This document shows, piece after piece, positions 1 through 64,000 of a stretch of 64,000 nucleotides of DNA (position 1 is the stretch's first letter; every line of letters starts with the position of its first letter). A program made the position numbers and the translations under genes. Source of the stretch: a virus; IMG/VR virus record IMGVR_UViG_3300019458_000020, positions 1 through 64,000 of that record. The stretch is one strand, 5' to 3'. The notes below the pieces were generated by a model that worked only from the letters and a program-made list of their open reading frames with translations, was not told the origin of the DNA and did not search any database.

Positions 1-165
1 ATTAATAAAGACACTAAAAAATCATTCGGAGAATTATACAGAGATACTATATTAAAACTTGAAAAATTAAAATCAATGGGTTACAATGTAAAATACATTT
101 GGGAAAATGATTGGAAAAAATTTCAGTGTGGAATAGATAAAAAGATTAAAATACAGAATATTTAA
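1..165 (+). CDS. Homing endonuclease, C-terminal fragment (cut by window edge)
   Basis: An open frame runs from the first base to a TAA at 163-165 and gives 54 residues. The stretch GYNVKYIWENDW resembles the C-terminal end common to phage-borne VSR-like/EDxHD homing endonucleases, in which a Gly-Tyr-Asn and a Trp-Glu-x-Asp-Trp pair close the nuclease fold. It is followed after one base by the first glycosyltransferase, so the element probably lies at the upstream edge of that operon. The rest of the gene is outside the window, so the nuclease core cannot be checked. The assignment rests on the short motif only. Confidence 0.55.
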   Translation: MNKDTKKSFGELYRDTILKLEKLKSMGYNVKYIWENDWKKFQCGIDKKIKIQNI

Positions 166-166
166 A

Positions 167-901
167 ATGAAAATACTGGCATCTACGCTCAATCATAATT
201 TACCGGAGCTAACAGACAACTTGACAGAACAACTTAGACGTTCAAAATTTACTGATTATGAATTGATGATTGTAGATAATGGCTCTAAGGAACCGTTGGC
301 TAAATCCACGACTCATGTTTCTCCTGAGAATACTTTCTTCGGTGGAGGAGTAAATCTTATTCTGGATTACTTTCTTAATGATACCAACCATGAATATCTA
401 TACATTTTCAATAACGATTTGATATTTCATGGACATGGATTCCTAGAACAATCCGTTAGAGAAATGGAGGCTGCTGGTGCAGACGTTTATTCACCATCAG
501 TAATCAATATGTCTCTTGACCAATGTGCATGGAAACAAATGCATTGTTGGGGAACGGGAGGAACAAGAGAAGTGAAGTGGATAGATTTTCAATGTCCAAT
601 ATTAAGTAGAAGATTGTGTCAACACATAAAAAGTTACCCTGACCAACTTGTGTATGGATGGGGTGTGGATTTTTATACCGGAATGGTGTGTCAACAATTG
701 GGATTCAAAACCGTCGTGTCTGATGCCAATTCTATAGGTCATTTAAATTCCCAAACTTTAAAACTTAATAAGGTAAACATCGGATTAAATGATTTTTGTC
801 AACGTGCCGACGCAAATATGTTTGCATTTTTTAACAGTCAACCAGAACTTACCTCACTATTTCATCATTACAGAGAGTGGGCTAAAAATTATACATTATG
901 A
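167..901 (+). CDS. GT-A fold glycosyltransferase (family 2-like)
   Basis: A 244-residue protein with features of a family-2-like glycosyltransferase: an N-terminal beta strand and loop ending in VDNGS (residues 36-40), which in this fold contacts the nucleotide, and an FNNDL segment (81-85) in the place of the metal-binding DxD motif. It probably moves a sugar from a nucleotide donor to an acceptor in the cytoplasm. The stop overlaps the next start as ATGA, so it is translationally coupled to the methyltransferase. Donor and acceptor cannot be read from the sequence. Confidence 0.75.
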   Translation: MKILASTLNHNLPELTDNLTEQLRRSKFTDYELMIVDNGSKEPLAKSTTHVSPENTFFGGGVNLILDYFLNDTNHEYLYIFNNDLIFHGHGFLEQSVREMEAAGADVYSPSVINMSLDQCAWKQMHCWGTGGTREVKWIDFQCPILSRRLCQHIKSYPDQLVYGWGVDFYTGMVCQQLGFKTVVSDANSIGHLNSQTLKLNKVNIGLNDFCQRADANMFAFFNSQPELTSLFHHYREWAKNYTL

Positions 902-1530
902 AATTACTTACCGAAATAGCTAGAAATCACAAAACTGATAAAGGAGAAGAAGGACACGTTTATACCGAAGTCTATGATGATTATCTTTTACCAATAAGAT
1001 TAAAGGAGATGAATTTTCTTGAAATAGGTGTATTCGACGGAGAATCTATGAGAATGTGGAAAGAATATTTGCCTAATGCGAATATTATTGGTTTGGATAT
1101 TAATCCTGAATGTAAGAAACATGAAGGAGAGAAAAACAAAGTTTATATAGGTTCTCAAGTAGATGAAATGGTTTTATGGAAGATTTTTAATGAAAACAAA
1201 CCCATTTCAGTTGTAATTGATGATGGAAGTCATCGATGGGATCACGTTATTAGAACTTTTGATATGGTATTTCCTTTATTGGCACCAGGCGGCTTATACT
1301 TTGTTGAAGATTTACATACTTCTTACGCAGGCGACCCTTGGGCCGCAGGTTCAGAGACGGCTATCAATTATCTGAAGGGATTAATTGATGATGTTAATCT
1401 TCGTGGTAAATCTTTTATGGGATTGAAGGAAGTTGCCGGAAAACCATTATCATACAATGAACGTTGTATTGAGTGGGTTCATAATTACAAAAGCCTAATG
1501 GTTATTAAGAAGCGTCAAGAATCACTATGA
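898..1530 (+). CDS. SAM-dependent methyltransferase of the sugar/macrolide O-methyltransferase type
   Basis: A 210-residue class I methyltransferase. Motif I is LEIGVFDGESMRMW (41-54), an acidic ribose-binding loop follows at GLDINPE (65-71), and VIDDGSH (107-112) with GGLYFVEDLH (131-140) matches the pattern of MycE/CmcI-like enzymes that methylate sugars or small molecules. In this operon it most likely methylates a glycan hydroxyl. It overlaps both neighbours by ATGA. Methylation of a protein or nucleotide is not excluded. Confidence 0.75.
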   Translation: MKLLTEIARNHKTDKGEEGHVYTEVYDDYLLPIRLKEMNFLEIGVFDGESMRMWKEYLPNANIIGLDINPECKKHEGEKNKVYIGSQVDEMVLWKIFNENKPISVVIDDGSHRWDHVIRTFDMVFPLLAPGGLYFVEDLHTSYAGDPWAAGSETAINYLKGLIDDVNLRGKSFMGLKEVAGKPLSYNERCIEWVHNYKSLMVIKKRQESL

Positions 1531-2351
1531 TAAGTTGTGAATTCCACGGAAGACTAGGAAACAATATGTTTCAAGTCGCTGCGGCCGCGGCTTTAGCAAA
1601 AAAAGTCAATGTGGAATTTTCTGTACCAAAATACATGTTAGCAGGTCATAGAGGATCACTTCCATCCGACCTTAATGGTTTTGATTATCCATATAATTAT
1701 CACAATGATTCTGATGTAGAACATCATGAAAAAATCGGAGAGAAGGATTCCAAATTTACTGATTTGCCTATAAGGGATAACATCAAACTTTGTGGATTTT
1801 TTCAATCCAGCAAGTATTTTGATGATATTCGTGAAGAGTTGATTCAAAAATATTTTAAACCAGCAGATTGGGTATTGAAACTCTCGGAGAAATATAAAGT
1901 AAGTGATAAAAGTCTCGGAGTATGTGTAAGACGAGGCGATTATTTGATGTTACAACACAATCATTGTGTATTATCTCCAGAATTTTACCAAAATACCTGT
2001 TCTGATGTTGTTTCTAATGAGAGTATTGATTCGGTATATGTATTTTCCGATGATTTTGATTGGTGTGCTGATGTATTTAGTGAAATATCGCCCATATTTG
2101 TCAAGGATGATAAGTTTGTTCAAATGTATTTAATGACACAAATGAAACATATCATACTGGCTAACTCGACCTTTTCTTGGTGGGGTGCCTATCTCAACAA
2201 TAAAGGAGGTCGAATTTATTTTCCCGACCCTTGGTATGGCCCGGCCAACGATAATATAGATGTCAGTGGTTTGATTCTTCCTAATTGGAGAGTAACTAAA
2301 CACGAAAGAACAATTCAATCATATCTGCAACACGAAGCATTGAAAGGATAA
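1527..2351 (+). CDS. Alpha-1,2-fucosyltransferase-like protein (GT11)
   Basis: A 274-residue protein with the hallmarks of glycosyltransferase family 11. The N-terminal GRLGNNMFQ (8-16) is the family's opening motif, VRRGDY (134-139) is the donor-binding HxRRxD-type motif with Cys-Val in place of His-x, YVFSDDFDWC (171-180) is the second conserved block, and LANSTFSWWGAYL (211-223) is the third. Family members transfer fucose from GDP-fucose. No GDP-fucose pathway is visible in this window, so the donor would come from the host or from genes elsewhere. The start is coupled to the previous stop by ATGA. Confidence 0.88.
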   Translation: MISCEFHGRLGNNMFQVAAAAALAKKVNVEFSVPKYMLAGHRGSLPSDLNGFDYPYNYHNDSDVEHHEKIGEKDSKFTDLPIRDNIKLCGFFQSSKYFDDIREELIQKYFKPADWVLKLSEKYKVSDKSLGVCVRRGDYLMLQHNHCVLSPEFYQNTCSDVVSNESIDSVYVFSDDFDWCADVFSEISPIFVKDDKFVQMYLMTQMKHIILANSTFSWWGAYLNNKGGRIYFPDPWYGPANDNIDVSGLILPNWRVTKHERTIQSYLQHEALKG

Positions 2352-3062
2352 ATGAAATTAGCAATATGTCTATCCGGCCAACCAAGATTGTTTGATGTCG
2401 CCTACGAATCGTTAAAGCGATTTTACTTTCCAAAGTATGAGTGTGATGTATTCATTCACACATGGAAGGATTCGAACTATAATTCTCAGTTCTCAAATAA
2501 AGTCGTCTCGAATTCCGAAGACCTTCATGGAAATTATATCAAACTGTTCAAACCTAAAAAGGTTATGATAGAAGACCAGATTGTATTCGATAAGACCGGT
2601 ATCTCAGACCCTATATGGGGATGTAAGTTAAATTCGGTATTATCTATGTTTTACTCTGTTCAATTGTCCAACAAACTAAAATGTAAATTTGAACGAGAGA
2701 ATGATTTCAAATATGATTACGTAATGAGAATTAGAACGGATTTGTCATTACACCGACCAATTATTCCGGAAGAAATTCTTCCAAAACACATTGGTTTATT
2801 TAATTGGACTCAGGATTCCGAATATAATGAAAGAGGATTTTCGGATGTATTCTCTGTCGGACCATCAGATTTAATGGATGTATATTCTAATGCTTTTGAT
2901 TCCTTACATCACTATCTATATACGGATAATACATGGAATTTTCATGATTCCAGATTAAGAAACGAATATTTGTTACGAAGACATTTAGAAGTGAATCAAA
3001 TCTCCGTTCAACGATTTCATCATTTAGATGCACAAGACCCTAGTTTCGGAATAGTAAGATGA
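2352..3062 (+). CDS. Putative glycosyltransferase-like protein
   Basis: A 236-residue protein that begins directly after the previous stop. It opens with MKLAICLSGQPRLFD and has CDVFIHTW near residues 35-42. This pattern is seen in poorly characterised proteins of surface-glycan clusters, where a strand-turn SGQxR and a later FIHTW recur. A YVMRIRTDL segment near residue 120 could be the metal-site region of a GT-A-like fold. The operon position supports a role in glycan assembly. The biochemical function is not established. Confidence 0.6.
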   Translation: MKLAICLSGQPRLFDVAYESLKRFYFPKYECDVFIHTWKDSNYNSQFSNKVVSNSEDLHGNYIKLFKPKKVMIEDQIVFDKTGISDPIWGCKLNSVLSMFYSVQLSNKLKCKFERENDFKYDYVMRIRTDLSLHRPIIPEEILPKHIGLFNWTQDSEYNERGFSDVFSVGPSDLMDVYSNAFDSLHHYLYTDNTWNFHDSRLRNEYLLRRHLEVNQISVQRFHHLDAQDPSFGIVR

Positions 3063-3979
3063 AAACAGACATTATAATTCACGTTTTGCCGTTTGAGATT
3101 GATAGATTTGAATATCAAATACTAGAACTAAAAAAGTGCAGTTCCTTATTGAATACTGACGACCAAATAATTATTGATGCAACATTGAATATCAATGATA
3201 TGTTAATCGATTGGAAAAATTCATCCATTCCTAAAGATTTCTTTATTGACCGATTTCTTCATCTCAAAAATCTATGTGATTACGCCGAATGTGTATTTGA
3301 TGTGGATGATAAGGAAAAATGTCTAGGTATAAACGCCAAGAGAAGAAACAGTATTAGGGAACGAGCAGACAAGTGTGACTCGTTTTTGTATCTGGATAAC
3401 GATATGGTCTATCCACATCATGCTTTAAGATATGCATTAGATGCAGCAAAATTGGTAAATACAGAATATTACCTTATCTCTCCACAATCCACCCAACTAT
3501 GGGATGATTCGTGGAAGGTATTGGTCAATGATTCATATTCGAATGTAGGATGTGATAAAATCACAGAACAGAATCCATTTGAAGTCTGTTCAAGAGTATA
3601 TGGAGATATTGAAGTTGTTCCTGTAGATGGATTCAAATTCGGTGGTGGATGGTTTAATTTATTTTCATCCAAACTATTATCTTATACCGATATTCCTGAT
3701 GAATTGGGAGGATATGGATTAGATGATATGTATGTTATGCAGGCGTGCCAAATTATGAAAAGCTTCGGTATGCCCGTTCAACAGTATATATTAAAAAATC
3801 TTGTGGTAACGCAAAATTACCGTTATGGTTATCACATGCAGGATGTGTATAAGAAGTTTATACCATTCATAAATAAGAAAGAAATGTTCATAACCAATGC
3901 AAAGAACCATTATCAAATGGTGATTCAAAGATTTTGGGAGAAATGTAAACATGATATCATTCATAATCCCTACTCGTAA
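3059..3979 (+). CDS. Putative GT-A glycosyltransferase
   Basis: A 306-residue protein coupled to the previous gene by ATGA. The segment FLYLDNDMVYP near residue 118 has the shape of a GT-A metal-binding DxD site, and the later GGGWFNLFSSKLL and GYGLDDMYVM blocks resemble the acceptor side of family-2-like enzymes. The first 100 residues lack the usual family-2 opening motif, so it is a divergent member. Its 3' end overlaps the next start by 29 bases, which implies coupled translation. Confidence 0.6.
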   Translation: MKTDIIIHVLPFEIDRFEYQILELKKCSSLLNTDDQIIIDATLNINDMLIDWKNSSIPKDFFIDRFLHLKNLCDYAECVFDVDDKEKCLGINAKRRNSIRERADKCDSFLYLDNDMVYPHHALRYALDAAKLVNTEYYLISPQSTQLWDDSWKVLVNDSYSNVGCDKITEQNPFEVCSRVYGDIEVVPVDGFKFGGGWFNLFSSKLLSYTDIPDELGGYGLDDMYVMQACQIMKSFGMPVQQYILKNLVVTQNYRYGYHMQDVYKKFIPFINKKEMFITNAKNHYQMVIQRFWEKCKHDIIHNPYS

Positions 3980-5195
3980 TAATTTGCCTTACGTAAAGAC
4001 GGCAATTTCTAGCATTCGAAAATTTTATTTGGGTGCAGAAATCGTATTATTAGATGACAACTCTACCGATGGAACTGATAAATGGGTTAGCGAAACTTAC
4101 GACCCACATCTTACATATTATAAAAACGAAGGCAGACAAGTGGGACACACCGTTCTCTATGATATCGGTATTAAAATGTGTAAACATGAAATCTTCTCAA
4201 TATTTCATGCCGATATGATTTGTGGGCCTAATTATGTTGAAAATCTTCTTAAACATTTGAAGCCAGAAGGTGTAATTTCAGCAACAAGAATAGAACCACC
4301 GTTACATCCTCCCGGAAAAGAAAAAATTGTGATGGATTTCGGCATGTATCCCGGGGATTTTAAACAATCCGAGTTTATTACATTTTGTCGTGATTCCCAA
4401 GAGAATTCGTCTAATAAGGATGTAACGACAAGGGGTATATTCGCACCGTGGGCAATGTATAAAGAAGATTTCCTAAAAATCGGCGGGCATGATTCTTTGT
4501 TTTCTCCATTCCCATACGAAGATTCCGATATATTTCAACGTTTTATTTTAGCCGGATACAATATCAAACAAAGTCGTGATTCTTTTGTTTATCATTTTAC
4601 ATGTCGTGGACACAGATGGACAGAACAAGTTCAAAAAGATGATAACTTCTATAAGTTATGTTGTGCAAAAAACATGAATCACTTTATACGAAAGTGGGGA
4701 AGCTGGATAGAAAACGACGAGTTATGTTATCCAGTTATCAAACCATTCTACAACATCGGATTTGTGGTTACAAATTGCAATCTCCAATTACTCGGTGCAT
4801 TGGAACCTTGGTGTTCTACCATCTCATGTGATTGTCCAGAATGGGAATCTTACATCAAACAAGTTCAATCAGGAACTCCATTCGACTTAAAAAAGAGGGT
4901 GTTTTATAGGTCGGCTGAAATCAAGAATGACATAATTGTTCATTTTGATGCTTCGCAGTTGACACAAGAAAGATTCACATTCCTTACTCAATTACCAAAA
5001 ATACTTTTGGATAGTGGAGATTTGGGAGAAATGAAATTCGACATATTTACGTTCTTCATAAAGAGAATGCCAAGGTTGGAGTCATTGTTGATTCACAATA
5101 ACAATGAACTCTATCGTTCACGATTAATTGAAATTCCGGTGACCGACGAATATTACACCAACGAATTATTTAGAGTCTTTCAAAATACCAAGTAA
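3951..5195 (+). CDS. Glycosyltransferase family 2 with an extra C-terminal domain
   Basis: A 414-residue protein. Residues 1-230 form a classical family-2 domain: ISFIIPTRNN at the N-terminus, LLDDNSTDGT near 34-43, and FHADMICGPNYVENLL as the metal-site block near residue 86. The remainder (about 255-414) has no recognised domain and may bind the acceptor or a partner. It is the last gene of the + strand glycan operon. Its last 26 bases overlap, tail to tail, the 3' end of rmlB on the other strand, so both C-termini are encoded by the same DNA. Confidence 0.8.
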   Translation: MISFIIPTRNNLPYVKTAISSIRKFYLGAEIVLLDDNSTDGTDKWVSETYDPHLTYYKNEGRQVGHTVLYDIGIKMCKHEIFSIFHADMICGPNYVENLLKHLKPEGVISATRIEPPLHPPGKEKIVMDFGMYPGDFKQSEFITFCRDSQENSSNKDVTTRGIFAPWAMYKEDFLKIGGHDSLFSPFPYEDSDIFQRFILAGYNIKQSRDSFVYHFTCRGHRWTEQVQKDDNFYKLCCAKNMNHFIRKWGSWIENDELCYPVIKPFYNIGFVVTNCNLQLLGALEPWCSTISCDCPEWESYIKQVQSGTPFDLKKRVFYRSAEIKNDIIVHFDASQLTQERFTFLTQLPKILLDSGDLGEMKFDIFTFFIKRMPRLESLLIHNNNELYRSRLIEIPVTDEYYTNELFRVFQNTK

Positions 5196-6135
5196 CGGTG
5201 TCTTTTAAAGCTTTGTCGAATGGTGTGTGTTCAATCTTACCAAACGTGTGTTCAAAATCTGTGGTGTCGATTGCATATCTAAAATCGTGACCTTTTCTAT
5301 CTTCTACGAATTGTATTGATTTTTCTGGGTCTTTATTACACAATACACAGAGTTTTTTGACCAGGTCAAGATTTCGGATTTCATTATTTCCACCAATCAA
5401 ATACTGGCCTCCTGGCTGTCCACGTTTTACAACTTCCCAAACACACTTACAATGGTCATCGACGTAAATCCAATCTCGAATGTTTGTTCCTATTCCATAA
5501 ACAGGAACCGGTTCGTCGTTCTTCAGCTTCTTAATTGCTAGAGGAATAAGTTTTTCTGGATATTGTCTTGGACCAAAGTTATTTGAACAGTTGGTTATCA
5601 TGACAGGAAAATTGTGTGTTCTATAGAATGATTTACACAATAAATCCGATGACGCCTTCGAAGCGGCATACGGTGAATTTGGATGGTATGGAGAACGTTT
5701 TGTAAATGGCAAATCACCATCACCTAAATCACCAAACACTTCATCGGTGGAAATGTGAATGAATCTTACATCTGTTCTTCCTTTCCATAATTCCAAGAAA
5801 GTATTCAATAGAGTGAAGGTTCCGTTGATATTGGTTGTAATGAACGATTGGCCGGATTCTATCGACCTATCCACATGTGATTCAGCAGCAAAATGAACAA
5901 TTGTGTCGATGTTATATCGTTCGTATATTGTCTTCAGAAGAGATACGTCATTTATGTCTCCTTTGTAAAACTCATATCTATTACGAAGAACAAAATAGTC
6001 AGGTAAATTTTTGTGGCTTGCTGCGTAGGTGCATAAGTCAAGATTCACCACTAATTCCACTTCATCCTTTTTGGCCAAGAGATGAATAAAATTGCTACCG
6101 ATAAAACCAAGTCCCCCCGTGCAAAGTATTCTCAT
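5170..6135 (-). CDS. rmlB: dTDP-glucose 4,6-dehydratase
   Basis: A 321-residue extended short-chain dehydrogenase. The NAD-binding GGLGFIGSNF lies at 7-16, AESHVDRS (84-91) is the RmlB signature, the catalytic Thr-Asp-Glu is in STDEVFGD (T130, D131, E132) and the Tyr-x3-Lys pair is Y156 and K160. It converts dTDP-glucose to dTDP-4-keto-6-deoxyglucose, the branch point for deoxysugars. RmlA is encoded about 3.6 kb away on the same strand; the two are separated by a + strand gene pair. All catalytic residues are intact, so the enzyme should be active. Confidence 0.93.
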   Translation of the reverse strand: MRILCTGGLGFIGSNFIHLLAKKDEVELVVNLDLCTYAASHKNLPDYFVLRNRYEFYKGDINDVSLLKTIYERYNIDTIVHFAAESHVDRSIESGQSFITTNINGTFTLLNTFLELWKGRTDVRFIHISTDEVFGDLGDGDLPFTKRSPYHPNSPYAASKASSDLLCKSFYRTHNFPVMITNCSNNFGPRQYPEKLIPLAIKKLKNDEPVPVYGIGTNIRDWIYVDDHCKCVWEVVKRGQPGGQYLIGGNNEIRNLDLVKKLCVLCNKDPEKSIQFVEDRKGHDFRYAIDTTDFEHTFGKIEHTPFDKALKDTVTWYFERL

Positions 6136-6335
6136 ATATTTTTAAATTCTTTTCTAAGTTGTTTAATAGATTTATTGAATTTTGCGTTGCACTTTTGTGA
6201 ACAAAATTTAGTTTTTATTATATTTTCTGTTCCTTCTTTTTTGAATAATTTTTCACAAAAATCACATCGAATCGAAAAAATAAACACATCAGTATTTATT
6301 TGACTCTTTCTTAGGAATATCTTATTCAGTATCAT
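6132..6335 (-). pseudogene. Remnant of a zinc-finger homing endonuclease
   Basis: A 67-residue frame overlapping the start of rmlB by four bases. It holds a paired-cysteine knuckle, CDFCEKLF followed about 15 residues later by FCSQKCNAKF. The same Cys-x2-Cys ... FCS-x-x-C arrangement opens the large endonuclease at 46783-48339 and sits inside the RNR intein. No nuclease core follows, so this is most likely an N-terminal scrap left after decay of a homing gene. A short functional zinc-finger protein is a less likely alternative. Confidence 0.5.
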
Positions 6336-6415
6336 CCATCATACATATCATTTTAAATTCCGACCCACCAATAATAAAAATACGCTTGTATCATACAATT
6401 TCTATTTATTGCAAT
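6336..6415. promoter_or_regulatory. Divergent control region with candidate late element
   Basis: An 80-base gap between divergent genes. On the + strand it holds CTATTTATT at 6401-6409, seven bases before the ATG of the membrane protein; this matches the recurrent element seen before many genes here. Upstream lies a perfect dyad, TTGTAT-C-ATACAA (6386-6398), that could bind a regulator. No clear host-type -35/-10 pair is seen for the minus strand. Confidence 0.4.
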
Positions 6416-6763
6416 ATGACACTGTTATTAATTTTATCCTGTTTTATCGCAATATTTTTACTTGCTTGGTTCAAATCCGATTTCATTATTGAATACGGAA
6501 AGTTACTGGGATTATCCAAGTTATTAAAACTTCGTGAATATAAAATGAAAAAATTGGAACATGCTAATCCCGTTCCAACATATACTCAATTCTTGAGAAT
6601 GACTTATGATAACTTCTTCGTTAAATTGATTACTTGTCCTATTTGCTTAGCCATTTGGTTATCAATCATCGTAGGAATATTCTATCATCTATCTACTTTT
6701 ATTCCTGTCATTTGTATAATGTCTTTGATATTTTACGGAATTTGTAGAAAACTATTAACTTAA
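6416..6763 (+). CDS. Small integral membrane protein
   Basis: A 115-residue protein counted from the ATG at 6416; an upstream TTG at 6386 would add ten residues, but the ATG has the candidate late element at the right distance. It has an N-terminal hydrophobic segment (LLLILSCFIAIFLLAWF), a charged middle, a TCPICLAIWLSI motif with two cysteines leading into a second membrane segment, and a third hydrophobic stretch near the C-terminus. Similar Cys-Pro-x-Cys membrane proteins occur in large phages, but their job is unknown. It pairs with the next gene, two bases on. Confidence 0.65.
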   Translation: MTLLLILSCFIAIFLLAWFKSDFIIEYGKLLGLSKLLKLREYKMKKLEHANPVPTYTQFLRMTYDNFFVKLITCPICLAIWLSIIVGIFYHLSTFIPVICIMSLIFYGICRKLLT

Positions 6764-6764
6764 T

Positions 6765-7055
6765 ATGGATGTCCGTGGCGTTGGTGCGTTCTTTTATTTT
6801 TTAACCAGCAATGGATTAAATGGAGTGAGTCCAGATACGAACGCATTTATAGTATGTGTTGAAGAATATAGCCGTCTTTGTGCATGTGACAGTCCTGAAT
6901 TTAGAGAGTCTAAACAAAATAATTGTAGAGCACTCTACGAAACATGTATATCTCGGTCGGATGGATTAAAATCTATATTCTTATCCAAGACACAAGGAAA
7001 CAGGATTACTTTTTATTCCGACCACGGAAAAATACTAAAAACTTTTTCTCGTTAA
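6765..7055 (+). CDS. Hypothetical protein
   Basis: A 96-residue soluble protein with five cysteines, including a CACDSPEFRES segment, and no recognised domain. It starts two bases after the membrane protein, so the two are probably co-expressed. Its TAA shares a TTAA tetranucleotide with the stop of the convergent gene on the minus strand. Cys-rich composition suggests metal binding or a disulphide, but this is inference only. Confidence 0.6.
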   Translation: MDVRGVGAFFYFLTSNGLNGVSPDTNAFIVCVEEYSRLCACDSPEFRESKQNNCRALYETCISRSDGLKSIFLSKTQGNRITFYSDHGKILKTFSR

Positions 7056-7321
7056 TTTCCGTCTTCTGGTTTAACATCAAATATATCCGATGGAAGTTCG
7101 GAACCATCAGGTAGATGCAATTTTCCATTTTTCAATTGTTCCTTGCCAGCTTCAAGTGTTCCTAAAACTACAGCCGCACCTGGGTCATGAGTCATATAAG
7201 ATAAGAAAGTAAGAAGGTCATAATCTACCTTTTCTCCATTATGAAACATAACTAATACTTCACAATCATCCATATCTTCGGGATAACGTGTTAATGCTTT
7301 TTTAAGATAACCTAATTTCAT
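7052..7321 (-). CDS. Hypothetical protein
   Basis: An 89-residue acidic protein beginning MKLGYLKKALTRYPEDMDD, with a predicted alpha/beta pattern (EVLVMFHNGEKVDYDLLTF) and no recognised domain. It is the last gene of the minus-strand sugar operon and starts one base after its upstream neighbour. Its stop shares TTAA with the convergent + gene. The opening pattern, in which a helix ends in YPxDxxD, recurs in small proteins of large phages, but no function is known to me. Confidence 0.6.
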   Translation of the reverse strand: MKLGYLKKALTRYPEDMDDCEVLVMFHNGEKVDYDLLTFLSYMTHDPGAAVVLGTLEAGKEQLKNGKLHLPDGSELPSDIFDVKPEDGN

Positions 7322-7322
7322 A

Positions 7323-7574
7323 TTATTCGTATTTCTTTGTTTCGCCTTGTTTGAAATTTTTGAACATGACTTTCCCTTCTGCGGCTAAAATCAACATTTC
7401 ATCCAGTTCTTGAATTAAATCATTCCTTTGTATATTCAAGATATTAGTTTTCCTCGTTGCATCAGCCACATCTTTGTCTGTCTTTGACTTATCTCTCTTC
7501 AATTCTTCGAGATGCCAAATTTTTAGGTTTACTATTCCGAGTTGGTCTATTAAATTCCCGAATGATACATTCAT
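7323..7574 (-). CDS. Small coiled-coil protein, DUF4254-like
   Basis: An 83-residue helical protein. The stretch LIDQLGIVNLKIWHLEEL, then LNIQRNDLIQELDE, resembles DUF4254 proteins found beside surface-glycan glycosyltransferases in bacteria, which would fit its place in a sugar operon. The start at 7574 is preferred because GGAAAG lies seven bases upstream; the ATG at 7589 gives five more residues but has no ribosome site. Function is not known; the family match is from memory of the pattern. Confidence 0.6.
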   Translation of the reverse strand: MNVSFGNLIDQLGIVNLKIWHLEELKRDKSKTDKDVADATRKTNILNIQRNDLIQELDEMLILAAEGKVMFKNFKQGETKKYE

Positions 7575-7655
7575 AGTTTTTCTTTCCATATACCGAAATA
7601 ATTTGTCTCGGAATATAATTTGTTATCTACTCTAAAAATCCCATATATTAATTTT

Positions 7656-8885
7656 TTAATCATTTCCAATGACTTTAAATTGTGGGCATGGAACAATAAA
7701 TTTACCACCAGCTTTTATGTAATCTGATTCTCTTTTTATAAATTCCGACAAAAAATGCCACGGGAGTATAAGTAAATAATCAGGTTTAGCTTTTCTCATT
7801 TCATCTTCCGAAAAAATTGGTATATTGGTTCCAACCGTCTTCAACCCCCACTTATACGGGCTTCTTTCGGCCATACCATCAATCAGTGTATGATCCAAAC
7901 CAAAATATTGTAACAACGTGTTTCCCTTGGTAGATGCACCATATCCCCACACCGTCTTTCCGTTAACTTTTTCAGTTTTAACAAAATCAACAACTTGTTT
8001 CTTTAGATTTTCTATTTTGTAATAGAAACTTTCCCAAACAACTAATTGTTTATCACCGACATGTCCATTGATCTTTTCATGAAACAACAGAGACTCCATT
8101 CTGAAAAGACAAACGTCTCTGTATGGTTGAGTTGAAAAGTTTTCTGTTTTAAACGTATCCTTTACAACGTATATTCTGAACGACCCACCATTTACATCGT
8201 TCAATTGACAATCTATAACTCTAAATCCATTTGACTCAAGAAGGTTTTTCATATTAGTCAATGTATAGTAGTAAATGTGTTCGTGACAAATGTTATCAAC
8301 TGCCACTTGATGAATCATAAGTGGTGTGTAACTCAATTGCAAAACAAACAGACCATCATCATCCATAACGTTATATACATCTTGTAAAAATGGATTTGGA
8401 TTATCCAAATCATAAAACATTGCTATACACGTCACTACTTTTGCTTTAAGATGGCCGAATTTTTGACTTCTATATGCTTTTTCACTAAAGTAATCTTGAA
8501 CAATAACATTTGCGTGGGTTTCGGATTCTTTCTTAAATGTATCATCGGCGGGGTCTATTCCGATTCGGATTATATTATCATCCAAAAAGCTTAAAAGAGT
8601 CCCATCGTTACAAGCAATATCCAACCATACATCATTTTCTTTTAGATTAACTAAACCACAAATCGAATGAACTATAGACTTTAGTTCATTTTTCATGGTG
8701 GCATTAATTCCGGAACGATACCAGTATCTTCCATACATAGTATCCAATGGTGCAGGCTTTTCTAGTCTGACCGCCCCTAAATTATTATCATAAACAAGTT
8801 TTATTTCTTGTTTAGGATGTGCTGTTTGACCTTCTTTAATAAAGTCAGACACATGTAATTCTCCGAGTGTAAATAATTCTTTCAT
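7656..8885 (-). CDS. Sugar C-methyltransferase (NovU/TylCIII type)
   Basis: A 409-residue protein with the three-part layout of nucleotide-sugar C-methyltransferases: an N-terminal segment, a central class I SAM domain (WLDIACNDGTLLSFLDD near residue 93, then IGIDPAD), and a C-terminal domain with the signature WGYGASTKGNTLLQYF and ILPWHF. The family methylates C3 of dTDP-4-keto-6-deoxysugars. The cysteines that bind zinc at the N-terminus of typical members are absent; here the region reads LFTLGELHVSDF. It sits one base downstream of the RmlD-like gene, which supports action on the RmlB product. Confidence 0.82.
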   Translation of the reverse strand: MKELFTLGELHVSDFIKEGQTAHPKQEIKLVYDNNLGAVRLEKPAPLDTMYGRYWYRSGINATMKNELKSIVHSICGLVNLKENDVWLDIACNDGTLLSFLDDNIIRIGIDPADDTFKKESETHANVIVQDYFSEKAYRSQKFGHLKAKVVTCIAMFYDLDNPNPFLQDVYNVMDDDGLFVLQLSYTPLMIHQVAVDNICHEHIYYYTLTNMKNLLESNGFRVIDCQLNDVNGGSFRIYVVKDTFKTENFSTQPYRDVCLFRMESLLFHEKINGHVGDKQLVVWESFYYKIENLKKQVVDFVKTEKVNGKTVWGYGASTKGNTLLQYFGLDHTLIDGMAERSPYKWGLKTVGTNIPIFSEDEMRKAKPDYLLILPWHFLSEFIKRESDYIKAGGKFIVPCPQFKVIGND

Positions 8886-8886
8886 A

Positions 8887-9738
8887 TTACCAAATCCAAT
8901 TCTTTAAACATTCTTCCAACGATTCATGAACTTCTTTCATTTCTAATCCAACACTTTTTAATTTATCGGTATTCAACACCGTATTTGACCTTGGTGCCCT
9001 CACCATCGAATTAAATTGTTCCAAACTTTCGAAATATTGAAATTCCTTTTCTACTTTTAGCGTTTTCTTTATCATTTCTACAACTTCAGTTGTTGTGATT
9101 TCGCCTTTATTGGTTACATTATATATTCCAAACGGAACCTTGTTTTGTAGGGAATCCAAACACACCTTTACGTATTCTTTTTTATTTGATAAGGAATTCT
9201 TAACATTTAAAAGTGTGTTGTATCTTAACAATTTAGAAATGTAGTTTCTTTCATTGTTTCTTTCTTCAAATGGAATTCTCAATCTCCAAATGTATTTATC
9301 AGGCAACTCACTCAACATTTCTTCTCCTAATGCTTTCGTTCCACTGTAAAAACTACATGGTTGATTTTTAAAGGAAAAATTCGGTTCATCTTCCTCGGTA
9401 AATCCTCCATCTTTATATCCATTGTATATACAGCCCGATGAAACATGTCCCAACACTATGTTTTTTCTTGCACATAAAGTGGCTAATATTCTAGGAAATA
9501 CTACATTACCTGATAATGTTTCTGATTTAGCATCCTCACACACATCTACATTTGGTTTTCCGGTGTATCCAGCACAATTGATAATAGTGTCTATTTTAAA
9601 TGTAGATATAAATCTATCAATCTCATCGATATTTGCATCTATTGCAGACATTGGATATGACCCTATTCCACGACCTGCTAATTGTCGTTGAAATTCATGT
9701 CCTATATATCCACTAGACCCAAATAATAAAACTTTCAT
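8887..9738 (-). CDS. dTDP-4-keto-sugar reductase, RmlD-like
   Basis: A 283-residue extended short-chain dehydrogenase. The cofactor loop is FGSSGYIGHE (6-15), INCAGYTG (53-60) follows, the catalytic Ser is in SSGC (100-103), and the Tyr-x3-Lys pair is Y131 and K135. It would reduce a 4-keto-deoxysugar made by RmlB. No RmlC epimerase is visible nearby, so it need not make rhamnose; the C-methyltransferase next door suggests a branched sugar instead. The start overlaps the rmlA stop by four bases. Confidence 0.82.
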   Translation of the reverse strand: MKVLLFGSSGYIGHEFQRQLAGRGIGSYPMSAIDANIDEIDRFISTFKIDTIINCAGYTGKPNVDVCEDAKSETLSGNVVFPRILATLCARKNIVLGHVSSGCIYNGYKDGGFTEEDEPNFSFKNQPCSFYSGTKALGEEMLSELPDKYIWRLRIPFEERNNERNYISKLLRYNTLLNVKNSLSNKKEYVKVCLDSLQNKVPFGIYNVTNKGEITTTEVVEMIKKTLKVEKEFQYFESLEQFNSMVRAPRSNTVLNTDKLKSVGLEMKEVHESLEECLKNWIW

Positions 9739-10598
9739 ACCAATCTCTCTAAGTAACTTTTATAATCACTTTTTGGTAGGCTTCCTACCGATTCCTTAAA
9801 TTGTTCTTTAGAAATGAAACCATTTACTAAACATGATTCTTCATAACATCCAATCATTATTCCCTGTCTTTCTTGGACAGATTGAATGTATGCTGATGCT
9901 TGAAATAATGTGGCTGGGGTACCGGCATCCAACCATGCTGTTCCTCTTTCCATAATTTTGGCTGTTAGTGTTCCTTCTTGCATATACATTTTTAACAAAT
10001 CCACTATTTCTAACTCCCCTCGTGTGGATGGCCTTAATGTATTAGCAAAATTAGAAGCCATTCCATCAAAATAATACAGACCCGGTATAGCATATTTACT
10101 CTTTGGTTGTATTGGTTTTTCTTCTAAAGAAATAACGTTACCCATTTTATCGAACTCAACTACACCATAAGCTCTTGGATTATTAACTTCGTATCCAAAC
10201 ACCGACGCTCCTTTTGGTGGAGTTATAACATATTTGTATTTATCAGGAGGTTGAATATTTCCATGAAATATGTTATCTCCGAGAATCAAACAGGAGGGTT
10301 TTTCTTCCAAGTAATCCTCAGCAATAATTAATGCCTGAGCTAATCCTTTTGGTTGGTCTTGAATCGCATATTGTATGCACAATCCCCATTTGTTTCCGTT
10401 TCCTAATAAGTTTTTGTAAAAATCAATGTATTGAGGGCTTGTTATCAATAATATCTCTTTTATTCCGTTATTGATTAAAGTGGTCAACGAATAATAGACC
10501 ATCGGTTTATCATATACAGGCAATAGTTGTTTATTAACCATTGTTGTCAATGGATATAATCGAGTTCCTGACCCACCTGATAAGATTATGCCTTTCAT
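9735..10598 (-). CDS. rmlA: Glucose-1-phosphate thymidylyltransferase
   Basis: A 287-residue nucleotidyltransferase. GGSGTRLYPLT (8-18) is the nucleotide-binding loop, NKQLLPVYDKP (22-32) carries the catalytic Lys, and LGDNIFHG (near 106-113) holds the metal-binding Asp. It joins dTTP and glucose-1-phosphate to make dTDP-glucose, the substrate of RmlB. Length and all motifs are normal for the family. It is the second gene of a minus-strand operon that goes on to the RmlD-like enzyme and the C-methyltransferase. Confidence 0.95.
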   Translation of the reverse strand: MKGIILSGGSGTRLYPLTTMVNKQLLPVYDKPMVYYSLTTLINNGIKEILLITSPQYIDFYKNLLGNGNKWGLCIQYAIQDQPKGLAQALIIAEDYLEEKPSCLILGDNIFHGNIQPPDKYKYVITPPKGASVFGYEVNNPRAYGVVEFDKMGNVISLEEKPIQPKSKYAIPGLYYFDGMASNFANTLRPSTRGELEIVDLLKMYMQEGTLTAKIMERGTAWLDAGTPATLFQASAYIQSVQERQGIMIGCYEESCLVNGFISKEQFKESVGSLPKSDYKSYLERLV

Positions 10599-10850
10599 TT
10601 ATTTACTTTGATGATTTTGATTTAAATAATTAACAATTTCATTTACCAATTGATTACATCCTTCTTCGGATTCTAATAAAGCCAGATCGCCGTCGGTGAG
10701 GCCAAATACAAACACCTTTCCGAGAGTCCACACAGCAAGTTCAACATCTGTATCCTTACATGTAATAGAATGACTTCCAGTAAATGATTCCCCCATTGCT
10801 TTCAGGGGAAACGTTTCATTAAGTAGTTTGAATAGATGTCTGGTTTTCAT
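10599..10850 (-). CDS. Hypothetical protein
   Basis: An 83-residue protein with no recognised domain, directly upstream of rmlA with no gap. The sequence alternates strands (ELAVWTLGKVFVFGLTDGDL) and ends in a polar helix. It overlaps the 3' end of the DruA-like gene by 32 bases, so it is probably expressed with it. No function can be given. Confidence 0.55.
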   Translation of the reverse strand: MKTRHLFKLLNETFPLKAMGESFTGSHSITCKDTDVELAVWTLGKVFVFGLTDGDLALLESEEGCNQLVNEIVNYLNQNHQSK

Positions 10851-11589
10851 TTTTGTTTAATCTTTCTTTCCAATTCCACACAAGAGGTTTTACAAACATT
10901 ATCTTTTGTGGTGATTTAGTTATTATGTATTCTTTTCCTTCGTCGTATCCATACTTCTCAAGAGCAGCTTTTGGGTCTTTTCTTGCTAATTCTCCCCTAG
11001 CTCCTGTTTCCTTTTTCCATAAACCCAATGGGCCTTTTCTAATAGAATTTCCTGATGTCTTTCCTACTTCTATCCAATTAGATGCACGGTATATCGCACC
11101 GTTTCTTAATTTCTCTCCATTATATTGTTCTACTCGTTCCGGTTGAACATAGGTTTCTATCATCAGTAACGGTTGATTATACTTCTCTTTCCATCTTTTT
11201 GCACCTTGTATGGATAATTGTTTTAAAACCATACTTCCGGTATTTTTTATGGTTATATTCTTTTGAATGAAACAACAACGAGAATTGTTTGCTAACATTC
11301 CTAAATTCTTGATTCTAGTTTCTTTATCCCATCCGATATAGTCATCTCGACAGGATATAGCAATAGTTGCAGAAGATAAGCCGATGGCTCCTATGTGATT
11401 ACCGGATTGAGTTTCGTAGATTAACCATCGTATGTTTCTGGTAGGGGAATCAGTATATTTTACGTAAGAATGGTATTTATCAATAGTTTCTCTGAATAAT
11501 TTGTTCTGTTCCGGAGAGGAACATTCTACTAAAAATACCGGCGTTTTTACAGTATCAGAGTAATCAAATATGGACAAAGAAAAAGACAT
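10819..11589 (-). CDS. DruA-like DUF4338 protein
   Basis: A 256-residue protein matching the DUF4338 pattern of the Druantia defence protein DruA. Seen directly: a WLIYE strand followed by HIGAIGLSSATIAISCRDDY and IGWDKETRIKNLGML (about residues 74-108), NNSRCCFI, then LLMIETYVQPER and AIYRASNWIEVGKTSGNS. These blocks occur in this order in DruA. DruA's molecular activity is not settled in my knowledge. A second divergent DUF4338 gene (13104-14312) and a Mom-like gene (20305-21078) lie nearby, so a role in DNA modification or counter-defence is plausible but inferred. Confidence 0.8.
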   Translation of the reverse strand: MSFSLSIFDYSDTVKTPVFLVECSSPEQNKLFRETIDKYHSYVKYTDSPTRNIRWLIYETQSGNHIGAIGLSSATIAISCRDDYIGWDKETRIKNLGMLANNSRCCFIQKNITIKNTGSMVLKQLSIQGAKRWKEKYNQPLLMIETYVQPERVEQYNGEKLRNGAIYRASNWIEVGKTSGNSIRKGPLGLWKKETGARGELARKDPKAALEKYGYDEGKEYIITKSPQKIMFVKPLVWNWKERLNKNENQTSIQTT

Positions 11590-11645
11590 ACATATAACCG
11601 TTTCTACGTTAATATGTATGTCCGAAAAACTAAAAACGTTTTATT

Positions 11646-12326
11646 TTAAACCGTAACTATTCCGCTATTTACTCTTAACATTGGGCATTTTGATAAACAA
11701 AGACGGGTGGTATCTATCATATATTGGTCTTTAGATATAGCTGCCAATTCAATAGAAGGGTCGCTCATACGAACATCTTCCCATTCTAATCTATAATCTG
11801 ATTTATATCTTACCAATGGGTCGTTCTTTGCTTCTTCTGCATTAGGGGCGTCATCAAATACTTGTTCTCCCATAAAACCTCTATGGAATTTAGAAAGGTG
11901 GAGAACCCAACCCTCCCAATTTTTATGAAGCCAATCTGCTTCATTTGGAAATCTTACATCCGAAACGAAAAATACCTTTTGAGATTTGGGGGAATCGTTC
12001 TGATGTTTTTTATATTCGGCCCTTAACACATCATCAACTTTCTTAATCCATATATCCGGGTCAACATTTTCTCTCATTCCACATCCTATCCACACCAAAC
12101 CCGGTCGAATGACTTTTTTCTCGTCAGTATTATCGGTAAAAGCCGAGATACCAAACAATTGTTGACAAACGGGGTCTGCTAATTTTTTTAATTCATCGGC
12201 AAAAGCAAGTTTTCTAACTTCATAACCTTCTTCCTGTAAAATTGATGATGCAATTTTACAAAAAGTATCCTTACCACATCTAGCATATCCAGAAATCCCT
12301 ATAACTGTAAAATTTTTGTTACTCAT
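11646..12326 (-). CDS. Deoxynucleoside monophosphate kinase
   Basis: A 226-residue P-loop kinase. The Walker A loop is GYARCGKDT (13-21), FADELKKLA (near 43-51) lies at the substrate side, and VFFVSDVRFPNEADW (near 119-133) contains the acidic and arginine residues typical of phage dNMP kinases such as T4 gene 1. It phosphorylates dNMPs to dNDPs to feed DNA synthesis. Neighbours include the clamp-loader subunit and, further on, the RNR. The exact nucleotide range cannot be told. Confidence 0.85.
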   Translation of the reverse strand: MSNKNFTVIGISGYARCGKDTFCKIASSILQEEGYEVRKLAFADELKKLADPVCQQLFGISAFTDNTDEKKVIRPGLVWIGCGMRENVDPDIWIKKVDDVLRAEYKKHQNDSPKSQKVFFVSDVRFPNEADWLHKNWEGWVLHLSKFHRGFMGEQVFDDAPNAEEAKNDPLVRYKSDYRLEWEDVRMSDPSIELAAISKDQYMIDTTRLCLSKCPMLRVNSGIVTV

Positions 12327-12338
12327 AATAATTTCCTT

Positions 12339-12803
12339 TCAACTTTCTCCATTTAATAAAACATTTTCTATTTCTTTGTCGTTTAATCCATATCCTTGGC
12401 AAATATTAACCAATTCTTCCATTCCGCCTTCAAGATTTATTAACATAAATACATATTCATTCGCACGATCGACAGAAATATCAAATTTTTTAGAAACTAA
12501 ATTCAATAATTCTTTGTTAAACTTGTCTTTTTTCGATTTTACCCACGGATAAAATTTTCTATCAGGTTGAACCAATGTAATTAACAGTGTATAGAATTGT
12601 TCCGATGGAATAATATCGAAATATTTGAATAACCATGCCATATCTTCGATGTAATTTGGATTCATGGATATTGCTCTCAGAAGCATGAAGTGAGAAAAAT
12701 TCTTCTTATCGAATTCTGATAAATTTTTATAATAGTTCGGGTCTTGGATTTCCTTAATTTGTTTGACGTGTTCAAACAAACTCACGGGCTTAATCTTTTC
12801 CAT
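12339..12803 (-). CDS. 62: Clamp-loader small subunit, T4 gp62-like
   Basis: A 154-residue helical protein. It matches the T4 gp62 pattern: an FSHFMLLRAISMNPNYIEDM helix where T4 has a YSKFMVENALSQFPE helix, then EQFYTLLITLVQPDRKFYPWVK aligning with the T4 NYLMAAVPRGKRYGKWAK region, and a final KKFDISVDRANEYVFML helix. gp62 works with gp44 to load the sliding clamp. The ATG at 12803 is preferred: GGAAGA sits seven bases upstream, while the ATG at 12866 has no ribosome site and lies inside the upstream gene. The match is by pattern only. Confidence 0.72.
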   Translation of the reverse strand: MEKIKPVSLFEHVKQIKEIQDPNYYKNLSEFDKKNFSHFMLLRAISMNPNYIEDMAWLFKYFDIIPSEQFYTLLITLVQPDRKFYPWVKSKKDKFNKELLNLVSKKFDISVDRANEYVFMLINLEGGMEELVNICQGYGLNDKEIENVLLNGES

Positions 12804-13059
12804 CGACTGGTCTTCCGAATCTTGACAATCTTTCGATTTTTTGGGCTCTTTGAGCTTTCTTTTCATACAATGTTAATTTTGATAACAATCCTGCTTGTGT
12901 AGATTGTAATGTATTTTGGTTTTTTGATAGTATAACGACATTCTCTTCCGATTTAGTTACTCTATTTTTTAACCAACGATATCTTTTTTCACAAAAAACT
13001 ATATATCCTGATACCAAAGAAACCACCAACAGTATAATTAGATATGTTATTATAGACAT
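12790..13059 (-). CDS. Membrane-anchored coiled-coil protein
   Basis: An 89-residue protein with one N-terminal membrane span (ITYLIILLVVSLVSGYIVF, about 3-21) followed by a basic stretch and a coiled coil. The topology, N-in with a long helical tail, would suit an inner-membrane anchor or an i-spanin-like protein, but there is no lipoprotein partner in sight. It overlaps the start of the gp62-like gene by 14 bases. Function unknown. Confidence 0.6.
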   Translation of the reverse strand: MSIITYLIILLVVSLVSGYIVFCEKRYRWLKNRVTKSEENVVILSKNQNTLQSTQAGLLSKLTLYEKKAQRAQKIERLSRFGRPVDGKD

Positions 13060-13103
13060 GATTATGATTATAATAGTTTATCGACAAACAATCTCAATAT
13101 TTT

Positions 13104-14312
13104 TTAACGTCCCACATCGTTAAAATATATCTGTCTAGCTTTTTCATAGGACATTCCACTCATATCTCCATAAAAGAGTTTCGTAGAGTTGAGCGGACCT
13201 GATGATTTTAATTTCTTATATCGTTCTATGGCTTTTGGTCGCCACCAATCCAATATGGCTTTTGTATCATACTGAAACAGTGGTTTCAAAATCAAATCCT
13301 TTTCTTCGATTTTATTTGATAGAAATTCTTTTGTGTTTTCGTAAAAACAAGAATAATATACACCCCGCTCAAATCCATGAACATAGTTAGATGATTTGAT
13401 TTGAGCAGAATCGAATATCATATTTATGACTCTTAATTTAGCTCCTGTAACAGGACCAGAAACATCTTCCTTCTGTGTCATCTTTTTCTCATATTCAGAT
13501 GATTTGTTTATCTTAATCCAATCATGCCACTTCTTATAAATTTTTTCTTCAGGTTGAATGGCAATCTTGCCGGCCGACGTTCCGCATTTATGCCACCATT
13601 TTAAACTATTATACATGGAGAATGAACCATAAAGGCTTGTCGTCGTCATTCCTACTAAAACAGAATCATACGTCCGTTTCCAAGCATCTCTGACTACTTT
13701 GGAAACTACCATTGCAGCGGATAACTTTCCTCCTAAGAATGGATAACCAAATGGTTGAGTAGAAACAATCGTTGTTCCAATTGCTGAATTAACTAATTTT
13801 CCTTCCTTGAGTTTATTATCCATTGACCATCCAATATAATTGTCTCTATCTCCAATGGAAATTACATCACTGGCAATTGAACATATTCCTAAGATTCTTG
13901 GATTATCAAGATTTCCATCATGGATCCAAAACTTCATAAATCTACCAGGTGCCTGATTAAATTCGGCAGAACTACAAAAATAACGAAGTGTGGTCCACAT
14001 TTTGTCATCTTCTTCGTTATCTATCAATTGAATTGTTGGAACCATGTTTTCAATTTCTTTTATGGTTCGTTCTTCATCCATGATATCTTCTGGTGCCCAT
14101 ATTTTTGCCTTGGCTACGCCAGCACGATTAAGGTGAGAATTCATAGCCTTTCTATCAGATATTTCTTCCCATTTTTTTCGAAAAGTAAATTCCTCAACAC
14201 TCAATGATTTAAGATAATCCATATTTTCTATCAACTTCCTTGTTTCTACATTAAGGTTAAATGAAGCTTGGGATGGTGCTGACTCAAAAAATATATCCGA
14301 TGTATCTGCCAT
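13104..14312 (-). CDS. Divergent DruA-like (DUF4338) protein
   Basis: A 402-residue protein. The core repeats the DUF4338 order: ILGICSIASDVISIGDRDNY then IGWSMDNKLKEGKLVNSAIG (about residues 145-184), where the Arg-Asp-x-Tyr-Ile-Gly-Trp block is the same as in the protein at 10819-11589. It continues with PFLGGKLSAAMVVSKVV, a GMTTTSLYGSFS block and KWWHKCGTSAGK. The N-terminal 100 residues are extra. It has its own sigma70-like promoter. A function in DNA modification or counter-defence is inferred from family and neighbours. Confidence 0.72.
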   Translation of the reverse strand: MADTSDIFFESAPSQASFNLNVETRKLIENMDYLKSLSVEEFTFRKKWEEISDRKAMNSHLNRAGVAKAKIWAPEDIMDEERTIKEIENMVPTIQLIDNEEDDKMWTTLRYFCSSAEFNQAPGRFMKFWIHDGNLDNPRILGICSIASDVISIGDRDNYIGWSMDNKLKEGKLVNSAIGTTIVSTQPFGYPFLGGKLSAAMVVSKVVRDAWKRTYDSVLVGMTTTSLYGSFSMYNSLKWWHKCGTSAGKIAIQPEEKIYKKWHDWIKINKSSEYEKKMTQKEDVSGPVTGAKLRVINMIFDSAQIKSSNYVHGFERGVYYSCFYENTKEFLSNKIEEKDLILKPLFQYDTKAILDWWRPKAIERYKKLKSSGPLNSTKLFYGDMSGMSYEKARQIYFNDVGR

Positions 14313-14317
14313 AAGGA

Positions 14318-14346
14318 ATTTTATCTCTATAAAAAGAGAAAGTCAA
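14318..14346 (-). promoter_or_regulatory. Sigma70-like promoter for the second DruA-like gene
   Basis: Read on the minus strand: TTGACT (14346-14341), 17 bases, TAAAAT (14323-14318). The -10 ends only a few bases from the annotated ATG at 14312, so the leader is extremely short or the true start is slightly further inside the gene. Box identity and 17-base spacing fit a host vegetative promoter. Confidence 0.5.
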
Positions 14347-14368
14347 CATATCATACTATTTATTATAT

Positions 14369-14659
14369 ATGCAATTCAAAAAAATAAATCCGGCGATGTT
14401 GGTGTATCATTACTTTCAAAGATCGCCCAGTGAATTTGTTTTATTTGATGATGAAATGGATTTACCTATTATTTACGGTAGTCGAAATCTCGTCGATTCT
14501 ACCGTTAGGAAACTTTCCTCTTCTGTAACGATTATTTATTACAAAAGAGATAATTCTGAGAAGGCCGCATTTAAGAGAAACGTTATATACAAAGGTAAAA
14601 AACCAGAACCTTCACTGAAGCCAACCATTGAAGTTGAAAGGGTAAAACCTAGCCCTTAA
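14369..14659 (+). CDS. Hypothetical protein
   Basis: A 96-residue basic protein with a folded-looking N-terminal half (MLVYHYFQRSPSEFVLFDDE) and a Lys/Pro-rich tail. It is preceded on its own strand by CTATTTATT (14353-14361), five bases before the ATG, which matches the candidate late element. It is a lone + strand gene among minus-strand ones and shares a TTAA stop with the convergent small gene. No recognised domain. Confidence 0.55.
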   Translation: MQFKKINPAMLVYHYFQRSPSEFVLFDDEMDLPIIYGSRNLVDSTVRKLSSSVTIIYYKRDNSEKAAFKRNVIYKGKKPEPSLKPTIEVERVKPSP

Positions 14660-14823
14660 AGTTCTAACAAAATATCGAATTCACACTTACTGAATCGTTC
14701 TTCATCCATGAAAGCTATTTCCGTATCGATTTCATCTTCATCAAGACTTACTTTGACGACCTTCTTGGTTTTTAGATCGAAAACCCCACATATATGAACC
14801 GGTATTTTTTTTGATTTCGGCAT
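14656..14823 (-). CDS. Small acidic protein (55 residues)
   Basis: An unlisted short gene running from ATG at 14823-14821 to TAA at 14658-14656. It encodes 55 residues starting MPKSKKIPVHICGVFDLKTK, followed by an acidic half rich in Asp and Glu. The coding look is good: a basic start, an amphipathic acidic end and no rare features. Its start codon is buried in a perfect 13-base-pair hairpin. It shares a TTAA stop with the convergent gene. Function unknown. Confidence 0.6.
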   Translation of the reverse strand: MPKSKKIPVHICGVFDLKTKKVVKVSLDEDEIDTEIAFMDEERFSKCEFDILLEL

Positions 14824-14833
14824 ATATGTGGGG
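14784..14833 (-). promoter_or_regulatory. Hairpin enclosing a start codon
   Basis: A perfect inverted repeat: CCCCACATATATG at 14784-14796 and CATATATGTGGGG at 14821-14833, with a 24-base loop. In the minus-strand transcript the first arm contains the ATG of the 55-residue gene and the second arm lies within its coding sequence. The stem would hide the start codon, so it is a candidate translation switch. A DNA-level binding site is an alternative. Confidence 0.6.
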
Positions 14834-14855
14834 AATTTTCGTTCACCGATGATTA

Positions 14856-15290
14856 TTACACGGTGACAGGCTTTGTGACGGAAACAACCGGCGTAGGAGT
14901 TGTTGGAGCCGGAGCCGGAGTCGAAACGGGGGCCACGGTCATAACATTGACGAGCTTCGTTTGGTCATCTAATTGAATTCCGGCAGACTTGGCAGAATCC
15001 AAAACCGATTGAAGAACGGGACGCATAGCGAACACCAAACAAGGACGGCCTTTGCCTGGATTGGTTGTGCCAATGACGCCGACCGTCTTTTCACTGTCGA
15101 TTGCCTTCTTTAGTCGAACACGAAGAGTAATCGGTACGAAATCAGGGTTTAAATTAAAAAGGTCTTTTATCGTAAAATAAACCGAAGCCGAAGGCCAGAC
15201 GACCGTGAGGTTCGTGTTATTTTTTCTTTGTGTCTTCTTCGTCGCGGGAGAAGACGTTACTGTGTTTGTTGTGTTTGTTGTATCATTCAT
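14856..15290 (-). CDS. Hypothetical protein with Pro/Thr-rich tail
   Basis: A 144-residue protein with a Thr/Asn-rich N-terminus, a compact middle (about 28-115; YFTIKDLFNLNPDFVPITLR, then VGVIGTTNPGKGRPCLVF) and a Pro/Ala/Thr/Val-rich tail. The middle could be a small DNA- or RNA-binding fold, but no family was recognised. GC content is higher than that of its neighbours. It has the best sigma70-like promoter of the window and an AGGAGG site about 25 bases before the ATG, which is unusually far. Confidence 0.65.
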   Translation of the reverse strand: MNDTTNTTNTVTSSPATKKTQRKNNTNLTVVWPSASVYFTIKDLFNLNPDFVPITLRVRLKKAIDSEKTVGVIGTTNPGKGRPCLVFAMRPVLQSVLDSAKSAGIQLDDQTKLVNVMTVAPVSTPAPAPTTPTPVVSVTKPVTV

Positions 15291-15320
15291 AATGTGTTTT
15301 TATACTTTTTCTGTATTCCT

Positions 15321-15368
15321 CCTGTGGAATTACAGGTTTACTTTAACGTAAACAAATAAAATTGTCAA
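15321..15368 (-). promoter_or_regulatory. Strong sigma70-like promoter with nested dyads
   Basis: On the minus strand: TTGACA (15368-15363), 17 bases, TAAAGT (15345-15340). The -10 lies inside a dyad GTTTAC-N6-GTAAAC (15336-15353), a likely operator. Just downstream a second dyad, CCTGT-N6-ACAGG (15321-15336), abuts an AGGAGG ribosome site. This suggests repression at the DNA level and perhaps control of translation of the gene ending at 14856. Confidence 0.65.
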
Positions 15369-15378
15369 CCCATTTTTT

Positions 15379-17649
15379 TCATACCTTCTTTAAAAAAAGT
15401 CCGTTCATCGTTTTTGCAATCTGCCCAACCTGCGTAACATCAATCATACTAGCGTCTTTTCCATACATTGAACGGAATTGTTTTTCCGTTGTTTGGGTCG
15501 CCATTCCTAAAAATCCACCGAAAGCATTTACACTTTTATAATCCGATTCTATAAAATAACTCAGTATTTTAATACCATGTGACCGCATAATATTAACCTG
15601 ACGTTTGGTGTGTTTCACAGCTTCTTCACCACCATAAGAAAATCCTTTTCCACCGCCGCGGTCATAAAAACAATAACACGGTTCACCGTCTGAAATGTTT
15701 ACGAAGTAATGGTCTTCTCCATTGGATCGTTTATTTATTACACAATCCGTCATGATTGCTTCAAAGGCCAATCCTTCAGGAGTTGCACCACCAGCTTTCA
15801 AAAATGGAAAAATCTGGCGTATCTTACTTGGTTTATCAACTTCTGAATCATATATGATAACAATATATGGAAGACTTGCCTTATCCATATCATGTGTTGT
15901 ACGAAGAGAAACCGACACATGTAAATTTTGAATCATCGAACATGCTTGACACAATGCTGCCAACAGTGTCATCGTAGGCAACCATTTTGTACTACAATCC
16001 ATCGAACCACTGGCATCCACCGAAATATGAAGTTTGGCTGTATTAAACTGGTCCATCTGAATCTTATAAAAGAGATTTTCTACTCCTGCACCAAACTCCG
16101 CTATAATTCTTTTTTCTAATTTACCGGAAGAGCGTCTAATATATTTAATGATGTTGGTTTCATTTCTGATTTGAAGTTTTCTTCCCAATCTTTTACCCAT
16201 AGCAATACCCTTCATTATTGCTTCCAAATTTTCTTTATTAGGTTCAATTCCACCTAATGCTATTCCGGGAGATTCTTCATGTGTAGAAAGAGGAAAGATT
16301 TCCTTTCCAGAAAACAATAACGATTTTGTCAGATTTTTTACAACGATACAATCGACTTTTCTTATGACTCCTTCAGAATTTTCTGGACTAAAATGAGCAT
16401 GAGAAATATGAATTCCTGATTGTTCAACGATTTCTAAAATCTTAGCTCTTTCGGCCGTCAAGGTTTCCTTTACCGAATCAAAATCATTCATTAACATTTC
16501 TTTCGTCTGTTCAAAATGTTTTTGAATTTTATCTCGTTGTGATGGGGTGAATTCACTTAAATCACCACGAGGGTCATCTTCCGTAGTCTTACCATCTTCA
16601 ATTTTTTCGGCTTGAGTAGGCATGCCTCCCAATACGTCCTCAATTGATTCAGATTCCGACTCTGCCAACTTTTCTTTTTCAGATGATGGTTCACCGGTTT
16701 TTTCTTCTTTATTTTCGGAATGTTCTCCGGATTTGCTTATTTGTGTCGCGGACGGATCATCTTTATTCCCATCAGGTTCATTAGATGGTTCATTAGAATT
16801 ACCACTCAACACATTTTTTATCTGCTTAATTGTAGAATTGGCTCCACCACCGTTATTGGCTTCTTTTTTCTTTTTATCGATTGCATCTAATATCATTTCG
16901 ACAATTTTGAATGAGAGAGTCATTCTATCCGATGTAGTCTTTTCTCTTAAAATGGTTGATATATCGAATAAAGCATTTATCTTTCTTAATTCCGGCAAGG
17001 CATCTAAATCAGTCGCGGGATTGGTCAAATATATGATTCTATATTCGTAGGATTCCAAATTATTGAGACGATATCCCTTCGATTTAAGCGTTGCACTTAT
17101 TGCTTTGGAATTCCAAAGCTTATCATACAATGCTTTATAATATCCTCGGTATCCGGGACATGTTTTGAAGGCATAGGCATCAATATATCTGTCTTCGACA
17201 ACATTGAACATCATTTTACAAAAGTGAGCTACTTCTTCTTTTGTGACTCGCTTTTCTTTGCCCTTCTTATACAGTTCCGATGGAATCTTATTCCAAATAG
17301 ACCTAAATATATTAAAATCCGTTTTAACGATGTGCATTGATTCGTGTAATGCTAATCCGACACACCAATCAAAGTCGGATTTTTTTCTAACGGAAGCTGA
17401 CAAAAAAACAGTTTTTCCATCGGTTGCTCCGGTACTTCCGGCAGGTAAATATTTAACAGGTATGGATGGGTTTGTAGCAATGGATACAAAGTTAGAAATG
17501 ACTTTTCGATACGATGCCAATAAAATTAAATCCATTGTAAATAACTTACCCTCAGTTGTGGTTTCTTTATCATGATTTATATAATCATCGATAGACGTGC
17601 CGTCCAACCAGAAATCGGAATAACACGTATCTTTATCTACAACATCCAT
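15379..17649 (-). CDS. Zincin-like and VWA-domain protein, partner of MoxR ATPase
   Basis: A 756-residue protein in three parts. Residues 95-160 hold LALHESMHIV with the zinc-protease motif HESMH (102-106) and FNVVEDRYID (148-157), whose Glu is a likely third ligand. Residues 265-360 are a low-complexity acidic linker. Residues 540-756 form a von Willebrand A domain with the metal site DASGSM (545-550). The layout resembles CobT-like partners of CobS/MoxR ATPases, and the ATPase gene lies three bases upstream. The pair probably remodels or inserts metal into a target, unknown here. Confidence 0.82.
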   Translation of the reverse strand: MDVVDKDTCYSDFWLDGTSIDDYINHDKETTTEGKLFTMDLILLASYRKVISNFVSIATNPSIPVKYLPAGSTGATDGKTVFLSASVRKKSDFDWCVGLALHESMHIVKTDFNIFRSIWNKIPSELYKKGKEKRVTKEEVAHFCKMMFNVVEDRYIDAYAFKTCPGYRGYYKALYDKLWNSKAISATLKSKGYRLNNLESYEYRIIYLTNPATDLDALPELRKINALFDISTILREKTTSDRMTLSFKIVEMILDAIDKKKKEANNGGGANSTIKQIKNVLSGNSNEPSNEPDGNKDDPSATQISKSGEHSENKEEKTGEPSSEKEKLAESESESIEDVLGGMPTQAEKIEDGKTTEDDPRGDLSEFTPSQRDKIQKHFEQTKEMLMNDFDSVKETLTAERAKILEIVEQSGIHISHAHFSPENSEGVIRKVDCIVVKNLTKSLLFSGKEIFPLSTHEESPGIALGGIEPNKENLEAIMKGIAMGKRLGRKLQIRNETNIIKYIRRSSGKLEKRIIAEFGAGVENLFYKIQMDQFNTAKLHISVDASGSMDCSTKWLPTMTLLAALCQACSMIQNLHVSVSLRTTHDMDKASLPYIVIIYDSEVDKPSKIRQIFPFLKAGGATPEGLAFEAIMTDCVINKRSNGEDHYFVNISDGEPCYCFYDRGGGKGFSYGGEEAVKHTKRQVNIMRSHGIKILSYFIESDYKSVNAFGGFLGMATQTTEKQFRSMYGKDASMIDVTQVGQIAKTMNGLFLKKV

Positions 17650-17652
17650 AAT

Positions 17653-18627
17653 TTAGAATTTATGGGTTTTTAACCCTCCCTTTTTTCCCTTGATAGGATT
17701 AGGTGCGGCAGAAGCATTGGTATCAATATATTTCTGAACCAATTGTTTGATATAAAGTCTTTCGGATTCCGTTCCGCCATCTTTATCAAACATTGGATAG
17801 ATGGATAATTCTGCTAACTCTTTAAGAGAAAATCCGTCAATAACCATCTGAGCCATTTCAATAACAATACCGGTGGGAATGAATCGGGAAATAGGAGCGT
17901 CGTCTAATTTAGCCTGTTTCTTTGTATCATGTGAAATATTACAAATATCATTGAAGTAGTCCTTGTTTTCTTCAAAATCATTTTCAAATAAAATTTTCAA
18001 TAACTTCATCTCTCCGTCAAAATCCAACGGTTCCATTTCAACGATGACCGGAAATCGACGAGACGTGGCTTCATCGATGACTTTCGTTGCGGTATATTGT
18101 AATCCTATGTTTGTAGTAGAAACAAACGTAATACTGGTAGGAATCTTGATGATTGAGGATTCTACTGATTCATCCAACCGTAAATATCTTTGTGTAGAAT
18201 CCAAGACCGGCATCAATATATTCCAAGCATCATGATGTCCACGAGAAAGTTCATCTAGTAGAATTACTGCATTCTCAGTTTGTATTGCTCTAACAAATTC
18301 CGATGGATTAAATATCGTTCCTTGCTCTTTTTTGAATGTGGTATTTCCAATAAGTGTTGCCCGGGCATCTTGTGTAGAACCAAGATTGAAATAGAAGAAG
18401 GGTCTATTCAATGCTTTTGCGACGGATTGAGCGGCTTTGGTTTTTCCGCATCTTGTCGGTCCTACTATTAAAACGTTTCGACCTCGTAACACTGCCCATA
18501 CCAAACCCTTCCATTGTGTTTCGTCTATAATCAAATCCTTTGGAATTAAAGACTTGGAATCAGTAAGCATTTGCGTAACATCTACGTTTGACATATCGTT
18601 GAGAATGGAGTTTTTCATTACCTCCAT
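17653..18627 (-). CDS. MoxR/CobS-type AAA+ ATPase
   Basis: A 324-residue AAA+ protein. The Walker A loop is VGPTRCGKTKAAQ (near 57-69), Walker B is AVILLDELSRG (near 120-130), and SITFVSTTNIG is sensor 1. Its length and the Asp-Glu-Leu-Ser-Arg-Gly block place it with MoxR/CobS proteins, which act as hexameric motors with a VWA partner; that partner is the next gene. A GGAGG lies just before a second ATG (18618), so the start could be three codons later. Confidence 0.87.
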   Translation of the reverse strand: MEVMKNSILNDMSNVDVTQMLTDSKSLIPKDLIIDETQWKGLVWAVLRGRNVLIVGPTRCGKTKAAQSVAKALNRPFFYFNLGSTQDARATLIGNTTFKKEQGTIFNPSEFVRAIQTENAVILLDELSRGHHDAWNILMPVLDSTQRYLRLDESVESSIIKIPTSITFVSTTNIGLQYTATKVIDEATSRRFPVIVEMEPLDFDGEMKLLKILFENDFEENKDYFNDICNISHDTKKQAKLDDAPISRFIPTGIVIEMAQMVIDGFSLKELAELSIYPMFDKDGGTESERLYIKQLVQKYIDTNASAAPNPIKGKKGGLKTHKF

Positions 18628-18656
18628 ACTATTCCATACTTTTTATACAATGTCAA
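18628..18656 (-). promoter_or_regulatory. Possible sigma70-like promoter for the MoxR operon
   Basis: Minus strand: TTGACA (18656-18651), 17 bases, AATAGT (18633-18628), placed right after a terminator hairpin. The -35 is perfect; the -10 is weak and lies against the ATG, so the start point or start codon may be slightly downstream. Confidence 0.35.
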
Positions 18657-18659
18657 GAA

Positions 18660-18688
18660 AGAAAAAACGTGTTGTGAACCAACACGTT
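18660..18688 (-). terminator. Rho-independent terminator
   Basis: Hairpin AACGTGTTG (18666-18674), loop of five, CAACACGTT (18680-18688). On the minus strand the stem is followed by a run of T. It ends the transcript of the three helix-tag genes and separates them from the MoxR/VWA operon. Confidence 0.8.
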
Positions 18689-18705
18689 CTATATTAGAAA
18701 GCGAA

Positions 18706-19209
18706 TTAAGCTACCGGTGCAGTAGGGGCCGGTGGTGTTGCGGCTGCCGGTGCTGGTGTAGGTTCACCCGTAGGAATGGTATCGGATTCGTAACGAGCCA
18801 TTCTCTCAAGAATATTTTCAAGTTTTTCATATTCAGGAAACTCTGAAAATCTCGATTGAATTCCTTCTCCATTGTTTGCATTTTTTACTGTTCTAACAAA
18901 AATAACAGGCATCGTATGAGACGGAGAAAAATAAACACTTTCTACTACATCAATATCATTATCCGTAATATAATGTCTCGTGTATGCATGATGATTGGCA
19001 TCCCATTTGAATCCGAATAATTCCAATGAATCTAAGTGGAGTTGTTCTGTAGCCTGCTGACCATCGACGATTTGGGGGACAGGGAATTTCATTTTCATAA
19101 ATCCCAATTCCTTCAACGTCTCAATTTGGTCTTCGGTAAAAGCATCCATTCCTTTCAATACTTCACGAATGGTTTCTTTTATTAATGCTTTAATCTCATG
19201 TTTTTTCAT
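18706..19209 (-). CDS. Hypothetical protein with N-terminal helix tag
   Basis: A 167-residue protein. It starts with an amphipathic helix, MKKHEIKALIKETIREVLKG, that recurs in altered form at the start of the next two genes upstream. A folded middle follows (LELFGFKWDANHHAYTRHYI; VESVYFSPSHTMPVIFVR), and the end is a Pro/Ala tail. It is the last of a three-gene set and is followed by a terminator. The helix could be a packaging or localisation tag. Function unknown. Confidence 0.6.
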   Translation of the reverse strand: MKKHEIKALIKETIREVLKGMDAFTEDQIETLKELGFMKMKFPVPQIVDGQQATEQLHLDSLELFGFKWDANHHAYTRHYITDNDIDVVESVYFSPSHTMPVIFVRTVKNANNGEGIQSRFSEFPEYEKLENILERMARYESDTIPTGEPTPAPAAATPPAPTAPVA

Positions 19210-19210
19210 A

Positions 19211-19477
19211 TTATTTCTTGAATCCTAATCCGGCCACGTCACCTATTCCAGCTATGAATTTTCCGATCTTATCACTCCAATTAGCATTTCGTGCAGACCT
19301 CCATCCGTGTTTAAATCCAGCTTTAAATTCTTCAGACATGTGTGAATAGTCTCCGGCTTCTCCCTTTAGATGGTCGTTCATTCCTTGTCTAAATCCTTTT
19401 TTGTATTCGTTGGATTTTCCAGATAAATCAGTAGTAATTATCTCTTTAATGACTTGTTTAAGTTCATCCCTCTTCAT
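19211..19477 (-). CDS. Small protein with helix tag and Gly-Phe-x2-Gly repeats
   Basis: An 88-residue protein. After a tag helix (MKRDELKQVIKEIITTDLSG) come two related units, EYKKGFRQGMNDHLKG and EFKAGFKHGWRSAR, followed by a hydrophobic end. The repeated aromatic-Gly units recall ribosome modulation factor-like sequences, which also end in a Gly-Trp-Arg block, but the match is faint. It lies between two other tag genes, one and four bases away. Confidence 0.55.
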   Translation of the reverse strand: MKRDELKQVIKEIITTDLSGKSNEYKKGFRQGMNDHLKGEAGDYSHMSEEFKAGFKHGWRSARNANWSDKIGKFIAGIGDVAGLGFKK

Positions 19478-19481
19478 ATCA

Positions 19482-20270
19482 TTATTTTAATTTAGGTGTT
19501 TTCTTAGGATTTACTACCAATTTTTTATCAACCTTATGTTTCAGAGGCTTGACTTTGTTCTCAGTTTCCTTGAAATCTCTTTGGTGCTTGATATCCTTTT
19601 CATCTACCGTTTTCATTGGTTGATTTGGCTGGTCTTCATCCTTTTTGACTGCCTTCTCATTGTAATCTTTTTCATCGTTTTTGGTGTCGCCGACTTCTTT
19701 TCTTTTTGGCTTATTATGTTGTGGCAAATCACTCTTGTCTGATTTATCTTCCAAATGGTTCATCGCCTTTTCTCTTGCTTGGTCCACCTTCGTATCCTCT
19801 ACATCTTGGAAATTAGCTTTTACAAAATTCTTTACTTGTTCCCACGTCAAGGCTATGGCACGAACTCGGTCATCGAGATTTACCATTGCTTCAATGTTGA
19901 ACATGTCTTCGGCAGTTTGAGAAATACGAACACGGAGTAGCGGCTTTGCATCTACATTTAAATCGTTATGGTCATCCCAATAAACCAAAAAATCTTTATC
20001 AATTTCTTTTACAATTTTACTAAGTTGATCCATCATTTCGGCTCTAGTTGCATCCAATCGTTCGTTACCCGTTTTCTTATATCCCTTATCGATGGTTTCT
20101 TTTTCTTCTTTGGTTGGTTCGGGTTTTGTTACGTTGGTTATTTCAGATAAAACCTTCTTGACAATTTTTCGTAACGACTCCTTGACAACTTGTTTTTTAG
20201 ACGTGGCTCTCTCGGTTAGGACTTCATCCCAAGATTCTCTTACAAGTTTTTTTAATTGGTCTTTATTCAT
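19482..20270 (-). CDS. Hypothetical protein with helix tag and charged tail
   Basis: A 262-residue protein. It opens with the tag-like helix MNKDQLKKLVRESWDEVLTE and a second similar helix (QVVKESLRKIVKKVLSEI, about 27-44). The middle has a small folded-looking unit (FLVYWDDHNDLNVDAKPLLR), and the last 90 residues are a highly charged Lys/Asp tail. A candidate late element lies 18 bases before the ATG. It leads the three-gene set that ends in the terminator at 18660-18688. Confidence 0.6.
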   Translation of the reverse strand: MNKDQLKKLVRESWDEVLTERATSKKQVVKESLRKIVKKVLSEITNVTKPEPTKEEKETIDKGYKKTGNERLDATRAEMMDQLSKIVKEIDKDFLVYWDDHNDLNVDAKPLLRVRISQTAEDMFNIEAMVNLDDRVRAIALTWEQVKNFVKANFQDVEDTKVDQAREKAMNHLEDKSDKSDLPQHNKPKRKEVGDTKNDEKDYNEKAVKKDEDQPNQPMKTVDEKDIKHQRDFKETENKVKPLKHKVDKKLVVNPKKTPKLK

Positions 20271-20288
20271 ATTTATCTCCGATATGAG

Positions 20289-20296
20289 TATAAATA
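20289..20296 (-). promoter_or_regulatory. Candidate late element (ATATTTATA)
   Basis: The minus strand reads ATATTTATA in the direction of the gene, 18 bases before the ATG at 20270. One of a set of twelve such sites. Confidence 0.45.
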
Positions 20297-20304
20297 TTAC
20301 AAAG

Positions 20305-21078
20305 TCAACTAAAAAACGGATTTTCGGTCTTATTATCGACTTTGATTTCCTCTATTTGTTCCTTATAGATAGTATCTTTTGGATAGGGTAAAAATGGGTG
20401 TTTTAGATTGGCTAATATTTTCTTCTTTTCGACCTTATTTCCCAATAAATACACATATCGATGTTTGGTGGATTCTTTTTTCCTCCAGAACGTTTTACCG
20501 ATGGTCTTTTTCAAATGTTCTACGTTATGAGAACCATAAGTGGAAAAGGCGGTTCTTGAATGCATCCATTTATACGGTGGCCCGATTTCTGAAATAGAAT
20601 AATTAGGCATTAAAGCTAATGAAGAATTCCCTTGATAGTAAAATCCTGAAGCCTGATAGATGGTTCCTCTGTGACCTTGTTCATTATCAGCATAACTTAT
20701 TACGGCTTTAACGTTAGGAAGATGCTTTGTCAACATCGATAAAGTCTTTGATATACAATAACTTTCTATATTTTTGCCGTATCCATCATAAATGACTAAT
20801 CGGGTTAATTCCGTAACTTGTTCCAAGGTTATGAGTGGAGATATAGATTCGGCTGCACTTCTTCCAACCGGGCCGCCGTAGATGACTGTTCCGATTAATT
20901 TTTCCTCATTGCCTTCAATGAATTGGGAGGGAGTTTTTGTATTAATGAAGATACCAAAAGCCACATCACATAGGGTCCATTTGTGACTATAATGATTTTT
21001 TTCGACAAATGATTTACCTATATCTTTAGGAATTACCCGTATTGACACGAGTGATGTATCGACATAACCTTCTTCCAT
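20305..21078 (-). CDS. Mom-like DNA modification protein
   Basis: A 257-residue GNAT-like protein. FVEKNHYSHKW (near 25-35) matches the opening His-Tyr-Ser motif of phage Mu Mom-family proteins, LTRLVIYDGYGKNIESYCIS (near 111-130) matches the core, and AVISYADNEQGHRGTIYQAS (near 144-163) is the second conserved block. Mom modifies adenines to N6-carbamoylmethyladenine and protects phage DNA from restriction. The family also includes other phage acyl-transfer proteins, so the exact chemistry is not certain. Two DruA-like genes lie within 10 kb. Confidence 0.8.
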   Translation of the reverse strand: MEEGYVDTSLVSIRVIPKDIGKSFVEKNHYSHKWTLCDVAFGIFINTKTPSQFIEGNEEKLIGTVIYGGPVGRSAAESISPLITLEQVTELTRLVIYDGYGKNIESYCISKTLSMLTKHLPNVKAVISYADNEQGHRGTIYQASGFYYQGNSSLALMPNYSISEIGPPYKWMHSRTAFSTYGSHNVEHLKKTIGKTFWRKKESTKHRYVYLLGNKVEKKKILANLKHPFLPYPKDTIYKEQIEEIKVDNKTENPFFS

Positions 21079-21092
21079 AACTTCTTTTAAAG

Positions 21093-21389
21093 TTACACCA
21101 GTTTGGATTCCAACAAAAGATTTTTTAATTCGGTTTCGTTTTTATATATTACCAGCTTAATGTGAGGGTGGACGCTTTGGATATAATTCTTTAAAAACGT
21201 TGTTAGTGAAACCGACCCGTTCTGATGAATGAATCCTATACTACATGCATCTACTTTACCCATATTTACATCCAACAAAAAACTTTTATAGTCGTTATAT
21301 GCATTTGTTACACATTTAACAGAGGATATTGTTGATTTTACATTGTTTTTTTCGTCGAAGATGAAAGCTTTTAATTTTGGAGTATTCAT
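21093..21389 (-). CDS. Hypothetical protein
   Basis: A 98-residue protein with an alternating strand/helix pattern (KAFIFDEKNNVKS; FLLDVNMGKVDACSIGF; IKLVIYKNETELKNLL). The spacing recalls a receiver-like alpha/beta fold, but the acidic phosphorylation pocket is not clear, so no family is claimed. It lies six bases downstream of the membrane coiled-coil gene and 14 bases upstream of the Mom-like gene. Confidence 0.5.
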   Translation of the reverse strand: MNTPKLKAFIFDEKNNVKSTISSVKCVTNAYNDYKSFLLDVNMGKVDACSIGFIHQNGSVSLTTFLKNYIQSVHPHIKLVIYKNETELKNLLLESKLV

Positions 21390-21394
21390 TGTTG

Positions 21395-21763
21395 TTACTT
21401 GTTTTCCAACTCGGAAATCCGGGTTTTTTGACGAAGAATTTCTTCTTCATTGATAGAGTTTTGTTTGTTAAGGAGAGTGATTTCTCCCTCACAACGTTCC
21501 AATAACTCTTTAGTATGAGTGAGTTCAATAGTCATCGACTCAATTTTTTTCTTATACTCCGAAACTTCTTCTTGAGACTTTTCTAGTTCTTCCCAAATTT
21601 CCTTCCTCATTTGAGCTTCCGCATTAGTCACCGACTCTATTGCTCTTACCTGCATATCCGTCATTAGTTTCATCTGTTGTAATCTAACTCGTTTATTAGC
21701 AATAAAATACGTAACAATCATTGTTATTAGAGCCGGTATAATCGTTGCTAATAATTCCATCAT
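21395..21763 (-). CDS. Membrane-anchored coiled-coil protein
   Basis: A 122-residue protein with one N-terminal membrane span (LATIIPALITMIVTYFIA, about 4-21) and about 95 residues of heptad-rich coiled coil. Topology and size would fit an inner-membrane spanin, but no Cys-lipobox partner is seen inside or next to it. A candidate late element stands 34 bases upstream. Function unproven. Confidence 0.6.
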   Translation of the reverse strand: MMELLATIIPALITMIVTYFIANKRVRLQQMKLMTDMQVRAIESVTNAEAQMRKEIWEELEKSQEEVSEYKKKIESMTIELTHTKELLERCEGEITLLNKQNSINEEEILRQKTRISELENK

Positions 21764-21796
21764 ATAAGAAATCGCCCACCTTATGTGGACTCATAT

Positions 21797-21804
21797 TATA
21801 AATA
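21797..21804 (-). promoter_or_regulatory. Candidate late element (ATATTTATA)
   Basis: The minus strand reads ATATTTATA 34 bases before the ATG at 21763. Confidence 0.4.
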
Positions 21805-21833
21805 TGATTGGGTTTTTCTAAAACTATAAAGAA

Positions 21834-24800
21834 TTAAGATTTTGGTTTGATTTCGCAAACATCATTGCTGCAAAACCTTTCTACGTCCGCTTCTTCGTGT
21901 TTTATTCCTTTAAACCTCACAGGTTTTAATTTAGAGGATAGTTCATCGTAAGTTTCAATAGAAATGGTTTCGTAGGGCATCTGTTCGTATGCACCCTTTT
22001 CTGTAATAGGCAAAAATGAAATACCTTTTAGTTGATATTGATAGAAATTTAAAAGATGTTTGATTTGGTTCGCTTCATCCTTTCTAAAAGAAATGGTACA
22101 TGAAACTTGATTGTCTGCCCAATATCTTTGTAAGAACGCTGCCAGTGCAGCTTGTTCCCATATACTTACATCTTTAACTGGTCTTAGATTATCACCAATC
22201 TTGACAGGAATTTCTACAACAACAGTGGTATCTTCCGACCCCTTACAATCTTCGATGTGATATCCGGCTTCTTTTAATGGTCCAACTAAATCACTATATT
22301 TTGAAAGTCGCATTCTCCTTATGTAACAAACATTTTCTGGAAAATGAACGCCGGGGGTCGCACCGGCGACCAAACTCACCGTTCCACTTGGTTTGATAGA
22401 AGTCTTCTTTATACTTTTTGGTATGGCTAACCAATCGGAATATACTTCATCATAATACTCAATTTTTTTGTATCCCTTTTCGCACCATGTTTTAAATTCG
22501 TCTATTCCACGGTTAGCTAAAAATTGAACTATACCACTCATACTACAACCTATTCTTCTATTTCTTAACATTACTCTATTAGTTTCCGGCCAATGAGTTT
22601 GACCCAACGTCACTGTCTTGGCATACAAATATGCATATTTAAGTGTAACGAGAAAATCATCAAGATTTTCATGATTATTTGGGAATGTTTCAACTAAGCA
22701 GCATAATTCATAGCTTTCCAATGATTGTTCGAGACAATTGATTATTATAATCCCATCTACTTGATTATCAGAAACTTGTGTAATAATTGAATAATTATAA
22801 TTATCATCTACTGTAATGTTATATACATCTTCTTTTTCTGATAAAAATGTCACCGATTTAACTCGATGATTGTATCCTTTTTCTTTTTCAATTAATTCTT
22901 TGTAGCTTTTTAGAACGTAAGGATTTTCGGTTTTAAGAGATTCTGGATTTCTTATTCTAAAAGAAATTTTTCTATTTCGGCATTCTCTTTCCCATTCTTT
23001 CTTTAAAGGATTCCTATCCAAAGATTGTTTCAAGTCTTTGAATATCATAATTTGTTGATGTAATGTGTCTCTTTGTTTATTCTCAAAGTGGATCTTCTGC
23101 CCCTCTTTTCTAAATTTGATTTGTCCTTCGTGTTTATTTTGACATGAATGTGAACAAAATACAACATGGCGACTTCCCCAAGATACTATCATTTCATCAT
23201 TACATGTAATACATTTCTTCTTTGCAAACATTCGTTCGTTTACCCAAACTGTTTCTAAATCTGTCTTTTTTGATTGTTCTATATAGTATTCTTTATCCCA
23301 TTCTTTTTTATTTTTTTTCATTTTTGATGAATATAGTTCTCTACATTCGTCAGTATGAGAATTGGACAATCTTTTTAAATACTCTACATCTTTGCATCTT
23401 TCTTTCGTTTTTTCTCCAATTAATTTTTTCGATTCTTCCGTATGTTGTCTTCCAAACATAGGATTGTTTTCTCCTTGATTATCGTGGTCAGCATGAAATT
23501 TACAATGATCCTTAAATGTCATTAATTCTAGGTTATCTATAGAATTATTTAATCCATTATAATCTTTGTGATGAACAACTATTCCACCTTTACACCACCC
23601 ATTTGATTTCGATTCATTATATAGTTCGTTCCATTTTTCTGGATTGTGAAATTTAACAATTAAACGATGTTCCATTTCTCTTTTCCTTTTTACATCATTT
23701 GTATCCATGCTTACAATATAATATTTATTAGGATTATCCTTAAACATCTTTTCTTTTCTTTTTTGAAATCTTGGAAGAGAGTCTCCAATTTTTAAATCTT
23801 TAGCACGACACGTTTCTCCATTTAATAAAATCATTTTGTGGTCTGGAGTGACTCTTAATTTTCCTCCTTCTTCAAATTCTATTTCTACCAATTCTGCATT
23901 TTCTCTAGTCTTTCTTGGATTTCTTCCCCACTTTATTTCTACCATTCCACTTTTATTCATAGAATATACTGCAACATCATTTCCTTCTTCTGCTAATTCT
24001 TTTATAGAAACTGCATTTCTTCCGTCTGCAACTGCAATGAGAGTGTCTCCGGTTAAACAAGGATTACCCCCTTCAACCCGATGGTCTTTGTGGTCCATTC
24101 CATTATTCATCCTTGAATATCCTTTCATATTTTCCAACCAAGCATATCCCGGCTCACCATTTACTTTAGTTCTCTCGGCAGCATTGGAATAATCCATTCC
24201 CAAATCACAAAAGATAGAATTGTTTGATGTCCATCCATATTCAGACCGATGTGGATTCTTTTTATAATTTTTTAAATCCAAATATTCTTCTGAGTTGTAG
24301 TCACCAAATACAATTTCAGCCGTTCTTCTTACATTTCCAGCAACAACACACTTTCCAATAAGATTCATAACATCAACAATAGTAGTTGTTGTTATTAGGT
24401 GTCCTACATTTTTATCAAAAATTACACGAAGGGTTTTATGAAGTTCAATCAAGGGTTGAGAACCGGATGAAACACCACCGAACCCTTTAATTGGTTCGCC
24501 CGCGGCTCTTATTAATGAATAATCGAAATGAACTTCCTTGGTTTCAAGTAGATAGGATTCGATTAAAAGTTTTGTTGATTCGACCCAACCCTCTCTCGTA
24601 TCAGCAATTTTATAAATATTGTCGGGTGATGGGCTTGGTTTCCCTACTTTAATTTTCCCTGACCCTTTACAATCAAATCCAACACCAACACCCAACATTG
24701 ACATATCCATCAAAAAACAGAATGATTTTGACACATCCTCTTTTATGGTTGAGGTCGAAACGAATGCACAGTTATTTAGTGCGGCATATAAATGTCTTTC

Positions 24801-25133
24801 TTCGGTTATGGGGCTTCCCATCGACCACAATCCTCTTCCGGGAGGAAGAAATTTCATATTGAACATTCTATCATACATCTCTTGGGCAGATTTTTGAGCC
24901 TTTATTGAATTCCATCCAAGTTTATGTTGTTCAATCCATACCTTTTGCATGTTGAACGTTCCTTCTACTACTCGTTGAATTGTTTCCCACCATCTTTCAT
25001 TATCTCCATTGGCTTTCAAACGGGAGTATGTTCTTAAATAAACTAATGCACCTAGTCCATTGAATCCGAACGGTGGTTTTTGTCTTTTATATTTATCGAG
25101 GAAGCTATCAGTCAGCCGAAATTTACCATTCAT
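21834..25133 (-). CDS. nrdJ: Adenosylcobalamin-dependent ribonucleotide reductase with intein
   Basis: A 1099-residue precursor of a monomeric class II ribonucleotide reductase, split by an intein at residues 359-799. The exteins (1-358 and 800-1099) carry the family residues: C122 in LNNCAF and C811 in LCCLVE as the redox pair, C800 in NCLEQS as the thiyl-radical cysteine, and a C-terminal CSNDVC pair that re-reduces the site. The spacing of C800 to C811 equals that of the Lactobacillus enzyme (C408 and C419). It makes dNTP precursors and needs host B12. The spliced enzyme would be 658 residues. Confidence 0.9.
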   Translation of the reverse strand: MNGKFRLTDSFLDKYKRQKPPFGFNGLGALVYLRTYSRLKANGDNERWWETIQRVVEGTFNMQKVWIEQHKLGWNSIKAQKSAQEMYDRMFNMKFLPPGRGLWSMGSPITEERHLYAALNNCAFVSTSTIKEDVSKSFCFLMDMSMLGVGVGFDCKGSGKIKVGKPSPSPDNIYKIADTREGWVESTKLLIESYLLETKEVHFDYSLIRAAGEPIKGFGGVSSGSQPLIELHKTLRVIFDKNVGHLITTTTIVDVMNLIGKCVVAGNVRRTAEIVFGDYNSEEYLDLKNYKKNPHRSEYGWTSNNSIFCDLGMDYSNAAERTKVNGEPGYAWLENMKGYSRMNNGMDHKDHRVEGGNPCLTGDTLIAVADGRNAVSIKELAEEGNDVAVYSMNKSGMVEIKWGRNPRKTRENAELVEIEFEEGGKLRVTPDHKMILLNGETCRAKDLKIGDSLPRFQKRKEKMFKDNPNKYYIVSMDTNDVKRKREMEHRLIVKFHNPEKWNELYNESKSNGWCKGGIVVHHKDYNGLNNSIDNLELMTFKDHCKFHADHDNQGENNPMFGRQHTEESKKLIGEKTKERCKDVEYLKRLSNSHTDECRELYSSKMKKNKKEWDKEYYIEQSKKTDLETVWVNERMFAKKKCITCNDEMIVSWGSRHVVFCSHSCQNKHEGQIKFRKEGQKIHFENKQRDTLHQQIMIFKDLKQSLDRNPLKKEWERECRNRKISFRIRNPESLKTENPYVLKSYKELIEKEKGYNHRVKSVTFLSEKEDVYNITVDDNYNYSIITQVSDNQVDGIIIINCLEQSLESYELCCLVETFPNNHENLDDFLVTLKYAYLYAKTVTLGQTHWPETNRVMLRNRRIGCSMSGIVQFLANRGIDEFKTWCEKGYKKIEYYDEVYSDWLAIPKSIKKTSIKPSGTVSLVAGATPGVHFPENVCYIRRMRLSKYSDLVGPLKEAGYHIEDCKGSEDTTVVVEIPVKIGDNLRPVKDVSIWEQAALAAFLQRYWADNQVSCTISFRKDEANQIKHLLNFYQYQLKGISFLPITEKGAYEQMPYETISIETYDELSSKLKPVRFKGIKHEEADVERFCSNDVCEIKPKS
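22737..24059 (-). mobile_element. Intein with HNH homing endonuclease, inserted at the RNR active-site cysteine
   Basis: A 441-residue intein beginning CLTGDTLIAVADGR (Cys1) with a typical block B RVTPDHKMILLNG. An HNH endonuclease core HHKDYNGLNNSIDNLELMT follows (precursor residues 521-539), then a NUMOD3-like ENNPMFGRQHTEESKK and a zinc knuckle CITC...FCSHSC. Block F is DVYNITVDDNYNYSII, and it ends ...GIIIIN with Asn799 and +1 Cys800. The residue before the terminal Asn is Ile, not the usual His, so splicing may be slower or use a variant mechanism. Confidence 0.88.
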
Positions 25134-25260
25134 AATTATTCATCTTTTCAATTTTTAATTCAGTATTGACTAATAATTATTTTGCTAAATACAATTAGTT
25201 CAAGAAATTATTTATTACCAAAAAATATTTATTGGCGTTTACTTTTTCTGAAAAGTACTA
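25134..25260. other. Short AT-rich gap upstream of the RNR gene
   Basis: A 127-base gap between the RNR start and the helicase stop. On the minus strand it contains AATAAATA twice (opposite in sense to the candidate late element) and an ACTTTT/AAAAGT dyad just after the helicase stop. No gene and no clear -35/-10 pair are seen. Confidence 0.4.
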
Positions 25261-26673
25261 TCAGTTGAAATCATCATCGCTAGGAATTTCTGCTTCGTCT
25301 AACGACTTATTTTTCTTAATTTTATTCCACTGGTCCCTAAGAACATTTTTAACTGTATCTTCGGCACTGCTCATCTTTTGTTGAACTTCGATTCCTTCTC
25401 TCGTAGCGGGGTCAAACACTTGAATGTTTCCGTTAGATGAATCAAATATTGTTGGGAATGTCAAACCATCGGCACCGAAACGATTCTTCATTATATGAAT
25501 TCTTGCCGTCCCGGAGGCTTTGTCTTCCATTTTTCTTGATAAAGATAAAATTAAATCTCCGGTCATAATTTTTCTATAAGAATCGGCTACATTATGAGCT
25601 TGGATGACATCTTCTTCATGTGAAGAACGATTAGATTGAGATGCCGTCCAAATAGGAATCTGAAGTTCACCGGCAACGGCACGGAGTTCTTCATAGACAC
25701 TACCGGCTTCAGAATATGAGTTAGAATTCCTTTCAGCTGTCATTGGTCTTAATAAGTCCGCATAATCTACAACAGCCATATCAATTTTTTCTCCGGTTAA
25801 CATTTGAATCCTCTCAATGTGAGTCTTTAAATTATGAGGAGCAATGGTTTTCATTGGAAAATACTTAATAAAAAGTTTTCCAGTAACCTCGGCAATCTTT
25901 TTCTTAACTACATCAACATTCTTTCTTATACTTTGAAAGTCAATTCCTGTGAAGCAGGCATCATATCTTAATCCGACATAATTTTCATTTAATTCCAAGG
26001 TAAAGTGAACAACGTTTTTACCTTTCTTCATTGCCTCGGCACCTAATCTAGCCAATACCCATGATTTACCCGAACCAGCAGGAGCCACTATAAATGCTAA
26101 TTCACCCTTAGCCAAACCACCATCACAAACTTGGTCTATAATATCCCATCCAGTTGGAACTGTGTCTCTAGCCATTTCACTCATACGCTTTTCAACGTCT
26201 TCAAAATAAACGTGGCCCAGATTTCTTTCGGTTCCAGCCTTCAAGGCTTCATCAACGACGACTTTTATGTTTTCGTATTGTCCCTGTTTTAAATAATCCA
26301 CCGAATTAAGAATAGCGTTTTTCAATTTTTGATTTTTGCAAAATTCCAAAAAGGTTTCTTTTACAAACTTTAAATCAGTATCGTTTATCTTACTATAAAC
26401 CAACTTCAACTGGTCTATTGCTGACCGTTTTAATACTTCATTCTCTATTGAATCGGATTTTATTTTGAATACGTTAAGTGTAGGAATGTCTTTGTATTGC
26501 ACAAAATATTCCTTCGTGGTTTCAACTATCCATTTATTTGCATCGGTTTCCCAATATTCTACATTGAGAATGTCGAAAATTCGTTCCAAAAATAATCGGT
26601 CTGAAGTCAATGCTGTTACGCATTTGGTTTGAAATTCCTGTCCAAATTTCTTGAGATTATCTATTTCTGCCAT
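25261..26673 (-). CDS. 41: Replicative DNA helicase, DnaB/T4 gp41-like
   Basis: A 470-residue helicase. The N-terminal 170 residues are the helical domain; the C-terminal RecA-like motor has Walker A APAGSGKS (197-204), VVHFTLELNENYVGLRYDA (H1a region), Walker B MAVVDYADLL (near 298-307) and IWTASQSNRS (H3). It unwinds the fork 5' to 3' as a hexamer and couples to priming. It fits the T4-like replication set here. The gene has a promoter-like pair upstream and a 127-base gap before the RNR. Confidence 0.92.
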   Translation of the reverse strand: MAEIDNLKKFGQEFQTKCVTALTSDRLFLERIFDILNVEYWETDANKWIVETTKEYFVQYKDIPTLNVFKIKSDSIENEVLKRSAIDQLKLVYSKINDTDLKFVKETFLEFCKNQKLKNAILNSVDYLKQGQYENIKVVVDEALKAGTERNLGHVYFEDVEKRMSEMARDTVPTGWDIIDQVCDGGLAKGELAFIVAPAGSGKSWVLARLGAEAMKKGKNVVHFTLELNENYVGLRYDACFTGIDFQSIRKNVDVVKKKIAEVTGKLFIKYFPMKTIAPHNLKTHIERIQMLTGEKIDMAVVDYADLLRPMTAERNSNSYSEAGSVYEELRAVAGELQIPIWTASQSNRSSHEEDVIQAHNVADSYRKIMTGDLILSLSRKMEDKASGTARIHIMKNRFGADGLTFPTIFDSSNGNIQVFDPATREGIEVQQKMSSAEDTVKNVLRDQWNKIKKNKSLDEAEIPSDDDFN

Positions 26674-26700
26674 ACTTTATTCTTTCTATGTTATTGATGT

Positions 26701-26728
26701 ACTGTATCATCCGTACCTTTGGTGTAAA
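26701..26728 (-). promoter_or_regulatory. Possible promoter for the helicase gene
   Basis: Minus strand: TTTACA (26728-26723, part of GTTTAC), 16 bases, TACAGT (26706-26701), about 30 bases before the ATG. The GTTTAC core is the typical -35 of T4 early promoters, but the -10 is imperfect. Confidence 0.4.
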
Positions 26729-26892
26729 CTTAAAATAACCTCGGATGATGAGGATATTGATTTGTATTATGTAGAAGTACTTTTTACATAAATGTCCCTG
26801 TAATTTTATTTTGACTTTTTTGTTTTTGATGATACTTATATTATGAAATCGCCTGTAGAGGCGCTCAACAATTAAAAGAAAGAGATAAGATT

Positions 26893-27771
26893 ATGAACTA
26901 TCCAGATATTAACATTCTAGTCAACGGCAACCGTTGCAAATTCTATTACCACGAAGGAAAAACATACATTGAGGCTAAACATGGCTCTGAGTATGAAATT
27001 GAAATTAAAAATACCGGCTGGGGTCGTATAGAAGCTGTGTGTTCCGTTGATGGACTTTCCGTAATGACCGGAAAAAGTGCGGACGAAAAAGAAAATGGAT
27101 ACGTAATTGACGCGTATCATCCTCTAAGAATCAAGGGATTTAGATATTCTAATGACCATGTAGGTTCTTTTAAATTCGAGTTAAAGGAAAATTCCTACGC
27201 AGCTTCTAAAGGAAAGAAAGCCAAAAGAAATTGTGGTGTAATTGGAATTCGTTTGTTTGAAGAAGAACAGGAGCCTGTTCTTCTTCCGACTGTATGGATA
27301 AATCACATTTATCATCATGATGATTTTAATCCAAAACCATATACAAAACCTTATAAACCATATTGGGATGACAATATTACATGGTGTGGAACGAATTCTT
27401 TGGGTGGAAATTTTAGTACAACTCATGAAATAAACCTATCAGGATTAAATTCATCGGTATCTACAAAAGGTTTGTCAGTACAGCCTATGAAATCTTGTTA
27501 TGATGCTAATGTTCTTCGTTCGGTTGAACAAAAAGCAAAAAAACAACCAAAGGGATTTGATATGGGTACAGCATGGGGGTCTAAAAAGGAAAGCAAGGTT
27601 GTCACGGTATCATTCAACCGTGGCTCTATGGGATTCTCTACGGATATCTATTATGCAAGTCGAGACTCATTGATTGAAATGGGGGTGCCTATTGAAAATC
27701 ATACAAAAGTCGTGGCACCAAAAAGTTTTCCTGGTGGATATGCCCAACCGCCTAAAGGATGGAACGGATAA
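26893..27771 (+). CDS. Conserved phage hypothetical protein
   Basis: A 292-residue protein. The N-terminal 130 residues form a compact beta-rich unit: INILVNGNRCKFYYHEGKTY, IEAKHGSEYEIEI, YHPLRIKGFRY and SYAASKGKKAKRNCGVIGIR. A closely patterned family occurs in large phages, but I know no function. The middle is His/Pro/Tyr-rich, and the C-terminal 70 residues look like a separate small unit. A leader of about 60 bases carries a short CGCC/GGCG hairpin. It is a single + gene closed by a strong terminator. Confidence 0.7.
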   Translation: MNYPDINILVNGNRCKFYYHEGKTYIEAKHGSEYEIEIKNTGWGRIEAVCSVDGLSVMTGKSADEKENGYVIDAYHPLRIKGFRYSNDHVGSFKFELKENSYAASKGKKAKRNCGVIGIRLFEEEQEPVLLPTVWINHIYHHDDFNPKPYTKPYKPYWDDNITWCGTNSLGGNFSTTHEINLSGLNSSVSTKGLSVQPMKSCYDANVLRSVEQKAKKQPKGFDMGTAWGSKKESKVVTVSFNRGSMGFSTDIYYASRDSLIEMGVPIENHTKVVAPKSFPGGYAQPPKGWNG

Positions 27772-27790
27772 CTAAGTTACAAAATACAAA

Positions 27791-27819
27791 AGCCTCCGGA
27801 TTTCTCCGGAGGCTTTTTT
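27791..27819. terminator. Bidirectional terminator
   Basis: A perfect 10-base-pair stem, AGCCTCCGGA (27791-27800) and TCCGGAGGCT (27805-27814), with a TTTC loop. T-runs follow on the + strand and A-runs precede it, so it can end both the + gene at 26893-27771 and the minus-strand UvsX operon. Confidence 0.88.
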
Positions 27820-28003
27820 AGTCTTCATAAAGTGGTCCCCATTCACCTGGCTCTATTTTTTGATAGGCAATTATTCTTTTTACGACTTTTGGTTTTAGAG
27901 AGTCTTCTTTTTTTGCTTCCTGCATCTCTCCGAATTTTTCCATCCTTTGTTGACCTTTTTTATCGGCTTCTTTTTCTTTGTCGGTCTTTTTTCTTCTGGG
28001 CAT
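27818..28003 (-). CDS. Small basic protein
   Basis: A 61-residue Lys/Glu-rich protein beginning MPRRKKTDKEKEADKKGQ and ending in a more ordered YQKIEPGEWGPLYED. GGTGGTGAT precedes the ATG. It overlaps the 3' end of the upstream gene by 109 bases in another frame, so two reading frames share this Lys-rich stretch. It is the last gene of the UvsX-exonuclease operon, and its stop lies against the terminator. Function unknown. Confidence 0.5.
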   Translation of the reverse strand: MPRRKKTDKEKEADKKGQQRMEKFGEMQEAKKEDSLKPKVVKRIIAYQKIEPGEWGPLYED

Positions 28004-28191
28004 GATATCACCACCGTTTCATACAGTTCTTTGTTCAACTCCGTTTCGAGGTATCTCTTCAATAATTTTTCAGTTTTTGGATTGACTTCAACGTGAAGTT
28101 TTTGTTCTAATTCACACGTCCATTTACCCTTTAGTTTTTTTCCCCGTTTGGTTATAGGAGCAGAAACAAATTGAAAAGTAATAGTTTTCAT
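27895..28191 (-). CDS. Hypothetical basic protein
   Basis: A 98-residue protein from the ATG at 28191, which overlaps the exonuclease stop as ATGA; an ATG 33 bases upstream gives a longer form but lies inside the exonuclease gene. The first 65 residues look folded (ITFQFVSAPITKRGKKLKGK; LLKRYLETELNKELYETVVI), and the rest is Lys-rich and overlaps the next gene. The position suggests a role in replication or recombination, but no family is recognised. Confidence 0.55.
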   Translation of the reverse strand: MKTITFQFVSAPITKRGKKLKGKWTCELEQKLHVEVNPKTEKLLKRYLETELNKELYETVVISCPEEKRPTKKKKPIKKVNKGWKNSERCRKQKKKTL

Positions 28192-29264
28192 TCTCTGACA
28201 TAACCATCTAACTTCATGAAGCAATCATTTGCCCATGTTTGATAGTTTGGAATATTATTCCACAACTTGTCTTCGGTTATTAACTTTGAAAACTCGAATC
28301 GATTCAACTTTGTGATGGGTTGGTCTAATGTATCCTTGACATGTAATTGAGCAAAAGTTTGTAATTGAGTATCATGCAATTGCATCAACTCATAGTTTCT
28401 ACTAAGAATAGATTCGGCGGTCTTGATATTTTCATATATCTTCCAGTCATGTTCAGGATTTTGACACAATTGTAACAAGTCTTGTGTGGTAAGTTTCTTT
28501 TCATCCTTCAACTGAGGAAACGCTTTCAACAACGTTTTTAGACCACACCCTCTGACGCCAGGAATATTATCTGACACATCTCCATCCAAGGCTCTATATA
28601 AGGCGAAATTAATCGGATGAATACCGTATTCATTTACTACTTCGGCCGGGCCGTAAAGCTTCTTCTTTGTTGGACTCCACACCGTAACACGTTCGTTGAT
28701 TAATTGTAAAAAGTCTTTGTCTGAGGACATAATACAAACATCCCAATCTTTGAAATGTTCCACCGAACAATATGCAATTGTATCGTCGGCTTCTACATTA
28801 TCAAGGGATAAAATATTTACAGGCAAAATTTGCAAATAGGAAACGGTTCTTTGAAGTTGTTTCTTTAGATTCTTTTCTTCTTCGTTCAATCCTTCTTCGG
28901 TATTTTCATACGCCCGATTTAAACGAATTTTTGTTTTTCTTTTATCTTTGTATTCAGGATAAATTTTACGTCTTTTAAGTGATCCACCGGGACCGTCAAA
29001 GATGATAACACATCGGTCCGGTTGTGTTAATTTTAATGCATAACCTACACTTTTTAAAAATCCGGATATTCCTCCTGTGTGGACACCATCTTCATTCATA
29101 GCAGGAATTGCAGCAAAACACCGTAAGAAAGTATTGTATCCATCTACAAGTAGTACCTTCTTACGAATAGAGTTAGTTAAACCATTTGATTGTGCTTGAG
29201 TTTTGGAATCCTTAATGTTTTCCCAGATGGAAAATAGCTTACCCTTTTGTGTCCCATCCATCAT
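28188..29264 (-). CDS. rnh: 5'-3' exonuclease / RNase H of the FEN family
   Basis: A 358-residue FEN-like nuclease. Metal-binding acids are D41 (LLVDGYN), D90 (IIFDGPGG), the NVEADDTIA block (E158, D160, D161), SSDKDF (D182, D184) and GDVSDNIPGV (D229, D232) leading into a helix-hairpin-helix. It resembles T4 RNase H, which removes RNA primers and flaps. It follows uvsX by three bases and is coupled to the next gene. All catalytic acids are present. Confidence 0.88.
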   Translation of the reverse strand: MMDGTQKGKLFSIWENIKDSKTQAQSNGLTNSIRKKVLLVDGYNTFLRCFAAIPAMNEDGVHTGGISGFLKSVGYALKLTQPDRCVIIFDGPGGSLKRRKIYPEYKDKRKTKIRLNRAYENTEEGLNEEEKNLKKQLQRTVSYLQILPVNILSLDNVEADDTIAYCSVEHFKDWDVCIMSSDKDFLQLINERVTVWSPTKKKLYGPAEVVNEYGIHPINFALYRALDGDVSDNIPGVRGCGLKTLLKAFPQLKDEKKLTTQDLLQLCQNPEHDWKIYENIKTAESILSRNYELMQLHDTQLQTFAQLHVKDTLDQPITKLNRFEFSKLITEDKLWNNIPNYQTWANDCFMKLDGYVRE

Positions 29265-29267
29265 AAC

Positions 29268-30437
29268 TTATTCGTCAGATACTTCCTTTCCTGCAATTTC
29301 TGAATCCTCGTCGTTGGTTACAGTAATGTCTTCGTCGATTTTACTGTTTGGGTCCCTGTATTTCATTATATAGGAATTACAGATTACTCCGTAAACCTTC
29401 TGTTTGAAGTCAGCGTCTGTGTTAACCTTTTCAACGAATTCTCTGGTAGTAAGTCTGAATGACTCTTCTCCTATATCAATGGTATATGCGCCACTTGCGG
29501 CCTTTGCATGTCCATTTTCCTTCAACCAATCAAGCCAGCTGGCAAGGTCTTGAATACCAGAATCAAAGAAGATACTGAAATCAGCAGTTCTTTGCGGCGG
29601 TCCCATACGATTCTTTACCACTTGGGCTTTACACTTATTTCCTATAACATCATCGCCCTTCTTGATTTTACCAAGGTTGCTCAAACGAACACGAACCGAA
29701 CAGTGATATGCAAGTGATTTTCCACCACTTACTACATATTTATCACCAAATGCCATGGCAGCCATGTTCATACGAAGTTGGTTTGTAAATACAATCAATA
29801 CTCTCTGTTTTCCAATGAGATTAGTAATCTTTCTCATGGCCTTGGAAATAATGATTGACTTGGATGTATTGTATCCGTCCTTGCCGTGTTCCGATTCCAT
29901 TTCGGTTTCACAACTAGCAGCGGCCACGGAATCAACCACGATGGTTAATATACGGTCGCTATTAGATTTACGGATAGTACCAATAATGTGTTCCATATAA
30001 GCAAAAATCTCTTCAACCGTTGTAAGATTGACGTATGGACACGCACCAAGATTAACGCCGATTGCCTTCCAAAAATCAGGAGCAGCGGCGGTTTCGGTAT
30101 CAATCATTACACCAATGCCGCCTTTCTTTTGGGTGTTAGCGATAATGTGAGCAGCAATAAGGGATTTTCCTGACCCCTCCAAACCATTTAATTCAACCAT
30201 TCTTCCAACCGGCAAGCCGCCGTCGGCACGATTAGAAATAGCTAAATCAAGTAATGTGGAACCAGTAGATATCCAATCGGTAATAACCGATGGGTCTTCT
30301 TGGTCGTCTAAGAAGAAGGCGACCTTACCACCTTCTTTGTTTAATTTATTCAACGAATCAACTAACAAATCGGCTAATTCATCACGTCCGACTTTATCAG
30401 TAGTGGACACGACTGATCCTTTTTCTCTTTTCTTCAT
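29268..30437 (-). CDS. uvsX: UvsX/RecA-like recombinase
   Basis: A 389-residue RecA-family protein. Walker A is GLEGSGKS (85-92), the catalytic Glu lies in IDTETAA, Walker B is ILTIVVDSVAA (near 162-172), and IVFTNQLRMN is the conserved L2-adjacent motif. It forms filaments on ssDNA and drives recombination-dependent replication together with the gp32-like protein encoded upstream. A hairpin separates it from that gene. The C-terminus is an acidic tail, as in other UvsX proteins. Confidence 0.93.
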   Translation of the reverse strand: MKKREKGSVVSTTDKVGRDELADLLVDSLNKLNKEGGKVAFFLDDQEDPSVITDWISTGSTLLDLAISNRADGGLPVGRMVELNGLEGSGKSLIAAHIIANTQKKGGIGVMIDTETAAAPDFWKAIGVNLGACPYVNLTTVEEIFAYMEHIIGTIRKSNSDRILTIVVDSVAAASCETEMESEHGKDGYNTSKSIIISKAMRKITNLIGKQRVLIVFTNQLRMNMAAMAFGDKYVVSGGKSLAYHCSVRVRLSNLGKIKKGDDVIGNKCKAQVVKNRMGPPQRTADFSIFFDSGIQDLASWLDWLKENGHAKAASGAYTIDIGEESFRLTTREFVEKVNTDADFKQKVYGVICNSYIMKYRDPNSKIDEDITVTNDEDSEIAGKEVSDE

Positions 30438-30464
30438 AATGATATCTTTCTAATAATTCTGAAA

Positions 30465-30486
30465 GGGAAGTCTTTTCAGACTCCCC
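30465..30486 (-). terminator. Hairpin between gp32-like and uvsX genes
   Basis: Minus-strand stem GGGGAGTCT / AGACTTCCC with one G-U pair and a GAAA tetraloop, in the 67-base gap. The T-run after it is weak, so it may attenuate or protect the abundant upstream message instead of ending it fully. Confidence 0.55.
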
Positions 30487-30504
30487 GTTTCAGTTTATTT
30501 ATGA

Positions 30505-31434
30505 TTAACTGTTGAATAACTTGTCAAACGCTGAATTAAACTCAGTAACACTGGCTTTTGCGGCCGCTACAGCGGTAGGCGACTTTGGAGTGGTTACAGG
30601 AGACTTTGTTTGGCTGGGAGTGGAAACCGTTGGTGCGGGTTCTTCCACTTGAGCTTCTACAGACGTTGATTCGATTTCTGGTGTAGCCTCGACAGCCGTT
30701 TCATCGGTTGAGTCCGTTGTTTCGGTTTCAGTAGAACCATCAGTTCCGTCTTCACGCTTCTTTAGATACTCTTCGAGATTGTTTTTCAAATCGTCGTAGG
30801 TAGCTACTTCATAGACTTCAAGAAGGTTTGGTTGTTTCTTGAGAATGTTTTCAACAAGTGATTTTGCGTTAGGCAACTTCGTATCAATGACCGGACAAGG
30901 ACGAGGCTTTGGGAGAATTGAAGTGTCAGGATATTGTTTTCCTGCAACCGACTTACATTCTACAACCATATCAAATCCATTTGAAACGTCTGTGATATCA
31001 CCGTAATCTGGTTCCGACATAAATCCAAGCAATTGCTTGTAAACCGTCTGTCCAAAACCCCAGAAACGAACACCCTTATCTTCTTCTCCACGAACGATTA
31101 CGGGAACATAGGTTCGAAGTTTAGGTTCAAGGTTTCTTCCCAATCTCCATTGGTCTTTATCTCCACTCTTCTTTAAGTGGTCGGATAATTCTACAACCGG
31201 GTCAGGTTGATTAAACGTAGCTGGACTCAAAAACGTCTTGTTGTTTAGTCCGTAATGGAACTTTAATTCCACGAAAGGATTTTCTGGTTGGTGTTGGTAA
31301 GGAACAATACGTACAACATACTTTCCTTTATCCTTTTCAGGCTTCCAGATAAATTGTTTGGTTTTGGAGGATTTCTCGTTTTTCTTGTCCAGTTGTTGGA
31401 GACGAGCTTTAATTGCGGCTAAGTCAATAGGCAT
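30505..31434 (-). CDS. 32: Single-stranded DNA-binding protein, gp32-like
   Basis: A 309-residue protein. After a basic helical start (LAAIKARLQQLDKK, self-association region) comes an OB-type core: FIWKPEKDKGKYVVRIVPY, FVELKFHYGL, WRLGRNLEPKLRTYVPVIVRG and FWGFGQTVYKQLLGFM. The last 90 residues are a Thr/Glu-rich linker and a short C-terminal helix, as in T4 gp32, where this tail contacts partner proteins. The Cys/His zinc site of T4 gp32 is not evident. It coats ssDNA at forks; the AT-rich leader suggests autoregulation. Confidence 0.88.
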   Translation of the reverse strand: MPIDLAAIKARLQQLDKKNEKSSKTKQFIWKPEKDKGKYVVRIVPYQHQPENPFVELKFHYGLNNKTFLSPATFNQPDPVVELSDHLKKSGDKDQWRLGRNLEPKLRTYVPVIVRGEEDKGVRFWGFGQTVYKQLLGFMSEPDYGDITDVSNGFDMVVECKSVAGKQYPDTSILPKPRPCPVIDTKLPNAKSLVENILKKQPNLLEVYEVATYDDLKNNLEEYLKKREDGTDGSTETETTDSTDETAVEATPEIESTSVEAQVEEPAPTVSTPSQTKSPVTTPKSPTAVAAAKASVTEFNSAFDKLFNS

Positions 31435-31510
31435 AATTTTTTAATTGTTTAAATGTTTAATTAGTAATTCAATCGTTAACTCAATAAGTTAATTCTTGGT
31501 TACTAATACA
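31435..31510 (-). promoter_or_regulatory. AT-rich leader of the gp32-like gene
   Basis: About 75 bases with almost no GC, rich in TTAA and TTTAA units, with a TTAACT-N5-AGTTAA hairpin upstream. T4 gene 32 has an unstructured AT-rich leader with a 5' folded element to which gp32 binds to repress its own translation; this leader has the same layout. Confidence 0.45.
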
Positions 31511-31540
31511 TATAAACCTTACCGCCTAAAGATTCAATTC

Positions 31541-31945
31541 TCAACTTATAATATCAAAAATTTTTATCGGAATAATTTTAACGGAAATTTCGTTTGTTAT
31601 AATCAGAGAATTTTGATACAACGACCAATTCACGGAAAACTTTTTATCAAACACACCATTATTTTCGTCTTCAATCAATCGATTCATTGCGTTCAATGTG
31701 TAAAGAGTGTTCGTTAATTTTTTTCTATGAATAGAAATTGTGTCGTGTAATTTATTTTTAGATTGATTTTCTTGGATGCCTATCACGTTGTAGGTAATGA
31801 ATATCTCTTTTGGAGAAATAGTATTCAAGAACACAAAAAATTTTCCATCATCGGATATTCTATAAAACCGTTTTATTTCTTCAATGGTTTTTTCGAATGT
31901 AGTGTCTGTGGAAAACGTACATAATAACTGTCGTTTTTCATTCAT
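31541..31945 (-). CDS. Conserved phage hypothetical protein
   Basis: A 134-residue protein with a regular strand pattern and the motif TISIHRKKLTNTLYTLNAMN (near 70-89), which I associate with a small family next to replication genes in large phages. No catalytic motif is visible. It lies upstream of the gp32-like gene and four bases after its own upstream neighbour, which suggests a role in replication or its control. Confidence 0.6.
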   Translation of the reverse strand: MNEKRQLLCTFSTDTTFEKTIEEIKRFYRISDDGKFFVFLNTISPKEIFITYNVIGIQENQSKNKLHDTISIHRKKLTNTLYTLNAMNRLIEDENNGVFDKKFSVNWSLYQNSLIITNEISVKIIPIKIFDIIS

Positions 31946-31949
31946 AGAA

Positions 31950-32636
31950 TTAACTCTTTGGATGATTTTTTAATGCATCCAAGATATATTGTGGGCCATT
32001 ATTTTCAATCCACGTTGATACCTCTTGTAACAATGAATCATCGGATTGTAAAATCTTTTTTATTACCGTCGAGTCCGCTTTTTTCTCTGCCGAACTTTTT
32101 GGTTCGGGTGGAGGGAGTTTAGTTGGTTCTGGTTCAGGTTCTGCGGCCGGTGCATCAACCGATACAACATTAGTAGGAGCAGGTGCTTCTGGAGTTGCAG
32201 GCACTTCTGCTGGTTTTTCTGAAGCCACAGAAGAAATAGGTAACGATGTTGTTGGTGGTTTTTGTTCTGCACCGGGAGAATCTTTTGGAGGTTCTTCTTT
32301 TGTTGGTGTTCCGCCCTCTGGTGGTTGTCCGAATAAATTAGTTTGCGGTGCCGGCTTCTTTTCAAAATGAGTTCCACGCTGAATGGCACGTTGTTTATAT
32401 TCTGGTGTAGGAAAGGTTACTAAAAGACCGTCTTTGTTGTATGCTTGACGTTCTGGATATTTTCCCTCAAGAACCTTATTGGAAAACTCTACAACTTCTT
32501 TGGTAGGTATTCCTTTTTTGGTTAAATAATCACGTAATGCCTCCATGTGTTCATTACAAGAAATTTCAAAAACACCATCTTTAACACGGGGGTCAACACT
32601 TACTTGGTTAAGAATCTTTTCTATAATCGTTGTCAT
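31950..32636 (-). CDS. Hypothetical protein with Pro/Ala-rich linker
   Basis: A 228-residue protein. A folded N-terminal part (1-100; VFEISCNEHMEALRDYLTKK, TKEVVEFSNKVLEGKYPERQ) is followed by a long Pro/Ala/Glu-rich linker and a short C-terminal helix (SLLQEVSTWIENNGPQYILD). The layout of head, flexible linker and C-terminal helix suggests a scaffold or partner-recruiting protein. A candidate late element lies 16 bases upstream. The alternate frame over the linker is also open but has no start signal. Confidence 0.6.
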   Translation of the reverse strand: MTTIIEKILNQVSVDPRVKDGVFEISCNEHMEALRDYLTKKGIPTKEVVEFSNKVLEGKYPERQAYNKDGLLVTFPTPEYKQRAIQRGTHFEKKPAPQTNLFGQPPEGGTPTKEEPPKDSPGAEQKPPTTSLPISSVASEKPAEVPATPEAPAPTNVVSVDAPAAEPEPEPTKLPPPEPKSSAEKKADSTVIKKILQSDDSLLQEVSTWIENNGPQYILDALKNHPKS

Positions 32637-32652
32637 AACTTGTCGCTATGAC

Positions 32653-32660
32653 TATAAATA
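32653..32660 (-). promoter_or_regulatory. Candidate late element (ATATTTATA)
   Basis: The minus strand reads ATATTTATA 16 bases before the ATG at 32636. Confidence 0.4.
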
Positions 32661-32681
32661 TTCAAATAAATTCGAAAACCC

Positions 32682-34028
32682 TTATAATTGTATCTGTTTT
32701 ACTTCGTTGTAAGAATCTCCGACATATATCTTTAATGGGAATCTATCTCCCATTTTCATAATTGATATAATGTCATTAAGTGTGTTGGCTCCATCGTCCT
32801 TACAAAAATCAAATAATATAGAATCATACGTATATAATACCGTTTTTGTTTGCTTATCTCTCAAATACTGATTGATTTGTTTTAACGATGTCATCGCAAT
32901 TTCAGTTTCCGTCGCTTGAAGAATATAATTAAACAACTTACTCGGATTTGGGTCGAGAACGTGTTGATTCGTAATTCTCCGTTTAAAAATTGGTGTCAAT
33001 ACAAATCCATTCGATAAGAAAAATTCCCAATTAGTTTTTATAAAATTATCTAAGTTTTTCAAATATTTTATGGTTCTATATTCATCTTCTACTCCACCAT
33101 AAAGTTGTCTAAAAGTTAATGTTTTTGATTCATCCATTTCATATTCAGATAATTCTTTTTTCTTAAAATACAACTCTCCCAAATATCGATAGATATCTAC
33201 ATCGATGGATAAATTGAATTTTGTTAAGTGACAAATAATTCGAGGATGGAATGCGGAATAGTCAATTAACACCATTTTTCCATCTTTTCCAAATCTTGAT
33301 TTAAAACACGACCTTACACCATTTTCTTTATTCAGAGCAGCATAGTTAACATTTTGAAATCTGTTGCTAGGTCTTCCTGTAGAAGTGTAGATGTTGTATT
33401 GACTATAAACCATATCTCCTTTATACACGTCTGCATTTTCATGAAATTTGTTAAAACATGTTTTGTTTACATAGATTCCATTTTCTTCTAATTCTGATAA
33501 CGTTTCGATAATGATTTCATTCTCTTTATCATAACCATCATCCTTTTTACAGTTTGGAATCGATTCAAAAAACACTGTACACATTTTATCAAATAATTCC
33601 TTATGTTTCAAAATTGGTATTGATTGATTTGCATCTTTCTTTGTTAAAGATTTTATCAATTTATGTGCAGCAGTTTCGTATTGAGATTCTTCGACCATTT
33701 TATTTTCCGACAAAAATATTAATAAATTTATATCATTTATAGATGGAAGTCTTATTTGTTGTATCGTTGACTTTTTATCAAATGCCCATCTTGATTTAGT
33801 GACTCGATTCAAATCAAAAATCAGTTTGTCTTTGTCTGTAAGTATTTTTCCATCGGGATGAGAAATAGATACGTTATAAGTTTTTTTGGTCGAGACATCT
33901 TTTACTAATACAACTGATGTGGGAGATTGTGTCGGATGGACATGAGGATTTCTCGGAATGGCTTGAATGATTACACCATGACCTTCAATCTCCGATAAAA
34001 ATCGATTATACTCTTCCACCGAATTCAT
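32682..34028 (-). CDS. Small family-A DNA polymerase
   Basis: A 448-residue protein from the ATG at 34028; the longer frame begins only with a TTG. Family-A motifs are clear: TGRPSNRFQNVNYAALN ahead of the fingers, motif A MVLIDYSAFHPRI with the catalytic Asp near 256, motif B KTLTFRQLYGG (302-312) and motif C LYTYDSILFDF with Asp near 402. No 3'-5' exonuclease motifs are seen in the N-terminal 170 residues. It could be a repair or auxiliary polymerase; whether a family-B gp43 exists outside the window cannot be told. Confidence 0.82.
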   Translation of the reverse strand: MNSVEEYNRFLSEIEGHGVIIQAIPRNPHVHPTQSPTSVVLVKDVSTKKTYNVSISHPDGKILTDKDKLIFDLNRVTKSRWAFDKKSTIQQIRLPSINDINLLIFLSENKMVEESQYETAAHKLIKSLTKKDANQSIPILKHKELFDKMCTVFFESIPNCKKDDGYDKENEIIIETLSELEENGIYVNKTCFNKFHENADVYKGDMVYSQYNIYTSTGRPSNRFQNVNYAALNKENGVRSCFKSRFGKDGKMVLIDYSAFHPRIICHLTKFNLSIDVDIYRYLGELYFKKKELSEYEMDESKTLTFRQLYGGVEDEYRTIKYLKNLDNFIKTNWEFFLSNGFVLTPIFKRRITNQHVLDPNPSKLFNYILQATETEIAMTSLKQINQYLRDKQTKTVLYTYDSILFDFCKDDGANTLNDIISIMKMGDRFPLKIYVGDSYNEVKQIQL

Positions 34029-34035
34029 TATCAGT

Positions 34036-34061
34036 ACACTACTTAAAGGGTGAGGTAGTGT
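34036..34061 (-). promoter_or_regulatory. Hairpin just upstream of the polymerase start
   Basis: ACACTAC (34036-34042) and GTAGTGT (34055-34061) form a 7-base-pair stem with a 12-base loop, ending seven bases before the ATG. The minus strand also carries TTGACA (34064-34059) overlapping the stem. It may be a translational operator, like the one T4 gp43 uses on its own message, or a promoter operator. Confidence 0.45.
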
Positions 34062-34076
34062 CAATTTTTATTATAC

Positions 34077-36683
34077 TTACAAGAGTCTGGTCTTTATGTA
34101 TTTGGTCAACGGAAGAAGCCCGGCTTGAATGGTCGTTTTCCATTCTCCACTCTGTAATCCATGAGTTACATTTACAACTCGAAAGATAATATTTTCTTCA
34201 CTGTATGGTTGTGGTAGGTTTCTAACTAAAAAGTATTGAAATGTTCTTATTCCGCCAATTCCCGAAATAGTCAGTTCTAAAGTTATGCCGGGTTGTATTC
34301 CGCAGTATCGTTGATTCTTTTCTTCATTACCATCATCAAATGTTGACCGAAGAAGTTTTTGTTGACCTGATGGAAGAACGAGTTTTATAATTTCTCCATT
34401 ATCGAGAGTCATTTGTAGGGTGTCAATACTGTTGTCATTGATAGTGTGTAGTCCCTTTATTATATCTCTCATTTGTTCTTTGGCATATTTTTCTTGTTCT
34501 GCATCTGTTCCAGCGCCGTTTCTTGGTTTTAGGTCTTGTGCAAACACCAAATCTTTGAATTGATAGTTTAGTAAATCCTCTTTATCAGTCAATGAAGCCT
34601 TGGAGCCTGAATTATTAGAACCACCGTATATCGCTCTCGTGGCTTGGGCATCGGATAATTGTGGTCTAAATTTCAAAGACTCAATAAAGCTGTCGGCATC
34701 ATAATAATCAAACGTATAAACCTTGTTCTCAATAGTCTTATTATTTAAGTTAATATAATTCTTATCTACAATGGTCATCTGACCTTCGGCTTCTATCAAG
34801 GATAAATCCCAAAATCCATCAACCGACTTCATCAACAAATCAAGTATTTTTGTATAAATGTCTTGATAGGTTTTTACCGATTCATCATCTATTATATTTT
34901 TAAACGATTGAAAACTTATATAAACGTTTGTTAGCAGTCCGGAATAATCCTTTTCCACAATTTGATTATTATACAAACGTCTTTCCGTTTTTGCTGGAAA
35001 ACTAAATGACCTATTTCTGTCTTCTTCATTAGCTGATGTTCCACCCAAAATGTATCTATTTACATTTATTACGTCATCCAAATTTATTCGGAAACATTTA
35101 TTTTCAGGTGTTTGATAATAAACTTGTCGAATTTTTTCGTCGGCCGGAGATAAGTTAGTTATAGCTTTTCTTTTTGCTAATTGATACTGTTTGTAATATT
35201 CGTTATTTTGTTGTGGATTTTTGATTGCATCATTACCACTGTATTTTGTTAACCCCTGTGTTCCCATGTGGTATTTTGGTGCCTGATAGTTAGGAATCAA
35301 AACATTTGGGTCACAGGAAATCATGTTTGGATGACCACCTATAATTGATGTGGTTATATCCACTTTAAATGGAGGGATGTCTCCTGTTCCAGGAAGATAG
35401 GAAAAATAGTTCAATATATCAACTATCAATCCCATGTTTATCCATAACTTACTTAGGTCTTTTGTTTCTGTGGCGTCAAAATCATATTTCTGTGGGTCGC
35501 CTAAACTTTGTGCTTGTGGAGTCAAGAAATTTGCATACTCACCCTTTTCCCTACCAGTGAATATCCCTCGAATATAAGACATCTTAGCATCCTTTAAGAA
35601 ATTAACCTTCTCTCTTAATCTTTCTTTCTTTTGGGTGTCAGTTTCGCCTGGTAAATTTGAAAACTGTGATAAATCTCCCTTTTCCAAAGCAAATAAATCA
35701 GCCAATATAGAAGCAAATGGTCTTTTTGATGTTCCTGAATAATTAGCAAAGAAATTCGTTATAGAATTTCGGTCGTTAATATTAATATTCTTTAACAGTT
35801 TGAAATTAGTGAACATACTTGATTGTTTCTCTTCAAGGTTCACAAATGTCTTTATTCCTTGTAATATTCCTGGTCCCTCTTTATCTCCCGGTGTTGTGGA
35901 ATTGATTATTAATGCACTATTCTTTGTGAGGCCGGAATAGAGTTTGTCTTTGGATGTTATTTCCGTGGAACAGATAATCTTACTTCCTTCGACCGTCCAA
36001 TTAAAATTAGTAACAATTCCATATACAACTTCATAATTACCTTTTGATAAGATAGAACTATTATATAGGTCTGTTGTATCCTGAAATAATCGTTTCATGT
36101 TGGAAAGATCTTTTATATCCACCAATGAAATTGGATTAAAATGATTCCATCCAAACTCTAATAGAATTGTTATTCCAGGCACCAAAAAATATGGAGTAAG
36201 ATACTCTAGTTGTTTAGGGGAAAAACAAACCCACTCCACTGTTGCACGTCTGAATAGTTCTTTTTGAACAGTTACGTCTATTTTGGAAATTTCGGGGGTT
36301 CCGGTGTGAATAGGGTAATCACTGTTTCTAATATCTTGGTCTAGGGTATGTGGAGAACCGTCTGGTTGATACCCTATTATTTGTCTGTATTTACTATTTC
36401 CTCCATTTGGAATAAAGCCGTACGTTTGGTCATATCCTTTTCCACCAAACAATACAAAACGAGGTTTGTTCTTACTTAAAGACCCTTCACTATTTGAACA
36501 CATTCTGGCCCAAGAAACCATTGGCCCTTTATATTTTGACCAGTCTCCGGTTGCTAAATCCCATCCGCCTGCAGTATCATTTTTTACATAATTCAGTCCC
36601 CTACTCAATTTTCGTCGATTGAGTTCTTGTTGGATTTCAGTTGGTAAATTATGAGGAATCCAAGGAATGAATGGTATAGGCAT
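34077..36683 (-). CDS. Putative baseplate hub / tail structural protein
   Basis: An 868-residue protein with many Asn, Tyr and Gly residues and no enzyme motif. Its end, FLVRNLPQPYSEENIIFRVV followed by THGLQSGEWKTTIQAGLLPL, has the look of baseplate hub proteins, where a conserved segment with a His-Gly and a later Trp-Lys-Thr closes the barrel. It is encoded with gp53-like, tape-measure and gp26-like proteins, so a place in the baseplate is likely. The exact subunit is not identifiable. Confidence 0.6.
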   Translation of the reverse strand: MPIPFIPWIPHNLPTEIQQELNRRKLSRGLNYVKNDTAGGWDLATGDWSKYKGPMVSWARMCSNSEGSLSKNKPRFVLFGGKGYDQTYGFIPNGGNSKYRQIIGYQPDGSPHTLDQDIRNSDYPIHTGTPEISKIDVTVQKELFRRATVEWVCFSPKQLEYLTPYFLVPGITILLEFGWNHFNPISLVDIKDLSNMKRLFQDTTDLYNSSILSKGNYEVVYGIVTNFNWTVEGSKIICSTEITSKDKLYSGLTKNSALIINSTTPGDKEGPGILQGIKTFVNLEEKQSSMFTNFKLLKNININDRNSITNFFANYSGTSKRPFASILADLFALEKGDLSQFSNLPGETDTQKKERLREKVNFLKDAKMSYIRGIFTGREKGEYANFLTPQAQSLGDPQKYDFDATETKDLSKLWINMGLIVDILNYFSYLPGTGDIPPFKVDITTSIIGGHPNMISCDPNVLIPNYQAPKYHMGTQGLTKYSGNDAIKNPQQNNEYYKQYQLAKRKAITNLSPADEKIRQVYYQTPENKCFRINLDDVINVNRYILGGTSANEEDRNRSFSFPAKTERRLYNNQIVEKDYSGLLTNVYISFQSFKNIIDDESVKTYQDIYTKILDLLMKSVDGFWDLSLIEAEGQMTIVDKNYINLNNKTIENKVYTFDYYDADSFIESLKFRPQLSDAQATRAIYGGSNNSGSKASLTDKEDLLNYQFKDLVFAQDLKPRNGAGTDAEQEKYAKEQMRDIIKGLHTINDNSIDTLQMTLDNGEIIKLVLPSGQQKLLRSTFDDGNEEKNQRYCGIQPGITLELTISGIGGIRTFQYFLVRNLPQPYSEENIIFRVVNVTHGLQSGEWKTTIQAGLLPLTKYIKTRLL

Positions 36684-36684
36684 A

Positions 36685-37437
36685 TTACACCCACTCCTTT
36701 CCAGAAATGACTTCTACAAATTTACCGAATTTTTCTTTGTATCTTATAAACATCATAGGCTTAATTTTTTCAATAATTCTTTGTTGTCTCACTTCGTCTC
36801 GTTTTTTAATCGACAAGACTTCGTGTTTTGGTTCGTCATACTCAAATATAATGTTTCTTTCTTTATCATAACCATCTACAAAATATCCATATATTTCTAT
36901 TTCTCCACCGTTCATTGCGTGTTGAAGATTCCATCCTTTTTCTTTATTTATATTATCTATGAATCCACAAGCAATTGGATTATAATTTTTTTGTGATGGT
37001 AATAATCTTTTATTTTGTAAATCTTTAATTGTGGCAAGTCTGAGTTTATATTTTGTTTCTTCTGTGTGATGTTTTCCCCTCATAAATGATACTTTTCCAA
37101 ACATCGGATTGTTTTTTCCCATTTTTTGTAATGATAATTTTCTTTTTACTTCATCATTTCTTTTCGTTCCTTTTTTTGCACAAGAATTACACCTTACATC
37201 TCTATATTTCATGGCACTATTCCTCGATACGTATGTCATTATATCGTTACAAGAAGGACATCTTTTACACCAATTTTCATTTAAAAAGAAAATGAAATCC
37301 ACCATTTTTCTTTGTTTTTTACCTCTACATTTATAACATAAAGAATTCTCGATAATAGCTTTATTTAAAGATAATTTACAAGAATAAATTTGTTCTTTAT
37401 CACACACAGGACATAACTTTTTATATATTAAATTCAT
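36685..37437 (-). CDS. VSR-like homing endonuclease with zinc ribbons and NUMOD3
   Basis: A 250-residue free-standing homing endonuclease. Two Cys-pair zinc knuckles come first (CPVCDKEQ...CYKC; CPSC...CNSC), then a NUMOD3 DNA-binding motif GKNNPMFGKVSFMRGKHHTE (near 108-127), and a C-terminal EDxHD-like core with NIIFEYDEPKHEV (near 204-216) and RQQRIIEKIKPMMFIRY. It sits between two baseplate genes with one- to four-base junctions, so it probably invaded an intergenic junction and spreads by homing into tail genes of related phages. Confidence 0.8.
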   Translation of the reverse strand: MNLIYKKLCPVCDKEQIYSCKLSLNKAIIENSLCYKCRGKKQRKMVDFIFFLNENWCKRCPSCNDIMTYVSRNSAMKYRDVRCNSCAKKGTKRNDEVKRKLSLQKMGKNNPMFGKVSFMRGKHHTEETKYKLRLATIKDLQNKRLLPSQKNYNPIACGFIDNINKEKGWNLQHAMNGGEIEIYGYFVDGYDKERNIIFEYDEPKHEVLSIKKRDEVRQQRIIEKIKPMMFIRYKEKFGKFVEVISGKEWV

Positions 37438-37733
37438 GATTTATTTAAATTATGAAATTCTGTTATTATAGATGAAATATTAGTAGGCACACGAAGTTGA
37501 AGACCCGGCTCGATACTCATTCTTCCTTTTCCGATGTTGTTAGCTAAAGCAATTACCCACCACAAAGTAGGGTCATTATAAAATTTAAAAGCCAATGTAT
37601 CAAGATAATCTGCTTCTCCCGATATCAATATAATATCCGACTCTTGTGGAGTTATGACAGGGTATTCTGTGGTTTTATATACCCTTTTCCCATCAAATCG
37701 TTTTTCTACTTGAGTTGATTCGTAACGTTTCAT
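37434..37733 (-). CDS. 53: Baseplate wedge protein, gp53-like (LysM-like)
   Basis: A 99-residue protein. The segment EADYLDTLAFKFYNDPTLWW followed by VIALANNIGKG and a final LQLRVP is the pattern shared by T4 gp53 and short LysM-like tail proteins, in which a D-x-LA-x-x-FY and a WW-x-I-x-x-x-N are conserved. It would help build the baseplate wedge. It lies between the tail structural gene and the homing endonuclease, three bases after its upstream neighbour. Confidence 0.75.
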   Translation of the reverse strand: MKRYESTQVEKRFDGKRVYKTTEYPVITPQESDIILISGEADYLDTLAFKFYNDPTLWWVIALANNIGKGRMSIEPGLQLRVPTNISSIITEFHNLNKS

Positions 37734-37735
37734 GA

Positions 37736-40090
37736 TTATATTATTGACTTACCGGCCTTTGCTCCGGATGTAGTTGGAAGTTTAGTTGGGTCTTGTGAAT
37801 CTTGAGCAGGAAGTCCTGGTTCTTCTCCTGCCGGACTACGATTAACATCTACATCAGAACTAGGATTTGATTCTTCGACGTTAATTCTCTTGGATACATC
37901 CAATGTGGTTCCTGTGTCTCCATTATACTCCACCATATTTTTATGAAATTCCGTTGGCTCTGGTAAGAAAGGAGTATTTTTATCTGATGGAATAAACACA
38001 TTGTTTATATAATCATCCGTGAATGGAGCGTGACCAAAGTTTGCATTACCCACTATTGCACGATCTTTTTCTAAGACATCACATGTTACAGCAATTTCCA
38101 CTTCCCTAGGAAGTTGTGCGTAGTTTTTTCCAACCATCTTCGACCTTATAGATTTATTTAAATAATTCCATTCCTCTAATGGATTATTGATTTCATTCAT
38201 CGTTTCCCACGAAGCATCGTCTGGTATGTTTATGTTTACACTCTTTAATACAATCGGTTGAAATTTGTATAAATCACCAATCGTTACCATGAACATTGGA
38301 GGAACAATAAATCTATTGAATGCGTCCGGTCCTCCTTTTTTAGTGTAATTGGATGGTTTTACTGCACCAGCCATATAATTGATTTTTCTCCAAGTAGGAA
38401 GAAGTTCCTTAATACTATTAACAACCACATTAAATGTAAATGATAGGGTTCTGCTATATCCACTGTATGTATAAACTTGATCGGCACGGCCAATAAATCT
38501 TAATTCATCCCAAAATGCTGTACCACCTTCCGATATACCCTTGACGGTTGCTCTAAACGGAATGTATTTTTCATTAACAATATCATAAAAATAAAATGCA
38601 ATAATGTCATCGTGATATGGTTTCCACTCAGTCCACCCAGCGAAATCATCCAAAGGTATTTTTTCTTTGGATTGCCCATTGTTGGAAAGTATTCTGTCTT
38701 TTCCTATTACGGATATTCTATTTAATCCATCCGATTTATTTGTTGTTGAAAACTTTTGATTAAACGCTGTTAAATTATTTTCCAAAGTCCTAGTATGAGA
38801 AAAATACTCTCGTTGATATCCTTGGTTCGAACCAATTTTGTTATATCCCATACTTGTAGGGTCAGTATTAGGTAATGATATTGCCCTACTTCCTTGATTA
38901 ATTACTGTTTCGTATCTGGCATACTTTAATCCATCTATAACGTCTTTTAATGTTTGATTAATCTTCTTGACTGCATCTATTTTTGGATTATCCATCTTGG
39001 TTTCCCAAAATCGATTATTTGGTCCTGGCCTTTCAGAAGAATATCTGGAATAATTAACTAGAATGTCAGAATTTGTAAATTCTCCATCATCTACCCTCTT
39101 TACATACTGTGCATATTTTGTTAGTTCACTCGTAAGGTCGTATCCTGTATTTGAACCCTTTACGGTGACTCCGGTGAATCCTATATTTATAGGAATAACG
39201 GCCCATACTCCACCGGCCATAGGTATAAGTTTGGAACGATTAGTCACGTTTTGATTGTTTGATGCGAACCAAGATTGAATCAATGGTATTCTATTAGATT
39301 GAACCATTAATTCATAGGCTTTTTCATCGGCTCTAAATTGATTTGATGGTGGAATTAAATTGGTTGTAGCAAATAAGGATTTCATTGCATTCTTCATTGA
39401 CTCGAATAGGTTTTGAATTCCTCTACCTGATACTGTTTTTGGCCAACTGGTTTGTAATTTATAATATGCCTGTCCTGCATTTGGCGATCTAATTAATCCT
39501 CTTCCACCCGTGACGGCCTCTCTTGATAAAGCATTCACACCAACCGTAGATAATGGTGTTCCGGTTGTTCCGGTTAATAAACCAACAACATCTATGTGTC
39601 TAGTAACTCTTGGTGCCAACCCTAAAGTAGCCGGTTGGCCGACGGATAACATTACAGACAATGGATTGTAAATTCTCGTTTCTGGATAAGGTTGTAATAA
39701 TTGTAATGCTCCTTGTTTAACATAAAACATTACACCATCCGGAGATATGGAAAACTTACCTATACGAACTAAGTCGTTTAGTGTTGATTGAATTGGGGCC
39801 GCACGAGATTCAATAAATTTAAATGGTCTTGGTAAATCTCCAACGAATGTCCTATTTCCTTCTCCGGGATATTTGTAAATAAATGGTTGTTTATTTGGTA
39901 GAAAATTCAACAAAGAATCATGATCTGTATATGGAGAAAATTTACGATATAGATTTTCTGAATTTGCATTAAATAATAAACTAATTTTTCCCGGTTGTGG
40001 CCCTAATGGATAATTAGGGGGTACATTTTGTACAAGCGGAGGGAATCCCTGTAATGGGGCTATCGCATCTATTCTGTTATTATCTGCCAT
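37736..40090 (-). CDS. Tail/baseplate structural protein
   Basis: A 784-residue protein with no enzyme motifs, rich in Asn, Pro, Gly and aromatics. It starts with a Pro-rich arm and has a recognisable folded region near 470-660 (WTEWKPYHDDIIAFYFYDIV; RADQVYTYSGYSRTLSFTFN), the second of which resembles the beta-layer found in many tail-tube-like and baseplate proteins. The C-terminal 90 residues are low complexity. The position between tape measure and gp53 suggests a baseplate or tail-tip part. Confidence 0.6.
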   Translation of the reverse strand: MADNNRIDAIAPLQGFPPLVQNVPPNYPLGPQPGKISLLFNANSENLYRKFSPYTDHDSLLNFLPNKQPFIYKYPGEGNRTFVGDLPRPFKFIESRAAPIQSTLNDLVRIGKFSISPDGVMFYVKQGALQLLQPYPETRIYNPLSVMLSVGQPATLGLAPRVTRHIDVVGLLTGTTGTPLSTVGVNALSREAVTGGRGLIRSPNAGQAYYKLQTSWPKTVSGRGIQNLFESMKNAMKSLFATTNLIPPSNQFRADEKAYELMVQSNRIPLIQSWFASNNQNVTNRSKLIPMAGGVWAVIPINIGFTGVTVKGSNTGYDLTSELTKYAQYVKRVDDGEFTNSDILVNYSRYSSERPGPNNRFWETKMDNPKIDAVKKINQTLKDVIDGLKYARYETVINQGSRAISLPNTDPTSMGYNKIGSNQGYQREYFSHTRTLENNLTAFNQKFSTTNKSDGLNRISVIGKDRILSNNGQSKEKIPLDDFAGWTEWKPYHDDIIAFYFYDIVNEKYIPFRATVKGISEGGTAFWDELRFIGRADQVYTYSGYSRTLSFTFNVVVNSIKELLPTWRKINYMAGAVKPSNYTKKGGPDAFNRFIVPPMFMVTIGDLYKFQPIVLKSVNINIPDDASWETMNEINNPLEEWNYLNKSIRSKMVGKNYAQLPREVEIAVTCDVLEKDRAIVGNANFGHAPFTDDYINNVFIPSDKNTPFLPEPTEFHKNMVEYNGDTGTTLDVSKRINVEESNPSSDVDVNRSPAGEEPGLPAQDSQDPTKLPTTSGAKAGKSII

Positions 40091-40099
40091 ATTCTATAA

Positions 40100-42481
40100 T
40101 TACGTTATACGAGGATTATTGACCCCATATCCATTCTTAAATTTAGTAGTTCGGTCTGTCTGAGAAGATAACAATTGACTATCCAAGTAAACAACGGAAG
40201 AAATTCCTCCATTCAACATATCTTTTCTCAAAGCACAGATTTCATCGTATATTAATTTAAATGTATCTGGCTGTTCGGATTTGTTGTTTCTTACACCTTC
40301 TGTAGAAGCATTGTTGAATCCTACTGATATATCCCTTAGTTTATCAAATTTTACATCAGGAATAGAATTTATAGCAATAGCCAAATCCTTTAACGCACTT
40401 GTTAAACTGACTACTTGAATTATTGTTCCTGCCAAACTTAAAGATTGAAGGTCTTTGAAACCGTTGACTACAATTTGAAATCCGTTAGCAAAATTTTGTA
40501 TTGCCTTAGATGCAATCCACATTGCTGCTGAAAATGGAATTAATGATGCACCTAATGCTGCAATAGCCAATGCTCCCAATCCTATTAATGGAAGAATTGG
40601 TCCAAGAACTGCGGCACCAATAGCCAATGCAGTTATACCGGCCGCGGCTATAAAGAATGTCTTCCATTCTACTCCATTCATCAATTTCATAGCAAAAGCA
40701 AATGGAATCAATGCAGCACTAAGAGCTAATACACTAAACACACCACGTAATACCGATGGATTCCCCATTGCTTTTAATCCACTAGCAGTTCCTTGTAGGA
40801 ATCCTCCCAATCCTTTACCTATACCGGCACCTATACCAGCAAAGAATTTTCCTAATCCAAAAAATATTGCTGCAAGTCCTCCCACTAAAACTATACCAGC
40901 GGCAATTCCAGCTACCCATTTATTCGTATTTAAGTTTATCCAATTTAGGGTATTAGCTATCCCTCCCAATACAGTATCAATAATAGGAAGAAATATTTCT
41001 GCAACTCTTTGAGTTAGTGCTTTCCATGATTGTTGAATCGATTCAATTCTAGCACTATTGTTTTTTATCATTAACGTATGTTTTTCACTCTTAGCTTCAA
41101 GTTCTGCACGCTTTGCTGTAGCTCGTGTTAGGTCTTCGTAAATTTTAAGTTGTTTTCTTATCTCCGGGTCTGAAGACTGACGTATTTTTTGCATTTCTCT
41201 ATCAGCTTGAAGTATTCTACCAACTTCATCGGCTGATTTACCCAATGCTTCAGCAACGGCACGTTGTTGGAATGGATCTAATTGTTCAAAACTTGTTTCT
41301 TTTGCAATTCGAAGTATTTCAGAATTCAATCCTTTTATATCTTTTCTGTATGCTAACTCTCTCGCAGTTTGTAAATTAATACTTTGTCCAAGTAATACAC
41401 TGGCTTCCATTTCACTTCTTACAGAAGATGTAAAATCAATTAATTTTTCTGCTGAGCTTGCCGCCGAACTTAAACTCGTTCCCAATCTTTTTGCTTCTAC
41501 AGCAGCTTTAGCTATCTCAATTGGGGAACGAGACATGAATGCAAAATGTGATTTCGTTGCACTTGAAATGTCTTTCATTACATCGTCAAGATTGGTTCCA
41601 GCTGCTCTTGATAATCTAGCAGTGAATAACAACATGTTCTCTTGCATCTTGGATGTACTTCCAGCAACGGAAGACATGTTCTTTAAAAATTCGGCAGAAG
41701 ATGCCGATGTGATACCCAATTGTTGACTCATCAACGACATGGTTTCACTTACACTCTTACTGGATACAAGGGTTGTTCCGAACGCATCGGCCATAGCCTG
41801 AACAGATTCATAAACATTTCTAGCAGTCACTCCTACAGCACCGAGGGTAAAGTGTATATCTCTTGTATCCTTATCTATGATTCCAGTAAACTCTCTGGTT
41901 ATACCCATACTTTTTCTGAAATCAGCTGCAGCTTTATCTATTTCATTAAATACATCCAGAATAAATTTAAACAATGAAACCGCTAGGGTTATACCAACTA
42001 AAATTGGTCCACCCTTACTCCACAACCTAGAATACTCAGAGAAAGATTCTTTTAACTTAGAAAACCCTAAAGCATCAGCGACATATCCCCTTGAACGTTC
42101 AGCGGAAAGTTTGGCGTATTCTTGTGACATCGATTTAATCGTGTCTCGATGATCCATTAACGCATTAAGTTGTCTCGTTAATTCATTAGATTCTGCGGCA
42201 GTTAGTGCCCTACCCATTGTTCTTAATTGATGAATTCTTTGGTGGGCTTCCATCGATGCCCTCAATCGTTCCTGAATATTGATTTCAATAGCTGATAATT
42301 TTTGTTGTGTGGTGAGTTGTTCTTCTTGGATGGATTTAATGATACCTTGTTCTACACCATGCATCTTTAAGAACCTACTTTGAATTTCTAAGGAACGTTC
42401 GATATTCTTGAAATTCTGTAATACATTGAGACTGGCATCTTGATAAGCCTCTAATGTTTTTTTGTCTAGGTTTTCCGGCAT
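40100..42481 (-). CDS. Tail tape measure protein
   Basis: A 793-residue protein. The first 150 residues are coiled coil; a hydrophobic segment follows (GGPILVGITLAVSLFKFILD, near 155-175), then a long helical Ser/Ala-rich region and a cluster of hydrophobic spans in the last third (for example AGIAAGIVLVGGLAAIFFGL). This mix of coiled coil and membrane-like segments, the length, and the place downstream of the gp26-like pair are typical of tape measures, which set tail length and pass through the host membrane. A candidate late element precedes it. Confidence 0.8.
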   Translation of the reverse strand: MPENLDKKTLEAYQDASLNVLQNFKNIERSLEIQSRFLKMHGVEQGIIKSIQEEQLTTQQKLSAIEINIQERLRASMEAHQRIHQLRTMGRALTAAESNELTRQLNALMDHRDTIKSMSQEYAKLSAERSRGYVADALGFSKLKESFSEYSRLWSKGGPILVGITLAVSLFKFILDVFNEIDKAAADFRKSMGITREFTGIIDKDTRDIHFTLGAVGVTARNVYESVQAMADAFGTTLVSSKSVSETMSLMSQQLGITSASSAEFLKNMSSVAGSTSKMQENMLLFTARLSRAAGTNLDDVMKDISSATKSHFAFMSRSPIEIAKAAVEAKRLGTSLSSAASSAEKLIDFTSSVRSEMEASVLLGQSINLQTARELAYRKDIKGLNSEILRIAKETSFEQLDPFQQRAVAEALGKSADEVGRILQADREMQKIRQSSDPEIRKQLKIYEDLTRATAKRAELEAKSEKHTLMIKNNSARIESIQQSWKALTQRVAEIFLPIIDTVLGGIANTLNWINLNTNKWVAGIAAGIVLVGGLAAIFFGLGKFFAGIGAGIGKGLGGFLQGTASGLKAMGNPSVLRGVFSVLALSAALIPFAFAMKLMNGVEWKTFFIAAAGITALAIGAAVLGPILPLIGLGALAIAALGASLIPFSAAMWIASKAIQNFANGFQIVVNGFKDLQSLSLAGTIIQVVSLTSALKDLAIAINSIPDVKFDKLRDISVGFNNASTEGVRNNKSEQPDTFKLIYDEICALRKDMLNGGISSVVYLDSQLLSSQTDRTTKFKNGYGVNNPRIT

Positions 42482-42499
42482 AAATCACTATATTACTAT

Positions 42500-42507
42500 T
42501 ATAAATA
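42500..42507 (-). promoter_or_regulatory. Candidate late element (CTATTTATA)
   Basis: The minus strand reads CTATTTATA 19 bases before the tape-measure ATG. Confidence 0.45.
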
Positions 42508-42524
42508 GTGTCTATGTCTGTCTT

Positions 42525-42734
42525 TTAGAACGGTTTTGCGATAACTTTTTTTGGCTTTTTATCATCGGGTTGTGCTTCTTTTTCTTTTTTCATTTGTTCT
42601 AACAACCATTTTGTATAAAAAAATCTTAATGGGACAGGTAGTGCATATACTTCATCATGAGTAAATGCACCATTTGAATGATATGCTAAAGAAATAATGT
42701 CCGAATGAATTCGGACTTTATCTTCAGGTTTCAA
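42525..42734 (-). CDS. Putative tail assembly chaperone, second part
   Basis: A 69-residue protein. The core FTHDEVYALPVPLRFFYTKW matches a small family that follows gp26-like baseplate proteins in large phages. The only start is a TTG at 42734, overlapping the end of the upstream gene by 11 bases; the frame stays open further upstream (ELPFYGLT), so expression by a translational slip from the upstream gene is possible. The position just before the tape measure fits a chaperone. Confidence 0.6.
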   Translation of the reverse strand: MKPEDKVRIHSDIISLAYHSNGAFTHDEVYALPVPLRFFYTKWLLEQMKKEKEAQPDDKKPKKVIAKPF

Positions 42735-43557
42735 TGTCAGGCCATAGAAAGGAAGCTCCCAATGGGATATCTATCCTCCTTTCATGGTCGCATCGTTCAC
42801 ATGTAAAATCAAAGGTCAAATCGATATTTGGAATAACTTCTTTCATGTGTTTTCTTAATGCTAAACTATCTTTTGATAAGAAATCTTGTTCAATAAACTT
42901 TCTAATGATTGCCTTGTCGGCATTTCCATCTACCGAAGTTATAACATATTTTAAACGAGTAGTTAAATCGTTATTAGATTCTTTGTTTATTTTCTTTAGA
43001 TTTTTTAATTCTTGTTCTATGGAAAGTTCATCAACTTGATTCAATAACTTGAATGTAAGCTTTTTCTTAGAATGAGGCAATTCATACGAGAATTCATTCA
43101 CTCCTTCTACCACGTTATCAAGGTTTACTTCTTTATTGCCGATTTCACTTAGGTTTATTTTTACTTTGTTTTCCTCTAAGCAATTTGGACATTTTATAGA
43201 AACAGGGTATTCATCTCCATAAGCTAAACGTCTTACTGCAATTAGTATTGCATTTTTATCTTGTGCAAATATTTCAGCAACTTGAACTGCTTTGTCAACC
43301 AATAGAGATTCAATAAGTTTATCTAATACTGTTCCCTTCCTAATTAACTCTTGGTTGGCTAATATATCTTCTTCCTTTGCGGTCATCTGTTTTAATTCAA
43401 TTACACCTGACGATAGTGGATGACCTTTAGGGTATAGTTTTCCCTTTGTAGGAAGTGGAACCATTTCAGTTGGATACTTTGTAACTTCTTTTGTTGGTGT
43501 TGAAACTGGTGGATTCATACCACCTGGCCTTCGTAACGGAATTACTTCATCACTCAT
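42724..43557 (-). CDS. 26: gp26-like baseplate/assembly protein with zinc site
   Basis: A 277-residue protein with the T4 baseplate gp26/gp51-like pattern. Seen: VPLPTKGKLYPKG (near 33-45), LKQMTAKEEDILANQELI, a first Cys pair CPNC (near 123-126), a second CERCDHERRIDIPL near 254-267, and the typical end FLWPD. The two Cys pairs probably bind one zinc. The gene lies just before the small TTG-start gene and the tape measure, the usual site of tail assembly chaperones. The variant element CTATATATT lies about 25 bases upstream. Confidence 0.7.
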   Translation of the reverse strand: MSDEVIPLRRPGGMNPPVSTPTKEVTKYPTEMVPLPTKGKLYPKGHPLSSGVIELKQMTAKEEDILANQELIRKGTVLDKLIESLLVDKAVQVAEIFAQDKNAILIAVRRLAYGDEYPVSIKCPNCLEENKVKINLSEIGNKEVNLDNVVEGVNEFSYELPHSKKKLTFKLLNQVDELSIEQELKNLKKINKESNNDLTTRLKYVITSVDGNADKAIIRKFIEQDFLSKDSLALRKHMKEVIPNIDLTFDFTCERCDHERRIDIPLGASFLWPDIET

Positions 43558-43611
43558 AATATTAACCTATCATTCAATTAATATATAGGGGAATGTCCAA
43601 ATTTTTCGTTA

Positions 43612-44559
43612 TTATATTTGACCCGAAATCCGTTTGTTTAATTCCTGTCTTTGCTTTTCAAGATCAGGTATAACATCTCTTCTCATTCTCTCTACATCCC
43701 TTTTCTTGTAGTCAAGTTCTTTTTTCTTTGTAGCTAAATCTCTTTCAGTGGCTTGTTTTTCTTTTTGTGCATTAATTTTAGCTTGTGCAGTATCTTTAGC
43801 TCTTTGTTCCGAACTGTAATCAGGTTCATCCAATCCAATCTCTATCCCACTAGGCGTTGCAGATAGCGGAGGATCACCCATTAATTCCAAAATACATTCT
43901 CTTACTAAATTAGTAATGTATTCTTTCATATCAGGTTTAGAGGGCTTAAAATTTACATCTTGTGAAGAAAATTTATCTACCAAGAGTCTAAAAAGGCTTG
44001 GGTCGAACCAACCGAATACCCATTGAAAGAATTTTCTTTTATTGTCTTCGGATTGTGTTTTTGCTCCTAATGCGTTTCTTATATCGGTAGAGTTTACTTC
44101 CTTCCCATCTACCTTAGCATCTTCTACAAAGATGACATATCCATGTTTTCTTCCTACTTCCATGTTGTTTTTATTTGATTCGTAAGGTTGAAAATATGAC
44201 TCTGTTCCCTTGCCTGTTAACCACACTTCTTTTCCGTTTTTTTGTCCAACGGAAATTATAAATCTAGGTTTATCTTTGTTGCTGACAGCAAATACAATTG
44301 CAGCATCAGGATATTTTTGAACAACTTCAACCGGAGAATATCCATTTTTTACTTTGATAACATGACTTGAAGGGATTCCATGTTTTACCCATATTGCTTC
44401 TTTTTCTGCAAAGGATAAAGGAAAATGAGTCGGCTCTACTTTATCCGAAGAAACAATAAATGTATCAGGACCAACCACACTTTTTAATTTGTTATAAATA
44501 GACAAATGTCCTTTATGTGGTGGTTGAAATCGTCCGTTGTATATTCCTATTGTTTTCAT
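43612..44559 (-). CDS. NMNAT-like nucleotidyltransferase with coiled-coil tail
   Basis: A 315-residue protein. Residues 1-175 form a cytidylyltransferase-like domain: GRFQPPHKGH (9-18) carries the HxGH signature, and NSTDIRNAL (156-164) is the second phosphate-binding motif. Such domains in phages act on nicotinamide mononucleotide to make NAD, or on related substrates. Residues 208-227 carry a helix tag (MKEYITNLVRECILELMG), and the last 70 are a coiled coil. The start overlaps its upstream neighbour by one base (TAATG). Confidence 0.78.
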   Translation of the reverse strand: MKTIGIYNGRFQPPHKGHLSIYNKLKSVVGPDTFIVSSDKVEPTHFPLSFAEKEAIWVKHGIPSSHVIKVKNGYSPVEVVQKYPDAAIVFAVSNKDKPRFIISVGQKNGKEVWLTGKGTESYFQPYESNKNNMEVGRKHGYVIFVEDAKVDGKEVNSTDIRNALGAKTQSEDNKRKFFQWVFGWFDPSLFRLLVDKFSSQDVNFKPSKPDMKEYITNLVRECILELMGDPPLSATPSGIEIGLDEPDYSSEQRAKDTAQAKINAQKEKQATERDLATKKKELDYKKRDVERMRRDVIPDLEKQRQELNKRISGQI

Positions 44560-45341
44560 TATGACACGTAATTCGTGAGTTCATATCTTCCAGTAGGCAT
44601 TCTGTAAATGCTTATATGGAGATATTTCTTGGTCGGCTTGCCCTTATATTGTAAAAGTTTGTAATGGGTATCCTTATGTTGTTCATATCCAATGCCACCA
44701 TACATATATGGTTGACGAATACCGTATTTGTCGGCTTCGCTTTGTTTATGTTCACTTGGGTCAATAACAATCTTGTTACTTTCAATGAACTGTTCAACCG
44801 CTGCTAGTGTTTCAGAAAGATTTTCGTAGAAGGGTTTATTTGTTTCAGTGACCGGGTCTTTCTCAGGTTGTGGTTTAATTATTGCATGACTATAACCCAA
44901 ATTTTCTCTAATTAAAGACTTGATGATTTCTTTCAATTCTTCTACGGATATTTTTGATTCTCGGATATCAGCCCAAGTGAGTCTATCAGGACCATTCGTT
45001 TCATAGTCGCCGATTCCTTGATCATCATCGTAGTGATATCGAGATGCTTTAACATATCCTTGTATGTTTCCCACTTCGTAAAAATTGTAATTGGCTTGGG
45101 CCACATCTTTTGCTACTTGATCTACATCTTCCTCAGTTTCTAAATCCATTCTTCCTTCACCATATTCGTAACGAATAAATAAAACTTCATCGCCTTGAAC
45201 TCTTTTTTCCACGGCAATCCATTGATAGTTGTTTCCTTGAGTTGGGTAAAACGCAATGAATTCGCCTTCTTTAATTTTATAAATAAGACCTAAAATGTCA
45301 TCTGGCGATTTTGACGGAAGTGGCTTAATTTCTCTATTCAT
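44559..45341 (-). CDS. Hypothetical protein with internal helix tag
   Basis: A 260-residue protein. The first 110 residues are beta-rich (EGEFIAFYPTQGNNYQWIAV; YNFYEVGNIQGYVKASRYHY). An amphipathic helix VEELKEIIKSLIRENLG (near 133-149) matches the tag seen in several other proteins of this window, and a second folded part follows. It is coupled to the NMNAT-like gene. A candidate late element lies seven bases before the ATG. Function unknown. Confidence 0.6.
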   Translation of the reverse strand: MNREIKPLPSKSPDDILGLIYKIKEGEFIAFYPTQGNNYQWIAVEKRVQGDEVLFIRYEYGEGRMDLETEEDVDQVAKDVAQANYNFYEVGNIQGYVKASRYHYDDDQGIGDYETNGPDRLTWADIRESKISVEELKEIIKSLIRENLGYSHAIIKPQPEKDPVTETNKPFYENLSETLAAVEQFIESNKIVIDPSEHKQSEADKYGIRQPYMYGGIGYEQHKDTHYKLLQYKGKPTKKYLHISIYRMPTGRYELTNYVS

Positions 45342-45348
45342 ATCACCA

Positions 45349-45356
45349 TATAAATA
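45349..45356 (-). promoter_or_regulatory. Candidate late element (ATATTTATA)
   Basis: The minus strand reads ATATTTATA seven bases before the ATG at 45341, and just downstream of the Hsp20 terminator. Confidence 0.45.
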
Positions 45357-45373
45357 TGTTACATATCTTCTAA

Positions 45374-45404
45374 AAACAAAAAAGCCGTCCGTCAGGACGG
45401 CTTT
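45374..45404 (-). terminator. Rho-independent terminator after hsp20
   Basis: AAAGCCGTCC (45381-45390), loop GTCA, GGACGGCTTT (45395-45404). On the minus strand the stem runs into TTTTTTGTTTTT. It ends the Hsp20 message. Confidence 0.88.
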
Positions 45405-45419
45405 GTTATATTTTGTTAA

Positions 45420-45902
45420 TTACCTCACTTCTATTTGTTTAACTGTATCCGTCTTTGGAGTCGGCTTTACCTTGTTGAGAGTAATTTCTAATATTCCATT
45501 TTCAAATTTAGCAGATACGTTGTTTTTATCAACATTCTCACCTAGGGAGAATGAACGACAAAAAGACGACCGTTTCAATTCCTTATGGATATATTTGTGT
45601 TCTTTTGTCTCAATGGATTGTTTTTCCCCTTTAATTCTAAGGACATTATCTTCTACTTCAACTAATACTTGTTCCTTTTTAAGACCTGGAACCTCTGCTT
45701 CAATAACCACTTTATCCAATTCATCTCTTATATCAACTTTTGGATAAGACCCTTTTCCAAAAAAATCCACTCCGAAATTTGAATGTAATTCCGGAAAGTT
45801 ATCGTTGAAGAATGTTTCAAATAGTGAAGAGAATGGAGTTAAAAACTCATCTCTATTTAAGGATGGAACCGATGTATTGTATCTAACTAATGAATTTTTC
45901 AT
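45420..45902 (-). CDS. Small heat-shock protein (Hsp20/alpha-crystallin)
   Basis: A 160-residue chaperone. The N-terminal arm is Phe-rich (FLTPFSSLFETFFNDNF), the alpha-crystallin domain runs from about 52 to 148 (PKVDIRDELDKVVIEAEVPG; LRIKGEK; FCRSFSLGENVD; FENGILEITLNK with the G-x-L pair), and a short C-terminal tail follows. It holds unfolded proteins for refolding; in T4-like phages it may help virion or tail protein assembly. It is a single-gene unit with its own terminator and a 260-base upstream gap. Confidence 0.92.
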   Translation of the reverse strand: MKNSLVRYNTSVPSLNRDEFLTPFSSLFETFFNDNFPELHSNFGVDFFGKGSYPKVDIRDELDKVVIEAEVPGLKKEQVLVEVEDNVLRIKGEKQSIETKEHKYIHKELKRSSFCRSFSLGENVDKNNVSAKFENGILEITLNKVKPTPKTDTVKQIEVR

Positions 45903-46093
45903 AATTGACCTTTCTTTTAATAACGTTTTAGTCTATTAAACGATTTACCCTCACAAGAAGCGTAAACCTTATCAGAATATATATAGAGTAAAAATAAGGT
46001 TTCAAGTTATTTTATTCAGATAAAATTCAATGATGGATGTTGTTTTTAACTCCATTCTTAAACTCTTTATTGTCTATTGAACATGTGATTATA

Positions 46094-46134
46094 AAAACGA
46101 AAACTCTCTACTACTAAAACAAGCAGTAGAGAGT
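46094..46134 (-). terminator. Rho-independent terminator after tail tube gene
   Basis: ACTCTCTACT (46103-46112), loop of 12, AGTAGAGAGT (46125-46134). On the minus strand it is followed by TTTTCGTTTTT. It ends the tail tube message. The remaining gap to hsp20 holds no gene; an early-type GTTTAC and a CTATATATA lie on the minus strand within it. Confidence 0.8.
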
Positions 46135-46166
46135 GTCCCTTAATAGGATTATTAGGCAGTATATAA

Positions 46167-46658
46167 TTAAAACTGTAGTATGGCGTAGTCGTACGACAAA
46201 GTAAGTGTAATTCCGAGTGGGTCGCCATTGTTCGTCCAGTCTAGGGTCTGGAAATCGGCATTAGTGATGAATGCACCTTTCAATGTCCATTCCTCAACCT
46301 TATCACCGACTGGTCCAAGGACATTTATGGTTATGTCCTTTTTATAGAAATCTTGATATCCATCACGGCCAGTAACCGATTCGTGAGAAAGACGAATCCA
46401 TTCCATTACAGCTTGGGCACCGGATGGAACAACTGGGTCATAAAGTTCAGCAGTAATTTCGTTCCAAATCGTCTTTCCTTTGTAGTATCTTTGAAGGTTG
46501 ATGTGGTCGAGGGCCTTGCGTTCGCTAGTTGGCTTTGGTCGGTCACATTTCTTCAAAATGAACGATGGGATACCATCGACATACATGATGAAACGATTTT
46601 GTGTTTTTGTTTCGAAGGCCGTCCAGAATATCTCATTGGAATTTAGTAAATCTGCCAT
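46167..46658 (-). CDS. 19: Tail tube protein, gp19-like
   Basis: A 163-residue protein with the T4 gp19 pattern: an N-terminal arm, FIMYVDGIPSFILKKCDRPK (near 23-42), a central WNEITAELYDPVVPSGAQAV and the closing GAFITNADFQTLDWTNNGDP with LGITLTLSYDYAIL. It stacks as hexamers to make the inner tube of the contractile tail. Length agrees with T4 gp19 (163 residues). It is a single-gene unit with a terminator and a candidate late element, as expected for a highly expressed structural gene. Confidence 0.92.
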   Translation of the reverse strand: MADLLNSNEIFWTAFETKTQNRFIMYVDGIPSFILKKCDRPKPTSERKALDHINLQRYYKGKTIWNEITAELYDPVVPSGAQAVMEWIRLSHESVTGRDGYQDFYKKDITINVLGPVGDKVEEWTLKGAFITNADFQTLDWTNNGDPLGITLTLSYDYAILQF

Positions 46659-46698
46659 AAAATTATCTTTCTTTTAATGTTTTATAATCCAACACTAA

Positions 46699-46706
46699 TA
46701 TAAATA
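46699..46706 (-). promoter_or_regulatory. Candidate late element (ATATTTATA)
   Basis: The minus strand reads TATATTTATATT 41 bases before the tail tube ATG. The + strand reads TATAAATATA, the classical T4 late box, toward the homing endonuclease. Confidence 0.5.
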
Positions 46707-46782
46707 TACATCAAATAATAATTTGATTTTTTTTGTATTCGATTCTTAATTATTGTTACTGCGTTTGAACCAATGGATCAAT

Positions 46783-48339
46783 ATGAATAAAGAACCGATT
46801 ATTAAAAAATGTGAAGTCTGTGATAAGGATTATGAAATTCCACATCGAAAAAGGAGCAAAGCGTCTCAACGGAGATTTTGTTCTAAGTCATGTTCTAATA
46901 GAAGTCCCGATGTTTTAGAAAAAATACAACGTAACAAGTTACTTACATATAGGAAAAAATATGGCGTGGATCACCCAATGAAAACCAAAGAAGTTGTTTC
47001 TAATTTTAAGTCATCTATGAAGGAAAAATATGGGATAGAACATGCTTTACAGTCGTCGATTTTTTTACAAAAATCCAAAGATACTAAATTAGAAAAATAT
47101 AGTGATGAAAATTTTAATAATGTAGAAAAGATGAAAAAAACATGTTTGGATAAGTATGGTGTAGAAAATTATGTTTTAACAGATGAGTATAAGGAAAAAA
47201 CAAAACAGACTTGTTTAGAAAAATACAACGTAGAATTTCCTTCACAAGCAAATTCATATAAGGAAAAATACAAAAATACAATTTTTGATAGATTTTTATC
47301 ATCTGGAAGATTCGATAATTTTACTCCATTATTTGATATAAAAGAATACAACGGTGTTCTTAAAAATAAAAAATATGAATTTAAATGTGATAGATGTGAT
47401 CAGACAGTTTTGTGTAATTTAAATGATGGCAGGTTTCCATTTTGTTTCAAATGTGACAAAGATGACACTTCATACGGTCAAAAGGAAATATACGATTTCT
47501 TAAAAGAAGAATTGGGAAACGATGTAACAATTTTAACAAACGAACGAACTATTTTATATCCTAAAGAAATAGATATTTATATACCTTCATTAAAACTAGC
47601 CATCGAATTCAATGGAACATATTGGCATTGTGAATTAACAGGAAATAAAAATAAAACGTATCATCTTAATAAATCAAATAAATGTATATCTAAAGAAATT
47701 CGTTTACTTCATATTTTTGAATACCACTGGATAAAAAATAAAGAAATAGTGAAATCTATATTAAGAAATAAAATAAATGTTACAAAAAATAAAATATATG
47801 CTAGAAATTGTTTTATTAAATCCGTAGATATGCATGATTGTATCGAGTTTCTTGACAACAATCACATTCAGGGACGTGATAAAAGTAGTTTTAAATACGG
47901 ATTATACTATGATGATGAGTTAATATCCATTATGACTTTTTGTAAATCCAGATTTGATAAAAAATATGAATATGAAATGTCACGTTTTTGTAATAAATTA
48001 AATCTATCTGTGATTGGTGGATCATCCAAACTTTTTAGTTATTTTATTAACAACCAAAATCCAAAATCTATAGTGACATACTGTGATAGAAAATATTTTG
48101 ATGGTTCTGTTTATAGTAATTTAGGGTTCACCTTTGTAGGCCATACACCACCAAATTATTATTATGTTAATCAAGAACACACTGAATTATTTAATAGAAT
48201 GTCTTTTCAAAAACACAGACTCCAGAAAAAATTATTTTCCTTCGATAAAAATCTATCTGAGTGGCAAAATATGAAAAATAACGGATTTGATAGAATATGG
48301 GATTGTGGAAACTCTAAGTGGGTATGGAAGATAAATTAA
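46783..48339 (+). CDS. Large homing endonuclease with zinc fingers
   Basis: A 518-residue protein from the ATG at 46783; the longer frame starts only with a TTG. It has an N-terminal zinc knuckle CEVCDKDY...FCSKSC, then four short DNA-binding repeats (KYGVDHP, KYGIEHA, KYGVENY, KYNVEFP) and a second knuckle CDRC...CFKC. The VSR-like/EDxHD core is EIDIYIPSLKLAIEFNGTYWH (near 264-284) with HIFEYHW, and a C-terminal domain of unknown role follows. It is a + gene inserted between minus-strand tail genes and shares a TTAA stop with its convergent neighbour. Confidence 0.85.
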   Translation: MNKEPIIKKCEVCDKDYEIPHRKRSKASQRRFCSKSCSNRSPDVLEKIQRNKLLTYRKKYGVDHPMKTKEVVSNFKSSMKEKYGIEHALQSSIFLQKSKDTKLEKYSDENFNNVEKMKKTCLDKYGVENYVLTDEYKEKTKQTCLEKYNVEFPSQANSYKEKYKNTIFDRFLSSGRFDNFTPLFDIKEYNGVLKNKKYEFKCDRCDQTVLCNLNDGRFPFCFKCDKDDTSYGQKEIYDFLKEELGNDVTILTNERTILYPKEIDIYIPSLKLAIEFNGTYWHCELTGNKNKTYHLNKSNKCISKEIRLLHIFEYHWIKNKEIVKSILRNKINVTKNKIYARNCFIKSVDMHDCIEFLDNNHIQGRDKSSFKYGLYYDDELISIMTFCKSRFDKKYEYEMSRFCNKLNLSVIGGSSKLFSYFINNQNPKSIVTYCDRKYFDGSVYSNLGFTFVGHTPPNYYYVNQEHTELFNRMSFQKHRLQKKLFSFDKNLSEWQNMKNNGFDRIWDCGNSKWVWKIN

Positions 48340-50357
48340 ATCTTTTGGTCAATAAAGACCTCCAAGTGGTCAAGGGCATATCCTTTTGATAATCGGTTTG
48401 GATTCATTCCTTGAGATTTTGCATCCGTGGCCATCTTATGTAATTCCTTCTTGAACGCTTCCCTAAAGGTTGCCATATCGGTTTTAACCCACTCATTTTT
48501 TCTATCTAACACGTTTTCTTCCTTAACGTGACTTCCGAGATGATGCCAAATCGGTCCACTATAAGAGAATTTCTTTCGATAGTCGTTATTGTATAAGAAT
48601 GATGTATATTTTTCATCATAATCTATATCATCGTCATCATTGAATCCTTTATTTTTCCTTGAAAATGACCACGCACCGTTTGGTTTGTCTGTCATCGATA
48701 GATAGTCAGGGTGTTTGTTTGTTATTACATTTCCATTCTTGTCTCTGATGTAAGTAATTCTTTGTCTCTGACCCTTTCCTCGTTTCTTTGGGTCAACAAA
48801 TTCACTACCACCTAACAACAATTTTTCAATATACGGCCAGACAAAAGCGTAAATTCCCCTCTTCGATGGAGGTCCATGAAATGTGGTAGGCGGTCCTTTG
48901 TATCCTTTTTGTTTTGTTAAACTAAGACCACCAAAAGTAACAAACTCCATTTTTTTATCTTTAAATGGATTATGTTTTCCTTCAGCAACTTTTCTACCCC
49001 ACGTTATGTATGGGTCATGCATTCTAAATTTATCCATATCTGACATGTGCATTGACGAACGGTGTTTTACTATATTTTTACCTGTTTTTGTTTTAATCCA
49101 ATCTGACACTGAATCTTTTACATCGGAACTTGGATTTCCCCACCAAAAAATAAAATCAGAGTCTTCTCTCCATCTATCATCATTCCTATTATATCCTGGA
49201 ACCTGCTGATGCGTCATAGTTTCACTATCTGATGATATAGCTTTTACATGTAAATCATCATCAACTAGACCAATCCATATACGTGTTCCTTTTGATTCTT
49301 TGTAAAATGATTTTTTGTATTCTGGATGTTTTAAATCAAATGCAGCATCTTTTGGATGTGGAATTAAATACTCTTCCGGAGTATATTTTTTCTTTATGGT
49401 TTTTGAATATTTAGGGTTTTCTTCTCCTGATAAATTAAACTGAACGATGGTAGGGTCAAGGACTGTTCCATCTTTTAATTCTATCCAAGTATGTTGATGT
49501 CTTCCTTGTCTAATAATATAACCTTCTACAACCCAAAAATCTTTCATACCCCTTTTTATTGCCTCTTCTGAAAATACTTTAGTAAATTCCATACAAACAC
49601 CAGATTTATCACAGTGTAATTTATCAGAGACTTCTTTAGCTAAATCGGTGTAATTTTTTTTTAAATCTACTGATTCTTTTAATGTAACTTCTTTATCATA
49701 TAACTGATTAGTTGCATCTTTTAATCTCTTTAAGTCACCAAAATTACGAAGAGCTTTAAACACAATGTTTTCGTTACTAAATTCCCCCTCTTTATTAAGT
49801 CCAGATTCACGATAAGCGGTTATTGATTTCATTAATGATTTCAATTTATCAACATCTTCCGTCTCGATAAATTTTGTTATTTGATCTTTTAACTGATGAT
49901 ACTTCTTTTTAATTTTTTCTTTATCTAATTCTATGTTTTCTCTTTTTGGTTCCTGTATCCATTCATCATGTAAAATAGAATAGATTCCTATGGATCTATT
50001 TGTGTCAGCAATATCTTGAAGATACACTTCAACTTTATGACCTTTAATGTCAATATTTTGGTGTTGAGTATTCCACTTAAAACCAAAATTATCCATTATC
50101 TTTCTTAGGTATTCTGGATTTATTTTCTCCTTGGAAGCATCAACTAATATATGAAGGTCTATATCACTTGTTGGGGTCCAGTTATAATTTGCTGCCGAAC
50201 CTAAAAAGTAAATATCTTGAATACCACCTTTAAGGTCCGTGGAATCATAAAAGTCCTTGGAGATTTTTAATAATCGTTTGCGAATCTCCGGTTTGAGTTT
50301 CATATCCTCATTCCAAAGATTCGGGTCTAACGTTTTATTGTAAACCCTAAGTTTCAT
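48336..50357 (-). CDS. Polyvalent protein: nucleotidyltransferase, transglutaminase-like and unknown domain
   Basis: A 673-residue protein with three parts. Residues 1-140: nucleotidyltransferase with FLGSAANYNWTPTSDIDLHI (51-70), metal acids D65 and D67, and E110 in KVEVYL. Residues 230-310: a Cys-His-Asp triad arranged as in transglutaminase-like or papain-like enzymes (C255 in GVCMEF, H289 in HTWIEL, D301 in VLDPT). Residues 340-673: a region with PPSKRGIYAFVWPYI and GPIWHHLGSHV that I cannot assign. Such mixed proteins may act on host targets at entry. Its end shares TTAA with the endonuclease. Confidence 0.7.
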   Translation of the reverse strand: MKLRVYNKTLDPNLWNEDMKLKPEIRKRLLKISKDFYDSTDLKGGIQDIYFLGSAANYNWTPTSDIDLHILVDASKEKINPEYLRKIMDNFGFKWNTQHQNIDIKGHKVEVYLQDIADTNRSIGIYSILHDEWIQEPKRENIELDKEKIKKKYHQLKDQITKFIETEDVDKLKSLMKSITAYRESGLNKEGEFSNENIVFKALRNFGDLKRLKDATNQLYDKEVTLKESVDLKKNYTDLAKEVSDKLHCDKSGVCMEFTKVFSEEAIKRGMKDFWVVEGYIIRQGRHQHTWIELKDGTVLDPTIVQFNLSGEENPKYSKTIKKKYTPEEYLIPHPKDAAFDLKHPEYKKSFYKESKGTRIWIGLVDDDLHVKAISSDSETMTHQQVPGYNRNDDRWREDSDFIFWWGNPSSDVKDSVSDWIKTKTGKNIVKHRSSMHMSDMDKFRMHDPYITWGRKVAEGKHNPFKDKKMEFVTFGGLSLTKQKGYKGPPTTFHGPPSKRGIYAFVWPYIEKLLLGGSEFVDPKKRGKGQRQRITYIRDKNGNVITNKHPDYLSMTDKPNGAWSFSRKNKGFNDDDDIDYDEKYTSFLYNNDYRKKFSYSGPIWHHLGSHVKEENVLDRKNEWVKTDMATFREAFKKELHKMATDAKSQGMNPNRLSKGYALDHLEVFIDQKI

Positions 50358-50365
50358 TAACTTTA

Positions 50366-51310
50366 TTATTGAACACCTAAATAGCGTTCTGCATTAGCTA
50401 ATGACTCTTCATGACACGATGGGCAAAGAGTAGAAGATGTACCTGGATTTATTTTCTTTCCACATTTCATACATTTTCCGGTTTTTATAGCCAGTTTAAC
50501 CTTTTCTTGATGGTCATCTTTTTTATCTTCCTGAAGTTCATTATGCATTTTCAGTAATTCATCTGATAGTTTCTTAATCAATTCTAAATCTTGAATCACT
50601 GCTTGTTTACGATGAATACCTACCTGAGCAACACGATTTATATCTTTTATCAAATTAATTTCATGTTTTTCACTGTAACCATGTTCTTGTTCATGATCTT
50701 CGTTAATTATTTCACATAAAATACTAAGAATGTTTTCTTTTAATTTTGATGTAATTTCATCAGGCTTGCTACTAATACCATATTCTTTTCCCTTTGGCTG
50801 GGCACCCCAATAATGTAATTTTCCATGTTCTTCATTAACCGGAATGATATTAAGTTGTGGGTGTTTGGATTGAATTGCATCCATTTTTGTAGGATGTTGT
50901 GTAAATATCATTGCATCCTCTACTGATGGTTCATAACCTTTTTTAGTCAAATATTTACCATCTAATTTTCTTTGAACAATGTAATTCTCTCCACTTATTT
51001 CATTTTCCATTAAACCTAATTCTTTTTTACCATACATGGATGCGTATGCCGATTTTAGATCAACAGGAGAAGGTTTACCATCTATACGAAAATTTTTATT
51101 ATCTAATGGAACGTTATTTCTGACTTCAGGTTTCCCATCAGGCATTTGAACCGTAACGGTTGCTGTCTTTCCATCTTTACTGGGTTCGATGGTTAAAACC
51201 TTAAATGTTTTTGGTTGAAGACCTGTGGTCACGAGGGTTATCTTTGAATAGGTTTGTACACCCTTTGTATCCTTATCACCGCCACTTGTTATTTGAGATG
51301 TAGATATCAT
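50366..51310 (-). CDS. Hypothetical protein with C-terminal zinc ribbon
   Basis: A 314-residue protein. The N-terminal 85 residues are a small beta unit (KITLVTTGLQPKTFKVLTIE), the middle is helical (LKENILSILCEIINE; IQDLELIKKLSDELLKMH), and the C-terminus has a zinc ribbon CMKCGKK...LCPSCHEE (near 279-300). It overlaps the deoxyribonucleotidase stop by four bases. The zinc ribbon suggests nucleic-acid or protein binding. No family recognised. Confidence 0.6.
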   Translation of the reverse strand: MISTSQITSGGDKDTKGVQTYSKITLVTTGLQPKTFKVLTIEPSKDGKTATVTVQMPDGKPEVRNNVPLDNKNFRIDGKPSPVDLKSAYASMYGKKELGLMENEISGENYIVQRKLDGKYLTKKGYEPSVEDAMIFTQHPTKMDAIQSKHPQLNIIPVNEEHGKLHYWGAQPKGKEYGISSKPDEITSKLKENILSILCEIINEDHEQEHGYSEKHEINLIKDINRVAQVGIHRKQAVIQDLELIKKLSDELLKMHNELQEDKKDDHQEKVKLAIKTGKCMKCGKKINPGTSSTLCPSCHEESLANAERYLGVQ

Positions 51311-51810
51311 ACGTATTGACTTAAAATTTTTATTGTTTCTCGGGCAGACTTATGCAATATGCCGGTGCCACCCTTGTTATTCCATTCAGTAATAACGACC
51401 TCTGTATCATCTATAATTATATCTCCAGGCCTCGAATACTCTTGTTTTTTATGTTTGTTTGCAACTAAAATGATGTCCGATTCTCTGAGATTAGGTATAT
51501 TTTTTCTTAACCAACTATGTTTACCTCTATAAACCCCATTATTCCTTTCATTCTCCTTCCCCATAGCACTTAATATTTTAACAATCATGAAGTTAGAATA
51601 AATATAATTCCACATATCCTTGGAATAAGGCAACCATTCTAATTCCGAAAAAAACCTTTCTACCCCATGTTTTCGTATTTGAACCCATATAGGGTCATCA
51701 TCGTTAAAATAATAATTCATTCTTTTTCCGGTAGTTTTTTCTACACCGGAGTCGAAGTCTGCTAAGACTCCATCCATATCGACATAAATAATTTTATTAA
51801 CATCACTCAT
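51307..51810 (-). CDS. 5'(3')-deoxyribonucleotidase (HAD family)
   Basis: A 167-residue HAD phosphatase. YVDMDGVLADF holds the nucleophile D11 and acid D13, and IIIDDTEVVI near 131-140 is the metal-binding motif IV. SAMGKENERNN and WLRKNIP are the expected substrate-side segments. Such enzymes dephosphorylate dNMPs and are common in T4-like phages, where they tune nucleotide pools. A candidate late element lies four bases upstream of the ATG. Confidence 0.82.
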   Translation of the reverse strand: MSDVNKIIYVDMDGVLADFDSGVEKTTGKRMNYYFNDDDPIWVQIRKHGVERFFSELEWLPYSKDMWNYIYSNFMIVKILSAMGKENERNNGVYRGKHSWLRKNIPNLRESDIILVANKHKKQEYSRPGDIIIDDTEVVITEWNNKGGTGILHKSARETIKILSQYV

Positions 51811-51813
51811 GAG

Positions 51814-51821
51814 TATAAATA
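51814..51821 (-). promoter_or_regulatory. Candidate late element (ATATTTATA)
   Basis: The minus strand reads ATATTTATACTC directly before the ATG at 51810; the same ATATTTATACTC lies before 20270. Confidence 0.4.
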
Positions 51822-51867
51822 TAAAGAAAGATATATAAGAAATTGACGGAAGTTTTTTTGTTCTGTA

Positions 51868-51993
51868 CTTTAGAGCGTCGAGCGAAACAATGAGCGATAG
51901 CGAAGTGAAGCGACGGGCTCGATAGATACAATAAAGAAATAATTAGTACTGATCTTAAAAGATCAAGAATAAAGTACTTTAAAAGTACAGTAC
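51868..51993. other. Structured intergenic segment
   Basis: A GC-richer stretch (51870-51920) with repeated AGCGA units, unlike the AT-rich surroundings, is followed by two short perfect hairpins: GATCTT-AA-AAGATC (51951-51964) and GTACTTT-A-AAAGTAC (51974-51988), flanked by AGTACT copies at 51945-51950 and 51989-51994. The hairpins could end the small gene at 51994-52197. The AGCGA part has no assigned role; a small RNA is possible. Confidence 0.4.
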
Positions 51994-52197
51994 TCAGTAA
52001 GGATGTATCCTCACAGGATTTTTTAAAATCTTACTTCCGATTTGTCGAACAAATGATGGATACTCTTTAGAGTCAATTTCTGTCCATGCGTGGGATGCAC
52101 TCCAGGGTTGTCCGTAGTCATGCCCACTAGAAACATGCGACAGATTTTCGTCATCATATTCTACAAAAACCGGCGTTATATCAGATGATTTTTTCAT
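51994..52197 (-). CDS. Small hypothetical protein
   Basis: A 67-residue protein with a compact middle (HVSSGHDYGQPWSASHAWTE) rich in His and Trp and no recognised domain. It stands alone with its own candidate late element 15 bases upstream and a hairpin segment after its stop, so it looks like a separate transcription unit. Function unknown. Confidence 0.5.
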   Translation of the reverse strand: MKKSSDITPVFVEYDDENLSHVSSGHDYGQPWSASHAWTEIDSKEYPSFVRQIGSKILKNPVRIHPY

Positions 52198-52211
52198 AAA
52201 CTCTCATCTAA

Positions 52212-52219
52212 TATAAATA
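52212..52219 (-). promoter_or_regulatory. Candidate late element (ATATTTATA)
   Basis: The minus strand reads GATATTTATATT 15 bases before the ATG at 52197. Confidence 0.4.
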
Positions 52220-52245
52220 TCAGGAAATAAAACCAATCGAAGAAC

Positions 52246-52869
52246 TTAATAGGTAAATTTCTTAAAAACAGAATACGGTTTATTCAAAGCTTTTAAGGCA
52301 ATTTCTACTTCTTTAAGACATTCATTTATTCCTCCACCTGTCAAAACAATATTGTTATATTGTTTCAAAAAATCCATCAAATCAGGAATATGAACACAGT
52401 CGGCCGCTGCCTGTAATAATGTATAAACTTCTTTCTTATCTATACGTCTATACTGTCTTAAATATTTTGCCCACATTTCTCTATCCATATCTCGTGAATC
52501 ACGAATGTTATTTTCATACATGAATCTTACAAAGTTAGCGACAGAATCTTCATCAATACTGTTATCCATACAATACCTAAAGAAAGCATAACCCTTATCG
52601 TAGAAAATTGAGGTATCTAAAACACTTTCGTCTAAAGCGTTGTCTAATAACCACGTCTTATAGTCTTGTTCGGACACCATTCCCATTGTGTCTTCTCCAT
52701 TATACAAGAAAATAATTTTGTAAGCTTCGTTATCTATACTGTTTAACCACTCACACCATTCGTGAGGTTTAAAAAATATTCCACCTTCATATTCTGGTTG
52801 AATATCAACATTCATTATAACTTTTCCCGAAAAAGATTCTTCTATTATAATGGATTTAAGAGAAGTCAT
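52246..52869 (-). CDS. Conserved phage hypothetical protein
   Basis: A 207-residue protein from the ATG at 52869, which has GAGGG ten bases upstream; the ATG at 52887 gives six more residues but a worse site. The pattern EWLNSIDNEAYKIIFLYNGE, IFYDKGYAFFRYCMDNSIDE, RDSRDMDREMW and LTGGGINECLKEVEIALKAL recurs, as I recall it, in large phages, without known function. The Asp-Ser-Arg-Asp and Gly-Gly-Gly-x-Asn-Glu-Cys blocks look like active-site material. It overlaps the Nudix gene by 14 bases. Confidence 0.6.
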   Translation of the reverse strand: MTSLKSIIIEESFSGKVIMNVDIQPEYEGGIFFKPHEWCEWLNSIDNEAYKIIFLYNGEDTMGMVSEQDYKTWLLDNALDESVLDTSIFYDKGYAFFRYCMDNSIDEDSVANFVRFMYENNIRDSRDMDREMWAKYLRQYRRIDKKEVYTLLQAAADCVHIPDLMDFLKQYNNIVLTGGGINECLKEVEIALKALNKPYSVFKKFTY

Positions 52870-53350
52870 TATAATTTTTTCCCTCATTATTTAAATCAAT
52901 GATTCTTTTTATTTCATTACCAGAATGTTGAATCAATGCTTTTAATCCAAAATGTAATGGATGTGGCCATTGTCCATATTCTACCCATTTATATTTGTCC
53001 GTTTCCCAATTTAAACGGGGGTCAAATTCGTCATCAACAATGGCCAAAAAATTATGATATTTAAATCCAGATTGTTTATCTTCATAAACATAAAGAGGAA
53101 TAAGTTTTTCAATGATTCCTCTATATCCTACTTCTTCAGTGGCTTCTCTTTTTACAGCCTTAGCAGGATTTTCACCTGAATCTATAGCGCCGCCCCACAC
53201 TCCCCAAGTCCCTGGTTGTAACACCATCATAGAACGGAGTGGTAACAATAACCTACCAGTGGTTTTCGCCATAAAAATACATCCAGCACCCTGTTTTCCC
53301 CAGAATCCGGTTCTTGATAAGGCACCACCATGTAGTTCGTCGTTACTCAT
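52856..53350 (-). CDS. Nudix hydrolase
   Basis: A 164-residue Nudix enzyme. The complete Nudix box spans residues 54-76: GAIDSGE, seven residues, REATEEVGY, with all metal-binding glutamates. The enzyme hydrolyses a nucleoside diphosphate linked to another group; the substrate cannot be inferred (damaged nucleotides, NAD, ADP-ribose or mRNA caps are known for phage members). It lies two bases after the ADP-ribosyltransferase-like gene and overlaps the next gene. Confidence 0.9.
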   Translation of the reverse strand: MSNDELHGGALSRTGFWGKQGAGCIFMAKTTGRLLLPLRSMMVLQPGTWGVWGGAIDSGENPAKAVKREATEEVGYRGIIEKLIPLYVYEDKQSGFKYHNFLAIVDDEFDPRLNWETDKYKWVEYGQWPHPLHFGLKALIQHSGNEIKRIIDLNNEGKNYNDFS

Positions 53351-53352
53351 AA

Positions 53353-54732
53353 TTAAACATCTTCTATTTTTGTAACCCTATTCCAAGGTATTATATCACA
53401 GGAATAAATTTCATATCCTACACCAGAAGAATATAATTCCAATCCTTCGGTATTTATAGTTAAAATAACAAGAGGTTCATCCTCGTCAAATTTATCAGAA
53501 AGCCAGTTCATCAAGGCATCTTCAAGTGAAGCTCTATCATCAAAGAGATACACAGCTTTTGAACAAAATTTGGCAGGTCTATCGGGTTTAGGCAATATAC
53601 CATTAATTTTCATATTTGGTATATTCTTTTTTGGGGTTACATGATATACCACTTTAGGTTGAACAGTGATATTTTCTGCCACTAAATCTTTCCAACTACC
53701 AACCACATCTTGATCCCAATATAACACTTCAATTATATTTTTGTGTTTAAAAAATGGATGATTATAAATAAACTCTTCTGTCTTGGGATTATGATGTAGG
53801 GTGGATTCTTTTGTATCGTCTGTAACAAGAAGAGAAACATTATCACCCTCCACATACACCAACAAACAAACATAATTGTTATCTACCTTGTTTTTTAAGA
53901 ATTTCCTGACTTGATAATGATATGCTTTATCTCTATCCCAACCATAAGCATTGTTACCACTTAAAATTAATCCATATTGGTCATATTTAGTTATTTCTTT
54001 TATTTCTCTTGGTGTAGGATTTATAAAAACTTCTACATAATCCGACTTACCTGCTAAATTACTTTCAAATGAATCAAGAAATTTTTCTGATATGGTTCCA
54101 GTATTTACTATTCCCTTAGCCTGATAATCTCTTATGTCATCTAACGTAGATTCACCACCCTCAACGAACCAATGAGCCATAGAACCTAATCCATGAATAA
54201 AATTTAAAAGTTGGTCTATTTTTAAGAGTTGGCCTTCCGGAGTGTGTTCCAATTCCACAGATTTAGCCATTTTATATAATGTTCTACTTCTATCGCTGTA
54301 TCTTCCGTTCCCACCGGAACCAATTTCACCAAAATTTCTAACTAACTTAGAACCAGATTTATCTGAAATAAAAGTGAACCATCTTTCCCATTCTTCCTCG
54401 GTAATATCTTTATAATTCTCCTTTTCAAAGAAGCTATCTGCTAATACACCATCTTTTATATCACTGTTTATAAATAACTTAGATATCAAAACTCTTAAAA
54501 TATCCCATATCTTTTTTAAGGAAGATTCATCTACACGTCCATATTTTGCAAACTTCGCCCATATTAATTTTAAGTCTCTAGCAGGTACAAGTTTCCAAGA
54601 CTGATGTTTTTGACCAGAATGAAATTCAGACTTAACATCTTCTAAGATATCAATCCAATCATCATCGATAGTAGCATGTATTGATTCAACAATACATTTA
54701 TCTATTATCTTTTGAAGTTTTGATACTTTCAT
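53353..54732 (-). CDS. Protein with C-terminal ADP-ribosyltransferase-like domain
   Basis: A 459-residue protein. It starts with a tag-like helix (MKVSKLQKIIDKCIVESIHA). The middle (about 90-340) is unassigned. The C-terminal 110 residues open with VVYHVTPKKNIPNMKINGIL, the Tyr-His-x-Thr start and later Gly-Ile of ART/RNA phosphotransferase-like folds, followed by KAVYLFDDRASLEDALM. Catalytic residues after the first motif are not clear, so activity is uncertain. The adjacent Nudix gene could act on ADP-ribose products. A candidate late element lies five bases upstream. Confidence 0.55.
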   Translation of the reverse strand: MKVSKLQKIIDKCIVESIHATIDDDWIDILEDVKSEFHSGQKHQSWKLVPARDLKLIWAKFAKYGRVDESSLKKIWDILRVLISKLFINSDIKDGVLADSFFEKENYKDITEEEWERWFTFISDKSGSKLVRNFGEIGSGGNGRYSDRSRTLYKMAKSVELEHTPEGQLLKIDQLLNFIHGLGSMAHWFVEGGESTLDDIRDYQAKGIVNTGTISEKFLDSFESNLAGKSDYVEVFINPTPREIKEITKYDQYGLILSGNNAYGWDRDKAYHYQVRKFLKNKVDNNYVCLLVYVEGDNVSLLVTDDTKESTLHHNPKTEEFIYNHPFFKHKNIIEVLYWDQDVVGSWKDLVAENITVQPKVVYHVTPKKNIPNMKINGILPKPDRPAKFCSKAVYLFDDRASLEDALMNWLSDKFDEDEPLVILTINTEGLELYSSGVGYEIYSCDIIPWNRVTKIEDV

Positions 54733-54737
54733 ACCTA

Positions 54738-54746
54738 AATAAATAT
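54738..54746 (-). promoter_or_regulatory. Candidate late element (ATATTTATT)
   Basis: The minus strand reads ATATTTATT just before the ATG at 54732, the T-ended form also seen before the + genes at 6416 and 14369. Confidence 0.35.
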
Positions 54747-54761
54747 CAATTTCTAAAACGT

Positions 54762-54898
54762 TTATTTACGAGAATTTGCCAGAAAGCCGCGGTCCTTTAG
54801 GGAGTGGAGTAAATCAGAATGCCAATAATCTCCGTGACATTCTATGATTTTATTTAATGAAGGTAAAATCCTCTTTTCTTTTGTGTCTAATTTAACTG
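54762..54898 (-). other. Open frame without a normal start codon
   Basis: After the sheath stop, one minus-strand frame stays open for 45 codons to a TAA at 54764-54762. It would read TVKLDTKEKRILPSLNKIIE, continue CHGDYWHSDLLHSLKDRGFL and end NSRK, which looks like real protein. No ATG, GTG or TTG opens it. It may be a decayed gene, use a rare start, or be reached by a frameshift near the end of the sheath gene. Confidence 0.35.
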
Positions 54899-57800
54899 TT
54901 ATGCATTCGGGAAAGACGCACCGCTTGGAAGTACATTAAAATCAAGAACAATGAATTCTGCGGTTCTCGTTGGCTTAATGAAAATCTGACCATAGAGAAT
55001 GTTTCTATCAACAATGTCGGCTGTGTTGTTTTCTTCATCCATTTTAACGAAGAAAGCAAACAAACCAGAACGTTGTTGAACCGATTCCATGTAAGGGTTA
55101 ACAATGCTCAAGAATTTGTTTCTAGTAGCAGCTGTATTTTGTTCAAATACCAAGAATTTCGATGTAGAAGCGATAAACTTCTTCAAGTTAATCAACAATC
55201 TACGAACGTTAATTCTATCCAAAGCAGATGCATCGTTTTGTAGAGTCTTTTGACCCCAAACAACAACACCTTGACCTGGGAAGGCAGCAATTGGATTAAC
55301 CTTACCATCATACAGAGTGTCACGTTCTTCGTGAGTAGTTCTATCAGTTACCTGAATTGCCGTTGGGATACCACCACGGTTCAAACCAGCAGGAGCGAAC
55401 CATTCAGCAGCAACCTTGTCGTTAGCAGCATAAACTGCTGGAAGAACAACAGATGGAGGAACCGTTACAACTTTGTTAGTGTTTGTATCAAGGATTTTAA
55501 CCCAAGGATAATAAGCACCGGCGTAGTTGGTATCGTAAGCGGCAGCGTCAGACACAACTTCATCAATCTGACCGGCTGTTGGATTTCCATCATCAACATA
55601 CAAATCCATGATGAAGAAACAATCTCCACGAGCTTCACACATATCAACAACACGTCCGGTGACGTATGGGTGATGTTGGTGAACAATACCTGGAACCACA
55701 ATTAAGTTAATATCGAATTCATCGGAATTTCCTAAAGCGGTGATTGCTTGGTTATAAGCAACCGAACCAGCAGATGAAACCGTAGTACAATCTAATCCTT
55801 GGGTGTTACCAGGTATAATATCTCCACCCACATTAATTGCTGTGGCTGGTGATTGACCATCGAAACCACCTTGGAAACCAACAATGAATTTACGCATCTT
55901 GACGTAAGTGGATTCGTTAGCAGCATCGAATTCGGATGGTACAACGTTACTTCCACTTAGGAAAGAACCAATACCAACACCACCGATTCTGTAATCGTCA
56001 TCCAAAGCGAACGGAATGTTTCTTCCGATAGAACCGTAAGAACCAAACTCAGGCAATGGAGCAAAATATTCCTTATTATCGTCAGATGAACCAATTCCGG
56101 TTGAAGAAGTTGGATACAATCCAGCGAGTTCTACGTCCGCTCCGGTAGGAGCATCATCAAACGTCACGCCGGACGGATATTTGCCAGGATTTAGACCATA
56201 GACTGAAGCTTTGGTGTACTTCATAGCAGGAATCCAATGTCCAGCGCTAGAATTCATAGGAACTGTTAGAGCTTCGAATCCGTAAGGAATTGCTGTTTCA
56301 GGAAGAACCGAATCAGACATTTCGATACGAATATGTTTGCTGTTGTTGGAATACGTTCCAAATTCAATAATCTTACCCTTGAAATCAATGTAATCATATC
56401 TATCACCAATTCTACGAGCAATAAAGTTTGAAGAATTTGGGTCAAGATTTAAGTTATTGAATTGTTCAAGAACAACCGGACGTTTATCGGTATCACTCCA
56501 CCTTCTCAAAGTAAGAGTGAATGAACCCCAATCACTTCCAGGAACAGTTCCAGCCAATTTTACGTTACTAATTTCAATCTTGAACTGTTTGTTCATGATT
56601 GTTCCATCAGCTAACGTATGAACACGGAACAAACGGAATCTCGTTGGGTCTTGACCGGACTGCCAAGGAGCAATCTTTTGTGATAAGAACCAAGGAGTGA
56701 TAGCGTTAGTAATAGAAAATTCACTGTCTCCATTTGTCAAATCATCACTGAATTCATCGGTGAAGTTGAGTGGATCACCGGTGAATTGAGAAGCGTCTGG
56801 AAGAGCACTTCCAGAAACAAACCACTCGGTTCTATTACCATAAATTTCTGCAATAGCATTATTGAACACTTTATACAAGTAAGCAGCCTCAATTTTTTGA
56901 CCAGTCACTTGTAAGTCAGGGTCACCGACAGCAGCATTTAATCCGAATACATTCGTGATATATTTATTACTGGATGGGTTCAATGAGAATTGATATGTTC
57001 CAATAGTAGTCGAACTGTTACTGTTTTTCAACGTTAAGTTGAAATCGGAAGTGATATCCGAAGCATTAGTGTTTGCACTAGCGGTGATTAGTGAAGAATT
57101 CAAGAATCCCGGAGCAATTAAATCATTTATTCCACCAAACAAGGTATCATTCAATACTGCTAAGACTCTCAAATCCACAGTTGAACCGGATGACCACAAG
57201 TTTGTGCAAGGATCGAATGTTGGTTGACCATTTGGTGTGAAGTTACCATTGTATCTACCAAACGAACCGGATAGAACACCAGCCAATTGAATTGTTGGAG
57301 TTCCACAAGAACCAGTCGAAGTATAGAACGAACCACTGATTAGGTGAATAGATAAGAACGGAGCCGCACCACCGTTGTTGAAATTCAACGTCACATCATT
57401 AGCGAAAGAACCTGAAAATGTTCCGGCTGCAATTGAAGCAGAAATACTTGAACCAGTGTACCATGAGGCCGAAGGAGACGTTAATGTAGTAAAGCCCAAA
57501 CTAATGGTTTGTCCAGAATACAATACAGAACCACTTTGAGACGTTTTTGATAATAATGCGTTGTCCGCTGCTTGAGATTGGAACGTTACTGTTACCGATG
57601 CTGAATTCATCGTTAATATATTTGATGAGATGGAAACGCTTTGACTAAATTGTGCTCCGATAGAACCAGATAGAGTAATAAATGAACTACCTGATATTAA
57701 AGCACCAGCAGAACCGTGACGATTCCAAGTTCCTTTTACTGCCCAAAGAACAAATGGGTAATTTTGTTTATATCCAGTCAAACCACCTACACGACACACC

Positions 57801-58069
57801 GTTACAAGACCACGTTCTTTAAGGTATTCAGCGGCAGTATAAGGACCGTAATATACACCATCCGGAACACCGAATTGAGCTTGAAGTTCATTAATATCGG
57901 TAATTAGCTTAGGTGAAAATGCCGGACCTTTTGCGAATGGTGCCACAACAACGGCACCAATGTCAGCAACACCTTGTGCAATACCTGATTGGTCATTCTC
58001 ACGGGTAAATACACCAGGACTCACTATTCTGTCAACTGGACTAAATCTTCCACCTTCTTGGATCGGCAT
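54899..58069 (-). CDS. 18: Contractile tail sheath protein, gp18-like
   Basis: A 1056-residue sheath protein. The opening SPGVFTRENDQSGIAQGVAD and the end (FIASTSKFLVFEQNTAATRN; IFIKPTRTAEFIVLDFNVLP) are typical of T4 gp18, which is 659 residues. The extra length lies mainly in an inserted Ser/Gly/Thr-rich beta region at about 115-470 (for example SGSFITLSGSIGAQFSQSVS), which should decorate the outer tail surface. It polymerises around the tail tube and contracts at infection. It is followed by no clear terminator. Confidence 0.92.
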   Translation of the reverse strand: MPIQEGGRFSPVDRIVSPGVFTRENDQSGIAQGVADIGAVVVAPFAKGPAFSPKLITDINELQAQFGVPDGVYYGPYTAAEYLKERGLVTVCRVGGLTGYKQNYPFVLWAVKGTWNRHGSAGALISGSSFITLSGSIGAQFSQSVSISSNILTMNSASVTVTFQSQAADNALLSKTSQSGSVLYSGQTISLGFTTLTSPSASWYTGSSISASIAAGTFSGSFANDVTLNFNNGGAAPFLSIHLISGSFYTSTGSCGTPTIQLAGVLSGSFGRYNGNFTPNGQPTFDPCTNLWSSGSTVDLRVLAVLNDTLFGGINDLIAPGFLNSSLITASANTNASDITSDFNLTLKNSNSSTTIGTYQFSLNPSSNKYITNVFGLNAAVGDPDLQVTGQKIEAAYLYKVFNNAIAEIYGNRTEWFVSGSALPDASQFTGDPLNFTDEFSDDLTNGDSEFSITNAITPWFLSQKIAPWQSGQDPTRFRLFRVHTLADGTIMNKQFKIEISNVKLAGTVPGSDWGSFTLTLRRWSDTDKRPVVLEQFNNLNLDPNSSNFIARRIGDRYDYIDFKGKIIEFGTYSNNSKHIRIEMSDSVLPETAIPYGFEALTVPMNSSAGHWIPAMKYTKASVYGLNPGKYPSGVTFDDAPTGADVELAGLYPTSSTGIGSSDDNKEYFAPLPEFGSYGSIGRNIPFALDDDYRIGGVGIGSFLSGSNVVPSEFDAANESTYVKMRKFIVGFQGGFDGQSPATAINVGGDIIPGNTQGLDCTTVSSAGSVAYNQAITALGNSDEFDINLIVVPGIVHQHHPYVTGRVVDMCEARGDCFFIMDLYVDDGNPTAGQIDEVVSDAAAYDTNYAGAYYPWVKILDTNTNKVVTVPPSVVLPAVYAANDKVAAEWFAPAGLNRGGIPTAIQVTDRTTHEERDTLYDGKVNPIAAFPGQGVVVWGQKTLQNDASALDRINVRRLLINLKKFIASTSKFLVFEQNTAATRNKFLSIVNPYMESVQQRSGLFAFFVKMDEENNTADIVDRNILYGQIFIKPTRTAEFIVLDFNVLPSGASFPNA

Positions 58070-58118
58070 ATAAGTTTCCTCTCTTTAGTTCTTTAAACGT
58101 CACGTTTATTTAACTAAA

Positions 58119-58126
58119 TATAAATA
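58119..58126 (-). promoter_or_regulatory. Candidate late element (ATATTTATA)
   Basis: The minus strand reads ACATATTTATATTTAG 50 bases before the sheath ATG, with GAGAGGAAAC as a ribosome site nearer the start. Confidence 0.5.
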
Positions 58127-58162
58127 TGTCATATTTTTTCAAAAGATAATTCAATTTATTTT

Positions 58163-58747
58163 TTAATTTATATATTTTCTCCACCCTTTATATTGACGAT
58201 ATCTACCCTTATTCACTCCATACATTCCACCCTCATTTAACTTATTTTCCCTACAAAATGATTTTAAATTACGAATTGAAACGACTTCACCAGAAGTAGA
58301 TATAAATCTATGGATTTTTGATTTGGAGTCGGACATTTTCTTCTTGGTTTCCGACGAAAGTTTTTTACCATAACTGGGATTTTTATTTCCCGTTCTTAAC
58401 CTCGATAACAATTTTTTGGTTTTTTTCGACAACCTACGACCCCTAGGGGAAGGTGGTTTGGATGATAAAAAATTAAAATTATAGTATTTCTGTGGTTCCA
58501 CCGAAGCATTAGTTAGATAGAACTGTTCGATTAAAAGCAGAAATGGTTCAAAACACGTTTCTATTACCTTAAATTCAAAATTCTCTTCACCGTGTTTATT
58601 CCATGCGTTTTGAAGATAGGGGTTTTCGTGTATCCCCTTTTTTAACTTCCACCTATGTTTGTAAAACCTTACATCCGTGTTATTCGAAGACCCAACATAT
58701 ATCTTACCGTCAATTCGGTTTACTATATAATAAATCCCACACATCAT
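58163..58747 (-). CDS. GIY-YIG homing endonuclease
   Basis: A 194-residue nuclease. CGIYYIVNRIDGKIYVGSSN (3-22) holds the GIY-YIG pair as GIY and YVG, followed by the conserved Arg/His (VRFYKHRWKL) and Glu (LLLIEQFY). The second half has NUMOD3-like NKNPSYGKKLSSETKKKMSD and a NUMOD1-like FISTSGEVVSIRNLKSFCRE. Its ATG pair overlaps the stop of the upstream small gene, and it lies right before the sheath gene, so it probably homes into this tail-gene junction. Confidence 0.9.
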   Translation of the reverse strand: MMCGIYYIVNRIDGKIYVGSSNNTDVRFYKHRWKLKKGIHENPYLQNAWNKHGEENFEFKVIETCFEPFLLLIEQFYLTNASVEPQKYYNFNFLSSKPPSPRGRRLSKKTKKLLSRLRTGNKNPSYGKKLSSETKKKMSDSKSKIHRFISTSGEVVSIRNLKSFCRENKLNEGGMYGVNKGRYRQYKGWRKYIN

Positions 58748-59022
58748 CTCTTATCTGGAACGAAAACCCCTTCATTTAGGTCGAGAGAACCCTCACCATA
58801 TTTTTTAATTAATTTATCAATTAACTCGTTTTCAGATTTTTTAAGACCCTCCCAATCATCTCTTAATGTCTGTTCCTTGTTTGTAACATTTTTTATAAAT
58901 TCATCCACTTGCATCTTTTCAAGATATAAAAGACCCATTTCAAAGGTTTTACTCTGAAACTTGTCTCTCAAAAGCTTGACTTCAACAAGCTCACTATCGG
59001 TCATTTTCATTGGCTCTGGCAT
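58744..59022 (-). CDS. Small conserved coiled-coil protein
   Basis: A 92-residue helical protein: TDSELVEVKLLRDKFQSKTF, a long heptad region, and the ending KKYGEGSLDLNEGVFVPDKR. This arrangement (two helices, then Tyr-Gly-x-Gly-x-x-Asp-Leu) is recurrent in T4-like phages of aquatic bacteria, near structural genes, without known function. It is followed by the GIY-YIG gene with a four-base overlap. Confidence 0.65.
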   Translation of the reverse strand: MPEPMKMTDSELVEVKLLRDKFQSKTFEMGLLYLEKMQVDEFIKNVTNKEQTLRDDWEGLKKSENELIDKLIKKYGEGSLDLNEGVFVPDKR

Positions 59023-59060
59023 AACTTTTACTTTCTACGTTTTTACATATATCTTTCAAA

Positions 59061-62000
59061 TTATCTCAATCGAATATATTTAATCGAAGTTAAACTACTT
59101 GATACGACACCACGAGCAGCTGTTACATTTCTCGCAAAAATAGAAGCACTCACGGAACCCGTAACTGTCGTAACATTAGATAAATAGAAATAAACCTTAG
59201 CATTGGTAGCAGGTACATTAGCCATAGGTTCGACGGTTATATCTATATTATTTGTTGTATTTCTTAATTTGGCCCTTACTTCATCTCCTGACGTAGTACC
59301 AACAATTTGAACCATAGCTGTTACCTCGTATGTTCCGGCACCAGGTAATAGAACATCTGTATCACCTTGACCAAAATCCACACGAGCAGAAGTTTGCGTC
59401 AAAGAATAATTCGTTCCAGACCCAGTTACACTACTACATGTAATCAAAGAACAATAAGATGCCGAACCAACAATAGGCCCTTCAAAATAATTTGTATTAT
59501 CTGTTCCTAATTGATATACACCAAACTGCCCCGCGGCGTTAGAAGCAGAAGTTCTATTGATATAAACACCGTATGAAGCAGAATGTGCAACATTTGTTTC
59601 TACAAAAAATCCTGAAGCACTTACGATTGTACCCCTAGAACCAACATTTCTAATTATTGAATTAAACCCTTTTGCATTTATTATTGTACTACTAAATGGA
59701 TTGTTAGTAATAAATCCCTGCATGTTTGTTTGATAACCTACTGAACTTGTTACTGAACAAGACTGATTCAACGTCATTACGGAATTTGCTCCATACACTA
59801 TTGGGAATACTCTTGTTGTTCCTGTTAATGTAGTAAATAAACTTAATGCAGTAATATCACTAGTGATATCTACTGTGTTTTGCAATCCTACCGTGCAACC
59901 TATTTGTGCTCCTATTGCATCTGTATAACTTCCCGTTGTTCCGTTTGTTGATGTATCAGTTTCTACAAGAATGGTTCTAGGAAACGAGGATTGGGAATTC
60001 CTCATAGTAACCTGAAAGAATGTGCTTGGATTTAAAGTACCTAGAGAAATTCTTCCCGTTGATGAAATAGACATCCATCTGTTTTGATTAGCCACAAATG
60101 TTAACAAATTATTGTCTAAAGTTCCCATTGTAGCAGCCGCACCAAAAGAATTCCCGCCTTGTAAAAACGCATTGGAATCTGGTGTCAACTTACTAGCACT
60201 AATAGAATAAGATGATGTAACAGAATTATTTGACCAACTAGATGTTCCGAATAATGTTCCGGTGATTGGACCACGGAAAAAATTATGATCTGAGGTACCC
60301 TCTTGCCATATTCCATACGTGGAAGAAGCGGTTGCTGGATTTAAAAATATCCCGTATGCAGTATCATTTGCTTCATTAAATTGAACAAATAAACCTACAC
60401 TATTACTTACGTAGTTAGCAAATTTTCTACCATCAACATAATAATGATAAAGATTTCCCAGGCTTCCGCTGCCTATAAAATTAGTTTGAGCTGAAAATCC
60501 ATGAGCCGTAGTTGCACTACCAGTGTTTTGAATTTGTGTTATACCCTGTACACCTATCATTAAACTGGCACTCTGATTCCCCTGTATATTAGACCTAGCA
60601 TCTATAGCCGTAGCATACTGTGACGGAGCTGCATTATTTGAAATAGTAGAAACAATAGCGGCACCAACAAATCGTGTACCGTGAGAGTTGGGAGCAACGG
60701 TTATACTCATTCCTTGAGAAAATCCTGAACTTCCCGTTCTAGCATTAGATATACTAACGGCATCAATAGATGCGGTATCTACTTTAGAAACATAAAGGTT
60801 GGCAACAGGATTTGCACCTATACCTACCCATCCAGAACCAGTAGGTTGTATCGTAACCGCTGTGGTATTATTTACCTCTAATTGAAGTGCATTATTATCA
60901 TTCGTTCCTAAAATACCGGCGGCACCAAAAGAATTACCATCCTGAATAAAGGCATTGGAATCTGATGTTAATTTACTAGAGGATACTGCGTATGATGCAC
61001 TAACTGCATTACTAGATGTTCCAAATAAGGATGCTGTAGCATTACCGTTTAAAAAGCTAGAACTTATTGAATTATTTGACCACGAAGATGTAATTTGATA
61101 TGTCGAACCTGTAAACAGTGTAGTTCCCCCCTCACTACTAGGAGAAGATAAGGCAAACGATGCAGTTAAAGCATAAGAAGAACTCACTGCATTACTAGCA
61201 GTACCAAACAATGAAGCAGTGGCATTACCATTCAAGAAGCTGGAGCTTATTGAATTATTAGCCCATGAGGATGTAATTTGATAAGTCGAACCAGTAAATA
61301 ACGTGGTTCCGCCGCCGGCACTCGGTGATGTCAAAGCAAATGAAGCTGTAAGAGAATATGATGAACTAACTGCATTACTTGACGTACCAAATATTGACGC
61401 AGTGGCATTACCATTCAAGAAGCTGGAGCTTATTGAATTTCTCGAATTATTTGCCCAAGAAGCCGTTCCCTCCAAACTTCCACTTTGTCTTACAAATACA
61501 CCCGTTCCTACTCCTGTATATTCTGCTGATGTTAAATGATAATACTCATTAACCTGTCCACCCTGTAGATTAGATAATGCATTGTGATCCGATGCTGGGG
61601 ACGGAGTAAATAAAGTAACAAATGTAGAATCTATTTCTGTTGCTGATGATGCTCCATTTGCTACTATTATTCTTCCTATTAATATAGACAGTCCGGTTTG
61701 TGGAGATAATACATTAGGTAGATTAGCTGGCGGCTGCGACGCCACAGCCTGAAACAAAAGGTAATTACCTGTACCTAATACAACGTAGGTATCCCCACTA
61801 GAAACAGACCTATAAACGAAATTCACCGCATACCTAGTGCCGAAACCGGACAAACTAACTAAATTTGTTCCATCATCATATTGAGTATTGTTGTATTGTG
61901 TAGTTAAAGAACTTGTCCACTCTCCCCCAACATGAAAAAAGAATCGATATGGTGTAGTAAATGTATTTGTAGAAGCGATATCAATCGATGTCGCTCCATA

Positions 62001-62759
62001 CCACACTGTTCCTGATGTGGCTGTTATATATCGGGAACCACTTTCCCCGAGTGCTAATCCAGTTTCCCAAGCAAATCTCCATGTTCGGATGAATCGTTTA
62101 TTGAGCTTATTTCCCATTCCGAATGCCAAATCATCAATGGTAATATATTCAAAAGAATTATAAATAGTTCTATTTATAGTTGCAACGGTAATGATATTTG
62201 TTCCTGTAATTCCTGCTCGATTATCCAGTATATCAAATCGGGGATTGCCGCTATTATAGTCCGCAACTATAAAATAGGTACTTCCTGTCATTGATGCGCT
62301 TAGGGATGCACTCTGAAGGAAATAATTCTTTAGAGTTCCATTCGCTGTAGGTGTGTCAAACAACTGAGCGGAAGCAGAAGATACTAAAATGATGTTACCT
62401 GTTAATTCAAGAGTTGGTTGGTTAGTTAATCCTGCATTAATCAATAATACCGGTCCAGGAATAATGTGAGAAGATGATAATGCATACGATGCCGACAACG
62501 ACGTAGGTGAAAACGTAGAGTATGATGATGAAATAGATAAACTTGATGTCGTGGAGAAACTAGATGATACAGAAATTAAAGTATTACTTGAAGTACCAAA
62601 AAGAGACGATGTTATAGATGTAGCATAAATATTTCTCCAATTTAGAGAAGAAGAACCAAAGTCAAAAGCATTATTAACCGTTGGTATCAAAGATCCCGAA
62701 CGGTTTAATACGTTCCTTTGTAAATTATCTCTATAAGATGCTGTATTTACATTCGACAT
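59061..62759 (-). CDS. Large Ser/Thr-rich tail fibre-like protein
   Basis: A 1232-residue fibre-like protein. The N-terminus has an attachment-like block FDFGSSSLNWRNIYATSITS (32-51) shared with the next gene. The middle includes three copies of a 61-residue unit with SSYALTASFALSSP and GSTYQITSSWANN, and the rest consists of Ser/Thr/Ala-rich repeats with beta pattern typical of trimeric fibres. The C-terminal 130 residues are a distinct beta domain (VDFGQGDTDVLLPGAGTYEV). It probably forms a long receptor-binding or side fibre. Confidence 0.8.
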   Translation of the reverse strand: MSNVNTASYRDNLQRNVLNRSGSLIPTVNNAFDFGSSSLNWRNIYATSITSSLFGTSSNTLISVSSSFSTTSSLSISSSYSTFSPTSLSASYALSSSHIIPGPVLLINAGLTNQPTLELTGNIILVSSASAQLFDTPTANGTLKNYFLQSASLSASMTGSTYFIVADYNSGNPRFDILDNRAGITGTNIITVATINRTIYNSFEYITIDDLAFGMGNKLNKRFIRTWRFAWETGLALGESGSRYITATSGTVWYGATSIDIASTNTFTTPYRFFFHVGGEWTSSLTTQYNNTQYDDGTNLVSLSGFGTRYAVNFVYRSVSSGDTYVVLGTGNYLLFQAVASQPPANLPNVLSPQTGLSILIGRIIVANGASSATEIDSTFVTLFTPSPASDHNALSNLQGGQVNEYYHLTSAEYTGVGTGVFVRQSGSLEGTASWANNSRNSISSSFLNGNATASIFGTSSNAVSSSYSLTASFALTSPSAGGGTTLFTGSTYQITSSWANNSISSSFLNGNATASLFGTASNAVSSSYALTASFALSSPSSEGGTTLFTGSTYQITSSWSNNSISSSFLNGNATASLFGTSSNAVSASYAVSSSKLTSDSNAFIQDGNSFGAAGILGTNDNNALQLEVNNTTAVTIQPTGSGWVGIGANPVANLYVSKVDTASIDAVSISNARTGSSGFSQGMSITVAPNSHGTRFVGAAIVSTISNNAAPSQYATAIDARSNIQGNQSASLMIGVQGITQIQNTGSATTAHGFSAQTNFIGSGSLGNLYHYYVDGRKFANYVSNSVGLFVQFNEANDTAYGIFLNPATASSTYGIWQEGTSDHNFFRGPITGTLFGTSSWSNNSVTSSYSISASKLTPDSNAFLQGGNSFGAAATMGTLDNNLLTFVANQNRWMSISSTGRISLGTLNPSTFFQVTMRNSQSSFPRTILVETDTSTNGTTGSYTDAIGAQIGCTVGLQNTVDITSDITALSLFTTLTGTTRVFPIVYGANSVMTLNQSCSVTSSVGYQTNMQGFITNNPFSSTIINAKGFNSIIRNVGSRGTIVSASGFFVETNVAHSASYGVYINRTSASNAAGQFGVYQLGTDNTNYFEGPIVGSASYCSLITCSSVTGSGTNYSLTQTSARVDFGQGDTDVLLPGAGTYEVTAMVQIVGTTSGDEVRAKLRNTTNNIDITVEPMANVPATNAKVYFYLSNVTTVTGSVSASIFARNVTAARGVVSSSLTSIKYIRLR
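60990..61450 (-). repeat. 183-base tandem repeat in the fibre gene
   Basis: Three copies with a period of 183 bases (61 codons); matching points are at 61048, 61231 and 61414. The two lower-numbered intervals match closely at DNA level, which suggests recent duplication or recombination. Copy number could vary between isolates and change fibre length. Confidence 0.75.
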
Positions 62760-62807
62760 AGATGTTATAAAATGATATTAATATATAGGTAATTCCTAAA
62801 ACATTTA

Positions 62808-63737
62808 TTATGCTATTGAACAAGATCCCATAATATCATATACCAATATGGCACTAGGAATATCATAATTTCCAGAAAGAATAAATTGTAAACCAAAATT
62901 AGCACTTCCTGTAGCAACACCAGGGTCAAATATCTGTGATGAAATTGTCCGTCCACCAGCGTTATTATTAGTTTCATTTATAATAACGCCCGGTTGAGTA
63001 GAGGCAGTATCAAACGTTCCTTTCTGTAAAAGGAAATCAGCAACATATCCAATAGGTCCAACTCCCGGCCAAGCATTACCACAGATAGATAATTTTATAT
63101 AAGCACTTTGATTTGCTGCTAAACTAATCGTCAAAGCATTTGTATAAGATGATGTCGTTAAAGAAATTGTCTTAAATCCTCTTTGTGTATATTGATTGAA
63201 TAATACCGATGCTGTATTTGATAAATTAGAACTGCCAGCTGATGTAGCAAATAAAGCAAAACTTGAAGATAATGCATTTACTGAATGACTTGATGTTAGA
63301 GAATTAATTGCGTGACTTGCAGTTAAAGCATTTACCGCATGGCTAGAGGATAGAGACCCGATGGCATGAGACGCTGTGATTGCCCAACTTGCGGTAACTT
63401 GATAAGTTCCTGGAATAAGATAGGAAGCCGTATAAGCACTTGTTGCAAAGGATGACGATGTTGCGGTTTGGGAATGAACGGCATTACTTGCGGATTGTGC
63501 CCAACTTGAAGTAATAGCATACGTTCCTGGTATTAAATAAGATGCCGTGGCAGAAGTTGCAACACTTCCACTAATCTGTCCTGTTACAAAGACACTTTGA
63601 ACAAAAATATTTCTCCACTGCAAACTCGAAGTACCTAAATCATAAACTTGGTCTTGGGCCGGATTTAACGAACTCGAAAATCTCGACGAAGAAAGTGGTA
63701 TGTTATTTGAAAAAATTGGTCGATTTACATTTGCCAT
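62808..63737 (-). CDS. Fibre-like protein, paralogue of neighbours
   Basis: A 309-residue protein. The N-terminal block VYDLGTSSLQWRNIFVQSVF matches the one in the large fibre. The middle is Ser/Ala/Thr repeats (SASYLIPGT-like and SSHAVNALTASHAINSLTSS units), and the C-terminal 130 residues form a domain (GYVADFLLQKGTFDTASTQP; VIINETNN; ISSQIFDPG) repeated in the partial gene upstream. A fibre or fibre-associated part with a shared binding tip is likely. Confidence 0.75.
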   Translation of the reverse strand: MANVNRPIFSNNIPLSSSRFSSSLNPAQDQVYDLGTSSLQWRNIFVQSVFVTGQISGSVATSATASYLIPGTYAITSSWAQSASNAVHSQTATSSSFATSAYTASYLIPGTYQVTASWAITASHAIGSLSSSHAVNALTASHAINSLTSSHSVNALSSSFALFATSAGSSNLSNTASVLFNQYTQRGFKTISLTTSSYTNALTISLAANQSAYIKLSICGNAWPGVGPIGYVADFLLQKGTFDTASTQPGVIINETNNNAGGRTISSQIFDPGVATGSANFGLQFILSGNYDIPSAILVYDIMGSCSIA

Positions 63738-63751
63738 ATTTAACCTTTATT

Positions 63752-64000
63752 TTATAAAATTGAATTAATTTCCCCTCTTATCTCATACGCTATTATAGCA
63801 TTATTGAAATTAAAATTACCCTCTACAATGTATTGAATAATAATATCCGCTGCACCAGCTACAGGTCCAGGGTCAACAATCTGTGATAAAATTCTTCTTG
63901 CACCTTTATTATTGTTATCTTCTCTAATAATTACGCCGGGTTGAGTTTCGGTATCTGTCAACGTTCCTTTCTGAAGGAAATATTCCGATACATAACCAAC
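63752..64000 (-). CDS. Fibre-like protein, C-terminal end (cut by window edge)
   Basis: The frame is open from the window edge to a TAA at 63754-63752 and gives 82 residues: GYVSEYFLQKGTLTDTETQP, VIIREDNNNKGARRILSQIV and a final IIAYEIRG. It matches the C-terminal domain of the neighbouring gene (62808-63737) along its whole length, so the two are paralogues. The upstream part is outside the window; an internal methionine-like start is not needed. Confidence 0.75.
   Translation of the reverse strand, partial: VGYVSEYFLQKGTLTDTETQPGVIIREDNNNKGARRILSQIVDPGPVAGAADIIIQYIVEGNFNFNNAIIAYEIRGEINSIL

Follow-up and report, generated by a model that had tools for sequence, protein, structure and literature searches.

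The bacterial synthesis of dTDP-rhamnose is described as proceeding, after RmlA, through the three enzymes RmlB, RmlC and RmlD, and the two-in-one epimerase/reductase is described as a trait of plants, fungi and giant viruses (PMC6556577, PMC9614988), with only four bacterial homologues, all from Verrucomicrobia, found in a 2011 survey (PMC3220709). Of these NRS/ER (UER) enzymes, mimivirus L780 is reported, on the basis of mutagenesis, to employ Cys108 and Lys175 in catalysis and accepts both UDP- and dTDP-4-keto-6-deoxyglucose (PMC9614988), and UDP sugars are preferred by the Arabidopsis-type enzymes (PMC6556577) and by L780 (PMC9614988). Phage-borne dTDP-rhamnose genes are represented by phapecoctaviruses, which carry a complete rmlABCD set (PMC7552041). 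For the virenose pathway of Coxiella, a model comprising GMD, a TylCIII-like methyltransferase and GMER proposes that methylation takes place at the 4-keto-6-deoxy stage before the epimerase/reductase (PMC3539893).

The locus reported here lies in the first 64,000 nucleotides (the window) of the IMG/VR virus record IMGVR_UViG_3300019458_000020, which comprises 250,813 bases, is classed as 'linear' and may be incomplete. Four complete pathway ORFs are encoded, all on the minus strand, i.e. rmlA for the first pathway enzyme, glucose-1-phosphate thymidylyltransferase (9735–10598, 287 aa); the gene of an NRS/ER-type bifunctional 4-keto-6-deoxyhexose 3,5-epimerase/4-reductase (8887–9738, 283 aa), sharing 4 bases with rmlA; that of a sugar C-methyltransferase fold protein of the 'FYDL...CHEH' subfamily (7656–8885, 409 aa), starting 1 base past the epimerase/reductase stop; and rmlB for dTDP-glucose 4,6-dehydratase (5170–6135, 321 aa). 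The former three are organized into a coupled operon, with rmlB 1.5 kb downstream. A minus-strand gene at 7323–7589 encodes an 88-aa DUF4254 protein (PF14063, 38 bits versus a cut-off of 27), which accompanies the methyltransferase in several huge phages and is kept nearby in the loci L001–L008 and L021–L023. In the sister phage (L023), the entire locus is conserved and the coupled rmlA–NRS/ER–methyltransferase order is kept at about 73–78% protein identity, and all the genes compared were under purifying selection (pN/pS 0.20–0.26). A promoter scan found the locus no richer than its shuffles.

RmlA and RmlB, as the sequence-only reading had claimed, are present with intact motifs (GGSGTRL, PKGLA and WLDAG in RmlA; GGLGFIG, STDEV and YxxSK in RmlB), and both exceed the NCBIfam equivalog cut-offs, namely 375 versus 361 bits for RmlA (TIGR01207) and 391 versus 365 bits for RmlB (TIGR01181), with identities of 71–73% and 78%, respectively, to the sister phage proteins. 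The same reading had taken the 8887–9738 product for an RmlD-like reductase; this identity was rejected, as the protein scored only 82 bits on TIGR01214 versus the RmlD cut-off of 224, and residues, tree and Foldseek all spoke against it. Its best PDB sequence matches were Arabidopsis NRS/ER 4qqr (4.8e-38) and mimivirus L780 7jid (6.7e-30), versus 7.9e-13 for the best RmlD, and Foldseek on its structure model (pLDDT 95) ranked 7jid and then 4qqr above every RmlD. In the tree it grouped with the NRS/ER family, RmlD being separate with a support of 100, and the bacterial and phage NRS/ER-type sequences were placed outside the plant/mimivirus pair. Cys103/Lys169 aligned to the epimerase pair Cys108/Lys175 of L780, and the reductase Tyr-x-x-x-Lys is present as Y131 and K135. 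Of 81 bacterial family members, 80 have the epimerase Cys and 80 the Lys, and of 80 viral ones, all have the Cys and 79 the Lys, versus Tyr and Thr at these positions in six of six RmlDs. By sequence and predicted structure, the 8887–9738 product is thus a member of the NRS/ER family of bifunctional 3,5-epimerase/4-reductases. In the viral-contig search, a single epimerase/reductase sequence retrieved no relatives, and an alignment query did.

Compared with the Arabidopsis and mimivirus enzymes, the phage protein has the same family, fold, Cys/Lys and Tyr/Lys pairs and RmlC-free logic, but its gene adjoins those of RmlA and RmlB and so it probably uses dTDP rather than UDP sugars; from these partners we infer a dTDP preference for the bacterial/phage branch in general. 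This branch also differs from the plant and mimivirus enzymes in where it is encoded, namely by a tailed phage and by Verrucomicrobiota and Planctomycetota.

The absence of RmlC had been noticed at first sight of the letters, and the genome-wide search proposed at that time bore it out, as no PF00908 match was found across the 250,813 bases of the possibly incomplete record, the same search being positive in 11 of 14 control genomes. That this absence would point to a branched sugar over rhamnose did not survive the comparison with other genomes. The RmlA/NRS-ER/RmlB set recurs in Verrucomicrobiota and Planctomycetota with neither RmlC nor a C-methyltransferase adjoining: among 46 bacterial NRS/ER loci having at least 3 kb of sequence on both sides, RmlA and RmlB were located within 4 kb in 38, and neither RmlC nor the C-methyltransferase in any. 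PF00908 had no match anywhere in 23 of the 36 genomes with the RmlC-free set. Because such sets recur in dozens of bacteria and phages without a neighbouring C-methyltransferase, the RmlC absence is uninformative on branching, and it was discarded as evidence. The Verrucomicrobiota examined even displayed a reverse tendency, their RmlC-family genes, where present, often adjoining a C-methyltransferase. Judged from sequence, RmlA, RmlB and an NRS/ER-type enzyme make up a complete NDP-L-rhamnose route by themselves, in which the 8887–9738 product alone would convert NDP-4-keto-6-deoxyglucose to NDP-L-rhamnose, and the 23 RmlC-less genomes lend this indirect support. It could still be argued that no epimerisation occurs as RmlC is missing, and that RmlA, RmlB, a 3-C-methyltransferase and a simple 4-ketoreductase produce a branched D-series deoxysugar; the lack of RmlC in the record and the 3-C-methyltransferase fold would suit this, but the reductase is of the NRS/ER type with the epimerase Cys/Lys pair and not a simple one, and we regard it as very unlikely. 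For annotation, a missing rmlC does not equal a broken pathway, and the RmlC-free NRS/ER set, common in Verrucomicrobiota, Planctomycetota and many phages, is readily misread as containing RmlD. The phapecoctaviruses differ in having separate RmlC and RmlD, and in the stretch read they had no C-methyltransferase.

The methyltransferase was recognized by PF13489 and PF08484 (138.7 bits), and Foldseek on its model gave full-length matches to MtmC, KijD1 and TcaB9 at a TM of about 0.9. As the earlier reading had stated, its zinc cysteines are lost: the PF08421 zinc domain was not found and residues 1–70 are without cysteine, although the fold of this N-terminal part is still predicted. Within the subfamily, only the huge-phage branch has undergone this loss. 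The claimed intactness of its catalytic motifs held for the SAM-binding motif and for Y76, E224 and H225 (TcaB9 numbering), i.e. three of the five active-site positions at which, according to the PDB titles, the TcaB9 crystal structures carry mutations, but not for H181 and Y222, which are replaced by D159 and C200. Likewise, of the NovU/TylCIII-like assignment, the fold of TylCIII-type C-methyltransferases was confirmed and the grouping with them was not, since the protein falls in a clade sister to that of TcaB9 and MtmC (support 100/100). It thus shares the full-length fold, the SAM motif, the catalytic Glu-His and Tyr76 with TcaB9, MtmC and KijD1 of the TylCIII kind, and differs from them in subfamily, in the Asp and Cys replacements and in the zinc cysteines. 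A TylCIII- or NovU-like function is not assignable, because the clade is separate from the characterised 3-C-methyltransferases and we found no subfamily member of known function. The replacements and the zinc loss invite the explanation that C-methylation has been lost, leaving a protein that O-methylates, acts as a scaffold or is a dead paralogue. However, the Asp and Cys are common to zinc-bearing cellular relatives and so are not decay. The SAM motif and the Glu-His pair are kept, the gene is under strong purifying selection (pN/pS 0.20 versus the sister phage), a MycE-like O-methyltransferase is already encoded, and in one relative a conserved motif is interrupted, in frame, by an insert the size of an intein; to a lost C-methylation we give the least credence of all the explanations considered.

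Elsewhere, most huge-phage loci of this methyltransferase have GMD nearby and often a GDP-fucose synthase-like gene as well, which is another pair of NDP-hexose 4,6-dehydratase and 3,5-epimerase/4-reductase. In the Synechococcus phage DSL-LC02, the three genes are consecutive (GMD, methyltransferase, GDP-L-fucose synthase) in a cluster with glycosyltransferases, the same-subfamily methyltransferase thus standing between a 4,6-dehydratase and a 3,5-epimerase/4-reductase; it differs in its GDP-mannose instead of dTDP-glucose chemistry and in that its methyltransferase keeps the N-terminal cysteines. On an Azospirillum plasmid, a subfamily member adjoins a GMD-like gene and rfbCBDA. The Coxiella virenose pathway compares in its proposed stage of methylation and differs in being an in silico model with another nucleotide and another type of methyltransferase (TylCIII, 44% identical). 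The subfamily was found within an NRS/ER gene set in this phage and its sister only, and in the unrelated phage contig L132 a C-methyltransferase of a different subfamily, this one zinc-bearing, independently accompanies an NRS/ER-type gene. Active-site changes fitted to a methylated substrate were considered for the 8887–9738 product, in which only I37 and T253 differ from family residues conserved at 85% or more, T253 not being common to L132.

We consider it fairly probable that the phage pathway is of the RmlC-free rhamnose type with an added methyltransferase that C-methylates the 4-keto intermediate. Computation established which genes these are, to which class the enzyme belongs, which active-site residues are conserved, how the genes are ordered, and that they are conserved and under selection; from this we infer each reaction, the choice of nucleotide, whether and where methylation takes place, and what the sugar is transferred to. 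RmlA would produce dTDP-glucose and RmlB dTDP-4-keto-6-deoxy-glucose, of which the NRS/ER-type enzyme would invert C3 and C5 via Cys103/Lys169 and reduce C4 via Tyr131/Lys135 and NAD(P)H, yielding dTDP-L-rhamnose with no need of RmlC or RmlD. Probably co-translated with the NRS/ER-type gene that precedes it, the C-methyltransferase would most likely target C3 or C5 of the 4-keto intermediate, adjoining the keto group, before the final reduction takes place; part or all of the product would then be a C-methyl-L-rhamnose. The possibly methyl-branched product of the sequence-only reading is hence retained, favoured not by the RmlC argument but by the methyltransferase fold, the conserved coupled operon and the relatives beside GMD and GDP-fucose synthase. 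In its most specific form, namely dTDP-C-methyl-L-rhamnose (3-C- or 5-C-methyl) made by the NRS/ER route and the zinc-less 'CHEH' methyltransferase as a module exchangeable between dTDP-rhamnose and GDP-fucose chassis across huge phages, the proposal is tentative and held at somewhat less than even confidence. As judged from the genes, dTDP-L-rhamnose and/or C-methyl-L-rhamnose for the neighbouring glycosyltransferases is the most likely product, and the locus offers a ready test of phage construction of unusual sugars for their own glycans.

Facing the pathway genes, a plus-strand cluster (167–5195) encodes two GT2-family glycosyltransferases, at 167–901 (PF00535, 27 bits versus a cut-off of 23.3) and at 3951–5195 (PF00535, 69 bits), the latter converging on rmlB with a 26-base overlap, and a fucosyltransferase-like GT11-family one at 1527–2351 (PF01531, 79 bits), which had no match among solved structures. 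This GT11 gene, the adjoining of methyltransferase relatives to GDP-mannose 4,6-dehydratase, and the NRS/ER sets without methyltransferase in bacteria and most phages would also accord with plain rhamnose, i.e. only dTDP-L-rhamnose is made, the methyltransferase acts on a host-supplied NDP-4-keto sugar (e.g. GDP-4-keto-6-deoxymannose) or on a glycan, and its operon position is of no significance. We think this unlikely, as the coupled order is kept in the sister phage and we found neither a GMD nor a fucose synthase gene in the record, the rest of which had no further sugar-nucleotide gene matching the reference set. With C-methylation of the 4-keto intermediate as the preferred reading, the facing glycosyltransferases would attach the sugar to a glycan of the phage or its host, and the MycE/TylE-like sugar O-methyltransferase encoded among them (898–1530, plus strand; PDB 3ssm, 4.6e-20, and 8ia9, 1.5e-18) may methylate it further.

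The source record comprises 250,813 bases and is classed as linear, and its bases 1–64000, the window, carry genes for a tail sheath, a tape-measure-like protein, a DnaB-type helicase and ribonucleotide reductase; together with a large terminase beyond the window (~109.6–111.2 kb of the record), these tail, replication and terminase genes identify the virus as a tailed phage. Judged by the sugar methyltransferase (64% identity), the closest phage record is LR756501, from an uncultured phage of 735 kb. The sugar genes all lie on the minus strand, i.e. rmlA (9735–10598), an SDR-fold reductase (8887–9738), the methyltransferase (7656–8885) and rmlB (5170–6135). Because a 4-base overlap and then a 1-base gap join the first three, they are probably co-translated; two small minus-strand ORFs (7323–7589 and 7052–7321) and a short run of plus-strand ORFs separate the methyltransferase from rmlB. 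Six genes with a probable role in glycan assembly face them from the plus strand: two GT2 genes, one GT11 gene, a MycE/TylE-like O-methyltransferase and a further two of less certain identity. The whole locus recurs in identical order in the sister phage contig L023 (protein identity 62–89%), with pN/pS of 0.20–0.26 in the five genes tested.

The reductase had been read as RmlD-like, an assignment that did not survive comparison. Its best solved relatives were Arabidopsis NRS/ER (4qqr, 4.8e-38), a bifunctional 3,5-epimerase/4-reductase, and mimivirus L780 (7jid, 6.7e-30), versus only 7.9e-13 for the best RmlD structure, and it reached 82 of the 224 bits needed for the RmlD equivalog. Its AlphaFold2 model (pLDDT 95) was nearest to 7jid, then 4qqr, then RmlDs, and in a tree all NRS/ER-like sequences stood apart from RmlD at full support, though long branches meet at that split. 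According to a review (PMC9614988), L780 converts UDP- or dTDP-4-keto-6-deoxyglucose to L-rhamnose, and mutagenesis showed its Cys108 and Lys175 to be catalytic. The phage protein has Cys103 and Lys169 at the aligned positions; among 161 relatives from bacteria and viruses almost every one keeps this pair, whereas RmlD has Tyr and Thr. The protein is thus a predicted NRS/ER-type epimerase/reductase. A second, divergent copy at another locus (L088:11130–12116) adjoins a standard set, is 34% identical to the window protein and has Ser and Arg replacing the epimerase Cys and Lys, making it a candidate reductase-only paralogue. The window's phage and mimivirus also share a pairing of this enzyme type with a MycE-like O-methyltransferase (window 898–1530; mimivirus R132 and L780, PMC10117803, PMC9614988), a tailed-phage/giant-virus parallel.

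An alignment-based scan detected 133 NRS/ER-type relatives among bacterial genomes, predominantly of Verrucomicrobiota and Planctomycetota, and 86 among viral contigs; 80 of each were retained. Where a locus had 3 kb or more of sequence on both sides (46 bacterial loci; 55 viral, sister phage excluded), RmlA and RmlB lay within 4 kb of the NRS/ER-type gene in 38 of the 46 bacterial cases, and none of the 46 held RmlC or this methyltransferase; both RmlA and RmlB occurred in 12 of 55 viral loci and a C-methyltransferase in one. The RmlC family (PF00908) was found nowhere in 23 of 36 genomes with such loci, these being mostly drafts, while in seven genomes a match, one of them weak, lay within a few kb of an ordinary-type C-methyltransferase. 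RmlC-type enzymes in NRS/ER-bearing bacteria therefore more likely serve other sugars, judging by counts among related genomes. The sequence-only reading had taken RmlC absence to indicate a branched sugar; in those counts the tendency is reversed, RmlC-family genes often adjoining C-methyltransferases and the RmlC-free set in bacteria lacking them. In Verrucomicrobiota, RmlC-family genes adjoin ordinary-type (YHEH) C-methyltransferases (loci L198, L199 and L200; genomes G001, G006–G009, G027 and G034), so many genes annotated 'rfbC' in this group may act in pathways to branched sugars instead of rhamnose.

The methyltransferase shares fold and length with the sugar 3-C-methyltransferases MtmC, KijD1 and TcaB9 (TM around 0.9 across roughly 411 columns), including their zinc-binding N-terminal part, but falls in a separate clade (support 100/100) marked by Asp159 and Cys200 where TcaB9 has His181 and Tyr222. 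The sequence-only reading is right about the fold and the lost zinc cysteines, but with its separate clade the enzyme cannot be called NovU- or TylCIII-like in function. Likewise, the catalytic motifs, described as intact, are kept in RmlA and RmlB, which exceed curated equivalog cut-offs, but the methyltransferase retains three of five TcaB9 active-site residues (Tyr54, Glu202 and His203, for Tyr76, Glu224 and His225). Cellular clade members and the Synechococcus phage member mostly have at least four N-terminal cysteines, and the huge-phage branch has 0–1. Zinc loss therefore came after the change in the active site and is a distinct event. One relative (L021:3944–6199, on another contig) is a single 751-aa frame with a ~345-aa insertion, likely an intein, between GYGA and STKG of a conserved motif.

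In other phages, plain counts of neighbours in these glycan-rich regions place GDP-mannose 4,6-dehydratase near relatives of this methyltransferase at most loci, and often a GDP-fucose synthase-like gene. Synechococcus phage DSL-LC02 has the order dehydratase, methyltransferase, GDP-L-fucose synthase. GDP-fucose synthase, like NRS/ER, is a 3,5-epimerase/4-reductase acting on a 4-keto-6-deoxyhexose (PMC12285223), and such an intermediate, the substrate class of this methyltransferase fold, would be common to these neighbourhoods. Contig L132 offers an independent case, in which a C-methyltransferase of the ordinary, zinc-bearing type accompanies an NRS/ER-type gene.

The pathway product is most likely dTDP-L-rhamnose together with a C-methylated version. 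From fold chemistry in the nogalose and noviose pathways, the latter would presumably be L-evalose (3-C-methyl) or 5-C-methyl-L-rhamnose. Nearby glycosyltransferases suggest that the sugar is destined for virion or host glycans. Roles proposed in the literature for rhamnose genes of phages include DNA base glycosylation (PMC7552041) and change of the host surface (PMC12911398). Every single part of the locus is a known kind of gene. Within the sources covered, a partial literature in which no paper on either was found, two things are new: the RmlC-free RmlA/NRS-ER/RmlB set as an arrangement that recurs in bacteria and phages, and the joining of that set to a methyltransferase from this subfamily.

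Elsewhere in the window, two minus-strand proteins of the DruA family (PF14236), that of the Druantia defence protein, lie upstream of the rmlA operon (10819–11589, 88.7 bits; 13104–14312, 70.2 bits). The ribonucleotide reductase (21834–25133, minus strand, 1099 aa) is probably interrupted by an intein or other insertion, since HNH-endonuclease matches fall within residues 460–681. The tail sheath protein (54899–58069, minus strand) is very long at 1056 aa, its main sheath match covering only residues 744–1053.

What the first reader, a model, noticed from the sequence alone, without database searches (positions are those of the whole stretch)
10819..21078. Two DruA-like proteins and a Mom-like protein in one 10-kb phage segment
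The genes at 10819-11589 and 13104-14312 both carry the DUF4338 core (Arg-Asp-x-Tyr-Ile-Gly-Trp) of Druantia DruA, a bacterial anti-phage protein, and 20305-21078 is Mom-like. Phage copies of a defence protein beside a DNA-modification enzyme suggest a base-modification or counter-defence system that may be undescribed.
Basis: partly seen in the sequence, partly recalled or inferred. Interest (0 to 1): 0.8.

Follow-up and report, generated by a model that had tools for sequence, protein, structure and literature searches.

The report
Phage DruA and Mom relatives cluster
A large phage carries, in one conserved replication gene cluster, two relatives of the bacterial defence protein DruA and one relative of the DNA-modifying enzyme Mom, and sequence and predicted structure suggest that DruA and Mom belong to one enzyme superfamily, so that the unknown job of DruA can be tested.

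Summary
Observation confirmed. 10819-11589 (D1) and 13104-14312 (D2) match Pfam DruA (88.7 and 70.2 bits, cut-off 27); 20305-21078 matches Pfam Mom (147.7 bits, cut-off 27.1). The window lies in a 250,813-base T4-like phage record. D1 and D2 are predicted GNAT-fold proteins whose best-scoring solved structure is Mu Mom: Z 14.8 for D1 (next row 13.3), Z 9.2 for D2 (tied with other GNATs). 57 of 76 D1-type DruA-family proteins match the Mom-like PHROG at E<=0.01, and one phage protein matches home-made DruA and Mom profiles over the same residues, E about 1e-21 each. D1 keeps His, Ser, Tyr and Lys that line up with Mom's invariant residues; D2 has Gly for the Ser (32 of 33). The order D2 - clamp-loader subunit - dNMP kinase - D1 recurs: the clamp-loader gene lies upstream of D1 in 42 of 42 phage loci. 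Most likely D1 and Mom are DNA- or nucleotide-modifying acyl-transfer enzymes against restriction, and D2 a diverged partner. No chemistry is shown. DruA-like cyanophage proteins and the GNAT assignment of DUF4338 are in print; my searches found no paper linking DruA to Mom.

The parts
10819..11589 (-). D1: 256-aa DruA/DUF4338 protein of the standalone type, predicted GNAT/Mom fold; has H40, S119, Y167, K229
   Evidence: PF14236 E 5.1e-25; PHROG 1384 Mom-like E 3.1e-5; AF2 pLDDT 84.9, pTM 0.81; 8bv8 Mu Mom best, Z 14.8, 184 residues
13104..14312 (-). D2: 402-aa DruA protein of the Druantia-DruA branch (GGK loop in place of the Ser motif), with extra N- and C-terminal helices
   Evidence: PF14236 E 2.2e-19; phrog_19197 E 3.3e-26; AF2 pLDDT 87.0, pTM 0.83; 8bv8 top at Z 9.2, 184 residues, tied within 1 Z
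20305..21078 (-). Mom-like DNA modification protein, 257 aa
   Evidence: PF25680 E 4.6e-43; PHROG 1384 E 1.6e-46; PDB 8bv8 Mu Mom by phmmer E 2.8e-6
11646..12326 (-). deoxynucleoside monophosphate kinase, between D1 and the clamp-loader gene
   Evidence: phrog_139 E 1.2e-24
12339..12866 (-). clamp-loader small subunit (gp62-like), between D2 and D1
   Evidence: phrog_225 E 1.8e-11; upstream of D1 in 42 of 42 phage loci
12790..13059 (-). 89-aa ORF in the D2-gp62 gap; in some relatives this gap holds UvdE or an Apyc1-like gene
14856..15290 (-). 144-aa ORF of unknown function, conserved beside D2
   Evidence: no family; found on the D2 side in many D1 loci
15379..17649 (-). 756-aa protein that I call CobT/vWA-like by eye (no Pfam or PHROG match)
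   Evidence: no family; conserved near D2; a gene annotated 'putative peptidase' lies near the D2 relative in phage Mosig
17653..18627 (-). MoxR/CobS-like AAA ATPase
   Evidence: PF07728 E 6.6e-16; phrog_249 E 8.5e-18
19482..20270 (-). 262-aa ORF of unknown function next to mom
   Evidence: no family above cut-off; next to Mom in L005, L007, L259, L287

Best explanation
D1, D2 and the Mom-like protein are three divergent members of one GNAT-fold superfamily (supported by profiles, an intermediate sequence and predicted folds). D1 and Mom keep the same set of putative active-site residues and most likely both transfer a small acyl or carbamoylmethyl-type group to a nucleobase of phage DNA, or of the nucleotide pool that feeds it, around replication, making phage DNA resistant to restriction (inferred). 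D2 belongs to the branch of Druantia DruA; it has a GGK loop where Mom and D1 have the Ser motif but keeps the Tyr; it most likely is a DNA- or cofactor-binding partner near the clamp loader, or does different chemistry (inferred, weak). My rough probabilities: shared superfamily 0.9; D1 acts on DNA or nucleotides 0.5; D2 as a partner 0.3.
For: (1) 57 of 76 D1/DUF4338 proteins match the Mom-like PHROG at E<=0.01, best 6.1e-8; 14 of 76 match Pfam Mom, best 8.1e-6, and 76 of 76 match Pfam DruA. (2) Against 4612 ORFs from the loci then held, a home-made D1/DUF4338 profile picks out, outside its own family and D2, 58 of 90 Mom proteins at E<=0.1 but only 4 other ORFs up to E<=1: the intermediate, two plasmid DruA proteins and an unexamined 109-residue ORF. 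(3) The L304 phage protein matches that profile (i-E 8.6e-22, residues 334-519) and the Mom profile (3e-21, residues 395-538) over the same stretch; Pfam Mom 1.7e-23. (4) D1's top VIA row is Mu Mom 8bv8, Z 14.8, rmsd 5.1 over 184 residues; next row Z 13.3, rmsd 2.8 over 133; D2's top row is also 8bv8. (5) Aligned residues: H40, R104, G164, Y167, K229 76/76 and S119 75/76 in D1/DUF4338, against H29, R93, G138, Y141, K205 and S106, each 18/18, in Mom (pairing). (6) Synteny: clamp-loader gene upstream of D1 in 42/42 loci, dNMP kinase in 36/42, D2 in 35/42, all same strand; Mom over cut-off in 14 of 21 D1-selected and 8 of 8 D2-selected records.
Against: No enzymatic or virion-DNA data. Pairwise hhalign of D1/DUF4338 with Mom is colinear but weak (E 8e-4, probability 24%). 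Much of the sequence signal sits in the GxxYxAxxW motif and the C-terminal block; for one bacterial member the PHROG match is only 22 residues. The reverse search is weak: the Mom profile finds 2 of 129 D1/DUF4338 proteins at E<=0.01 and 21 at E<=1, with 8 other ORFs at E<=1. The D2 profile finds 0 of 90 Mom proteins at E<=1, so D2 joins only through D1 and fold. Pfam DruA does not list the L304 intermediate at E<=0.01. Foldseek's own 50 listed rows for D1 are ordinary GNAT-type enzymes, without 8bv8. Mom's invariant Asp (D131, 18/18) is Gln in 24 of 29 phage D1. D1 occurs without a second DruA or Mom (G017, G018); two D2-carrying named phages lack Mom (2 of 2); of 7 Mom-selected records only 3 have DruA over the cut-off: not an obligate three-part system.
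Confidence: 0.5

Rival explanations
1. D1 and D2 are protein or small-molecule acetyltransferases (ordinary GNAT function), for example acting on replisome or host proteins, and only the Mom-like gene modifies DNA.
For: The GNAT fold is shared with many protein and drug acetyltransferases; Foldseek's listed rows for D1 are such enzymes (best E 5.8e-5). PMC10853773 predicts that GNAT domains (annotated DUF4338) fused to DndF may target proteins (passages seen).
Against: Mu Mom stands above the ordinary GNATs for D1 in the VIA re-alignment, and Mom motifs are shared.
Confidence: 0.2
2. D1 and D2 serve replication or repair as non-modifying accessory factors of the phage replisome.
For: Conserved position around clamp-loader gp62 and dNMP kinase; a UvdE repair gene lies in the same gap in L265; D2 lacks the Mom-type Ser.
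Against: D1 keeps the Mom-type residues listed except the Asp.
Confidence: 0.15
3. D2 (and D1) are counter-defence decoys that poison host Druantia by mimicking DruA.
For: D2 is closer than D1 to plasmid DruA-type proteins; an Apyc1-like anti-defence gene lies next to D2 in L271.
Against: D2 relatives lie in the replication region of phages of quite different hosts (Synechococcus, Pelagibacter). Whether the hosts carry Druantia was not examined.
Confidence: 0.12
4. The phage carries a Druantia-like defence against competing phages.
For: Two DruA-family proteins in one phage.
Against: No PF09369 (MZB) helicase domain in the 250,813-base record (0 of 1; the same search rings in 8 of 14 control genomes). 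DruB, DruC and DruD were not searched for.
Confidence: 0.03

Closest known systems
Druantia type I protein DruA (PF14236, formerly DUF4338)
   Same: Family membership of D1 and D2 over the Pfam cut-off; D2 shares the GGK loop and a TTS...Y stretch with plasmid DruA of P. putida; a GGK pattern is found in 5 of 7 plasmid DruA-type proteins.
   Different: No MZB helicase domain in the phage record; the genes lie with clamp loader and dNMP kinase; D1 is of the standalone DUF4338 type.
Phage Mu Mom (PF25680; PDB 8bv8, S124A)
   Same: Third gene is a clear homologue; D1 and D2 models match 8bv8 best in the VIA re-alignment; D1 keeps His, Ser, Tyr and Lys.
   Different: D1 is not listed for Pfam Mom; its Asp equivalent is mostly Gln; D1 and D2 carry an RDxxIGW motif not seen in the four Mom sequences.
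DruA-like proteins of Synechococcus phages (phrog_19197; PMC12774648)
   Same: D2 is homologous (31 phage records, all cyano-, pelagi- or marine phages); in S-SCSM2R the gene also directly precedes a clamp-loader small-subunit gene and was annotated 'methylcarbamoylase mom' by the depositor.
   Different: No Mom, and only one DruA match each, in the two named phage records searched (Mosig and S-SCSM2R).
Standalone bacterial DUF4338 proteins
   Same: Cellular relatives of D1, 27-36% identical to it in A2.
   Different: They have an N-terminal region that D1 lacks, and D1 has an insert of about 30 residues after the GxxYxAxxW motif.

Membership tests
DruA family (Pfam PF14236) | Score over the curated cut-off of 27 bits | tested here: met
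   D1 88.7 bits, D2 70.2 bits
Mom family (Pfam PF25680), for 20305-21078 | Score over the curated cut-off of 27.1 bits | tested here: met
   147.7 bits
Mom family (Pfam PF25680), for D1 and D2 | Score over the curated cut-off of 27.1 bits | tested here: not met
   Neither is listed for Mom at E<=1; so I call D1 related to Mom, not a Mom
Mom-type enzyme, for D1 and the Mom-like gene | Serine equivalent to the one mutated in Mu Mom S124A | tested here: met
   Mom S106 18/18 and D1/DUF4338 S119 75/76; equivalence to Mu Ser124 is inferred from the Ala in 8bv8 at that column
Mom-type enzyme, for D2 | Serine equivalent to the one mutated in Mu Mom S124A | tested here: not met
   G at that column in 32 of 33, S in 1 of 33 (column pairing)
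Mom-type enzyme | N6-methylcarbamoyl-type adenine in DNA | not testable with these tools
   Needs nucleoside LC-MS of virion DNA
GNAT superfamily, for D1 | GNAT fold | tested here: met
   Predicted model: Foldseek 28 PDB matches with E<=0.001, VIA Z 14.8 to 8bv8 and Z 12-13 to many GNATs
GNAT superfamily, for D2 | GNAT fold | tested here: inconclusive
   VIA rows with Z 7.6-9.2 nearly all GNAT domains, but Foldseek has no match at E<=0.001
Druantia type I defence system | DruA with a DruE (DUF1998/MZB) helicase in one operon | tested here: not met
   PF09369: 0 matches in the held 250,813-base record; neighbours of D1 and D2 are replication genes. The record may be incomplete

The most novel reading that the evidence does not exclude
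DruA proteins as a whole are a branch of the Mom superfamily: the standalone branch (D1/DUF4338) are undescribed nucleobase acyl-transfer enzymes, the Druantia branch (D2, DruA) are catalytically altered Mom relatives that read or install base modifications, and T4-like phages run a D1-D2-Mom cluster that hypermodifies DNA at the replication fork.
Probability: 0.3. Interest if true: 0.85.

Novelty: new variant of a known kind. Interest (0 to 1): 0.58.

Why it matters
In the passages I saw of papers on Druantia-related systems no function of DruA is given. Placing DruA in one superfamily with Mom gives a concrete test (nucleoside LC-MS, point mutants of the conserved His, Ser and Tyr). If D1 modifies DNA, a family found in many bacteria and phages would be a new source of DNA base chemistry and anti-restriction.

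Tried and rejected
Rejected: chance resemblance to DruA (Pfam and PADLOC agree); a recent duplication as the source of both DruA-like genes (D1 sides with DUF4338, D2 with plasmid DruA-type proteins); an obligate three-gene system; a thymidylate-synthase-family base pathway in the same record (PF00303, 0 of 1). My reading by eye of the first 75 residues of 207 ORFs from the rest of the record showed no other obvious base-modification enzyme; this is not a profile search.

Mended on re-checking: I had first written that D2 lacks Mom's His. The window's own D2 has no His there, but one column from the aligned position 22 of 33 A4 members have His (and 78 of 81 in the larger D2 set), which may be the equivalent; so only the loss of the Ser is claimed for D2. 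The odds given for D2 were already low and are unchanged.

Led nowhere: D1 in 50,697 phage records by tblastn (no match); D1 and D2 by phmmer against PDB sequences (D2 none, D1 one chance-level match); hhalign of narrow families (D1 against Mom probability 10.6%, D2 against Mom 0.5%; D1 against D2 97.9%). NCBIfam gave nothing for the three. Literature: Druantia+DruA+Mom 0 papers, Druantia+GNAT 0, DruA+acetyltransferase 1 (Phold), DUF4338 3 papers (passages seen of one, PMC10853773, whose text has no 'Mom'; the other two listed only). A search for momylation/Mom-like terms found 24 papers, 15 listed, none opened beyond PMC7824862. The Mu Mom enzymology paper (10.1093/nar/gkaa319) and a 2013 base-modification survey (10.1093/nar/gkt573) are not held, so a DruA-Mom link could be in print there or in other papers not held.

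Rows dropped: of 80 Mom loci, 55 went into the first family file and 17 plus the window into A3. Of 80 bacterial DUF4338 loci (themselves the best 80 of 540), 76 gave an ORF and I took 47 into A2, leaving out others for length or to limit size, not by a fixed rule. Of 30 distinct phage D1 ORFs, a 10-aa piece of the window's own record and L266 were left out. The 42 loci are those with a D1 match of at least 40% identity over more than 150 residues; a shorter one (L288) was dropped, and several of the 39 contigs are near-duplicates. The handles were 40 loci that I chose mostly for long contigs; they fell in 38 records. In one search, 76 loci counted as D2-only: gp62 lay within 2.5 kb downstream in 48 of 72 with at least 1.5 kb of flank; Mom in 10 of 17 with 8 kb upstream.
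Full report
What is there. Pfam assigns D1 (10819-11589) and D2 (13104-14312) to DruA and 20305-21078 to Mom, all well over the cut-offs. The window is 64,000 bases of a 250,813-base virus record. Its genes (UvsX-like recombinase, DnaB-like helicase, gp32-like SSB, clamp loader, tail sheath, baseplate hub, tape measure) make it a T4-like large contractile-tailed phage.

D1 is related to Mom, not only to DruA. D1 alone matches PHROG 1384 'Mom-like DNA modification protein' at residues 162-247 (E 3.1e-5). I gathered relatives: phage D1 genes, D2 genes, Mom genes and bacterial DUF4338 genes. In alignment A2 (29 phage D1 and 47 bacterial DUF4338) all 76 match Pfam DruA, 57 of 76 match PHROG 1384 at E<=0.01 (best 6.1e-8), and 14 of 76 match Pfam Mom (best 8.1e-6). 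These members are related, so the counts are not independent.

Background control. I searched 4612 distinct stop-to-stop ORFs (at least 100 aa) from the 315 sequences then held. The A2 profile finds 129 own-family ORFs (E<1e-20) and 79 of 82 D2 proteins at E<=0.01. Next come Mom proteins: 12 of 90 at E<=0.01, 58 at E<=0.1, 66 at E<=1. Only 4 other ORFs reach E<=1: the L304 intermediate, two plasmid DruA proteins and an unexamined 109-residue ORF of L289. The Mom profile run the other way is weaker: 2 of 129 D1/DUF4338 at E<=0.01, 5 at E<=0.1, 21 at E<=1, against 8 others at E<=1. The D2 profile finds 100 of 129 D1/DUF4338 at E<=0.01 and no Mom at E<=1. So D1/DUF4338 is the bridge; D2 has no direct sequence link to Mom.

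An intermediate. The protein of L304 (506 aa as L304:4990-6507), which came up at the bottom of the D1 search (E 3e-4) and was in none of the profiles, matches A2 (i-E 8.6e-22, residues 334-519 of the stop-to-stop ORF) and Mom (3e-21, residues 395-538) over the same stretch. It has a DruA-like RFCILP..VKNLAS segment followed by a Mom-like SFVDPEQGHIGTIYKASNW segment (aligned). Pfam calls it Mom (1.7e-23) and also GNAT (22.4 bits, cut-off 20.7), but does not list DruA at E<=0.01.

Fold. AlphaFold2 of D1 on A2 gives pLDDT 84.9, pTM 0.81. Foldseek's top PDB rows are GNATs (8bv8 is not among the 50 rows shown). In the VIA re-alignment the top row is 8bv8, Mu Mom S124A, Z 14.8, 184 of 222 residues, rmsd 5.1; next is Z 13.3 over 133 residues, rmsd 2.8. 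D2 on A4 (33 sequences) gives pLDDT 87.0, pTM 0.83. Its top VIA row is again 8bv8, Z 9.2 over 184 residues, tied with GNATs at Z 8.6; Foldseek had nothing at E<=0.001 for D2.

Residues. hhalign of A2 with A3 is colinear (28-236 with 17-212, E 8e-4, probability 24%) and, with the multiple alignment, pairs D1 H40, R104, N116, S119, G164, Y167 and K229 with Mom H29, R93, N103, S106, G138, Y141 and K205. Conservation in D1/DUF4338: H40, R104, G164, Y167, K229 76/76, S119 75/76, N116 38/76; in Mom all seven 18/18. The phmmer alignment with 8bv8 puts an Ala at the column of S106; with the entry's title 'inactive mutant S124A' I infer that this is Mu Ser124 (the construct offset is inferred and the length of Mu Mom recalled). 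D2 has G at the Ser column (32 of 33, S in 1), and keeps Y234 and K196 33/33. At the His, the window's D2 has none, but 22 of 33 A4 members have a His one column away, which could be the equivalent. Seven plasmid DruA-type proteins all score higher with the D2 profile than with A2; a pattern for the GGK loop is found in 5 of 7. DEAD/DEAH helicase genes lie close by in P. putida, Nitrosococcus, Meiothermus, Leisingera and Haloplanus, and none is annotated in the stretch shown for Roseivivax or Halobaculum.

Neighbourhood. In 42 phage loci with a D1 (39 contigs, some near-duplicates; window excluded), a gp62-like gene lies upstream of D1 in 42, dNMP kinase in 36 and D2 in 35, always on the same strand and in the same order. 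D1 identity runs from 46 to 84%. At record level (38 records: 36 IMG/VR and two named phage genomes), Mom is over the cut-off in 29 of 38 and DruA in 34 of 38. The sets are biased by how they were found: of 21 D1-selected records 14 have Mom over the cut-off; of 8 D2-selected records all 8; of 7 Mom-selected records 3 have DruA over the cut-off and one a weak match; the two named phages (Mosig, S-SCSM2R) have DruA but no Mom. G017 and G018 (123,688 and 96,167 bases) have D1 but neither Mom nor a second DruA match. In Synechococcus phage S-SCSM2R the D2 relative directly precedes a clamp-loader small-subunit gene and is annotated 'methylcarbamoylase mom'; the depositor's annotation thus already saw a Mom resemblance. 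Among marine D2-only loci gp62 is within 2.5 kb downstream in 48 of 72.

Interpretation. Sequence, intermediate and fold together make a shared DruA-Mom superfamily likely. D1 keeps the Mom residues and sits with the dNMP kinase and clamp loader; with Mom usually in the same record, DNA or nucleotide modification against restriction is the best guess, but no chemistry is shown, and Mom's invariant Asp is Gln in 24 of 29 phage D1. D2 lacks the Ser, so its role is open; partner, altered enzyme and decoy all remain possible.

What is known. DUF4338 has been called a GNAT domain (PMC10853773, passages). Mom is a GNAT (PMC7824862, passages). DruA-like proteins in six Synechococcus phages were found by structure (PMC12774648, passages). 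Searches combining Druantia or DruA with Mom, GNAT or acetyltransferase found no paper making the DruA-Mom link, in an open-access library only. The three-gene cluster and the intermediate are, as far as these searches go, undescribed.

Noticed in passing
L271:3324-4175 (similar ORFs by eye in L275, L283): In relatives the D2-gp62 gap holds a metallo-beta-lactamase-fold protein matching Anti-Pycsar Apyc1 (PF23023, 113.6 bits, cut-off 50): an anti-defence gene beside D2. Only the L271 protein was scanned; ORFs.
   Followed up: partly
L265:3213-4133 (similar ORFs by eye in L277, L279): In other relatives the same gap region holds a UvdE UV-endonuclease (PF03851, E 1.9e-36). Only the L265 protein was scanned; ORFs.
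   Followed up: partly
L304:4990-6507: 506-aa phage protein whose C-terminal part is intermediate between Mom and DruA; its N-terminal part looks HNH/zinc-finger-like by eye.
   Followed up: partly
G030:C1:58698-59925 and G036:C1:93364-94442: A Mom match lies directly beside a D1-type DruA match; the G036 DruA match is below the cut-off.
   Followed up: no
G024 to G029: Two Mom matches lie close together in six of the eight D2-selected records (G024-G029), a tandem pair of Mom genes.
   Followed up: no
21834-25133: Ribonucleotide reductase ORF with an insert matching HNH endonuclease families, probably an intein by eye.
   Followed up: no
167-10598: Glycosyltransferases and a methyltransferase (167-5195) and an RmlA/B/D-like nucleotide-sugar set with a C-methyltransferase (5170-10598) next to D1.
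   Followed up: no
15379-18627: MoxR/CobS-like ATPase with a large partner beside D2; phage Mosig has an AAA protein and a large 'peptidase' near its D2 relative.
   Followed up: no
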